Source of the DNA: a virus | DNA: 27,849 nt | Virus record (IMG/VR): IMGVR_UViG_3300022929_000157 | Coordinates: 1-27,849 of that record | Reading direction: 5' to 3' (one strand) | Part shown: in pieces, positions 1 through 27,849 of the stretch | Position numbering within the stretch: position 1 is the first letter of the stretch | Layout: every line of letters begins with the position of its first letter | Notes under the pieces: generated by a model | The model's database searches: none | Told to the model about the DNA's origin: nothing | Seen by the model: only the letters and a program-made list of their open reading frames with translations | Position numbers and translations under genes: made by a program

Positions 1-300
1 CTTTGCTTCAAGCGTGACATCGTCGCCTTGAATGACGGCCTTTCTGTCGCCTCGCTTATCGTAGTCTAACGAATGAGCAACCAACTTTGCCAACGGCGTG
101 ATAGAAGCATGAGCGTAAAGGTAGTTAGTGGTCATTTGCTTGGCGTAGGAAAGTGCCTCGCCGGAAGCAACTTCCATGACCCGTGCGATGTCCTTCTGCA
201 AGTTATCCAACATACGGTTGAATTCTCTTGAATCTACATGGATTGTCATTGACCCATGCGAAGAAGATTTCGTCATGGGTTGATAGTGGACGCCCTTCAT
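1..300 (-). CDS. HK97 gp10-like head-tail/minor tail protein, partial
   Basis: The frame is open for 100 codons from an ATG at 300 to the window edge, so the C-terminus is missing. The ATG overlaps the TGA of the upstream connector gene (TGATG), indicating translational coupling. The visible N-terminal part reads as a helical protein with a segment around DSREFNRMLDNLQKDIARV followed by GEALSYAKQMT, which resembles the start of HK97 gp10-type tail-completion proteins. Position straight after a connector-like gene in the virion operon fits this role. Family assignment is inference from pattern and gene order. Later starts at Met9 or Met18 are possible. Confidence 0.6.
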   Translation of the reverse strand, partial: MKGVHYQPMTKSSSHGSMTIHVDSREFNRMLDNLQKDIARVMEVASGEALSYAKQMTTNYLYAHASITPLAKLVAHSLDYDKRGDRKAVIQGDDVTLEAK

Positions 301-836
301 CAATCCACACTCCCCAAGTGGGCCAGCCGCTTGAGGTTCATGTAGCCCCGCTCTCGCAGGTTGTTTCCACGGATTGTCCCATCGTTGCTGGCGGTTTGAA
401 AGACGGACTCATCCTCAAGATAATATGCGGCGGCTATGTCGGCGCAAATCTCACGCAGAACATGGGCCATTTCACCTTCCTGCACAGTGACTCCCGAAGC
501 ATGGCTAAAAGAGATACCTGTGACGCCGGTAAGGTCGTTGGAGGATTTACCCGTCCATTTGAAAGAGTCGCCGTCCACATTTCCGTTTCCAGCACTTGAA
601 AAGCCGGATGCGTCAGACAGGGTGATTGTCGTTGCACCTGCGCTGATTGCGCCGCTGAGAGTCGTTTCAGCGATGTGGTCACTTGGGACATCACGCCCAT
701 AATCACGGAAGGTTTGGTCAATGTCAATCGTAGCACGACGAATGACACTGGTTAGACGATTTGAAGCACGGCTTCGCTGTGCGCTGTCAAGAGCAAGGCG
801 AGAGCCAACATCGGATGTAGTGCAATAGTAGACCAT
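300..836 (-). CDS. Head-tail connector-like protein
   Basis: 178 aa. Residues about 1-50 (VYYCTTSDVGSRLALD, then helices ending IDQTFRDYG) resemble the N-terminal helices of gp6-type head-tail connector proteins. A Gly/Thr/Ser-rich beta insertion follows (about 60-120, TLSGAISAGATTITLSDAS), then C-terminal helices (LREICADIAAAYYLEDE). Connectors form the ring between portal and tail. The ATG at 836 was chosen over the GTG at 839, and it abuts the TGA of the preceding 49-aa gene. A gp10-like gene follows directly, the order seen in many siphovirus-type head-tail modules. Function is inferred from fold pattern and position. Confidence 0.6.
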   Translation of the reverse strand: MVYYCTTSDVGSRLALDSAQRSRASNRLTSVIRRATIDIDQTFRDYGRDVPSDHIAETTLSGAISAGATTITLSDASGFSSAGNGNVDGDSFKWTGKSSNDLTGVTGISFSHASGVTVQEGEMAHVLREICADIAAAYYLEDESVFQTASNDGTIRGNNLRERGYMNLKRLAHLGSVD

Positions 837-985
837 CACATCGCCCCCTGCACATCAACGCCAAGCGAAGCGAACAGGGCAACTGCGGCATACTTGAGAT
901 ACTTTGCCATTGTAGACAACTCAAAAACGGCTTGCTCAAGCAGAACAAGTCGTTGTTCTATGGAGTCAAACCGCTCGTCGCTCAT
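836..985 (-). CDS. 49-aa coiled-coil plus membrane-helix protein
   Basis: 49 aa. The N-terminal half is a short amphipathic coiled coil (RFDSIEQRLVLLEQAVFELS). The C-terminal half is a hydrophobic helix (YLKYAAVALFASLGVDV) that could cross a membrane. This layout recalls XhlA-like lysis-associated proteins of bacterial phages, but nothing specific supports that name. The start ATG overlaps the stop of the 68-aa gene (ATGA) and its stop overlaps the connector start, so it is embedded in a coupled operon. It is a candidate holin-like or virion membrane component. Confidence 0.6.
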   Translation of the reverse strand: MSDERFDSIEQRLVLLEQAVFELSTMAKYLKYAAVALFASLGVDVQGAM

Positions 986-1188
986 TCTTCTTCGCCTTCC
1001 AATTTTTCTACGGTGTCTTTGACCATTTCAACCACCTCTTCGGCGGCGTCAAGAATTTCATCAACAGTGATTTTGCCATCGGCCTTCATTTCTTTCCACT
1101 TGGCAAGCAACCATTTGCCAGCGTAGGCAAGCACGAGTAGGTCAACTAAAATAGCGGTTCCGATAAGTAGCATTGTCTCAATGTCCAT
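982..1188 (-). CDS. 68-aa single-pass membrane protein
   Basis: 68 aa with one N-terminal hydrophobic helix (about residues 6-28, LLIGTAILVDLLVLAYAG) followed by a charged helical tail rich in Glu and Lys (about 35-68). An AAGGAGG ribosome site lies about 8 nt before the ATG. It is followed by the 49-aa coiled-coil/membrane gene with a 4-nt overlap, so the two probably act together. Small membrane proteins next to structural genes are common holin or virion-entry candidates. No family was recognised. Confidence 0.65.
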   Translation of the reverse strand: MDIETMLLIGTAILVDLLVLAYAGKWLLAKWKEMKADGKITVDEILDAAEEVVEMVKDTVEKLEGEEE

Positions 1189-1192
1189 GTCT

Positions 1193-1366
1193 TTAGTCCT
1201 CCTTGTGGTATAAGACTTCCTTTGCGGCGGATAGCGGGATGACGGTAAAATGGCGGTTTTCCCCTACCCGATAAATCTTGTAGCCATGAGGTGTCTCTTC
1301 AATGTTGACATTGGTGTAGCACCGTTCCGGCGGTTGATATACAATTTTTCCTTTTCTTTTACTCAT
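1193..1366 (-). CDS. 57-aa basic hypothetical protein
   Basis: 57 aa starting MSKRKGKIVYQPPERC, with a basic N-terminus and a beta-like C-terminal part (GYKIYRVGENRHFTVIPLS). The ATG at 1366 was chosen because an AAGGTGA ribosome site lies 6-7 nt upstream. The longer frame to 1408 starts inside a poly-A/T tract and overlaps another small gene. It sits in the virion operon between a 32-aa and a 68-aa gene. Function unknown. Confidence 0.6.
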   Translation of the reverse strand: MSKRKGKIVYQPPERCYTNVNIEETPHGYKIYRVGENRHFTVIPLSAAKEVLYHKED

Positions 1367-1457
1367 TTTTTTCACCTTTTTTTTTCTTAAAAATACGATT
1401 GCGAACAACTTGTTGCTTCATTATCATGTCTACATATTCTTCTAACCATTTATCCAT
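1359..1457 (-). CDS. 32-aa basic micro-ORF
   Basis: 32 codons: MDKWLEEYVDMIMKQQVVRN followed by a Lys-rich tail. The ATG lies 8 nt inside the end of the 61-aa gene and the TAA lies just inside the start of the 57-aa gene, so it exactly bridges two genes in the coupled operon. Its Lys-rich tail is encoded by a poly-A run, a possible slippage site. It may be a real microprotein or only a translational bridge. Confidence 0.35.
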   Translation of the reverse strand: MDKWLEEYVDMIMKQQVVRNRIFKKKKGEKNE

Positions 1458-1635
1458 TCAGCCACCCCTTGATGTCATTTGATGAAGGCATTGTTGGGTA
1501 TGTGTCGGTAGGCCAACGAGACTCAACAACTCGGTATTCGCCTGTTCTTGACAAATGAACAATCGGCAAGACTTCAAAAGTAGTCCAATCAAAATTAGGG
1601 TAGTTTTCAGTTAGAATTTCAAGCATAGACCTCAT
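1450..1635 (-). CDS. 61-aa hypothetical protein
   Basis: 61 aa beginning MRSMLEILTENYPNFDWTTF. The ATG overlaps the stop codon of the receptor-binding fibre gene and has a strong AAGGAGG site 9-10 nt upstream. The sequence is compact and acidic to neutral, with several aromatics and no membrane segment or metal motif. Its place just after the fibre gene makes a fibre-assembly chaperone or small virion protein possible, but that is only positional inference. Confidence 0.6.
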   Translation of the reverse strand: MRSMLEILTENYPNFDWTTFEVLPIVHLSRTGEYRVVESRWPTDTYPTMPSSNDIKGWLNG

Positions 1636-3551
1636 TATTCAAGCCTCCTTACATCAATAAATGTCCTTGTTTCGGGGCCAGCAAGCACCCCTCCAATTTC
1701 CCAAGTGCGACCAGCGCAAAATGCGCTAAAGAAAACTTGACTGCCTGTCGTCAAATAAACGGTTGAAACACCGCTTCCCGAATACCTGTCAATCGTGGAG
1801 GTTCGGTTTCGGAACGACAGAATATCACCTGTATTTGAAGAGGTGGATGAAATCGTGAGCCGATAATCAATGGTTGAACCTCCCGATATGCCCGCCAAAA
1901 AACCTGCAAAGGTGAATTGATACAGTCCATCGGCGTTGATAGTAAGATAGTCGGGAGTGACTGGGTTAAAACTGAAATCAGTTATGCTCGTAGGGTCATA
2001 TTGTTCGTATAGCAAAGCCGAACCCGAAAGCCCAAATTGGCCGAAAGATAATTGTTCAGTTGAACCATTAGTAAGAGATGTTATGGAAGAATCAAGAACA
2101 AACTTTTGATATTGACCCTTGATAGCACCTTGAGCCGCCGTAGCGTAGTCTGCTGAATTGAATGCCTTGACTTGTGCGAGATTGGTCACCTCGGAGTCCA
2201 TGAGCGCACCAGCGGCTTGAACATTGGTTGCATTGGTCACATCTGCGCCATCATCAACATTAAGATGGGACAGCATACTGGTTTTATCAACACCGAGAGC
2301 GATTGTTCCACTTGTTGTGATAGGAGAGCCCGAATCAACCTCTATACCATCCGAACCTGTCAAAGCAACTGATGTGACAGTCCCGCTACCCCCACCACCA
2401 CCTCCGCCGACTTCGCTTGAGCCGAGATACAATTTGTTGCTGTCTCCACTGTTAAGCCAAAGGGTGTTTGCGGCTACGCCACCGGGATTGCTGGCTTGTG
2501 GATTCAATTCAAGGCCAGTAGGGTCAATAAGTCCGTCCACATCTAACTTACCTGTGATATGGAAATCACCATTGACTTTGGGCATCGGGCCGGAAGCATG
2601 ACGGGGACTGCGATAGATACCGGGTGAGATTTGACTAAACGACCATGTGCCTCGTAACTTGGGCGTTTTGATTGAGCGAATATCGGCACCTTGCGAAGTG
2701 TCATCCACAGGCCCTTTCAACACTACACCGTCGTCTATTTCAAATTCTTCAACGGAAATGTAGGTGTTGTCACTCATCAAGCATTTGTGTCCAGCGGTAT
2801 TTGCTTTTAGCACAATTTTACGATAATACGCCTCAAAACCCGACGGCATACCATTTGCCCCTGCTGTTGGAATGTAAAACCCACCAACCGTAGCGTAGTA
2901 TTCTACGGTAGCCAATCCAAAGTCAATGCTGGTGCTGGTGATTGAAAATGCTGTAAAAGAAAATACTTTGAGTCTGTCATTGTCTACCAAGTCGCCATCC
3001 GGTGAAAAATCTGTCGGAGAAGATACCGTAAAAGAATCAAAGGTGGCTTTTCCGCTGGTTCCGGTAGGTGCTACATAGTCCGGTGCAAAACGACCGGTAG
3101 TTAAGGTCACCGTAGGATGCGCCCCATCATCAAATTTAGTCACGGGAGTAGACGACCCAAGCATTTCAAAAATGACACCTGTTGCATCCCCGCTGTCCCC
3201 AATCAGCGCAAATCTTTCGTTGTAAGTTTTGTATGAGCCAAAAAAGTTAGGGGATGCGCCGTGTTCAAAAATAATTTTTGTTCCGGCGGCAGGTGCAACT
3301 GTTCCGTCAAGAAATAATCCTTTTACCCTCATATTATGTATAAGGTTTAGGCTATGTGTAAAGTCCGATTCAATGATAATTTCATCAACAGAAAAAGCCG
3401 ATGCGGGAAGTGCAATATCCCAATCACAATCTTGAAGTCCTTGGTCGTTAAAAATAACAACATCGCCCGCCGCCGGTGAACCAACCGGAAGCCAATTAGT
3501 GTTATCGCTTGCGCTTGTAGAAGCCGAACCACTCCAAAAATAATTCGTCAT
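1635..3551 (-). CDS. Receptor-binding fibre/spike with C1q/TNF-like tip
   Basis: About 638 aa (residue numbers below count from a TTG at 3557, two codons upstream). The N-terminal part (about 5-300) is Gly/Thr/Ser-rich beta sequence (FWSGSASTSASDNTNWLP, DVVIFNDQ), like beta-helix or lectin-like virion proteins. A seven-Gly run at about 384-390 is followed by GTVTSVALTGSDGIEVDSG and SPITTSGTIAL, a motif typical of marine phage fibres, then NVDDGADVTNATNVQAAGAL. The C-terminus (about 480-640), with NADGLYQFTFAGFLAG, resembles a C1q/TNF-like jelly-roll tip that usually trimerises and binds receptors. ATG 3551 is preferred because GAGG lies 8 nt before it. It is the best candidate for host recognition. 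Confidence 0.75.
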   Translation of the reverse strand: MTNYFWSGSASTSASDNTNWLPVGSPAAGDVVIFNDQGLQDCDWDIALPASAFSVDEIIIESDFTHSLNLIHNMRVKGLFLDGTVAPAAGTKIIFEHGASPNFFGSYKTYNERFALIGDSGDATGVIFEMLGSSTPVTKFDDGAHPTVTLTTGRFAPDYVAPTGTSGKATFDSFTVSSPTDFSPDGDLVDNDRLKVFSFTAFSITSTSIDFGLATVEYYATVGGFYIPTAGANGMPSGFEAYYRKIVLKANTAGHKCLMSDNTYISVEEFEIDDGVVLKGPVDDTSQGADIRSIKTPKLRGTWSFSQISPGIYRSPRHASGPMPKVNGDFHITGKLDVDGLIDPTGLELNPQASNPGGVAANTLWLNSGDSNKLYLGSSEVGGGGGGGSGTVTSVALTGSDGIEVDSGSPITTSGTIALGVDKTSMLSHLNVDDGADVTNATNVQAAGALMDSEVTNLAQVKAFNSADYATAAQGAIKGQYQKFVLDSSITSLTNGSTEQLSFGQFGLSGSALLYEQYDPTSITDFSFNPVTPDYLTINADGLYQFTFAGFLAGISGGSTIDYRLTISSTSSNTGDILSFRNRTSTIDRYSGSGVSTVYLTTGSQVFFSAFCAGRTWEIGGVLAGPETRTFIDVRRLE

Positions 3552-3553
3552 GT

Positions 3554-3940
3554 TCAAAGCCTCGTCTTGGTTTTACCGGTTTTTAAGGCCGTTCCACCAA
3601 CTTCCGAGATAAGAGCGAGCATATCCTCGCCACGCTTAATGAAGCCCCGCAACTGTGCGGTTAGCCGAATGTCTTGCTCTTTTCGCTCGGACTCGTTGAC
3701 ATACGAAGGAATTGTATCAATCATCACCTGCAAACAATCAGCACAAACAAGAGCCTTAATGGCAGTTTCCTTTTGTGCTTCTGTCACTACATTGGGTGAG
3801 TCGGCGGCGAGAACGCTTCGGTTGCGGGCGGATTTGTTGACCTGCTCGGTTCTCATGCTAATATATTCGGTGATAGTAGCGTCGTTCAAGCCTCGTGGCC
3901 TGTTGAGTAAATCACGAATGTTGTCCGTGGTCACGGTCAT
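3554..3940 (-). CDS. Helical connector/tail-completion-like protein
   Basis: 128 aa, mostly helical, starting MTVTTDNIRDLLNRPRGL with helices around ITEYISMRTEQVNKSAR and TAIKALVCADCLQVMID. The pattern of short N-terminal helices followed by packed helices fits small head-tail connector or completion proteins of HK97-like viruses. An AGGTGAAGAAG ribosome site precedes the ATG. It overlaps the upstream 117-aa gene by 4 nt and precedes the fibre. It sits in the virion module, but the exact role is not shown by the sequence. Confidence 0.5.
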   Translation of the reverse strand: MTVTTDNIRDLLNRPRGLNDATITEYISMRTEQVNKSARNRSVLAADSPNVVTEAQKETAIKALVCADCLQVMIDTIPSYVNESERKEQDIRLTAQLRGFIKRGEDMLALISEVGGTALKTGKTKTRL

Positions 3941-4290
3941 TCTTCTTCACCTAACCCATTGACAGGCCATTTGTCGTTAAAATCTTTGGGGACATCAATG
4001 ACTTCAACTCCTTTTGGTGCAACGGGTGTGCGACCAAGCACAAAAACCAACTTGGTTTCAACGATTTCCTTAGCCATGCGACTATCGGGAATCCAATAGG
4101 TGTTTGCGTCGGGAAGTAGCGACAGGGGACTGTTGGGTTTGCGTGAAGCAGGTTTGGCTAAACGAACAAGCCATCCGTTGCGGGATAACCAATGTTCGGC
4201 TCGGTGACGAAGGTCTGCGACTTTTGCGCCTTCGGGAATAACGATACCTTTTTTGTTGAGTTGTTTAACCAATTTTGCACGCTCGCTCAT
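3937..4290 (-). CDS. Virion-module protein with SAP/HeH-like N-terminus
   Basis: 117 aa. Residues about 5-35 (KLVKQLNKKGIVIPEGAKVA followed by DLRHRAEHW) have the helix-extended-helix pattern of SAP/HeH/LEM-like motifs, which bind nucleic acid or occur at the ends of phage structural proteins. The rest is probably beta (IVETKLVFVLGRTPVAPKG). The ATG overlaps the stop of the 39-aa gene (ATGA). It lies between the decoration-like gene and the connector-like gene, so a small capsid or head-completion protein is plausible. Confidence 0.5.
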   Translation of the reverse strand: MSERAKLVKQLNKKGIVIPEGAKVADLRHRAEHWLSRNGWLVRLAKPASRKPNSPLSLLPDANTYWIPDSRMAKEIVETKLVFVLGRTPVAPKGVEVIDVPKDFNDKWPVNGLGEEE

Positions 4291-4406
4291 GCCTTCTTCT
4301 CCTTCTTTGCTCTACTACTCTTCTTTGGTTTTACCAGTAAATAACGGTTAGACTTGACATCCCAACGGTAAATATCACCGTTTTTGTCTGTCCATTCTTC
4401 AATCAC
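4287..4406 (-). CDS. 39-aa basic protein, GTG start
   Basis: 39 aa with a GTG start and an AGGTGA site 7 nt upstream. The N-terminal IEEWTDKNGDIYRWDVKSNR looks like a short beta hairpin and the C-terminus is strongly basic (KPKKSSRAKKEKK). The stop overlaps the start of the 117-aa gene (ATGA), which supports it as a real gene in the coupled virion operon. A basic tail could contact packaged DNA, but this is inference. Confidence 0.55.
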   Translation of the reverse strand: MIEEWTDKNGDIYRWDVKSNRYLLVKPKKSSRAKKEKKA

Positions 4407-4420
4407 GAAGAATCACCTAA

Positions 4421-4882
4421 TCAGTTGCCTTCAATGTATTCAACATTGATGAAGAAAACACCTGCCGTCAAAGCGGCGGTTGCCACGGTTGCGACAACTG
4501 GCGTAGGGACACCCATTTTCAAGGGAAGGTCGTTGGTTCCAGCAAAAACAGCATCCAAAGTTAGCGAAGCCTTACCAGTAGCGGCCTTGAAGGCATCTGT
4601 GTTGCCAAGCAGACCAAAAGCGACGGTAGCCGAACCACTTGAAGTGACTGCCGTTTCAATTTCAATCGTTGCGTTGGTGATAATCGCATTTTCGGGAATC
4701 AGTTGAGCCGTTCCACTTTCGTCATTGAGCGTGATAGCCCCAACTGCACCACCGTCAGTAGCAAACGAATACTTGAATGAAAGGTGCTTTGGTTGGTTCC
4801 CGTCAGTCTTGGCGTTGCTAACAGCGTCGTCAGCGAGATACTTCGTTTCCACGAAGTCTTGAAACTTTCGGTTTTGAGCCAA
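4421..4882 (-). CDS. Beta-rich capsid decoration/head-fibre-like protein
   Basis: 153 aa, start TTG at 4882 with GAGGTGA 5 nt upstream. The central part (IPENAIITNATIEIETAVTS followed by SGSATVAFGLLGN) matches a pattern often seen in marine phage virion proteins next to the capsid gene: an extended-beta segment after LIPxNAIIT, then ATVAFG. It lies directly downstream of the major capsid gene, where decoration, head-fibre or adaptor subunits are usual. The non-ATG start may lower its level relative to capsid. Role inferred from position and sequence style. Confidence 0.55.
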   Translation of the reverse strand: MAQNRKFQDFVETKYLADDAVSNAKTDGNQPKHLSFKYSFATDGGAVGAITLNDESGTAQLIPENAIITNATIEIETAVTSSGSATVAFGLLGNTDAFKAATGKASLTLDAVFAGTNDLPLKMGVPTPVVATVATAALTAGVFFINVEYIEGN

Positions 4883-4892
4883 TTAACTCACC

Positions 4893-5825
4893 TCAAATGA
4901 CACCGGTAATCTTGGCAATACGGTTTGAGGTTCCAGCGGAAGCACCGTCTTGGTGTTCGTGAACCACTGAGCCCATGTAGCCGGTCAAGAGCCAGTCAAA
5001 ACCAACGCCGGGAAGGCGGGTCAACTCGGTTTCTTGGTAGCCAGCACCGTTGTAGGTGAAGAATTCAGCCGTTTCGGCACCGGGAATCAACAGGAGAGCA
5101 TCGGAACCAATGGCGGCGGAGGCGGCACCCTCAAGGAGTTTTCCGCCCGTGTAGTCTCGCGTGTAGTAGATGGTCATGTTGGCGACTCGGCGCATGTGGT
5201 CTTGAAGGGACTCCACGACATTCCCGTAGAGTTGGGTGTTCAAGAGGGCACTTCGGGTGGAGGCAGGGAGGATGAGAGCCATTGGCTCGTCGCCCGACAC
5301 ACGGCCTTCTGCGAAGATTTTGTCCATGGTTGCCAAGAGGTCAGACTCTTCATCAGCCGAAGCACTACCGAAGGTTGCGGTTGCGGCTTGAGACTGTCCA
5401 GCACCAGCATGAAGGGTGGAAAGAATGTTGTTGTCTATGACATCTGCACGGCCACGGACAATAGCAAGTTGCTGGCGGTCAATGTTCTCAAAGGACTCAC
5501 CACGGAGGCGCACAGTGTCAAGGAACACACAGCGACCTTGACCCTTCTGCAACTTCACGGTGTAGTTGCTGGTGCCAATCTTGGTTGGGTCAACCGTTGC
5601 GGCGTCGTCCAGCGGGTAGGAGAAGGTTCCTTGAACACCGGTGTACCACTTGAATTCAAGCCAAGGGACGGTTCGGGTTCCAACGACCTGCGTTCCGACT
5701 GCAATACGGGTGGATTGAAGTTGAATGAAGTCTCGTAGGGTCTGCTCAAGAACGGCGTCACCGGTTCCGAAGGGGCCAGCGGCGGCGGATGCGTTCGTCA
5801 TAATGTCTTCCAAAGATTTGTTCAT
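4893..5825 (-). CDS. HK97-fold major capsid protein
   Basis: 310 aa, the usual size for a processed or short HK97-fold capsid protein. The order is typical: an N-terminal helical region (LEQTLRDFIQLQSTRIAVGT), a beta E-loop region (VPWLEFKWYTGVQGTFSYPL), a spine-helix-like segment (IDRQQLAIVRGRADVIDNNI), a P-domain segment (DEPMALILPASTRSALLN), and a C-terminal A-domain strand (GSDALLLIPGAETAEFFTY). A GGAGAGG site precedes the ATG. It follows the protease/scaffold and cement genes in canonical capsid-module order. It forms the icosahedral shell. Confidence 0.85.
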   Translation of the reverse strand: MNKSLEDIMTNASAAAGPFGTGDAVLEQTLRDFIQLQSTRIAVGTQVVGTRTVPWLEFKWYTGVQGTFSYPLDDAATVDPTKIGTSNYTVKLQKGQGRCVFLDTVRLRGESFENIDRQQLAIVRGRADVIDNNILSTLHAGAGQSQAATATFGSASADEESDLLATMDKIFAEGRVSGDEPMALILPASTRSALLNTQLYGNVVESLQDHMRRVANMTIYYTRDYTGGKLLEGAASAAIGSDALLLIPGAETAEFFTYNGAGYQETELTRLPGVGFDWLLTGYMGSVVHEHQDGASAGTSNRIAKITGVI

Positions 5826-5843
5826 ATTTTTCCTCTCCTTTCA

Positions 5844-6257
5844 TCAAGCAGTTGCACATTGGCTGGTGTTCACGGGGATGAGGTCGCCAGCCGTAGCGAC
5901 AGTTTCACCTTCACCGACATAGACTCCGACCAACTTATCAGACCCCGCGGTTCCTCCGACACGACCGCTACCCTTGAGGTAGACAAGTTGTCCCGTGGTG
6001 TAAGTTTCTGCGAGAGCGGCGACCATGTGGACTCCGCCCATTGGGAAGTAAGACACCGTAGCACCTGTGGTTTCAAGCACAAGGTCGGCATCTCGGCTGG
6101 ATTCGCCAGCGGACACACCCAAAGGCACATCCGTTGCGGCACCAACTTGAAGTTTGTTGTTCGTTCCATCCTTTGAAAGAATGATACCGACACCGCTAAC
6201 GGTTTCGGCATCTTTCAAAGTTGCGTTTCGGGGGTCGTTTCCTGTAAATGCTACCAT
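5844..6257 (-). CDS. DUF2190-like capsid cement protein
   Basis: 137 aa, almost entirely small beta repeats: LKDAETVSGVGIILSKDGTN, AATDVPLGVSAGESS, and YTTGQLVYLKGSGRVG with VGVYVGEGETV. The pattern of short strands with G(V/Q)(V/L)V, an 'initial value then later updates' layout, fits the DUF2190/decoration family that caps HK97-type capsids. An AGGTGA site precedes the ATG. It lies between scaffold/protease and major capsid, the usual place for a decoration protein. Confidence 0.7.
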   Translation of the reverse strand: MVAFTGNDPRNATLKDAETVSGVGIILSKDGTNNKLQVGAATDVPLGVSAGESSRDADLVLETTGATVSYFPMGGVHMVAALAETYTTGQLVYLKGSGRVGGTAGSDKLVGVYVGEGETVATAGDLIPVNTSQCATA

Positions 6258-6268
6258 TTTATTTCACC

Positions 6269-6742
6269 TCAAAGTTGTTCAAATCGTGGGGCACGAATGC
6301 GGTCGTCGCTGGTTTCAACACCGGAAAGCGTCTTGTTCCAAGCGGATGCCCAAGCGTTCCATGCTTGGCTGTAAAGGGATTCGGGAGTCTCCACCATTTT
6401 ACCGTTAAGGTAGTTTGCAACGACCTTCTCGGAGACAGGGGCAGGGGAGGATTCTTCGGAAGCCACGGCAGGTTCAGCGGGCTTCATGTCCACAACAGGT
6501 TCGGGGTGGCTCTCCTTCCAAGAGGCGATGATGGACTCAAGGGTTTCGGAGGAAAGGTCTTCGTGGCCCTTCATGCCGAGGGAGGTTGCGGCTTCAACGA
6601 GGGACAGGCGGGATTCTTCGTGCTTTGCGGCTTCCATAGCACGCATGTTTTCCAATTCTGCACGGGCAAGCACCAATTCTGCTTGAAGGGCTTCCATTTC
6701 ACTCGCTTGAGCGTTTTCTTCAACAATATGTTCTTCGGACAT
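6269..6742 (-). CDS. Nested in-frame scaffold protein (internal start)
   Basis: In-frame start at Met624 of the protease gene would give a 157-aa protein: an acidic coiled coil (EMEALQAELVLARAELENMR), a helical region, and a Pro/Ala/Glu-rich C-terminus. AAAGGAG lies 9 nt before this ATG, a stronger ribosome site than that of the full-length start. It would make a free scaffold from the protease gene, the same logic as lambda C/Nu3. The ribosome site and coiled coil are seen; separate expression is inference. Confidence 0.5.
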   Translation of the reverse strand: MSEEHIVEENAQASEMEALQAELVLARAELENMRAMEAAKHEESRLSLVEAATSLGMKGHEDLSSETLESIIASWKESHPEPVVDMKPAEPAVASEESSPAPVSEKVVANYLNGKMVETPESLYSQAWNAWASAWNKTLSGVETSDDRIRAPRFEQL

Positions 6743-8611
6743 GATGTCGTTCTCCTTTCGGTATTCTGTGTGAGAAGCGGTTTGACTTATCAAGGTTTCT
6801 TCGGTGGAGGCTGTTCTGCGAGCGCGAGGATGCCCTTTGGGAAGAAGGTCATTGTCTTGCTTGTAGTTGGGGTTAGATGGCCTACCGGTTCGTAGAAGGT
6901 AAAGGAAAGCATTGACTCGTGCGATACCCCAACCGTTGCGGGACATGTTAGGGGCGTGACTTGTGGAGAAAGCACCAGCACCACGACGGAACACAGTAAG
7001 AAGCGCACCCATAGAGGCTTTACTACCTTTACCCTTCTTGTTATGTTCCTGCATTTTGTTTTGAATGGTCTTACGGGTAGCGGGCGACACAACAATTGAT
7101 TTATTGGGTTTTTTGGCTGAACCGGGTGGATTTTTCTTAGAACCACGCCGTCGCTCGCTTGGCTTGGCTGGCGTTTTGCGTGGGTCATTGGGGCCGGGTC
7201 GTCCATGCTGTCCTCCGTGCTTCGCTTCAACTGTCTCTTCAATCTTTACCGCACTTTCAATGGTTGCGCGTGGATAAGCGGGCTTGTGGACGATGGCGAG
7301 ATGGTCAAAGGTAAAGTCCATGTCAAAGACCATGCCTTTTTCATTTGCTGAGATGGGAACGCCGTAGCCGCCAATAGATACACCGTAGTCGGGCTTAAGC
7401 CACATACCGGACTCCAAAGCCTCAAACAATTCGCTTCGTGCGACATGGGCAACATAGCGGACTTCATACCCCTCTTCTCCTTTGTCATCCATTTCAGCAG
7501 ACGCCACAATACCAACATTGGCTTCGTTGACGCCGCCATCGGTGTTGCGCTCAAAGCCAACAGCCTTTGGCTTTGGATGGTTAAGGGTTAAGTCTGCACC
7601 AAACATTTGCTTGACGGTGGCTTCGGCACCACGCTTTGTCAAGGCCCACTTGTTCTTGTTGAAACCCTCATGGAAAGCAACACCTTTTATTTCCATAATA
7701 GTATTGCCTGTGGATGCCTCAACAGTTGCGCTAATGGATTCAACGGATGCTTCCATTGTGACATTGACCGGCTTACAGGTACCATTGACCATTTCTTCTC
7801 CGATGGGGCATTCTTCCGACGCCTTCATCTTTTTATCATAGCCAGCGGTTTTTTCTTCATCCTCATCTTCGTGATAGGATGCGAGTTTTTTTCCTGTTTT
7901 TTCCTCGTATTCTTCGTGACTCTTACCGGGCATAAACACAGTATCGTCACCTTCCTTATGAGAATGAATGCCATCAAGACCTAACTCTTTTGCTCGGCTT
8001 TGCGCTTCGCCGGGATTATCAAAAACATCGCGACGAATCATTTTGGCTTCAACGGCTTCTGTGCAACCACAACCACAGCCACCTTCCTCAGCCTCAACGA
8101 CTTCTTCAATTCCTTCAAGGATTTCTCCTTCGTTTTGCATCCATTCATCATAGAGCAACCATGCTCTTTTTGCATCATAGGATTCGCCGTTTTCCGCTTC
8201 AACCTTGCGCCCACCTTCCCATTGTCGGCATGACCAATAGCGTGCTTTGGTTCGTGGGCCGGGACTGTCGCAGTTGTGGCGACTTCGGAAGTTTTTGCGC
8301 CGTTGTGGGTCATCACGCTTGATTTCCATGTTGGGGTCGCCAAAGCGAACAATCACAACACGACCGGCTTCGTTTTGCACATACACGGCAAATTTCTTAG
8401 GGCCACCGGAGGTGCGGAACGGTTTGTTGAGCGTCACCTTTTTTCCTTGATATTCGGCGGATTCAACAGTTTCGCTTTGCGCCTCGTCATACATAGAGTT
8501 GCAGACAGCCGCACGCTGTTGTGTGCTTGGGTATTTTGCTACGGTCTTATCGTCACCCATGCACCTATCCATGTAAGCGTCACGGCTTTCGCCATCACGA
8601 ACATCGGGCAT
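6269..8611 (-). CDS. Prohead maturation protease fused to scaffold, multi-domain
   Basis: 780 aa. Domains in order: an N-terminal module (about 1-42, YMDRCMGDD...QRAAVCNSMYDEA) and a basic module (about 60-131, LNKPFRTSGGPKKFAVYV to RYWSCRQW), both common in marine phage head proteins; a Glu-rich linker with a CGCGC cluster (179-183); and a protease domain (about 303-455) with candidate His345 (LTLNHP), Ser412 (DYGVSIGG) and the FDHLAIVHKPAYPRA signature at 435-449, as in prohead proteases. A basic linker follows, then a DUF5824-like module (about 505-597, RRGAGAFSTSHAPNMSRNGW, DNDLLPKGHPRA) and a C-terminal acidic coiled-coil scaffold (about 624-780). It cleaves and guides capsid assembly. 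The start has no clear ribosome site. Confidence 0.8.
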   Translation of the reverse strand: MPDVRDGESRDAYMDRCMGDDKTVAKYPSTQQRAAVCNSMYDEAQSETVESAEYQGKKVTLNKPFRTSGGPKKFAVYVQNEAGRVVIVRFGDPNMEIKRDDPQRRKNFRSRHNCDSPGPRTKARYWSCRQWEGGRKVEAENGESYDAKRAWLLYDEWMQNEGEILEGIEEVVEAEEGGCGCGCTEAVEAKMIRRDVFDNPGEAQSRAKELGLDGIHSHKEGDDTVFMPGKSHEEYEEKTGKKLASYHEDEDEEKTAGYDKKMKASEECPIGEEMVNGTCKPVNVTMEASVESISATVEASTGNTIMEIKGVAFHEGFNKNKWALTKRGAEATVKQMFGADLTLNHPKPKAVGFERNTDGGVNEANVGIVASAEMDDKGEEGYEVRYVAHVARSELFEALESGMWLKPDYGVSIGGYGVPISANEKGMVFDMDFTFDHLAIVHKPAYPRATIESAVKIEETVEAKHGGQHGRPGPNDPRKTPAKPSERRRGSKKNPPGSAKKPNKSIVVSPATRKTIQNKMQEHNKKGKGSKASMGALLTVFRRGAGAFSTSHAPNMSRNGWGIARVNAFLYLLRTGRPSNPNYKQDNDLLPKGHPRARRTASTEETLISQTASHTEYRKENDIMSEEHIVEENAQASEMEALQAELVLARAELENMRAMEAAKHEESRLSLVEAATSLGMKGHEDLSSETLESIIASWKESHPEPVVDMKPAEPAVASEESSPAPVSEKVVANYLNGKMVETPESLYSQAWNAWASAWNKTLSGVETSDDRIRAPRFEQL

Positions 8612-8636
8612 GGGCTATCCACATACCGAGTGACTT

Positions 8637-9092
8637 TTAATCTAATCGCCACAACTGTTGTCCGTCGTTTCGTATTTCATCATACAATTTTTCAGACATA
8701 ATGTCTCGGACATCCTCGTAGGATAGAACAGCCTTATAACCCAACTTTGTGACTACTTTTACGAGATTTGCCATGTGTGTGCCGTCAATTGGATTTAGAA
8801 CAGTTATTTTTGGCCTTAAACCAAGATGGTGATTGCGAACCGATAACAAATAGGAATGCCAGCCACTTTGCCGGTATTCGGGAAGAATAAAAGTATTGCC
8901 AACAAAATGAAAGTGCCCTAAGTCAAGGGAACCTGTGTAGCCTACGGGGTGCCCGTCATAACGAAGCACCCAATGAGACATCAAGTCAAAAATTTCGGGA
9001 TAGCCTTTTTCCGATGGCGTTTGGTATTCGTAAGGCCAAGCGTCGTGAAGAAAGCGATACTTCTTTACCGTTAATCCTCTTTCTTCTTCCAT
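8637..9092 (-). CDS. GNAT-like acetyltransferase
   Basis: 151 aa. The central segment (LMSHWVLRYDGHPVGYTGSL ... GNTFILPEYRQSGWHSYLLS) matches the GNAT fold: beta4 and then motif A, with RQSGWHSYLL in place of the acetyl-CoA-binding Q/RxxGxG/A loop. The C-terminal helix and strand (HMANLVKVVTKLGYKAVLSY) fit motif B. GNAT-like genes are frequent in phage head modules and their targets are mostly unknown. The start overlaps the membrane-protein gene by 22 nt. The usual Gly-x-Gly is altered, so CoA binding is not certain. Confidence 0.6.
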   Translation of the reverse strand: MEEERGLTVKKYRFLHDAWPYEYQTPSEKGYPEIFDLMSHWVLRYDGHPVGYTGSLDLGHFHFVGNTFILPEYRQSGWHSYLLSVRNHHLGLRPKITVLNPIDGTHMANLVKVVTKLGYKAVLSYEDVRDIMSEKLYDEIRNDGQQLWRLD

Positions 9093-9499
9093 ACGGCCTT
9101 ACCTTCCGCCACCAATTGTATTCTTGCTCGGCGTTCTTCGGCATCCATCGTATGTTTGTGTTCTTGGGCTTTGAGAGCCATTTGGCGTTCCAACTCGGCA
9201 CGCTTTTCCATAACACGGGTTTGGGACTCAATGACTGATGGGTGCAATTCTGTTTCAGTCTGTTGTTCTTGCTTCCACAACTCAAGCATGGTTGCGAAGG
9301 CTGGTTGTGCCGTTCCACCAATGATTGCGATAAGGGCAATAAAGCCCTCAATGTTTTCAAGCACGACATCGGGTTTGGCGATACCCATAGCGACTACTGC
9401 GCCACTGGCGGCAAGCCATAGATAAACGGCGGGAAGTGCCGTCCACTTAATCATGCGGTCGTTCACTGAATCTTTGTGTTCTCTTGTCATAATTTTCAC
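9071..9499 (-). CDS. Two-helix membrane protein with coiled-coil tail
   Basis: 142 aa. Two hydrophobic helices (about 22-41, LPAVYLWLAASGAVVAMGIA, and about 52-70, GFIALIAIIGGTAQPAFATM) are followed by a long charged helix (about 72-142, RVMEKRAELERQMALKAQEH). The ATG overlaps the portal stop (ATGA), so the gene is coupled to the portal. It could be a holin-like or membrane-linked head-assembly protein. No family is recognised with confidence. Confidence 0.65.
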   Translation of the reverse strand: MKIMTREHKDSVNDRMIKWTALPAVYLWLAASGAVVAMGIAKPDVVLENIEGFIALIAIIGGTAQPAFATMLELWKQEQQTETELHPSVIESQTRVMEKRAELERQMALKAQEHKHTMDAEERRARIQLVAEGKAVWKKKED

Positions 9500-10845
9500 A
9501 CCATTTCGTTGCTTCTTGGTAGCGTTCCCGTTTGCTTAGAAGTTTTATCCAATCGGGTTTCACCGTCGCTTTCGGGTTGCATTCCGATGAGGTCAAGTGA
9601 CTGATTAAGTGTTAGGATTCCTGCTTGATAACCCATAACTGCGCGCTTCATAGACTCAATCGGGGACTCTTCTGCGATAGGTTCAAACATGAATTCGGGC
9701 AAGTCTTTCATTTGATGCTTGATGCCTTTTAATTCAAGTTGCTTAGAAAACAATTGCATAACGCCTTGCTTGACGATAGATTGCAGACGACTGATAGCAG
9801 TGTTGGCCCACATGTTGGCGTTGTAGGTGGCGGCAAAGGTTGAGCCCTTTTCTTGACCGGCGGCAACACGAGGCACATGGAGAACAGCGGCAACATTGGC
9901 ACCCACCATGTCAAGGAATCCGCTATTGTCGGGAATGGTGTTGTGCAGGTCTACATGGTGCAAGGACACATAGGAAGGTAGGATTGGCATTTGGTCGCCA
10001 CGCAGACCCTCAAACAACTTCACTACTTCATCCATAATGATACCCAAACGCTCGGCTTGTTCGTCGGGGTCGGTGATGTGTTCAATGGCCGATTTGTCAA
10101 TCGTGATGAATTGTTTAGTCATACTGTCCTCAAGAGCGATGCGGTTATTCATGCTGTTGTATTTGACACGGACAACCTGCTCAAGCGACGAAAAACGGGA
10201 TTGACCCCACACACCGTAGGTTTGACGGAGTTTGGTGTCCTCAAACCAATTTGATTTGTAGTCCGTGCGAAGGTGAACAATCTCGGCTTTGGGAAACACC
10301 ATTGTCTCAATACCTTGTTCTCGTAGAATGTAAAAGTCATTGGACATAATAGGGCTGTTTTCGTCTGCCGTAAAAGGCAGACCTCGTGCGCCTCGGTTAT
10401 CAACAATGGTGATTTGTCGGATAGGAAGGCTTTGGATAGCCGTGATACCAACGCCGGTGCGACCTACCAACTTGTTGATGTCGTTCCCATAGACTTGCAG
10501 ATTGCGAAGCGCGTTGATGAGGAAGTCGTCAAAGTCTACTCGCTCTACCATTTCAGCGATAGCGGCCCGTATAGAGGCGTTCTTAGCCTTTGCGTAGTCA
10601 ATACGGTAGTTGTTAGCGGTAAGCGAAACGGAACGCACAGCACCGTTTAATTCGGGGTCAAGTTTGACCATGTTATCATAGAGGTCAAATTTGTTTTTGA
10701 AGTTGGTGTCGCTTTGGAATTTCTCGGTGTCCTCAAAAATGTTTGGGAGTCCAGCGGCTACGCTGAGGGAAACATTTGACCCGACTCGTTGAATCGGGAC
10801 TTCTTCGGCCACAGCGTTGCGGCGGAACCTATCAAAGATACCCAT
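9496..10845 (-). CDS. Portal protein
   Basis: 449 aa, typical portal length. N-terminal MGIFDRFRRN, then wing/stem features: KFDLYDNMVKLDPELNGAVR with SVSLTANNY, FDDFLINALRNLQVYGNDIN, and IQSLPIRQITIVDN, followed by HLRTDYKSNWFEDTKLRQTYGVWG. A C-terminal region around GANVAAVLHVPRVAAGQEKG matches the portal crown segment where a lipid/nucleotide-free loop precedes the long helix. The dodecameric ring is the DNA channel and docks the terminase. It is the first gene of the virion operon, with a TATA-like element centred 26 nt upstream of the ATG, so the mRNA is probably leaderless. Confidence 0.85.
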   Translation of the reverse strand: MGIFDRFRRNAVAEEVPIQRVGSNVSLSVAAGLPNIFEDTEKFQSDTNFKNKFDLYDNMVKLDPELNGAVRSVSLTANNYRIDYAKAKNASIRAAIAEMVERVDFDDFLINALRNLQVYGNDINKLVGRTGVGITAIQSLPIRQITIVDNRGARGLPFTADENSPIMSNDFYILREQGIETMVFPKAEIVHLRTDYKSNWFEDTKLRQTYGVWGQSRFSSLEQVVRVKYNSMNNRIALEDSMTKQFITIDKSAIEHITDPDEQAERLGIIMDEVVKLFEGLRGDQMPILPSYVSLHHVDLHNTIPDNSGFLDMVGANVAAVLHVPRVAAGQEKGSTFAATYNANMWANTAISRLQSIVKQGVMQLFSKQLELKGIKHQMKDLPEFMFEPIAEESPIESMKRAVMGYQAGILTLNQSLDLIGMQPESDGETRLDKTSKQTGTLPRSNEMV

Positions 10846-10865
10846 GTCTAAGGGGGTGTGTTGCG

Positions 10866-10876
10866 CGTTTTATCAA
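10866..10876 (-). promoter_or_regulatory. Virion-operon promoter (TATA-like)
   Basis: On the minus strand a TTGATAAAAC element is centred about 26 nt before the portal ATG, the spacing expected when transcription starts at the start codon. No GTTAGNCG box lies within 60 bp upstream, unlike the accessory promoters. The TATA match is weaker than in the accessory promoters, so a late activator may help it. Confidence 0.45.
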
Positions 10877-11112
10877 TGTAGCGTATTTTTTTGTTTTTCT
10901 TGATTATTTTTCTACAAAAAGAATAAATCGCACGCCGTAGTGTCTTTTCGCTAATTCTTTTTTTGTTTCATAGATGGGTAAGAAGAAGTTGTAACAAGGA
11001 ATAGAATAGCGGCCTTTGATACATACCTATGAAGAAATAAAAGAATTAGAAAATCGGGGCGCAGTGTAGCGTTTTATTTTTTTTGTTGGTTCTAAATCAA
11101 GAAAAAGATAAA

Positions 11113-11123
11113 CCTTCATAAAG
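11113..11123 (+). promoter_or_regulatory. Phosphoesterase-terminase operon promoter
   Basis: CCTTCATAAAG is centred about 26 nt before the ATG at 11145, which fits an archaeal TATA box for a leaderless message. The preceding AAAAAGATAAA is purine-rich, as expected for a BRE. No GTTAGNCG box is present upstream. Confidence 0.5.
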
Positions 11124-11144
11124 GGTTCAATAGTGCGTTTAACT

Positions 11145-12569
11145 ATGAGAGCGACACCCGAATACGGATATGACCTCATCGCCAAGCACTACGACAGCAA
11201 CAAGAGCAAGTTGGAAAACGCTCGCATTCTTCACGGGATTGACCCCAAGAAGTCTGTCAAAGGGTGGGAGATGTCAATTTACCGATGGCTACGCAACGAA
11301 AAAGTGGTGCCAGCGGAACCTATTCAACCACCGGCTGATGTGAACAAATCATACCACTACGACGACATTAACGACACTTACTACACTTTCTTAACGATTG
11401 CCGACCAAATGGTGTCTGTCAGTGGTGATAAACACCGAGCCATGAAAGAAGCCTACTCAAACATGGTTGGCAAAGGTGCCTCCATGAATGAAATCACACG
11501 AGACTTCGGCATTCCTCGTGCTTGGTTTGACGAATACCGCCGACGCCACGGGTGGACACACGATATGTCCCCTTACACCGATGAAGAAATCGCCACCACT
11601 GATGTTGACCAACTCGTTGAAGATTTAGTGTTAAAGAAAAAACATTTACTGCACGAGAAGTTTGAACGACGCAAATGGAAAGAAATTGAATCATCGGCTG
11701 AAAAATACGATATGTTTTCTTCGCTGGTTCTCAATGAGTTTAAGCAGTTGATTGGCGACGAGTTGCCCGAAGTGCCGGAAATTATGATGGTGGACGAAGG
11801 GGCCGATTATTCCCTCGTCATTAGCCCCACAGACTTTCATTGGGGCAAATACGGATGGGTTGATGAAGTCGGTGAGACTTACAACTTCAACGAGGCCCGA
11901 AAGCGGTTGATGGAAAAGACCGAAGAGTTGCTTTGTCGCTTGCCTTCCCGCCCCGAACAAATCATTTTGGCTACGGGTAGCGATTGGTTCCATGTTGATA
12001 CCGATGCTGGCACAACAACCAAAGGCACACCACAGGATATGTGCGGAAGTCCTGCTGAAATCCTTATGACCGGCTGTAAGTTGGCACGAGAACACATTGA
12101 CTTGCTACGACAAATTGCACCTGTCAAGGTAGTGTTCATGCCCGGAAACCACGACCGTATGTCTGCCATCGCTCTTATGATGTATCTATCGGCTGTCTAT
12201 GAGAATGTGGAGGACTGTGAAGTTGTTGTCAGTCCATCTACCCGCCAATATGTTCACTACGGCAACAATTTGTTGGGCTTTATTCATGGCGACGGGGCAC
12301 GAAATCTCGTTGAGTTGATGAGCAACGAACAAAGAAAATTGTGGGGAGAATGCGAACACCACGCTTGGTTCCACGGTCATTTGCATCACCGACAGGTTGT
12401 TGAAAAGGGCGGTTGCTTGATTGTTCAATTGCCGTCGCTTGCAGGACATGACCGATACCACGCACGACAAGGCTACACCACAAGCCAAGCAGGATTGGCC
12501 GCTCATCTTATTGACAAAGAAAAAGGTTTGATTGCAACCTTCTTTGCGCCCGTGGAGGGTCAGCATTGA
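11145..12569 (+). CDS. Calcineurin-like metallophosphoesterase with N-terminal helical domain
   Basis: 474 aa. The C-terminal half carries the metallophosphoesterase motifs in order: D230-x-H232 (SPTDFHWGK), G-S-D280, the PGNHDR motif with N335 and H336, H381 (FIHGDG), and GHLH with H412 and H414, a full two-metal site. Residues about 1-135 are helical with a helix-turn-helix-like segment (KGASMNEITRDFGIPRAWFD). Such proteins often precede the large terminase in marine phages; the N-terminal domain could serve as the small-terminase/DNA-recognition part, but that is inference. ATG 11145 was chosen over GTG 11133 because of the TATA spacing. Confidence 0.8.
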   Translation: MRATPEYGYDLIAKHYDSNKSKLENARILHGIDPKKSVKGWEMSIYRWLRNEKVVPAEPIQPPADVNKSYHYDDINDTYYTFLTIADQMVSVSGDKHRAMKEAYSNMVGKGASMNEITRDFGIPRAWFDEYRRRHGWTHDMSPYTDEEIATTDVDQLVEDLVLKKKHLLHEKFERRKWKEIESSAEKYDMFSSLVLNEFKQLIGDELPEVPEIMMVDEGADYSLVISPTDFHWGKYGWVDEVGETYNFNEARKRLMEKTEELLCRLPSRPEQIILATGSDWFHVDTDAGTTTKGTPQDMCGSPAEILMTGCKLAREHIDLLRQIAPVKVVFMPGNHDRMSAIALMMYLSAVYENVEDCEVVVSPSTRQYVHYGNNLLGFIHGDGARNLVELMSNEQRKLWGECEHHAWFHGHLHHRQVVEKGGCLIVQLPSLAGHDRYHARQGYTTSQAGLAAHLIDKEKGLIATFFAPVEGQH

Positions 12570-12712
12570 ATGGTCAAATCAAAAAGTTAAGAAAATGCAA
12601 CAACTGTGGACACGAGTATTTTTCCCGCTATAATACACATAAAAAATGGTGTAAAAAAACAAAGAAAATGGTGTATTGCGGCACAGCAAGGGTGATTCGT
12701 GATGAAGCGTGA
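12566..12712 (+). CDS. 48-aa C2HC zinc-finger microprotein, TTG start
   Basis: 48 aa. It starts at TTG 12566, overlapping the phosphoesterase stop (TTGA), with GGAGGG 6 nt upstream. The motif C11-x2-C14-x10-H25-x3-C29 (CNNCGHEY ... HKKWC) is a C2HC-type zinc finger, followed by YCGTARVIRDEA. It is basic and probably binds nucleic acid or a partner protein. It lies between the phosphoesterase and the terminase, so a packaging accessory role is possible. Confidence 0.6.
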   Translation: MNGQIKKLRKCNNCGHEYFSRYNTHKKWCKKTKKMVYCGTARVIRDEA

Positions 12713-12824
12713 ACATGTCCGATGCGATTCGTGCGGATGGGAAAGTAAATCTCTTTCTCAAGCCAAGGCTTATACGAGGGTTTGTCCGTATTGTGATATG
12801 CGCTCGCTTAGGCCGTGGTCGTGA
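12702..12824 (+). CDS. 40-aa zinc-ribbon microprotein
   Basis: 40 aa with two CxxC knuckles: C8-x2-C11 (VRCDSCGW) and C28-x2-C31 (VCPYCDM), spaced like a small zinc ribbon. It overlaps the end of the 48-aa gene by 11 nt in a different frame. Similar microproteins recur through the window. Function unknown; DNA or protein binding is likely from the fold class. Confidence 0.6.
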   Translation: MKREHVRCDSCGWESKSLSQAKAYTRVCPYCDMRSLRPWS

Positions 12825-12886
12825 ATGTATGTCTTTGAAGGTTGATATTTTTTGGAATTTTCCAGTGAACATGTTTGTGATGCCCA

Positions 12887-14377
12887 ATGTCCCAAATCAA
12901 ATCAGCATTAGCCTTTGAGCGAGCAAGAAACGATGTTTCCTACTTTTATCGTTGGCTTGGCTACGCTTGGGGCGACCACATAGGCGAATGGATGAACATT
13001 TACACCAACAGGAAGGGTGCCCATGTGCATAGGGTGTGTATTATTGCACCACGAAGTCACAGCAAGTCAACTACTCTTGGCGTAAAACTATTGCACATGT
13101 GTTTGTTTGAGAAGTTTAATGGCAAACCTATGGACATTTGGTTGTTTTCGGCATCGCAGGACACAGCGGTTCGTCGGCTGGCTGAGATTAGAAAGGACTT
13201 AACAACCCACAAAGAGTTGGCAAGGTATATTGACAGCAAAAAAGGTGGTAAAAAAGAATTGTGGCTCAACAACGGGGCAGTTATTCGCTGTTCCTCCGTC
13301 GGTTCTGCCATTCGTGGCGACCACCCCGCAGTTGTGGCACTTGACGATGTGTTGCTGGATGCAAAGAAAGAGTTGAACAACGAACAGTTGCGCCATTGGT
13401 TGCGTAAGGTTGTCATGCCAATGCTTGACCCCGGTTCGTTTTTGTTCTGCGTCGGCACACCGATGAGCATGATGGATTTATACCACACAGAAATGCTGGA
13501 CAATCCCGAATGGAAAACGGGCACATGGTCGGCTATTCCTAATTGGGATGAAAGCAAACACGAGCCGGAAAATCTGTATGCGCTTTGGCCGGAGTTTCGC
13601 CCGCTTGATTTTCTTTTAGAGCAAAAGAAAGTGACAGGAGACTTGGAGTTTGCACAGGAATTTTTGTGTAAGGTGATTGACGATGAGGCCGCTGTCTATC
13701 CACGAAAATACACACGAGCAAACATGGACTTGGAACAGGTGTTTGACAAAGAAAAGCGTAGCGAAGGTCGGTATGTCGTTGGTTTTGACCCATCGCAAGG
13801 TTTGGGTAAAGACTACTCGGTTTTGGTGCTGGTTCGGCAAGAATCCGATGGCTCGCTGGTCGTTGCAAACATTTGGAGAAAAAATGACTTTTCCCCCGAT
13901 AGACAAGCCGACATGATAGGCGAATGGTGCAAAAGGTATAGTGCGCCACTTGCGGCTGAGGATGTTGGCTTTCAACGATTATTCCAAAGTCTGCTGGAAG
14001 CAAAAGGAATCAATGTTGATTATCGCCAAAGCCGAGTAAGCAACAAGGGATTGAAACAAGCACTGATGAACCGATTGCGGGTGTGGTTTGAACGGGGCAA
14101 AATTGTATTCCCCTATGGCGATGATGCTACAAGGCGGGTTGTTTCGGAAATGCTGGAAGAATTGGAAGCCCACGCTTGGAAAGGCGGGGACATCGTGGAC
14201 ACCGGCCCACACAACGACTTGGTTATGGCATTGGCACACGCCGTTGACCAATTCAGCCATCAAACGGCGGGCGTGGCTTGGGGCGCACGAGCAAGCGGAA
14301 AAGGCGAATGGTCGGGTGGCGTCGGTAAAGCAAAATCCCGAAGCAAGATGTTCCGAAGTGTAAGGCGTCGTTTATAA
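12887..14377 (+). CDS. terL: Terminase large subunit
   Basis: 496 aa. The ATPase domain has a Walker A-like APRSHSKST (54-62), Walker B VVALDD (149-154) and coupling motif GTP (190-192). The RNase H-like nuclease domain has D301 (GFDPSQGLGKDYS), E358 (AAEDVG) and D444 (HNDLVMALAHAV), the expected acidic triad. It cuts concatemers and pumps DNA through the portal. The ATG at 12887 is the first in frame, since a TGA lies 9 nt upstream in the same frame. It is last in the plus-strand packaging operon. Confidence 0.92.
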   Translation: MSQIKSALAFERARNDVSYFYRWLGYAWGDHIGEWMNIYTNRKGAHVHRVCIIAPRSHSKSTTLGVKLLHMCLFEKFNGKPMDIWLFSASQDTAVRRLAEIRKDLTTHKELARYIDSKKGGKKELWLNNGAVIRCSSVGSAIRGDHPAVVALDDVLLDAKKELNNEQLRHWLRKVVMPMLDPGSFLFCVGTPMSMMDLYHTEMLDNPEWKTGTWSAIPNWDESKHEPENLYALWPEFRPLDFLLEQKKVTGDLEFAQEFLCKVIDDEAAVYPRKYTRANMDLEQVFDKEKRSEGRYVVGFDPSQGLGKDYSVLVLVRQESDGSLVVANIWRKNDFSPDRQADMIGEWCKRYSAPLAAEDVGFQRLFQSLLEAKGINVDYRQSRVSNKGLKQALMNRLRVWFERGKIVFPYGDDATRRVVSEMLEELEAHAWKGGDIVDTGPHNDLVMALAHAVDQFSHQTAGVAWGARASGKGEWSGGVGKAKSRSKMFRSVRRRL

Positions 14378-14379
14378 GG

Positions 14380-14413
14380 TCTTTTTTTCAAAATTTTTAT
14401 TGCGGATTTTTTG
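14380..14413 (+). terminator. Poly-T terminator after terminase
   Basis: Just after the terminase stop there are three T tracts (a 7-T run in GTCTTTTTTTC, then 5- and 6-T runs) within about 35 nt. T-rich coding-strand tracts are the normal archaeal intrinsic terminators. A short GC hairpin (14431-14445, GTCGCC-GGC-GGCGAC) follows. Confidence 0.5.
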
Positions 14414-14640
14414 GGGTGCTAAGCAGTGCTGTCGCCGGCGGCGACCCCTGTTTTTGGCCAAATTTCGAGGGTGCCCCGTAGCGGCCACAGAAACCGCCCT
14501 TCCTGCGCCTCAAATCCTGCGGTGCTACCCATGCCGCCCCCGCCCCCGTTGCGTGCGAGGAAGGGGCGTTTATCGGCTTGTTTTGGGCATCGCCGCCGGT
14601 GGGGTGTCTGGTGGTTGTCGTTCGACGGGGTAACGCAAGG

Positions 14641-14693
14641 GGGCCCCTCCCCGCCGTGGCGGAGAGGGGCCCGTTGTACGGCTCGGAGAGCCG
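14641..14693 (-). terminator. Paired GC hairpins at 3' end of 427-aa gene
   Basis: Two inverted repeats lie 28-80 nt beyond the 427-aa gene stop. 14641-14672 has 15-nt arms starting GGGCCCCTC with a 2-nt loop and one non-Watson-Crick position. 14679-14693 has arms CGGCTC/GAGCCG with loop GGA. The single mismatch is C-A in plus-strand RNA but becomes a G-U wobble in minus-strand RNA, so the long hairpin is fully paired only in the transcript of the minus-strand gene. A 3' end or processing structure is the likely role. Confidence 0.55.
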
Positions 14694-14721
14694 GAGGGTG
14701 CGGGTTCGTCCCGCTGTGGCA

Positions 14722-16005
14722 TCAGCCGGTCATGTCCGACTCATGGAGGGGCTCAACAGCCAACCCAAGGTGGTGCGAGAACCCACCGTCCGCTTGGATG
14801 TCAAACAACACGGGGACGAGGCGGGCGGGGCGGTTGAAGGTGCCACGGTCGCCACGGACTTTGACGGCACCGTCCTTCATCATCTCACGCATCGCTTCAC
14901 CGACCGTCATGGTGGGCACGGTGCGGGTCGCCTTGACGCCAGCCTTGAACGCCCGACCGGAGAAGCGGAAGGCCCGCATCTCAAACCGGTGTCCGCCGAT
15001 GACGGAAAGGGTGGTCGAGAGTCCTTCCTCCTTGCTGGTCAGGAAGGGCAGGTGGGCGAAGTTGGCACCGGGCGTCATGTTGTGGCGTGGGTTGCCGCAG
15101 GTGGGGCAAGCGTGGCCGGCGTTCTTCACCTGTGCGTTTCCGTAGGTGGCCGTTCGTCCGCTGGTCTTGCAGGGTGAGCAGTACCAGTTGCCGGCGAACA
15201 CCGACGCCTTGAACCAGTCCATGAAGGACGAGGCGTTCACGGTGAACACGCCGGCGTCAACATCCAGCACTGAGCAGTTGTAGGCGTTGCCTTGCGTGGT
15301 GGTTTTGTCCGACTGCTCAAGCATGGAACGGTCATGTGCCTCCATCTCGCCCCGTAGGTGAACGAAGGCGTCCCGTAGCATGCCGACGGACTCAACCACG
15401 ACATAGCGGATAAGGTCGCCGGGGCTGAGGCCGAAGGCGTCGGCTTGCTCGGCGGTGGCGACCTTGCACCCTTCGGGCACCTCGTCCACATCTTGACCGG
15501 TGCGCTCACGGAGGGCACGGATGGCGGTTTCACGCTCGGCGGCGGCCTGTCCCTGCCATTGGTCAAAGGCCATGATGGCGGCGGCGGCACGGCGCACGGC
15601 TTGGCCGGCGGCGTTGGTGGCGGCGAGGGCGTCAAGCATCACAGCGTCGGCGGTGTTGATGACCCACGGGATGCCACGGGTGGTGGTGAAGTGCAGGCGG
15701 TAGACGCCAGCGGCCATGAGGCCGTTCACCATGTCGGCGGCGTCCTTCGCCTTCATCTTGAGGCCCACGAGGCCGGCAACGGCTCGCATGTCACCAGCCT
15801 TTGCGGCGTCCTTGACTCGGTAGCCGTTGACAGGGAGGCGGCGGGTGCCGGCTTTGTCCATGTCTGGCCGCAGGGTGTCAAGGAAGCGTAGCATAGCCTC
15901 CATGAGGGCGGCCAGCAGGGCGGGCCGCACAGTTTCGTTCTCTCCGCTGGTCATGGCTTGCACCATGTCCACGGGTTCTTCCTGTGGTTGGGGTTCGTTC
16001 TTCAT
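14722..16005 (-). CDS. 427-aa GC-rich protein of unknown function with zinc ribbon
   Basis: 427 aa from ATG 16005, chosen because GGAGGAC lies about 5 nt upstream; longer in-frame starts reach upstream of the promoter. The N-terminal two thirds is Ala-rich and helical (AVRRAAAAIMAFDQWQG). A zinc ribbon follows with C276-x2-C279 (YCSPCKTSG) and C300-x2-C303 (ACPTCGN). The C-terminal part is beta-rich (LSVIGGHRFEMRAFRFSGRA, ARLVPVLFDIQ). Codon usage is much more GC-rich than in the virion or accessory modules, suggesting separate ancestry. It is convergent with the terminase. I do not recognise a family. Confidence 0.7.
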   Translation of the reverse strand: MKNEPQPQEEPVDMVQAMTSGENETVRPALLAALMEAMLRFLDTLRPDMDKAGTRRLPVNGYRVKDAAKAGDMRAVAGLVGLKMKAKDAADMVNGLMAAGVYRLHFTTTRGIPWVINTADAVMLDALAATNAAGQAVRRAAAAIMAFDQWQGQAAAERETAIRALRERTGQDVDEVPEGCKVATAEQADAFGLSPGDLIRYVVVESVGMLRDAFVHLRGEMEAHDRSMLEQSDKTTTQGNAYNCSVLDVDAGVFTVNASSFMDWFKASVFAGNWYCSPCKTSGRTATYGNAQVKNAGHACPTCGNPRHNMTPGANFAHLPFLTSKEEGLSTTLSVIGGHRFEMRAFRFSGRAFKAGVKATRTVPTMTVGEAMREMMKDGAVKVRGDRGTFNRPARLVPVLFDIQADGGFSHHLGLAVEPLHESDMTG

Positions 16006-16098
16006 TTTCTGTCCTCCAGTGTTGCGGTTTCGGGTGTCGTTCATGCGGTTCGCTGTGTGTTGTTCCTCAGCCGCTACGCGGCATAGGGTAGGCATCCC

Positions 16099-16115
16099 GT
16101 ATATCAAGTTAGCCG
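16099..16115 (-). promoter_or_regulatory. Promoter of 427-aa gene with box abutting TATA
   Basis: On the minus strand TTGATATAC (16099-16107) is a good TATA box about 97 nt before the start codon, leaving a leader of roughly 70 nt. A GTTAGNCG box (16108-16115, in reverse orientation relative to this promoter) touches the TATA box directly. A protein bound there would cover the BRE/TATA region, so repression is the simplest reading. This differs from the 30-bp upstream placement in the accessory promoters. Confidence 0.5.
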
Positions 16116-16361
16116 GCATTTTCCTTGATTTTGGGCCGATTTGACCCCGCCGGAGGGCCGCCGGCGACCCCGCCGGACGGGCCGGACTACTGAACCAAGG
16201 GTTGGGTAGTCGGGCGGTCTGGAGGGTTAGACGCGTCTAACTTCGGCCCCGCCGAACGGCGGTTAGACGATGCAAAGTTAGACGAAAAAAAAGCAGTTAG
16301 ACGAAAAAATTTCCGAACGAAAAAGAGCCAAAAGTTAGACGAAAATACCTGAAGTTAGGCG
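16108..16361. repeat. GTTAGNCG box cluster 1
   Basis: Eight copies by hand: 16108, a perfect 16-bp palindrome GTTAGACGCGTCTAAC at 16226-16241 (two boxes), 16262, 16277, 16296, 16334 and 16354. Several carry an A-run directly after the box (GTTAGACGAAAAA). No gene is seen from 16120 to 16445. Confidence 0.85.
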
Positions 16362-16371
16362 ATGAGTCCGA

Positions 16372-16419
16372 CCCCCCCGCCTTGGCGGAGGGGCCGGAGG
16401 TGGACACCTCGGAGAGGTG
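16372..16419 (-). terminator. Paired GC hairpins at 3' end of 69-aa gene
   Basis: Same design as the pair at 14641-14693. A long GC hairpin (16372-16393, CCCC-C-CCGCC, TT, GGCGG-A-GGGG) is accompanied by a 6-bp hairpin CACCTC-GGA-GAGGTG (16405-16419). The odd position is again C-A on the plus strand and G-U in minus-strand RNA. It sits 27-74 nt beyond the stop of the minus-strand 69-aa gene. Confidence 0.55.
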
Positions 16420-16445
16420 GAATGCGTCAGCGGCGACGGTAGCCC

Positions 16446-16655
16446 TCAGCGGTGCTTGGCGGCGAGGCGGCGAGCCTCAGCACGGGCGTTGGGGCGGAGA
16501 GCGGCGCAAGCAGGGCACATGGGCACGCTGTCGGCGTCCTCGTCGTTGCGGAATTCGGCACGGTGGGCAGGGCCTACGGACTTGAACGGCTTGGCACCGC
16601 ACAGGTTCACGGATGCACCGGAGACACGGATGTGAAGGACACGACGGGCCATCAT
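16446..16655 (-). CDS. 69-aa zinc-knuckle protein
   Basis: 69 aa, basic. Cys motifs: NLCGAKPFK (one Cys near residue 19) and MCPACAALRPNARAEARRLA (CxxC near residues 47-50). It could hold one zinc with three Cys and a His. The ATGATG start overlaps the stop of the 85-aa gene. Its GC-rich codon usage matches the neighbouring 427-aa and 85-aa genes. A DNA-binding accessory role is possible; nothing specific is recognised. Confidence 0.55.
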   Translation of the reverse strand: MMARRVLHIRVSGASVNLCGAKPFKSVGPAHRAEFRNDEDADSVPMCPACAALRPNARAEARRLAAKHR

Positions 16656-16909
16656 GCCTCATCTCCATCTTCTGGCTCGGTGATTCCAAGGAGGGCGTCA
16701 ACCTGCTGGAGGGCGTTGTAGACGGCATGGGACAGGTCGCCAGCGGCGGCGGCCCATCCATCTTCAACATCTGCGTAGTCAGCAAGGGCACGGTGCAGGG
16801 TTGCACGGAGGCCCCACAGCCGGACACGGGTGGCCGGTGCGGGTTCACTGTGCTTCAACACGGCCGGTTCTCCGGCAATAGGGCTGGTAGGGTTTTGGTT
16901 CTCCTCCAT
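16652..16909 (-). CDS. 85-aa acidic helical protein
   Basis: 85 aa. A Pro/Glu-rich N-terminus is followed by helices (RLWGLRATLHRALADYADVE, LSHAVYNALQQVDALLGI) and an acidic end (EPEDGDEA). It is the first gene of a two-gene unit with the 69-aa zinc protein. A TATA box centred about 24 nt before the ATG suggests a leaderless mRNA. Helical acidic proteins of this size may be small transcription or replication partners, but no family is recognised. Confidence 0.6.
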   Translation of the reverse strand: MEENQNPTSPIAGEPAVLKHSEPAPATRVRLWGLRATLHRALADYADVEDGWAAAAGDLSHAVYNALQQVDALLGITEPEDGDEA

Positions 16910-16930
16910 GTAGTGAAGCAGGGCGTGGGG

Positions 16931-16970
16931 GTATATGAAGGGACACCCCCGCAGGGGAGTAGCGTCTAAC
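16931..16970 (-). promoter_or_regulatory. Box-TATA promoter of 85-aa gene
   Basis: On the minus strand GTTAGACG (16963-16970) is followed by TCATATA (16932-16938), whose first base is 32 bp from the first base of the box. The ATG lies about 24 nt from the TATA centre. The segment between box and TATA holds a small GC inverted repeat (CCCCTGCGGGG), not found in the other promoters. Confidence 0.55.
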
Positions 16971-17328
16971 CGAAGGCGGCGTCTAACCGCGGAGGTAGCG
17001 TCTAACCGCCGGAGGCGGTTAGCCGGCGCGAGTATTCGTTGTTAGTCGCGTCTAACGAATAACGGAGTAGGGATTGTTAGTCGCGTCTAACTATTAACGG
17101 CCACGAGCAAAGTTAGACGATGCGTGTGACGCTGGTTAGACGAAACGAAAAAAGTTAGACGAAAAATTGTTAGCCGAAAAAACCATCGGTTAGACGAAAA
17201 ATAGTTAGACGAAAAAAAAATAGTTAGACGAAAAAACTTCCGAAAAAGTTAGACGGTTAGACGAGGTGTCCCCCGCCCGCCAGCGAAAACGGGCGAGGGA
17301 CGGTTAGCCGGAGGGCAGAAGTTAGACG
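16963..17328. repeat. GTTAGNCG box cluster 2
   Basis: About 19 boxes by hand. Three inverted boxes (16963, 16980, 16999), one direct (17018), two 16-bp dyads GTTAGTCGCGTCTAAC (17041-17056 and 17076-17091, 35 bp apart), then a run of direct boxes at 17112, 17135, 17154, 17169, 17189, 17204, 17223, 17248 and 17256, spaced 8-25 bp and mostly followed by A-runs. Two more are at 17303 and 17321. It resembles an iteron array. No gene is seen between 16910 and 17331. Confidence 0.85.
17270..17299 (-). terminator. GC hairpin at 3' end of 82-aa gene
   Basis: Arms CCCCCGCCCG and CGGGCGAGGG enclose a 10-nt loop, 33 nt beyond the stop of the minus-strand 82-aa gene. The only imperfect position is C-A in plus-strand RNA and G-U in minus-strand RNA, as in the two hairpins further left, which supports a role in minus-strand transcripts. 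Confidence 0.45.
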
Positions 17329-17331
17329 GGC

Positions 17332-17580
17332 TCAGTTCAACTCTTCATTGAAGTGGTATACAATGTCGGAAAATTCTTCCTTGAGGACTTCTCGCGTGGT
17401 GTGGGGGCAAGAAACACAGGCATCGGAAGTAACTTCACGAGCGGCGACAGCGGCGAAGTATTGGCGGTCAGCGGGGGTTGCGTTCTCGTTAAGGTAAGCC
17501 CACACAATGCCAAGCAAGGCGGGGCCGGTAAGGTCTGCGAGGGCGTTTTCAAGGCGGACATGGGCTGGTGTTTTGCTCAT
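17332..17580 (-). CDS. 82-aa protein with CxxC
   Basis: 82 aa. N-terminal helical part (VRLENALADLTGPALLGIVW), then PADRQYFAAVAAREVTSDAC and a CVSCPH motif near residues 55-58, then acidic helices (REVLKEEFSDIVYHFNEEL). It is isolated within the box region with its own box-TATA promoter and hairpin, so it is a good candidate for a dedicated regulator or replication factor of the region. No helix-turn-helix is obvious and no family is recognised. Confidence 0.6.
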   Translation of the reverse strand: MSKTPAHVRLENALADLTGPALLGIVWAYLNENATPADRQYFAAVAAREVTSDACVSCPHTTREVLKEEFSDIVYHFNEELN

Positions 17581-17602
17581 ATTATACGGTAGGGCTATTG
17601 GG

Positions 17603-17640
17603 TATATAAGGTTGTTGATATAGCCGTATAATCGTCTAAC
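17603..17640 (-). promoter_or_regulatory. Box-TATA promoter of 82-aa gene
   Basis: On the minus strand GTTAGACG (17633-17640) is followed 31 bp later by TTATATA (17603-17609), which is centred 26 nt before the ATG at 17580. This gives a leaderless mRNA with the same layout as the forward accessory promoters. Confidence 0.7.
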
Positions 17641-18702
17641 CGCAGGTCGGCTAACACGGGGGAAGGGTAGCGATGGTTATTCGCGTCTAATTTTGCGTTT
17701 TTTGCGTATTTGTTAGCCGCATCTAACTTTTTATGCGTATTTATTAACTATGGTTAGCCGTTAATAAGTAAAGTTAGTCGCGTCTAACTTATAGGGCCCC
17801 CATGCAACGGTTAGACGAAATTTATTTGCTGTTTGCGAATAGTGTAGTATCGGCGGGCGATGCAATTTTTTTTCGGCTAACCACAACACTGCAAGCCGGA
17901 AAGTTAGACGATGGCCTTCGGCTAACAAACAGGGGCGCAGTAACACGGTTAGACGAAATAAATATCGTTTTTGCGAAGAGTCTACTATGGGCGGAACATG
18001 GACTTTTTTTCCGTCTAACCAGCAGACTGCGAGGCCATCAGTTAGACGAGGCTAACCGGCCCAAAAAACGCCTTTTCGGCTAACTCCCATCGGCTAACAA
18101 AATGCAACGCAGTGCAACGGTTAGGCGAAAAAAAACAGCAAAATCCTCCGAATGTAGACTCCTTGAAAATTCGTATTTTTTTACGGCTAACCAAGCAACT
18201 GAAAGCCTGTTTGTTAGGTGAGGCTAACCGGCTGAAAATGGCCTGTTTCGGCTAACCTGTGGCTAAGGTATTTCAACCTCCCCTGCTTCGTCTAACTTCT
18301 CCATCACACCCGAAAATTTTTAGACGCGCCTAACTTTTCGCTTGAAATTTATTGACTACAAAAATCGTTTTGACTACAAAAAAAGTTAGCCTCCACTAAC
18401 TGTGGTGTCCTTTTCACCAATCGCGATTTCAGCGGTCTTTAATTAGCCGTGGCTAACTGCGCTTGCCGGTTAGACGAAATTAGGCGAGGCTAACCGTGAC
18501 CGTGGTTAGACGAAATTAGATGCGGCTAACTACGCCCTGCGGGCGACGGGGTTAGACGCCCGTGCGTGACGCTGGTTAGCCGATGGCTTGGCGGGGTTAG
18601 ACGGTGTTCCGAATCGGGGGTTAGATGATGTCCCCAAAGTTAGCCGACCGGCAACGACGCCCTTTCTTTATGTTACAGACACGCAAGATGCGTGGTTAGA
18701 CG
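17633..18702. repeat. GTTAGNCG box cluster 3
   Basis: About 27 boxes by hand in both orientations over 1.07 kb with no credible gene. It includes dyads such as GTTAGTCGCGTCTAAC (17773-17788) and variants TTAGACGAGGCTAAC, TTAGGCGAGGCTAAC and TTAGCCGTGGCTAAC, the ordered triple unit at 17810-18220, and direct boxes at 18469, 18505, 18551, 18575, 18596, 18639 and 18695. The last box belongs to the first accessory promoter. Forward and reverse ORFs here only translate the repeats. Confidence 0.85.
17810..18220. repeat. Three tandem units with fixed box geometry
   Basis: Units begin at 17810, 17948 and 18120 (periods 138 and 172 bp). In each, a direct box with a following A-run faces an inverted box preceded by a T-run, and the outer edges are exactly 72 bp apart (17810-17881, 17948-18019, 18120-18191). 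The next direct box or its variant starts 22 bp after that edge (17903, 18041, 18213). The linker sequence has diverged, keeping a CGAA-GTNTA-like centre and an ACTGNNAGCC/ACTGNNAGGCC-like stretch. Confidence 0.8.
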
Positions 18703-18731
18703 AAAAAAAGCCAAACCGAACACCTTATATA
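18695..18731 (+). promoter_or_regulatory. Accessory promoter P1
   Basis: GTTAGACG (18695-18702) with an A-run, an ACCGAA element ten bases before the TATA, then TTATATA (18725-18731). The first base of the TATA is 30 bp from the first base of the box. It drives the unit 18766-20677. The first start codon is about 38 nt from the TATA centre and has a GAGG site, so this mRNA has a short leader. Confidence 0.75.
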
Positions 18732-18765
18732 GTAGTAAAAATATGTAGATGTGAGGCGAAAAGAA

Positions 18766-18924
18766 ATGCCAACCAACCAAAACCGAACCAAGCGAGACAT
18801 CATCCGAATCAAGGGCGTAGCATGCGCCAAGTGTGGATGCAAGACCTTCCGACCCCTCGGAGGTGGGGACAATGGACGATGCGTCCACTGTGGCACCTTC
18901 ACCATCCTATGGGGTGCTTACTGA
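18766..18924 (+). CDS. 52-aa zinc-ribbon protein
   Basis: 52 aa. Basic N-terminus MPTNQNRTKRDIIRIKG, then C20-x2-C23-G-C25 (ACAKCGCKTF) and C39-x2-C42 (RCVHCGTF), a four-Cys zinc ribbon like those of small transcription-factor-type proteins. It is the first gene under P1 and the nearest gene to the box array, so it is one candidate for a regulator, but no recognition motif is visible. GAGG lies about 10 nt before the ATG. Confidence 0.65.
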   Translation: MPTNQNRTKRDIIRIKGVACAKCGCKTFRPLGGGDNGRCVHCGTFTILWGAY

Positions 18925-19160
18925 TGCGCCACGGCTGGTCAACCTACACAGTCCTCCCAATCCCCACGGCGGAGAACCCCATTGAAACGCTCAACGACGA
19001 CCTCACCACCACGACGACCCACACCAGCGTTCGGGCCTACCTCGCCCACACACGACGACGGTGCCCCCACATGTTGTTCAAATCCGTTCGGGGCTTCACC
19101 ATTGTTGAAATCAAGTGGCGACTCAACGACGACTACATCCGCACGGAGGGGAACCAATGA
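18924..19160 (+). CDS. 78-aa hypothetical protein
   Basis: 78 aa from the ATG at 18924, overlapping the zinc-ribbon stop (TGATG). It has a Thr-rich middle (DDLTTTTTHTSVRAYLAHTR) and a beta-like end (LFKSVRGFTIVEIKWRLNDD). Coupled within the P1 unit. No recognised family. A longer frame to 18588 would run back through the promoter and is rejected. Confidence 0.55.
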   Translation: MRHGWSTYTVLPIPTAENPIETLNDDLTTTTTHTSVRAYLAHTRRRCPHMLFKSVRGFTIVEIKWRLNDDYIRTEGNQ

Positions 19161-19336
19161 CCGAAAAAATCCCCACCCCTGCCGACGCTCTCCACGCGCT
19201 CACGGAGGCCCTGCTCACGCTTGACATGTCCATCGCGCTTCATGTGATTCAAGACTCGCAGTCCATTTGCTACATGCACACGGGCGAAATTATGAACCGC
19301 ATTCAAAAAATCCGAAGGAGGCTTCAAGATGACTGA
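19157..19336 (+). CDS. 59-aa helical protein
   Basis: 59 aa starting MTEKIPTPADALHALTEALL, probably two or three helices with a basic C-terminal helix (EIMNRIQKIRRRLQDD). The ATG overlaps the previous stop (ATGA) and GGAGG lies upstream. Size and helical nature would suit a small adaptor or inhibitor. Function unknown. Confidence 0.55.
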   Translation: MTEKIPTPADALHALTEALLTLDMSIALHVIQDSQSICYMHTGEIMNRIQKIRRRLQDD

Positions 19337-19547
19337 GGAATGTGACTTTTGCGGAACAGAAAAACCCGATGTGCGATTGCGTTTCACCGCACACCATCCG
19401 GTTTGGCCTCACGACGGCTCGCCCCCCCATCTGTTTTGGGAACGGGAGGCGGCGTGTGACTGCTGTTTCCGTTGGTTCCTCAAAGCCCTGCCGTCCGACG
19501 AGCAACGCCAACTTACGCTTGAGAAAAACGGGGAGGGGTCGTCGTGA
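19329..19547 (+). CDS. 72-aa zinc-binding protein
   Basis: 72 aa. C5-x2-C8 (ECDFCGTEKPDVRLRF) and C43/C45/C46 (AACDCCFRWF) form a probable zinc knuckle around a His/Pro-rich middle. A strong AAGGAGG site precedes the ATG, and the start overlaps the preceding gene by 8 nt. Fourth gene of the P1 unit. Resembles treble-clef or ribbon microproteins but not a named family. Confidence 0.6.
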   Translation: MTEECDFCGTEKPDVRLRFTAHHPVWPHDGSPPHLFWEREAACDCCFRWFLKALPSDEQRQLTLEKNGEGSS

Positions 19548-19774
19548 TTGAATGGATTCTCGCCCCCCTGCATTGGTCGCGCTCGCCCGACTTCACCGAC
19601 CGCCTCTCTACCTGCGGACGCTTCCGGCTCACCGCAAAAATCCGCCACGGCGACCCGCACATCCGGTGGTGTGTGTTAGACGATTGGTCGCCCCATCCCC
19701 CATCCTCATTTCCCTCTCTCCGCATGGCTCAAGAGGCCGTGCTTCGCCAACTCGCGCAGGAGGCCACACAATGA
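19544..19774 (+). CDS. 76-aa hypothetical protein, GTG start
   Basis: 76 aa with a GTG start overlapping the previous stop (GTGA). The sequence MIEWILAPLHWSRSPDFTDR and a later RWCVLDDW, then a C-terminal helix (RMAQEAVLRQLAQEAT), suggest a small beta-plus-helix fold. A GTTAGACG match near 19676 falls inside the coding sequence and is probably chance or a weak extra site. Function unknown. Confidence 0.5.
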   Translation: MIEWILAPLHWSRSPDFTDRLSTCGRFRLTAKIRHGDPHIRWCVLDDWSPHPPSSFPSLRMAQEAVLRQLAQEATQ

Positions 19775-20493
19775 CCACATACCCAAGGAACCCCGAAAAC
19801 ACACGCCCGAAAAAGAACGCCATAGAACCTCGCCGGTGCGGGAGGTGTAGTGGCCGTGGCTACGGCCCGTGGCGACCCGACGGTGGCCGGTGCTATCAAT
19901 GCCTTGGTTCCGGTCGGGGCCGTGGCGTCAAGGTGTATGCCTTCCCTGTTGATTGGACGGACGACCAGTGCGCCGCATGGACGGAGGACTACAACGCCAA
20001 ACTCGCCGCCCGCCGTGAGGCTCGCAAAAAAGCGAGGGAGGAGGCCGCCGAATCCGAACGCTTGGAGGTGGTCGCGAAGAACACCAAGGCGGCTGGCGTC
20101 CGTGCGATGAATTTCAAGACGGAGAACACCTTCATCCTTGACATTCAAGCCAAGGCGCAGAAATACCTTTTGTCCCAAAAGCAAGTTGAAGCCCTCAAAA
20201 ACGCGTGCCAGCGAGAGCGTGACCGCAAGAAGGAGGCAAAAAACGACATCATGCCACCGGAGGGCCGACAGTCCATCACGGGTGAGGTTCTGTCCGTCAA
20301 AGAGCATCATTCCATGTATGGCATGAGCCTCAAAATGACCATCAAGTGCGACGGCTACCGGTTGTGGGGCACCGTGCCGAAGGGCATAGACCCGCAACGG
20401 GGCGACACCGTCACGCTCACCGCCACCATCCAGCCCAAAGAGAAGGGCTTTGGCTTCTTCTCCCGACCCACCGGAGGTGCCATCGTTGACTGA
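19771..20493 (+). CDS. DnaJ-type zinc finger plus OB-fold-like protein
   Basis: 240 aa from ATG 19771 (AGGAGG upstream, ATGA overlap). Residues 22-51 have two CxxCxGxG knuckles (C23/C26, CGRCSGRG; C41/C44, CYQCLGSGRGRG), as in the DnaJ central domain. A helical basic middle follows (about 75-160, RREARKKAREEAAESERLEV). The C-terminus (165-240) reads as an OB-like beta barrel (ITGEVLSVKEHH, GYRLWGTVPKGIDPQRGDTV). The OB part suggests single-stranded nucleic-acid binding. It is the largest P1 gene and a candidate replication or recombination factor. Confidence 0.65.
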   Translation: MTTYPRNPENTRPKKNAIEPRRCGRCSGRGYGPWRPDGGRCYQCLGSGRGRGVKVYAFPVDWTDDQCAAWTEDYNAKLAARREARKKAREEAAESERLEVVAKNTKAAGVRAMNFKTENTFILDIQAKAQKYLLSQKQVEALKNACQRERDRKKEAKNDIMPPEGRQSITGEVLSVKEHHSMYGMSLKMTIKCDGYRLWGTVPKGIDPQRGDTVTLTATIQPKEKGFGFFSRPTGGAIVD

Positions 20494-20677
20494 AACTCGC
20501 TGTGGCATCTGTGGAAACTTCGGCCTATTCGGCGGTGTCGTCCTGCACCCCCGCACGCGTCGCCCGACGACCCGCTGTTCTCGTTGCCGAGATGATGAGG
20601 CGGTTAGCCGAAAAAATGCCGAATCGGAGGTATTATATACCTCATCAAACCATGTTGATTTAGAGGTGAAAGAATGA
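20486..20677 (+). CDS. 63-aa zinc-ribbon protein, TTG start
   Basis: 63 aa starting at TTG 20486 with GGAGGTG about 7 nt upstream and an 8-nt overlap with the previous gene. C6-x2-C9 (RCGICGNFGL) and a second CxxC (TRCSRCRDDE) form a zinc ribbon. The last third of the gene is the complete P2 promoter, so its C-terminal residues are partly dictated by promoter sequence. Ends the P1 unit. Confidence 0.55.
   Translation: MTETRCGICGNFGLFGGVVLHPRTRRPTTRCSRCRDDEAVSRKNAESEVLYTSSNHVDLEVKE
20603..20639 (+). promoter_or_regulatory. Accessory promoter P2
   Basis: GTTAGCCG (20603-20610), A-run, then TTATATA (20633-20639), first bases 30 bp apart. It lies inside the 3' end of the 63-aa gene. The next start codon is about 38 nt from the TATA centre, with GAGGTGA before it. 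Confidence 0.75.
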
Positions 20678-20895
20678 CCGAATGGCTGATACAAGAACCC
20701 GAAGAACACGACCGAGATTTTGATGACCGTTTGTCTGTGTGGCTGATGAAGCACCCGACATGGGCCGTTGTGGTTGACCGTGAAACGGAACGCATCAAAA
20801 ATCCCAAACTCGGCTATCGCTGGCTATCGTGGCTGGATGCTCGCCGTTGGGCTTACTTGACCATTTTCACCCGACACGGAGGGAAGAAAGAATGA
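20674..20895 (+). CDS. 73-aa acidic/aromatic hypothetical protein
   Basis: 73 aa starting MTEWLIQEPEEHDRDFDDRL with many Trp residues (WLMKHPTWAVVVDRE, YRWLSWLDARRWAYLTIF). The ATG overlaps the previous stop and has GAGGTGA upstream. It is first under P2. The small acidic start and Trp-rich second half have no recognised match. An anti-defence or host-interaction role is only a guess from its accessory context. Confidence 0.55.
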   Translation: MTEWLIQEPEEHDRDFDDRLSVWLMKHPTWAVVVDRETERIKNPKLGYRWLSWLDARRWAYLTIFTRHGGKKE

Positions 20896-21128
20896 GACAC
20901 GCAAGGCGATATGACAATGTGAACGGTTGGGAAAGAACGATGGCGGAGTCCTTCGTTTTTACTTCGGAAAGCCGCACATGTGAAGAAACTCTCCGTAAGG
21001 CGGTGATAGCCCACCTTGACAGGCAGTTGCGTTCATACGGTTTGCGTCCTTCGGGTTGGGGTCGCCACGCACTTCACGACCGCACCATGGAATTGCTTCT
21101 TCAAAAAATCAAGGAGGATTCCCAATGA
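20892..21128 (+). CDS. 78-aa hypothetical protein
   Basis: 78 aa starting MRHARRYDNVNGWERTMAES, then a helical, basic C-terminal region (LRKAVIAHLDRQLRSYGLRP, MELLLQKIKED). ATGA overlap with the preceding gene and a GGAGGGAAG site support the start. Function unknown. Confidence 0.55.
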   Translation: MRHARRYDNVNGWERTMAESFVFTSESRTCEETLRKAVIAHLDRQLRSYGLRPSGWGRHALHDRTMELLLQKIKEDSQ

Positions 21129-21355
21129 GCGACGAGATAATCCCGTGGTTTTGGAAGAAGCGATACCCCCACGCCCCTCAGTCGTTGCGCTACAACGCGC
21201 CCGGAGGCTGGTCGCTTGACCCCGCCTACGGTGGGGGTTGGACTGTCATGCGGACAGGTTCATCTGTGAACGGATTCTGCCTTGAACGCTGGCACTGCGC
21301 CGACATTGACGAGGTCACCAAAATCTTGAACGAAAACGGGGTGTGTGTAGAATGA
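21125..21355 (+). CDS. 76-aa hypothetical protein
   Basis: 76 aa, MSDEIIPWFWKKRYPHAPQS then a Gly/Trp-rich core (GGWSLDPAYGGGWTVMRTG) and a helix at the end (DIDEVTKILNENG). AAGGAGG lies in the preceding gene end and the ATG overlaps its stop. Probably a small alpha/beta domain; no family recognised. Confidence 0.55.
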   Translation: MSDEIIPWFWKKRYPHAPQSLRYNAPGGWSLDPAYGGGWTVMRTGSSVNGFCLERWHCADIDEVTKILNENGVCVE

Positions 21356-21855
21356 GCAACCTTTCCGACCTTTACCAAAAAATGGACAAGCGTTCACGAA
21401 AATGGCGTGAGTCCAACGATTGCACCGTCAAGGCTCTCGCGATAGCCACGGGCAATACCTACGAGCAAGCGCACGGCGCGCTCGCCTTGCGTGGGCGCAA
21501 CCACCGCAAAGGCACGAGCATGTTCAATGTGTTCAATGCGCTTCGTGATTTTGGTTTTACCGAAAAAGAAGTCTACCGTCATAGTGCCGTTGAGAAAGCA
21601 CAAAACCCCTATTATCGGGACTGCGAAACGACTCAAGAAATCGCAAAGAAAATGCGCCGCACCCGATGGGCCAAAGGGCGCACCATGAAATCAATTGAAC
21701 CCCACCTGCCGAAGCGTGGGGTCTATATCATTCAAACCTCATCCCATGTGCTGTGCGTGCGAGCCGGTCAAATCCATGATTGGACGAGCAAGCGCAAGCA
21801 CCGCATCACCCATGTCCACCACATCACGAAGGCGGGGGTGTCTCGCAAAGAATGA
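21352..21855 (+). CDS. Papain/C39-like cysteine-peptidase fold protein
   Basis: 167 aa from ATG 21352. The N-terminal helix carries C24 in SNDCTVKALAIATGNTYEQA, followed by HGALALRGRNHRKGT, a pattern of phage proteins with a papain/C39-like fold (NDCxVxALAxA). Later H132 (TSSHVLCVRAGQIHDW) and D143 can complete a Cys-His-Asp triad. The C-terminus is basic (TSKRKHRITHVHHITKAG). It could cut a host or viral protein or act as a structural relic of a peptidase; the target is unknown. Last gene of the P2 unit. Confidence 0.6.
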   Translation: MSNLSDLYQKMDKRSRKWRESNDCTVKALAIATGNTYEQAHGALALRGRNHRKGTSMFNVFNALRDFGFTEKEVYRHSAVEKAQNPYYRDCETTQEIAKKMRRTRWAKGRTMKSIEPHLPKRGVYIIQTSSHVLCVRAGQIHDWTSKRKHRITHVHHITKAGVSRKE

Positions 21856-21862
21856 GGTGGTG

Positions 21863-21921
21863 GTTAGACGGAAAAATGCCAAACCGAAGGTATTATATAC
21901 CCCTCCCGACAATGGGTATAT
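21863..21921 (+). promoter_or_regulatory. Accessory promoter P3 with second TATA
   Basis: GTTAGACG (21863-21870), ACCGAA ten bases before the TATA, then TTATATA (21893-21899), 30 bp from box to TATA. A second TATA-like GGGTATATAG at about 21912-21921 could give an alternative start. The ardA leader is about 45 nt with GGAGG before the ATG. P2 and P3 are nearly identical around the TATA, suggesting duplication. Confidence 0.75.
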
Positions 21922-21966
21922 AGAGCCGAAGGAGGCAACCGAACCAACCAAACAGGAGGAAAAACC

Positions 21967-22530
21967 ATGACAGGAAAAACAGATACCGAACCGCAAGTCT
22001 ATGTGGCTTGCCTTGCTTGCTACAACGAAGGACGATTGCACGGCAGGTGGATTGATGCCGACGAATTGGAACATGAATGGGGCTATCGCAAGCACTACGG
22101 AAACGCACCACCCGAAGATGAGGATGGGCGATACCCCATGACGAAGTGCAAAAAACCGAACCACGACGAATGGGCGATTCACGACTACGACGGGGTTCCC
22201 AACTTGGGCGAACATCCCGACATCCCGTATCTCATCAATGTCATGCGGTGCATTGAGGAACACGGCGACGCGTTCCGTGAATGGTTCAACCTTGACCCCC
22301 ACAACAAATCCCACCACGACGATTTGAGCGAGGCGTTTGAAGAGGCGTATTGTGGCAAATACAAATCGGAAGAAGATTTTGCCGCCGAACACGCTGAAAG
22401 CATGGGCTACATCAGCCCCGAAAATCAAAACCCGTTGCTCATGTATGTGGACTATGAATGGTTTTGGAAAGCCTCTTTACGCCATTCCCACTACTTCTCC
22501 AACGGCCATGTTTTCCGAGGTGATGTTTGA
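21967..22530 (+). CDS. ardA: ArdA-type antirestriction protein
   Basis: 187 aa, near the usual ArdA length. The N-terminal VYVACLACYNEGRLHGRWID (11-30) is the ArdA signature strand-helix and EWAIHDYDG (68-76) is the second hallmark. The protein is acidic overall, as expected for a DNA mimic that occupies the DNA-binding site of type I restriction-modification enzymes. The preceding leader has a GGAGG site. It heads the P3 unit. ArdA is mainly known from bacterial plasmids and transposons, so its presence in an archaeal-type virus is notable. Confidence 0.88.
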   Translation: MTGKTDTEPQVYVACLACYNEGRLHGRWIDADELEHEWGYRKHYGNAPPEDEDGRYPMTKCKKPNHDEWAIHDYDGVPNLGEHPDIPYLINVMRCIEEHGDAFREWFNLDPHNKSHHDDLSEAFEEAYCGKYKSEEDFAAEHAESMGYISPENQNPLLMYVDYEWFWKASLRHSHYFSNGHVFRGDV

Positions 22531-22901
22531 TGACCCGAATTGACCTCGGCCCCCGACGCGAGCCCTACGGCGACCACGACCTTGACCCCGACGGTTGGTA
22601 TGGCCCGTTCCACGACCGAGACTTTGCCCTGCGGGTTTTCGCCAAACTCCGCCGCCAGCAAAAATACCGTGGCAAGCCCTCCCTTCTTGCGGGTATCGGT
22701 GATTTCACAGAATGGCTCACGGTTCCCGCGACCGTCGTTGAAGAAGCCATTCGCCGTTCCGATGGTGTCTCCAAACACGCCAACGCCAAGGTCACGACCG
22801 TTTGGTGGTTCAAATTGCACCCCACGCGGGTTTCCGCATGGCCCCAAGAACACAAGGACTTTTCTCTCAACGCTGAAAACAATTGGGGTGAGGAAGAATG
22901 A
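22530..22901 (+). CDS. 123-aa protein next to ArdA
   Basis: 123 aa. Asp-rich start (TRIDLGPRREPYGDHDLDPD), then GPFHDRDFALRVFAKLRRQQ and a TVVEEAIRRSDG helix. The ATG overlaps the ardA stop (TGATG) with GAGGTGA upstream. Its coupling to ardA makes an anti-defence role plausible but unproven. No family recognised. Confidence 0.55.
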   Translation: MTRIDLGPRREPYGDHDLDPDGWYGPFHDRDFALRVFAKLRRQQKYRGKPSLLAGIGDFTEWLTVPATVVEEAIRRSDGVSKHANAKVTTVWWFKLHPTRVSAWPQEHKDFSLNAENNWGEEE

Positions 22902-23245
22902 GCATCAGCCTTGACATCACCGAAGAATCCCGCTTCCGCATGGAAGGTTCATGGGGTGCGACCCAATGGGAAGAAGGCACCCTCCGCATCACCGCATGGG
23001 TCAACGAAGAACGAGGCCGTGGTGGTTTTGAAATCTACGATGTTGAGACTCGTGGGAATCGCGCCTACGGCGAAGGTGGCCTGTGGCTTGACGACAACGG
23101 TTTCCTGTGCGATTATGACGGCGTGGGTGGTCTTGACCTCCGCATCATTCAATGGTTGGACGATGAAGGTCACATTGACTCCAACCCGAAAGATTATTTC
23201 CGTAAAAGAATCAACGAGGCGGCTGAAAAGCGAGGTGATGCTTGA
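22898..23245 (+). CDS. 115-aa acidic beta protein next to ArdA
   Basis: 115 aa. Strongly acidic with alternating beta-type segments (LRITAWVNEERGRGGFEIYD, NGFLCDYDGVGGLDLRIIQW). The ATG overlaps the previous stop (ATGA) in the P3 unit. Acidity and position after ardA make a second DNA-mimic inhibitor a testable guess. No family recognised. Confidence 0.55.
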   Translation: MSISLDITEESRFRMEGSWGATQWEEGTLRITAWVNEERGRGGFEIYDVETRGNRAYGEGGLWLDDNGFLCDYDGVGGLDLRIIQWLDDEGHIDSNPKDYFRKRINEAAEKRGDA

Positions 23246-23499
23246 TGGTTTGCTACGCATACACCCCCGCCCCGACCTTCGCTCTCATCACCTACACGGT
23301 ATGGCCCGATTTTCTCATCCCCCCACGGTGTCCACGACAGGATGCCGCCGTTCTTTCTCCACGGGTGCAGAAAATCCGAAAGGAAACAGCAGAATACCGC
23401 CACGGACGGAAGGGTTTTATTCTTCCCGTAAAAACATCAATGGGGACTCACGATTGGCCTTGCGTCGTCGCCCCTCATGTCACGGAGGTGGGTGCATGA
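23245..23499 (+). CDS. 84-aa hypothetical protein
   Basis: 84 aa starting MVCYAYTPAPTFALITYTVW. The ATG overlaps the previous stop (TGATG) with GAGGTGA upstream, and the end overlaps the next gene by 4 nt. Composition is less typical (Pro/Ala/Ser) than its neighbours, but the coupling on both sides supports it. Function unknown. Confidence 0.45.
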   Translation: MVCYAYTPAPTFALITYTVWPDFLIPPRCPRQDAAVLSPRVQKIRKETAEYRHGRKGFILPVKTSMGTHDWPCVVAPHVTEVGA

Positions 23500-23606
23500 C
23501 CGTTCAAGCCGGATGTCACAACTGTGTTCATTTCTTCATCTCGTATTTCAAGGAATGCGGCACCTGCGGCACGCACCTTCACGACGACGGGAGGACTGAC
23601 GAATGA
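23496..23606 (+). CDS. 36-aa zinc-ribbon microprotein
   Basis: 36 aa with C7-x2-C10 (GCHNCVHF) and C22-x2-C25 (ECGTCGTHLHDD), a minimal zinc ribbon. GGAGGTG lies 6-7 nt before the ATG and both ends overlap neighbours by 4 nt. One of several such microproteins in the window. Function unknown. Confidence 0.55.
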   Translation: MTVQAGCHNCVHFFISYFKECGTCGTHLHDDGRTDE

Positions 23607-23989
23607 ACACCCGACCACGACGCGACCACATCCGCAAACCCGGACGCAAGGACTCATGCGAAGCCGTGGCTGAAACGATGGCCCACTTCTCACGCGTGGC
23701 CCGAAAACCTGTTTGGTTCTCCTACGAGAACCTGTGGGACATTGAGGCCGAGTCCCGCCGAGTCTCCGGTTCATCCCGCCGCATGACGACTTCATCTTTC
23801 CCCTCCCGTGGCGTTTTCGCCAATTTTGTTTCAAGTCATTCTCACCTACGGTCAAAAACAATCGCCGTAAAAATAATTCCCGACCTTCCCAAGACCTCCG
23901 ACAACATGAAAGACCAGCGAAGGTATGCTTACATTCACCTCGGCCAATCCGACATTGAAGGCGTTGACTACGCCGGAGGTGTTCAGTGA
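23603..23989 (+). CDS. 128-aa basic hypothetical protein
   Basis: 128 aa, MNTRPRRDHIRKPGRKDSCE then VAETMAHFSRVARKPVWFSY, a Ser/Arg-rich middle, and an end with YAYIHLGQSDIEGVDYAGG. ATGA overlap with the zinc microprotein. Last gene of the P3 unit. No family recognised. Confidence 0.5.
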   Translation: MNTRPRRDHIRKPGRKDSCEAVAETMAHFSRVARKPVWFSYENLWDIEAESRRVSGSSRRMTTSSFPSRGVFANFVSSHSHLRSKTIAVKIIPDLPKTSDNMKDQRRYAYIHLGQSDIEGVDYAGGVQ

Positions 23990-24002
23990 AGCCGAGGTGG
24001 TG

Positions 24003-24039
24003 GTTAGACGCAAAATACGCAAACCGAAAGCCTTATAAG
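24003..24039 (+). promoter_or_regulatory. Accessory promoter P4
   Basis: GTTAGACG (24003-24010), ACCGAA ten bases before the TATA, then TTATAAG (24033-24039), again 30 bp from box to TATA. The leader holds a small hairpin GCGGG-GGCAA-CCCGC (about 24065-24079). Drives the DUF932 unit. Confidence 0.75.
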
Positions 24040-24119
24040 GGCAACCGAGTATGTGTATTTAGAAGCGGGGGCAACCCGCCGACAACCAAAAACACAAACA
24101 AAAAATGGAGATGAAAAAT

Positions 24120-25082
24120 ATGATGGCAAGTTATATGATGATGGGTCAACAGGCCCAAGGCACGACGACAGAAGAGGTGTTGCGAAACGCCGGATTGGAC
24201 TTTGAGGTGGGGCGTGAACCGCTCTACACCGCCGCAGGGCGTGAGATTCGGTCAAAATTCCAGCGCATCAAGCGCATGGACAACGATGTGACGCTTGGCG
24301 TGGTGGGCCGCACCTATCACCCGATGCAGAACCGTGACCTGCTCGGCATCGCTGACCGCCTCGTGCAGAACGACGACATCACTTGGGACAGAATCGGCAT
24401 GGTGGGCGCAGGTGAGAAACTCTACGCCTCCTTCAAGTTGCCCGACACCTACCGGATTGATGGGTGGGACGACTTAGACCAATACATTTACCTCACCAAC
24501 ACGCATGACGGTTCCGGTGGTATCAAGTGCATTCCCGCCAACATCCGGTTCGGTTGCACCAACCAATTCGCCTTCCACCGACGGCAACTGCAAGCGGCGG
24601 GCATCAACCCTCGTGACCTCACCATCCGGCACTCTTCCAAGATGTCGGAACGCATCGGGCAGTTTGAGCGTGCCATCGGCCTCGTTGACACCCTCAACAA
24701 CAACTTCGCCACCCAAGCCGCCGAGTTGATGACCGTTGAGATGACGGAGGCTGACAAAGCCACCTTCTACATTGACGCTCTCGGCCTCACCACCGACGAA
24801 AAATTGGTGGATGCTGACAACGAATGGGGCCTCAAGACGCGTGGCCTCAACACCTTCAACCACCTCAAGGAGTTGGAGAAGTCCAGCACCAACAACACCG
24901 CCGCCATGCGAGACACCGCTTGGCAGTCGTTCAATGTGGTGACCGAGTACCTTGACCACGCATGGGTTCACAACGCTTCCGGCACAGTCAACGCCAAGCG
25001 CGCCGAGTCTTCCATCCTCGGAACGGGCGCACGCCTCAAGGCCAAGGCTTGGGACACCATCACCGCACGCATCGTCGCTTGA
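24120..25082 (+). CDS. DUF932 (TIGR03299-type) phage/plasmid protein
   Basis: 320 aa. Motifs of the DUF932/TIGR03299 family: a region around NAGLDFEVGREPLYTAAGRE, GVVGRTYHPMQNRDLLGIAD, GAGEKLYASFKLPD, YIYLTNTHDGSGGIKCIPAN, and RFGCTNQFAF. The family is widespread in phages and plasmids; its biochemical role is unknown, though links to replication or DNA maintenance are often suspected. ATG 24120 is chosen since GGAG lies 8 nt upstream; ATG 24105 (five residues longer) is possible. First gene of the P4 unit. Confidence 0.8.
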   Translation: MMASYMMMGQQAQGTTTEEVLRNAGLDFEVGREPLYTAAGREIRSKFQRIKRMDNDVTLGVVGRTYHPMQNRDLLGIADRLVQNDDITWDRIGMVGAGEKLYASFKLPDTYRIDGWDDLDQYIYLTNTHDGSGGIKCIPANIRFGCTNQFAFHRRQLQAAGINPRDLTIRHSSKMSERIGQFERAIGLVDTLNNNFATQAAELMTVEMTEADKATFYIDALGLTTDEKLVDADNEWGLKTRGLNTFNHLKELEKSSTNNTAAMRDTAWQSFNVVTEYLDHAWVHNASGTVNAKRAESSILGTGARLKAKAWDTITARIVA

Positions 25083-25231
25083 GATTCACCGGAGGACTTC
25101 ACAAAAAGAGACATCCCTATCCCTATCATCTTGGTTCACACCTCCGTCCCAATGACCCCCCGCTTGGTGGTTCTTGCACGGGCGAGGGGCGAAGCGTGTG
25201 CATCAATCAGAAACTTTTGGAGGAAAAATAC

Positions 25232-25747
25232 ATGACAGGAACAAACACAATTTGGGAAAAATCAATCAACGAATACAACAAGAACGGCCCCGACCCCGAA
25301 GGCTCGGTGTTCTTCCGTGTGTCCGTCAAGGAAACGGTGACCCGCACCTACATGACAACCGACCCGACCATCAAGACCGCGAAGGCCGTTCGTGAGCAAT
25401 ACGACGAATGGCACACGGACAGTTGGCGAGAAATGGATGACATAGATTCGGACGGGTCGCGCATCGGCAAAATTGAGAAGGTGGTGTATTCCCCCTGCTC
25501 TTTCGCCCTGCGCTACCTCACGCCACCGGCAGACTTCCCCGCAGACAAACTGCGCTACATCGCATCATCAACCATGTTTGATGAGCAACCCGAAGGTGGC
25601 ATGTTCGCCAAGAACAGGATTCACCGCAAGTTTGAACGATGCACGAGTTATGTTGAGGGTAAAACTTCTTCTGTCTGTGTCCGTTGTTTCCGTCGGCTCA
25701 ACCAAGGCTGGTCTTTCATCTCGCCCTTGAAGGAGGCGAGCGAATGA
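25232..25747 (+). CDS. 171-aa protein with Cys cluster
   Basis: 171 aa from ATG 25232 with GGAGG 8 nt upstream. N-terminal TNTIWEKSINEYNKNGPDPE, an alpha/beta middle, and C137, C149 and C152 (FERCTSY, SVCVRCFRRL), which can hold a zinc. The 149-bp gap before it shows no convincing gene or TATA box; it may be processed from the P4 transcript. Function unknown. Confidence 0.6.
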   Translation: MTGTNTIWEKSINEYNKNGPDPEGSVFFRVSVKETVTRTYMTTDPTIKTAKAVREQYDEWHTDSWREMDDIDSDGSRIGKIEKVVYSPCSFALRYLTPPADFPADKLRYIASSTMFDEQPEGGMFAKNRIHRKFERCTSYVEGKTSSVCVRCFRRLNQGWSFISPLKEASE

Positions 25748-25878
25748 TTTCTTGGTGTTCTCGTTGTCAAGCAGAAACAGTCCGTGAGGTTCGTTTGGTC
25801 GCACTTCACCCAAGCAACCGAAAGAGAAAGGTTGCCTTATGTCAATGCTCTATCGCTTTGTTGGAGGACTCCGAATGA
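25744..25878 (+). CDS. 44-aa zinc-ribbon microprotein
   Basis: 44 aa with C5-x2-C8 (WCSRCQAE) and C33/C35 (LCQCSIAL) around a basic segment (HPSNRKRKVA). The ATG overlaps the previous stop (ATGA). Part of the P4 unit. Function unknown. Confidence 0.55.
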   Translation: MISWCSRCQAETVREVRLVALHPSNRKRKVALCQCSIALLEDSE

Positions 25879-26168
25879 CGACGAGCGCACAGGTCAAGAA
25901 GTGGCTCAAGGCTCAAGGAGTTGAAGTCAAGCGAACACGAAGCATCAACGGCAAGCGTGGCGGGAAAACCGTCACGCATTATATTGAAGCCCGAAGCGGT
26001 TCTTTGTCGCCTATATTCCCCGTTGAAATGCGCGAGCAAATGCTGAAAATCGTCTATGGTTCCGACTTCGTTTCTCGTGACGGTCGGTGGATTGCTGGAA
26101 ACATCACCCCACACATGGTTTCTATGCACCCCCTCCGATGGGCGGCTTTGATGGAGGCGAGCGAATGA
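25875..26168 (+). CDS. 97-aa basic winged-helix-like protein
   Basis: 97 aa. The N-terminal helix-turn-beta start (TSAQVKKWLKAQGVEVKRTR), the basic hairpin SINGKRGGKTVTHYIEAR, and the helix EMREQMLKIVYG could form a small DNA-binding domain. GGAGG precedes the ATG, with an ATGA overlap. It is one of the better candidates for a DNA-binding regulator encoded in the window, but the domain call is only a guess from pattern. Confidence 0.5.
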   Translation: MTTSAQVKKWLKAQGVEVKRTRSINGKRGGKTVTHYIEARSGSLSPIFPVEMREQMLKIVYGSDFVSRDGRWIAGNITPHMVSMHPLRWAALMEASE

Positions 26169-26257
26169 GCGTAGAAGCCGAATACCGACGCGATGAGTTT
26201 CTGTTCTTCGTTGCTGGTTTTGAACACCTCGCCACCGTTGATGAGGTGAGCGAATGA
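26165..26257 (+). CDS. 30-aa acidic microprotein
   Basis: 30 aa, MSVEAEYRRDEFLFFVAGFE plus HLATVDEVSE, with 4-nt overlaps to both neighbours (ATGA each side). The coupled position supports translation; the length is at the limit of what can be called. Function unknown. Confidence 0.4.
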   Translation: MSVEAEYRRDEFLFFVAGFEHLATVDEVSE

Positions 26258-26556
26258 GCGTCGGCCCTCGTGATTTGACGCTCACCCGCCTTGAAGGACT
26301 CGTCGCAGGGATGATTGGGAAAGACGCCATCAATGACGGCATCTTCCTCACCGACCGCAAAGTTTGGGTGTCCAACCTTGAGATGATTCGTGCTTCCTGT
26401 CCCGTCTGTGGTCAAGAGTTTGTCGGGCCGGACTACAATGTGTTCCACATGCTCGCAACGCATGACTACGGCCACAACAAATTGGTTCAAATCGCTCAAC
26501 AGAACGCCGAGATGGAAGAGTTTGACGACGAAGAAAGGGGAGGCACCGTCGCATGA
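26254..26556 (+). CDS. C2H2 zinc-finger protein
   Basis: 100 aa. Residues 49-74 read C49-x2-C52-x12-H65-x4-H70 with a further H74 (SCPVCGQEFVGPDYN, HMLATHDYGH), a C2H2 finger. A helical N-terminus precedes it and an acidic C-terminus (MEEFDDEERGG) follows. Single C2H2 fingers are common in archaeal viruses and often bind DNA. ATGA overlaps on both sides. Confidence 0.65.
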   Translation: MSVGPRDLTLTRLEGLVAGMIGKDAINDGIFLTDRKVWVSNLEMIRASCPVCGQEFVGPDYNVFHMLATHDYGHNKLVQIAQQNAEMEEFDDEERGGTVA

Positions 26557-27011
26557 AGGCTTACCTCTACCACTTTGACAATTCGTCTAACCCTGTGTGG
26601 TATGCTGGCCTCGGCGTGCCGTTCAAATTGACGACCGATTTTTCTTTCGCAAAGTCCGTTGACTTCGGTTCCGTTGGAACCTCCATGCTGTTGAAGCAGT
26701 TGGAAAAGTTTTACGGCAAACATTTCTATCAAGTCTCACTTCAAGACGCTGTTCCCTCTCCCGATTATCGTTGTGCTTCCTGTTCCACCTGCTGGACTGA
26801 GGATGAGAAAAAGGCGACGATTGACTCCGAGATTCATGTTCACTTGGCTTCTCCTTTGAGAACCAAATCCGCCCCTTCTTTTGCCGAAAAAATAAACAAC
26901 GCTCGCAGGTGCCTTTCCTGTCGTGTGCTTTTGTGCGGCGACTGCGCCCCCAACATCAACGCACGAAGCAAGAAGTGTGTCGTGTGCAAGCCGAAGCGGA
27001 GGCGTGGTTAG
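26553..27011 (+). CDS. Multi-Cys zinc-binding protein
   Basis: 152 aa. The N-terminal 65 residues are alpha/beta (KAYLYHFDNSSNPVWYAGLG), followed by C74-x2-C77-x2-C80 and then C120-x2-C123 (CLSCRVLLCGDC, also C128/C131) and C142-x2-C145 (KCVVCKPKRRRG), resembling a treble-clef or B-box-like zinc cluster. A chance CGTCTAAC box match lies at 26584-26591 inside the gene. Its TAG stop is formed by the P5 box itself. Function unknown. Confidence 0.6.
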   Translation: MKAYLYHFDNSSNPVWYAGLGVPFKLTTDFSFAKSVDFGSVGTSMLLKQLEKFYGKHFYQVSLQDAVPSPDYRCASCSTCWTEDEKKATIDSEIHVHLASPLRTKSAPSFAEKINNARRCLSCRVLLCGDCAPNINARSKKCVVCKPKRRRG

Positions 27012-27043
27012 GCGTAAATCCGCCCTACCGACAACCTTATAAA
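27007..27043 (+). promoter_or_regulatory. Accessory promoter P5
   Basis: GTTAGGCG (27007-27014), ACCGAC ten bases before the TATA, then TTATAAA (27037-27043), 30 bp from box to TATA. The TAG stop of the upstream gene is part of the box. The leader has a short GGGC-GGGAA-GCCC hairpin before GGAGG. Confidence 0.75.
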
Positions 27044-27094
27044 GTGCAACCCCCATCTCTATGTATGGGCGGGAAGCCCGATGGAGGAATGAAA

Positions 27095-27730
27095 ATGACC
27101 GAGGACAGAATGACCGAATGCGAGAAGAAGTGGGGCGGTGAAGGCTCGCGCCTCTACAACGCCGAATGGGTGCGACGACTTGATGTGTTGCTGGCCGACG
27201 AGCGGGTATCACGATACCCTGTCGTCAAGCGACGACTTCAAGGTATGCGCCGCCACGCCATCAAGGTTGAGCAACAACGCTTAACCAAAATCCAAGAATG
27301 CTTTGACGGTAAATACAACATACACGCACCGTATGAACGCATCACCCACGCACACGGCCTTTACGGATATTTCCGAACCCAAGCGAGGGCTTGGTTGTGC
27401 GCCTCCAAGACTTTCACGCAGACAGATTCCATGTGTCCGTTCTGCATGGAGGATTTCGCCACAGAAGCCTTCACCAGCGACAAATTGCGTTATGACGGCC
27501 CCGCAAAGTCATGGGGCGACTTGAACCTCAATGTCAACCGATACGATTTCAACGACCCTGCGATTAAAGAGCAATCGCATGACTGTGCGGTGTTCGCCGC
27601 CGCCGTCAACCGCTACCTCAACATCCGAATGACGCCGGATGGCGACCGATGGGACACCTTCTACATGGTTCTCGTGGACGGCCAATTCGTCAAGGTTGAA
27701 GAGAAATTGGAAATGAGATTGGGGGAATGA
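27095..27730 (+). CDS. 211-aa hypothetical protein with CxxC
   Basis: 211 aa from ATG 27095, where GGAGG lies 7 nt upstream; ATG 27089 has only 1 nt spacing. Helical basic N-terminal half (VLLADERVSRYPVVKRRLQG, RRHAIKVEQQRLTKIQ), then C114-x2-C117 (MCPFCMEDF), then an alpha/beta C-terminus (CAVFAAAVNRYLNIRM, DTFYMVLVDGQFVKVEE). First gene of the P5 unit. No family recognised. Confidence 0.6.
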   Translation: MTEDRMTECEKKWGGEGSRLYNAEWVRRLDVLLADERVSRYPVVKRRLQGMRRHAIKVEQQRLTKIQECFDGKYNIHAPYERITHAHGLYGYFRTQARAWLCASKTFTQTDSMCPFCMEDFATEAFTSDKLRYDGPAKSWGDLNLNVNRYDFNDPAIKEQSHDCAVFAAAVNRYLNIRMTPDGDRWDTFYMVLVDGQFVKVEEKLEMRLGE

Positions 27731-27849
27731 ACATGATGATGAAAGTTATTGAAAAAATCAGCGCACACCTGCGCCAGCGTATGCACGAGCAAGTTATCGC
27801 CGCCGCCCCGTGGTATGTGGGCGACCCGTGCTACATCATCCCCGACGAC
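27727..27849 (+). CDS. GDPCY-type small phage protein, partial
   Basis: Open for 41 codons from ATG 27727 (ATGA overlap) to the window edge, so the C-terminus is missing. After a helical start (MNMMMKVIEKISAHLRQRMH) it reads APWYVGDPCYIIPDD, a WYVxDPCYV-like opening seen in many small phage proteins of unknown function. Second gene of the P5 unit. Confidence 0.55.
   Translation, partial: MNMMMKVIEKISAHLRQRMHEQVIAAAPWYVGDPCYIIPDD

Follow-up and report, generated by a model that had tools for sequence, protein, structure and literature searches.

The 27,849-nucleotide stretch analysed here (the window; IMG/VR record IMGVR_UViG_3300022929_000157) carries terminase, portal and other structural genes together with an accessory region only. 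Its source is an uncultured marine virus, probably with an archaeal host, and its relatives in IMG/VR are probably magrovirus relatives. The features listed for Magrovirales are a family B DNA polymerase, a clamp loader, a PD-(D/E)XK nuclease, GroEL and a tailed-phage head module (PMC10768690, PMC12999244). Hallmark genes of this order are missing from the window itself and present in the near-complete relatives G006 and G015, which encode PolB, an RFC-like clamp loader, PDDEXK, a GroEL-type chaperonin, portal and tail tube. The longest relatives reach 60-67 kb and are possibly incomplete, the Magrovirales genome size being 90-110 kb. A scan of 84,980 genomes with a terminase profile and the chaperonin returned no relative that could indicate the host, and the INPHARED phages contain distant terminases only (23-29% identity).

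Box and TATA elements of the accessory region

Five forward promoters share a box, GTTAGNCG, that starts exactly 30 bp upstream of TTATA and has the same orientation throughout. P1 (18695-18731, plus strand) combines the box GTTAGACG at 18695-18702 with an A-run, ACCGAA and TTATATA at 18725, and drives a 52-aa zinc-ribbon gene (18766-18924) that changes slowly between relatives. The box GTTAGCCG at 20603 and TTATATA at 20633 make up P2 (20603-20639, plus), which precedes the gene at 20674-20895. P3 (21863-21899, plus; box GTTAGACG at 21863, TTATATA at 21893) drives an ArdA-like anti-restriction gene (21967-22530; phrog_2059) and P4 (24003-24039, plus; box GTTAGACG at 24003, TTATAAG at 24033) a DUF932 gene (24105-25082; PF06067), while P5 (27007-27043, plus; box GTTAGGCG at 27007, TTATAAA at 27037) lies before a gene that begins at 27095. 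The original prediction had given all five positions, the 30-bp distance and the single orientation correctly. It had also assigned spacings of 31 and 32 bp to two minus-strand promoters, and the first of these stands: in M1 (17603-17640, minus) TTATATA follows the box at 17640 with a spacing of 31 bp, and the gene behind it (17332-17580) has a leaderless-type start with a TATA-to-ATG distance of 29. The second, M2 (16932-16970, minus), has a TATA of lower quality, TTCATATA, at a spacing of 31-32 bp. The counterpart of this TATA in the sister contig G014 is TTGATATA, and the gene of M2 (16652-16909) starts ~30 bp downstream.

The window holds 67 TTAGNCG boxes in total. At the modal distance ±1 (29-31 bp) six of them are paired with a TATA, where chance predicts 0.08 (Poisson p, multiplied by 50, of 1.2e-8), and reverse-oriented boxes in the window form no TATA pair at any distance, so that the proposed fixed spacing clearly exceeds chance. 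TATA-to-ATG distances in the window and in other genomes group at 28-31, 41 and ~72-75, and the TATA elements therefore look real. The box marks a subset of promoters, as the proposal of a separate regulon implied: in near-complete relatives it is missing from the TATA promoter of DNA polymerase B and from several others.

The box array and the adjoining gene

Most copies of the box lie elsewhere, and the view of the box as a promoter operator, sustained by fixed spacing and orientation, thus covers only part of its distribution. A single intergenic array (16108-18640, both strands) accounts for 58 of the 67 sites, with ~58 TTAGNCG copies (38 plus, 20 minus) in 2.5 kb compared to ~1.2 expected by chance. 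It includes palindromes of 14-16 bp, such as GTTAGTCGCGTCTAAC, and three modules of 70 bp, each delimited by a convergent box pair (17811-17880, 17949-18018 and 18121-18190). An array with a drifted box occupies the corresponding position in those relatives whose contigs continue sufficiently beyond the terminase. The geometry of 70-bp convergent pairs and 93-bp periodicity is kept despite this drift, in up to 10 of 10 genomes, and the interior of the modules shows no conservation between genomes. A GC-skew maximum coincides with the array in the window and in G006. This agreement is absent from G015 and G013, the skew following gene strand, and GC skew was for that reason downgraded as evidence for an origin.

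Next to the array lies the candidate box-binding protein (14722-16005, minus), with 427 aa from an ATG at 16005 preceded by GGAGG, in a reading frame that is open to 16119. It carries a zinc ribbon (C-x2-C...C-x2-C) and yielded no match in Pfam, PHROG or PDB. In its AlphaFold model (pLDDT 70, pTM 0.47) no recognised DNA-binding fold was found beyond the zinc ribbon. Weak fold matches of residues 31-184 (helical, Z ~3) and of the zinc ribbon at 285-326 were not counted as relatedness. A putative autoregulatory site (16100-16115) occupies its promoter, where the box GTTAGCCG (16108-16115, plus) abuts TTGATATA (16107-16100, minus).

The gene adjoins the array in 20 relatives. With binder-promoter TATA elements chosen by eye, the lineage's own box was found 8-14 bp from the TATA in 16 of the 20 (11 exact), in either orientation, and four promoters lack it; the background rate among other nearby TATA-like sites is 26% (20% exact). 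Viruses that share 76-94% terminase identity have 17-36% in this protein. In the tree of the protein, viruses with like box and spacing fall together (window, G014 and G003, 100/99; G002, L012, L015 and G017, 100/100), whereas the terminase tree intermixes viruses with 20- and 30-bp spacing. Since the gene adjoins the array, this co-variation is partly linkage, and the reader of the box may be another linked gene. Of the candidates for this, the gene at 16652-16909 does not track the box, being 44% identical to its counterpart in G014, which has the same box, and the 52-aa zinc-ribbon gene changes too slowly to stand out.

Spacing and box drift among relatives

Across ~15 contigs, each genome uses one class of box-TATA spacing: ~30 bp in the window and three other lineages, ~20 bp in six or more further lineages. 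The original prediction had named conserved spacing despite drift of the box as a check, and the outcome goes beyond it: spacing is uniform inside each genome and differs between genomes by about one helical turn. The value of 30 bp, which had been taken as a special distance near three helical turns, is not special in itself because related viruses use 20. At all of the orthologous promoters examined the boxes are shifted together by 9-10 bp, about one helical turn, and every shift found is ~10 bp. Measured from TTAG, the spacing of P1 orthologs is 29 in G014 and G003, 19 in G004 and G017 and 20 in G006, and that of the M2 ortholog in G004 is 19. For two of three genes the core promoter is 60-93% identical across the switch. 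At the ArdA promoter P3 the cores of the window and G002 are 93% identical, with the box of G002 ~9 bp nearer. From TATA onward the core is gene-specific, and box and distance are genome-specific, as is the spacer in some genomes.

Uniformity within genomes combined with a one-turn difference at orthologous promoters favours a helix-face-dependent activator. Coordinated shifts with a retained core fit a contact of this kind rather than passive descent. The activator reading gains from the switch and is qualified by a box that abuts TATA, in a repressor-like position, at the neighbouring gene for the candidate regulator. Box variants across the viruses comprise GTTAGMCG, GTTAGTCG, CTTAGTCG, TTTAGTCG and ATAGTCGC, and because the box differs in this way its reader is probably encoded by the virus rather than by the host. 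More distant relatives (57-63% terminase identity) display other boxes, GGTTACAAA and TATGCTACAAA, with repeated spacings of 16-17 and 14. L125 (p 0.004) and L131 (p 0.03) passed the spacing test and L126 and L134 failed it, and these boxes and spacings are regarded as leads.

A candidate viral regulator and rival explanations

The best explanation, with a probability of roughly 0.55, is that a virus-encoded box binder activates an accessory regulon, represses itself and loads the array. Fixed spacing, orientation, array geometry, the spacing switch, co-variation with the protein and the own-promoter box are observed in the sequence; binding, activation, repression and array function are deduced from them. 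The box would be the binding site of a viral regulator, most likely the zinc-ribbon protein at 14722-16005. Since a single box in constant orientation precedes TATA by two or three helical turns (20 or 30 bp), the bound protein would face the TFB/TBP complex and aid its recruitment, thereby activating an early or accessory set made up of the ArdA and DUF932 genes together with zinc-ribbon and small genes. In the promoter of the regulator itself, the contact of a box with TATA/BRE, in either orientation, should block initiation, resulting in negative autoregulation. The array would gather many copies of the protein in a fixed architecture of 70-bp convergent pairs and 93-bp period, as a nucleoprotein hub that may act as an origin or maintenance element, an enhancer or a titration sponge. 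Tentatively, a viral protein of a new family may perform three jobs on one box, namely activation, autorepression and, at the large array, replication or maintenance. The fast turnover of its specificity would then have rewritten the whole regulon on two or more occasions within a group of close relatives, shifting all promoter boxes by one helical turn in concert.

EBNA1/oriP of Epstein-Barr virus and the iteron Rep systems each combine a single protein with arrayed repeats, spaced sites and an additional site in the promoter of that protein's gene. The binder could likewise be mainly a replication initiator or maintenance protein of iteron-Rep or EBNA1/E2-like logic, with the array as origin and the promoter boxes secondary, a serious possibility of lesser probability. 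The dense array adjoining the protein gene, the conserved pair geometry, the box at the binder's own promoter and the skew peak at the array of the window and of G006 can be read in this sense, but the skew fails in the two other genomes and tracks gene strand, no unwinding element or initiator fold was identified and the module interior is unconserved. Alone, this role leaves promoter orientation and spacing unexplained; as an added role it is compatible with the activator reading. The likeness to these systems (oriP elements are described in PMC3095595) lies in array, spaced sites and own-promoter site, with no homology and an origin role that is putative here.

Descent of promoter cassettes is unlikely to account for the pattern. 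P1-P5 would be copies of one ~45-bp unit, the spacing reflecting descent and gene conversion with no positional requirement. Spacer and BRE are indeed partly homogenised within a genome, gene conversion of box and spacer could yield genome-specific spacers, and the class I intergenic repeats of halovirus HF2 are such units, of ~58 bp, comprising a whole promoter including a TSS motif (PMC8707807). HF2 is likewise an archaeal tailed virus with repeated intergenic BRE/TATA units, which lie at early-middle promoters and have been proposed as binding sites of viral regulators, but these repeats do not need viral factors for their activity and show strong conservation among relatives (PMC8707807). 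In the window, by contrast, the repeated element is a short box placed upstream, accompanied by a large array elsewhere, and neither box nor spacing is stable between relatives. Downstream halves differ between its paralogous promoters, box and spacer are unconserved between relatives, gene-specific cores (ArdA, window and G002, 93%) carry genome-specific boxes and distances, minus-strand promoters with unrelated spacers hold almost the same spacing and all shifts are close to one turn. More doubtful still is a system that silences promoters and array transcription, as does gp71 of mycobacteriophage L5. The L5 repressor is a phage-encoded binder of asymmetric sites with ~30 genome copies, whose motif and protein co-diverge (PMC6550527), and the many copies, the operator drift alongside the candidate protein and the repressor-like box at its promoter recall it. 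However, L5 stoperators are spread genome-wide and stop elongation (PMC6550527), and the sites described here are not scattered in one orientation but fixed upstream of TATA or, mostly, clustered in both orientations in one 2.5-kb array. Boxes 20-30 bp upstream of TATA would not obstruct TFB/TBP or RNAP, occlusion does not need helical phasing and the magroviruses described to date lack integrases (PMC12999244, PMC10768690). A host transcription factor whose site the virus merely borrows is very improbable: in host promoters, archaeal activators do occupy sites ahead of BRE/TATA (PMC7408454), but a host factor would keep the box constant, and each related virus has its own box and spacing. The activator reading has parallels in archaeal dual regulators such as BarR (Lrp type, PMC10201364) and in the activators Ptr2/TFB-RF1 (PMC5569661), with upstream activating sites, helical-turn site spacing and own-gene repression from promoter sites; here too the box directly precedes BRE/TATA, at a distance in phase with the helix. 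Those are host proteins with known folds and few sites, whereas the candidate has no recognised fold and ~65 sites.

Almost nothing is known about gene timing in viruses of marine archaea. Comparative genomics alone yields a natural spacing series alongside an operator, its regulon and a protein that probably regulates it, and because this series places boxes at 20 or 30 bp at the same genes, helix-phased activation in archaea becomes directly testable. The rewriting of all sites and spacings between viruses with 92-94% identical terminases is a natural example, of a kind seldom met, of regulatory elements turning over in concert. It suggests a viral switch protein that evolves fast and would have to be bound to the correct face of the DNA.

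Box promoters and the repeat array

The 27.8-kb viral contig encodes a terminase, a portal, an ArdA-like and a DUF932 protein, and a terminase search of IMG/VR returned ~50 close relatives and at least 185 in a wider set. Relatives with near-complete genomes carry genes for PolB, an RFC-like clamp loader, nucleases of the PD-(D/E)XK and ERCC4 types and a GroEL-type chaperonin. This combination has been described for magroviruses, which infect marine Poseidoniales (PMC10768690, PMC12999244), and the host is provisionally assigned to Poseidoniales by this likeness. The group I (GroEL-type) chaperonin of L067 (10295-11878; G006) is virus-encoded, as reported for aoguangvirids. The magrovirus literature, as far as accessible, makes no mention of the repeats and promoters described here.

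The promoters P1-P5 (18695-27043, plus strand) carry the box GTTAGNCG in one orientation, starting 30 bp before TTATA exactly as originally predicted. The minus-strand promoters M1 (17603-17640) and M2 (16932-16970, with a poorer TATA), predicted at 31 and 32 bp, measure 31 and 31-32 bp. Among the 67 TTAGNCG sites of the window, a TATA-like element lies at the modal distance ±1 in 6 cases against 0.08 expected (p times 50 = 1.2e-8). Boxes in reverse orientation form no such pair. The box promoters look like real promoters of leaderless or short-leader transcripts, because TATA-to-start-codon distances cluster at 28-31, 41 and ~72-75 in the window and other genomes.

Nearly all remaining boxes, ~58 where chance would give ~1, form a single array (16108-18640) that the original prediction had not noticed, flanked by minus-strand genes (14722-17580) and a plus-strand operon from 18766. 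The first gene of this operon (18766-18924) encodes a 52-aa zinc-ribbon protein, conserved in several array-bearing relatives, that weakly and not significantly resembles the ribbons of RNA polymerase subunit P and Rrn7. Where the contigs of relatives run sufficiently far beyond the terminase, a dense array with their own box stands at the same place: GTTAGACG in the window and its sister contig G014, GTTAGCCG in G003, GTTAGTCG in G004, CTTAGTCG in G017 and L012, TTTAGTCG in G005, G006, L035, L023 and G018, and ATAGTCGC in G015, G029, L040 and L041.

A tandem box distance of 93 occurs in 10/10 genomes, 14-bp palindromes in the arrays of 9/10 and exact 70-bp convergent pairs (n=19) in 8/10, while jittered boxes gave at most 9 pairs at any one distance (mean of maximum 5.0). 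The interiors of the 70-bp pairs are not conserved from lineage to lineage; what is conserved of the array is its position and geometry, while its sequence is not. Three convergent pairs per genome (70 bp, one of 69) are retained across lineages, with unrelated interiors in each, in the window (17811-18190), G004 (7558-7946), G006 (54049-54428) and G017 (7307-7677). The GC-skew maximum coincides with the array in the window and G006, whereas in G015 and G013 it does not. The array may serve as an origin, an enhancer or a sponge.

In more distant relatives the arrays near the terminase hold 9-90 copies of unrelated boxes (GTTACAAA in L126, L131, L134, L142, L145 and L152; GCTACAAA in L125; CTTCGTAGG in G013, G019 and L052), several adjoining another cysteine-rich protein. 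By eye, the array-adjacent minus-strand proteins of the distant relatives L123 (4032-5090), L127 (4020-5126) and L139 (6899-8149) seem to contain a putative SAP-like helical segment. GTATATA (TATA-like) clusters near the terminase replace the box-type array in L144, L146, L149, L151, L154 and L157-L159.

Two spacing classes

The original prediction proposed a comparison with relatives for conserved spacing despite sequence drift. Orthologous promoters shift together, and the distance, counted from TTAG to TATA, is 28-30 in the window, G014, G003 and G015/G009 and 30-32 in G029, vs 19-21 in G004, G002, G005, G006, G017, G018, G021-G024, L023 and L035. For the zinc-ribbon, ArdA and DUF932 promoters, not all present in every contig, the distance is 29 for the window and G014 but 19-20 for G004, G002 and G017. 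Between the window and G002 the core promoter of ArdA retains 93% identity despite the moved box; those of DUF932 are less similar (45-55%). A few in-array TATA-like strings lie at other distances (e.g. 20-26 in G015), not upstream of recognised genes.

With strong support, the terminase tree places the window and G003, both 30-bp, among 20-bp viruses; the G015/G029 clade forms a separate 30-bp group. On this tree, therefore, spacing changed at least twice, or else the module was exchanged. In some genomes the spacers are homogenised, so box-plus-spacer cassettes may have undergone gene conversion.

A candidate reader of the box

A 427-aa zinc-ribbon protein (C-x2-C...C-x2-C; 14722-16005, minus strand), encoded next to the array and directed away from it, is the likely reader of the box. 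It is present in 20 relatives, with 88 and 63% identity to the window copy in the nearest two and 17-36% beyond. It has no sequence match in Pfam, PHROG or PDB, and its AlphaFold model (moderate quality) no convincing structural match except the ribbon. In its tree, viruses that share a box and spacing fall together, which disagrees with the terminase tree. Linkage to the array inflates this co-variation, which distant box promoters, up to ~10 kb away, also follow. The lineage's own box stands 8-14 bp upstream of the protein's TATA, chosen by eye, in 16 of 20 related sequences (11 exact, 5 with one mismatch), against 42 of 163 other TATA-like sites nearby (33 exact), which is supporting evidence, not proof.

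Regulon and mode of action

The zinc-ribbon gene, ArdA, DUF932 and small genes lie behind boxes; among relatives, so do a nuclease of the Cas4/RecB-like kind (G006; its G015 ortholog is without a box) and a conserved gene of 74-80 aa. No box stands at the promoter of PolB or at several other TATA promoters, in line with the accessory regulon originally proposed; this supports an early/accessory subset, "early" being read from gene content. A conserved small gene (~58-80 aa, VPHVEYEILKEVLNNIP... type) follows a box promoter in G002 (45917), G006 (4959), G024 (14102) and G015 (65224).

An activator whose action depends on the helix face would require a box two or three helical turns away, in a fixed orientation and moving in coordinated 10-bp jumps; a repressor needs none of these. 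At the candidate reader's own promoter box orientation differs among lineages, unlike at target promoters, as occlusion would predict. The protein would repress its own gene by occlusion from the promoter site and activate elsewhere. Archaeal BarR likewise represses its own gene via promoter sites and activates elsewhere (PMC10201364).

Follow-up and report, generated by a model that had tools for sequence, protein, structure and literature searches.

A fixed-geometry array of drifting boxes as candidate control centre of a putative tailed archaeal virus

The window (the whole stretch of DNA analyzed here, 27,849 nucleotides of the IMG/VR virus record IMGVR_UViG_3300022929_000157) carries 68 short boxes (about 60–68) with the consensus GTTAG[A/C]CG between positions 16108 and 18695, in addition to about six isolated boxes. 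In related viruses, the boxes have changed in sequence, but the distances between the key boxes have not. With moderate confidence, we read the region as being under the control of a box-binding protein (binding is inferred) that regulates early genes, forms a phased complex at an origin or enhancer core, and drifts in specificity together with its sites.

How might such a control centre work in a tailed archaeal virus? A zinc-cysteine DNA-binding protein (14722–16005, minus strand) would recognize the box. At the early promoters, one box bound 19 or 29 bp 5' of the archaeal TATA element would likely recruit the host TFB/TBP, while the promoter of its own gene has an inverted box directly against TATA, through which the protein would shut off its own synthesis. 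Dozens of protein copies would be bound in the array, at fixed spacings. In each of three cassettes, two divergent 22-bp pairs, each with a GCAGT motif that does not drift, would flank a 72-bp interval and with it make up an ordered nucleoprotein complex, probably an enhancer-like core or an origin of replication. The boxes would change jointly with the protein, and both would travel between viruses as a cassette, giving each virus a private specificity that resembles an immunity or incompatibility group.

Geometry of the array

The initial annotation had described three diverged tandem units of invariant geometry, and its measurements are correct: the outer edges of the two facing boxes lie exactly 72 bp apart in each unit (Table 1), the next plus-strand box follows at exactly 22 bp in all three (17903, 18041 and 18213), and the unit periods are 138 and 172 bp. 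It had missed an upstream box that is likewise exactly 22 bp off (17788, 17926 and 18098), which makes the unit symmetric, (-)22(+)72(-)22(+). Also unnoticed before was that the three units are only the core of the far larger array, which further contains 16-bp convergent palindromes, tandem runs in steps of 15, 19 and 20 bp, and 26-bp pairs. When the box positions were jittered by ±10 bp, three complete cassettes arose in the window in 0 of 2000 trials (null mean 0.001).

Table 1. Coordinates of the array, its cassettes, the box-bearing promoters and the candidate protein gene in the window
Feature	Positions	Strand	Details
Candidate box-binding protein gene	14722–16119	-	465-aa ORF; likely start 16005 (427 aa); CSPC...CPTCGNP
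Promoter of box-protein gene	16093–16115	-	inverted box (16108+) abutting TTGATATA
Dense array	16226–18702	.	GTTAG[A/C]CG boxes in both orientations, ~2.5 kb
Same-orientation tandem box run	17112–17263	+	CGAAAAA after many boxes
Promoter of small gene 17332–17580(-)	17603–17640	-	box, CTTATATA at 30 bp
Cassette 1, (-)22(+)72(-)22(+)	17788–17903	.	facing pair 17810+/17881-; ACTGC 17888–17892
Cassette 2	17926–18041	.	facing pair 17948+/18019-; GCAGT 17937–17941, mirror ACTGC 18026–18030
Cassette 3	18098–18213	.	facing pair 18120+/18191-; GCAGT 18109–18113, ACTGA 18198–18202
Promoter, early genes to the right	18695–18732	+	box; CTTATATA 29 bp after first base of box
Promoter	20603–20640	+	isolated box GTTAGCCG, TTATATA; register as at 18695
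Promoter 5' of ArdA-like gene	21863–21900	+	isolated box GTTAGACG, TTATATA; register as at 18695
Promoter 5' of gene for 325-aa phrog_1221 protein	24003–24040	+	isolated box, CTTATAAG at 29 bp
Promoter	27007–27044	+	isolated box GTTAGGCG, CTTATAAA at 29 bp

Are the equal unit lengths simply inherited, the units being recent tandem copies that have not yet been hit by indels? Aligned without gaps, the first two units share 72% identity, and the tails of the second and third units do so too; within the window alone, duplication could account for the equal lengths. This explanation is excluded by the relatives.

Drifting boxes and fixed spacing in relatives

A terminase scan retrieved 50 relatives from IMG/VR (designated below by L numbers). 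Among those with a recognizable array, the exact layout is kept with the alternative boxes GTTAGCCG, GTTAGTCG, CTTAGTCG, TTTAGTCG and AATAGTCGC. The GTTAG[A/C]CG box of the window recurs in L115; L074 has GTTAGC[C/G]G, L082 has GTTAGTCG, L079 has CTTAGTCG, L083, L088, L095 and L089 have TTTAGTCG, L098 has a loose [T/A]TTAGTCG, and L099–L103 have AATAGTCGC. At least six box sequences are thus found among viruses whose terminases are 76–97% identical, on an unchanged spacing scaffold. Pooled over 10 representative genomes, convergent 16-bp pairs numbered 83 (4.2 expected), convergent 72-bp pairs 23 (2.4 expected) and divergent 22-bp pairs 53 (6.1 expected), and complete cassettes were missing from nearly all jittered controls. 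Eight of these 10 genomes keep the 72/22 spacing, each by way of two or three 72-bp pairs; it is partial in L103 and absent from L098, where the 72-bp cassette is missing despite the presence of the box and the candidate protein.

In L079, L089 and L099, the 72-bp interiors share only 29–36% identity with those of the window, compared with 25–29% for shuffled sequence. Since the interiors are near the shuffled level, recent common ancestry does not explain the equal unit length, and since the layout is exact despite saturated interiors and different boxes, the spacing is under selection, which bears out what had been proposed from the window alone. Other intervals in the array vary, unlike the 72 and the 22 bp. 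As a cause of the spacing, neutral duplication is refuted.

In L101 and L103, the first unit measures 83 bp, an increase of 11 bp, or about one helical turn; together with the promoter distances of 19 and 29 bp, which are 10 bp apart, this points to helical phasing. The site spacing is thus both fixed and helically phased (72 bp, 83 bp in two relatives), as is expected of origins built on initiator sites. An alignment of 21 units places GCAGT ahead of the left box, at -11 to -7, and the mirror motif, ACTG(C), past the right box, at +7 to +11. The A, G and T of GCAGT are kept in 17–20 of these 21 units; box positions 1 and 6, in contrast, vary between viruses. By inference, GCAGT may be read by a host factor or by a slower-evolving part of the complex. 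Given the spacing conserved in relatives, an ordered nucleoprotein complex, as first suggested, is still the best reading, with no binding measured.

It could also be supposed that the facing boxes pair, with each 72-bp unit forming structured RNA or extruded DNA. The facing boxes are indeed largely complementary, the 72-bp units fold with z-scores of -0.6 to -3.0, and the facing arms co-change between viruses. However, boxes without a partner, in tandem runs or alone at promoters, drift identically, which argues for a site recognized in trans; a trans-acting protein is then a simpler cause of the co-change than an RNA stem. The initial annotation had considered a stem unlikely because the facing arms do not compensate each other. 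This premise stands for units 1 and 3, which have a mismatch at box position 6, but not for unit 2, where the arms are fully complementary; nor does it extend to the comparison between viruses, in which the arms do co-change, although so do the partnerless boxes. In RNA folding, the boxes do pair with each other, but the predicted interior pairing differs between the units, leaving no common interior fold, and a search of Rfam gave no match. The mark of a structured RNA, compensatory pairing that is not common to unpaired copies, is missing, and we regard RNA or cruciform stems as very improbable, in agreement with the earlier conclusion.

A second, far tighter box spacing is seen only in L082, where 7-bp repeats GTTAGTCGTTAGTCGTTAGTCG overlap (L082:8234–8343). 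L104 has a tandem run of the box-like AGTAGTC[C/G]G beside the gene for a 363-aa protein. The far relatives L109 and L114 (terminase 58% identical) have a different repeated motif, CCTACGAAGT, without 72/22 spacing, and in both a dispersed motif pair, TAGNCCTACGAAGT and AGAGAGAT, occurs near TATA boxes (L114:13370–15700 and L109:11668–14992). L051 (IMGVR_UViG_3300037400_003374), found via the palindrome pattern, was set aside, its array (AGTTAGN6CTAACT, 20-bp phase) being unrelated. In that genome, AGTTAGNNNNNNCTAACT palindromes are densely arrayed in exact 20-bp multiples (4019–4850) and adjoin a run of TGTGGATAA repeats that resemble DnaA boxes, perhaps an origin or operator array of another phage.

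Promoters carrying boxes

The promoters of the window have an archaeal form, CTTATATA, and in several genes an ATG lies about 30 bp downstream of it; judging from this distance, leaderless starts are likely for these genes, including the small gene at 17332–17580(-). Upstream of rightward genes, the register from box to CTTATA is 29 bp in the window, L115, L074 and L103, and that from box to TATA is 19 bp in L082, L079 and L088, one helical turn less. The isolated promoter boxes match each genome's own version of the box. The structural genes of the window showed no box promoter of this type. A box that lies upstream and in a phase-dependent position suits an activator touching TFB/TBP, and an occluding repressor fits less well; activation itself is inferred. 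At the promoter of the box-protein gene, the situation is different: in seven genomes (the window, L115, L082, L075, L079, L073 and L099), an inverted box lies directly against TATA, whereas in L083/L088/L095, L086/L089 and L103 the box is forward or cannot be clearly made out. The inverted arrangement is the expected sign of autorepression, which is likewise an inference.

Does the array do anything beyond the control of transcription? It might consist of operators alone, whether as an enhancer of early genes or as an immunity region of the repressor type, and have no role in replication, and we hold this to be a serious possibility, if not the preferred one. The boxes stand at promoters in a fixed register, their co-drift with the protein and the exchange of the cassette recall Cluster A mycobacteriophages with their repressor/stoperator systems (PMC6550527), and the evidence for an origin consists of position alone. 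In a 67-kb relative, the GC-skew minimum, at 42 kb, falls about 4–5 kb from the array (46.5–48.4 kb), but it is confounded with gene strand. On the other hand, the boxes of the 72-bp cassettes face each other with no TATA box inside, about 60 sites far exceed what promoters need, and the upstream box position is ill-suited to plain TBP/TFB occlusion. We retain the reading in which the protein serves both early promoters and an origin or enhancer core, the origin role being inferred.

A partition (centromere-like) or DNA-packaging site, on which a spreading protein loads at the boxes, would also explain why the boxes are dense and in both orientations, and the terminase gene is only 2 kb from the array. 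Partition and incompatibility specificities also drift. This possibility nevertheless seems improbable, since it leaves the boxes at early promoters unexplained, and no ParA-like ATPase was found among the proteins scanned, which cover only part of the genes.

The candidate box-binding protein

The protein most likely to bind the boxes is one of 427–465 aa with paired cysteines that belongs to no known family; binding is inferred, with no binding data. Profile searches of Pfam, PHROGs and PDB with the 465-aa protein gave no significant match, none showing a DNA-binding fold, and membership of a known transcription-factor or initiator family is not supported. The invariant residues of the family include three cysteines. 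Its gene adjoins the array wherever the contigs of relatives cover the locus, except in the far relatives L104, L109 and L114. These have Cys-rich proteins near the same place without detectable homology to the box protein: in L104, the 363-aa protein (7711–8802), with paired cysteines, is in the box-protein position, and in L109 and L114 a different Cys-rich protein adjoins the terminase.

The candidate protein is only 27–63% identical to that of the window in viruses whose terminases are 92–94% identical, and its gene is the hypervariable island of the genome. Its divergence follows the box. Identity reaches 88% only in L115, which has the box of the window, and is 63% with GTTAGCCG, 36% with GTTAGTCG, 25–32% with the other TTAGTCG boxes and 16–18% with AATAGTCGC, at terminase identities of 78–95%. 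In the box-protein tree, L082 groups with L083/L088/L095, but in the terminase tree it groups with L074–L079, and each data set rejects the grouping of the other (AU test, p = 0.005 for the box protein and 8e-5 for the terminase; the groups were named only after the trees had been seen). Protein and box have therefore probably been swapped between virus lineages as a module.

In the absence of binding data, another viral protein could bind the boxes, and two small genes (16652–16909 and 17332–17580) lie inside the array itself. Their 85-aa and 82-aa products do not follow the box, as the 465-aa family does: the former is just 44% identical in L115 despite the same box, and the latter occurs in one further genome only, with a different box. 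We consider this alternative unlikely, and the 465-aa protein remains the candidate.

Comparison with known systems

For the diversifying specificity, the closest analogue is found in the stoperators of Cluster A phages (PMC6550527). In Cluster A repressor/stoperator systems of the L5 and Bxb1 type, a virus protein has many asymmetric sites, and specificity groups diversify among close relatives, with homotypic, mesotypic and heterotypic immunity; the sites lie scattered across the phage genome and, in bacteria, halt transcription elongation (PMC6550527, PMC9283540). Many sites and co-divergence of box and protein are seen here as well, while binding by the 465-aa protein is inferred. The window virus differs in that most sites are gathered in a single compact array with fixed geometry, the promoters are archaeal, and the zinc-cysteine protein is unrelated. 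Viral transcription factors known from archaea, such as F55, SvtR, AvtR and C68, act on TATA/BRE promoters, F55 with tandem sites and autoregulation, but the RHH factors F55, SvtR and AvtR are small proteins with few sites (PMC5569661). The present candidate, in contrast to these three, has more than 400 aa, paired cysteines and dozens of spaced sites.

The array also recalls viral origins that consist of inverted initiator sites with fixed spacing. At HSV oriS/UL9, EBV oriP/EBNA1, SV40 and papillomavirus origins, inverted high-affinity sites bracket an interval and act in a helical-phase-dependent manner, often with a second, transcriptional role. The window array similarly has inverted sites bracketing an interval and helical phasing. 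It belongs, however, to an archaeal tailed virus, has three tandem cassettes, and its box is replaced genome-wide between relatives; moreover, no initiator or helicase domain was recognized in the system.

Why would such a system change its sites at all? Rewriting dozens of sites across a genome is normally hard, since the protein and all sites must change jointly. The selective cause can only be inferred, but superinfection immunity, incompatibility and satellites are testable causes of the fast drift, and how DNA-binding specificity evolves can be put to a direct test in this system. For the master regulator and origin-binding protein of uncultured marine archaeal viruses, so far unknown, the box protein is a concrete candidate. 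With the means at its disposal, the initial annotation could not have seen the box drift, the archaeal promoters or the candidate binder. Only tentatively, we raise the possibility of a new viral specificity module, in which an undescribed zinc-cysteine origin/enhancer binder and its roughly 60 boxes, in a phased array, would be repeatedly rewritten and swapped as a self/non-self cassette for early transcription and replication.

The virus and its host

The window encodes a terminase, a portal, an exonuclease and an ArdA-like protein. Profile matches to the terminase large subunit (also Pfam Terminase_6C) and portal indicate HK97-type packaging and head, and archaeal TATA/BRE promoters together with archaeal-type replication genes mark a tailed archaeal virus (Caudoviricetes). 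In a 67-kb relative (L116/G001), the family B DNA polymerase (PolB) is closest to those of haloarchaeal tailed viruses, and the RFC small subunit to archaeal RFC small subunits. Magroviruses and Poseidoniales viruses are tailed dsDNA viruses of marine and brackish water, with PolB in the magroviruses and presumed marine archaeal hosts (PMC10160649, PMC13108676). The window likely represents a tailed virus infecting marine archaea, as magroviruses are presumed to do, without a match to a host genome. A search of 84,980 species genomes with the terminase found no match and no relative in host genomes. A phage collection yielded only remote terminases, no reference magrovirus, and no match to the 465-aa protein or the MCP, so that, compared with magroviruses and Poseidoniales viruses, the window has no close terminase or MCP match there. 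In the accessible part of the literature on these viruses, no report of such an array was found.

The chaperonin encoded by G001 is GroEL-like; a thermosome-like identity was considered and ruled out. Chaperonin genes were also located at L117:2568–4127, with a GroEL-like (group I) product, and at L121:10295–11878. The ends of the L117 contig (IMGVR_UViG_3300017730_000006) have about 24 nt in common, probably making it a complete genome of about 67 kb, and its start (positions 1–14) resembles an Illumina adapter remnant.
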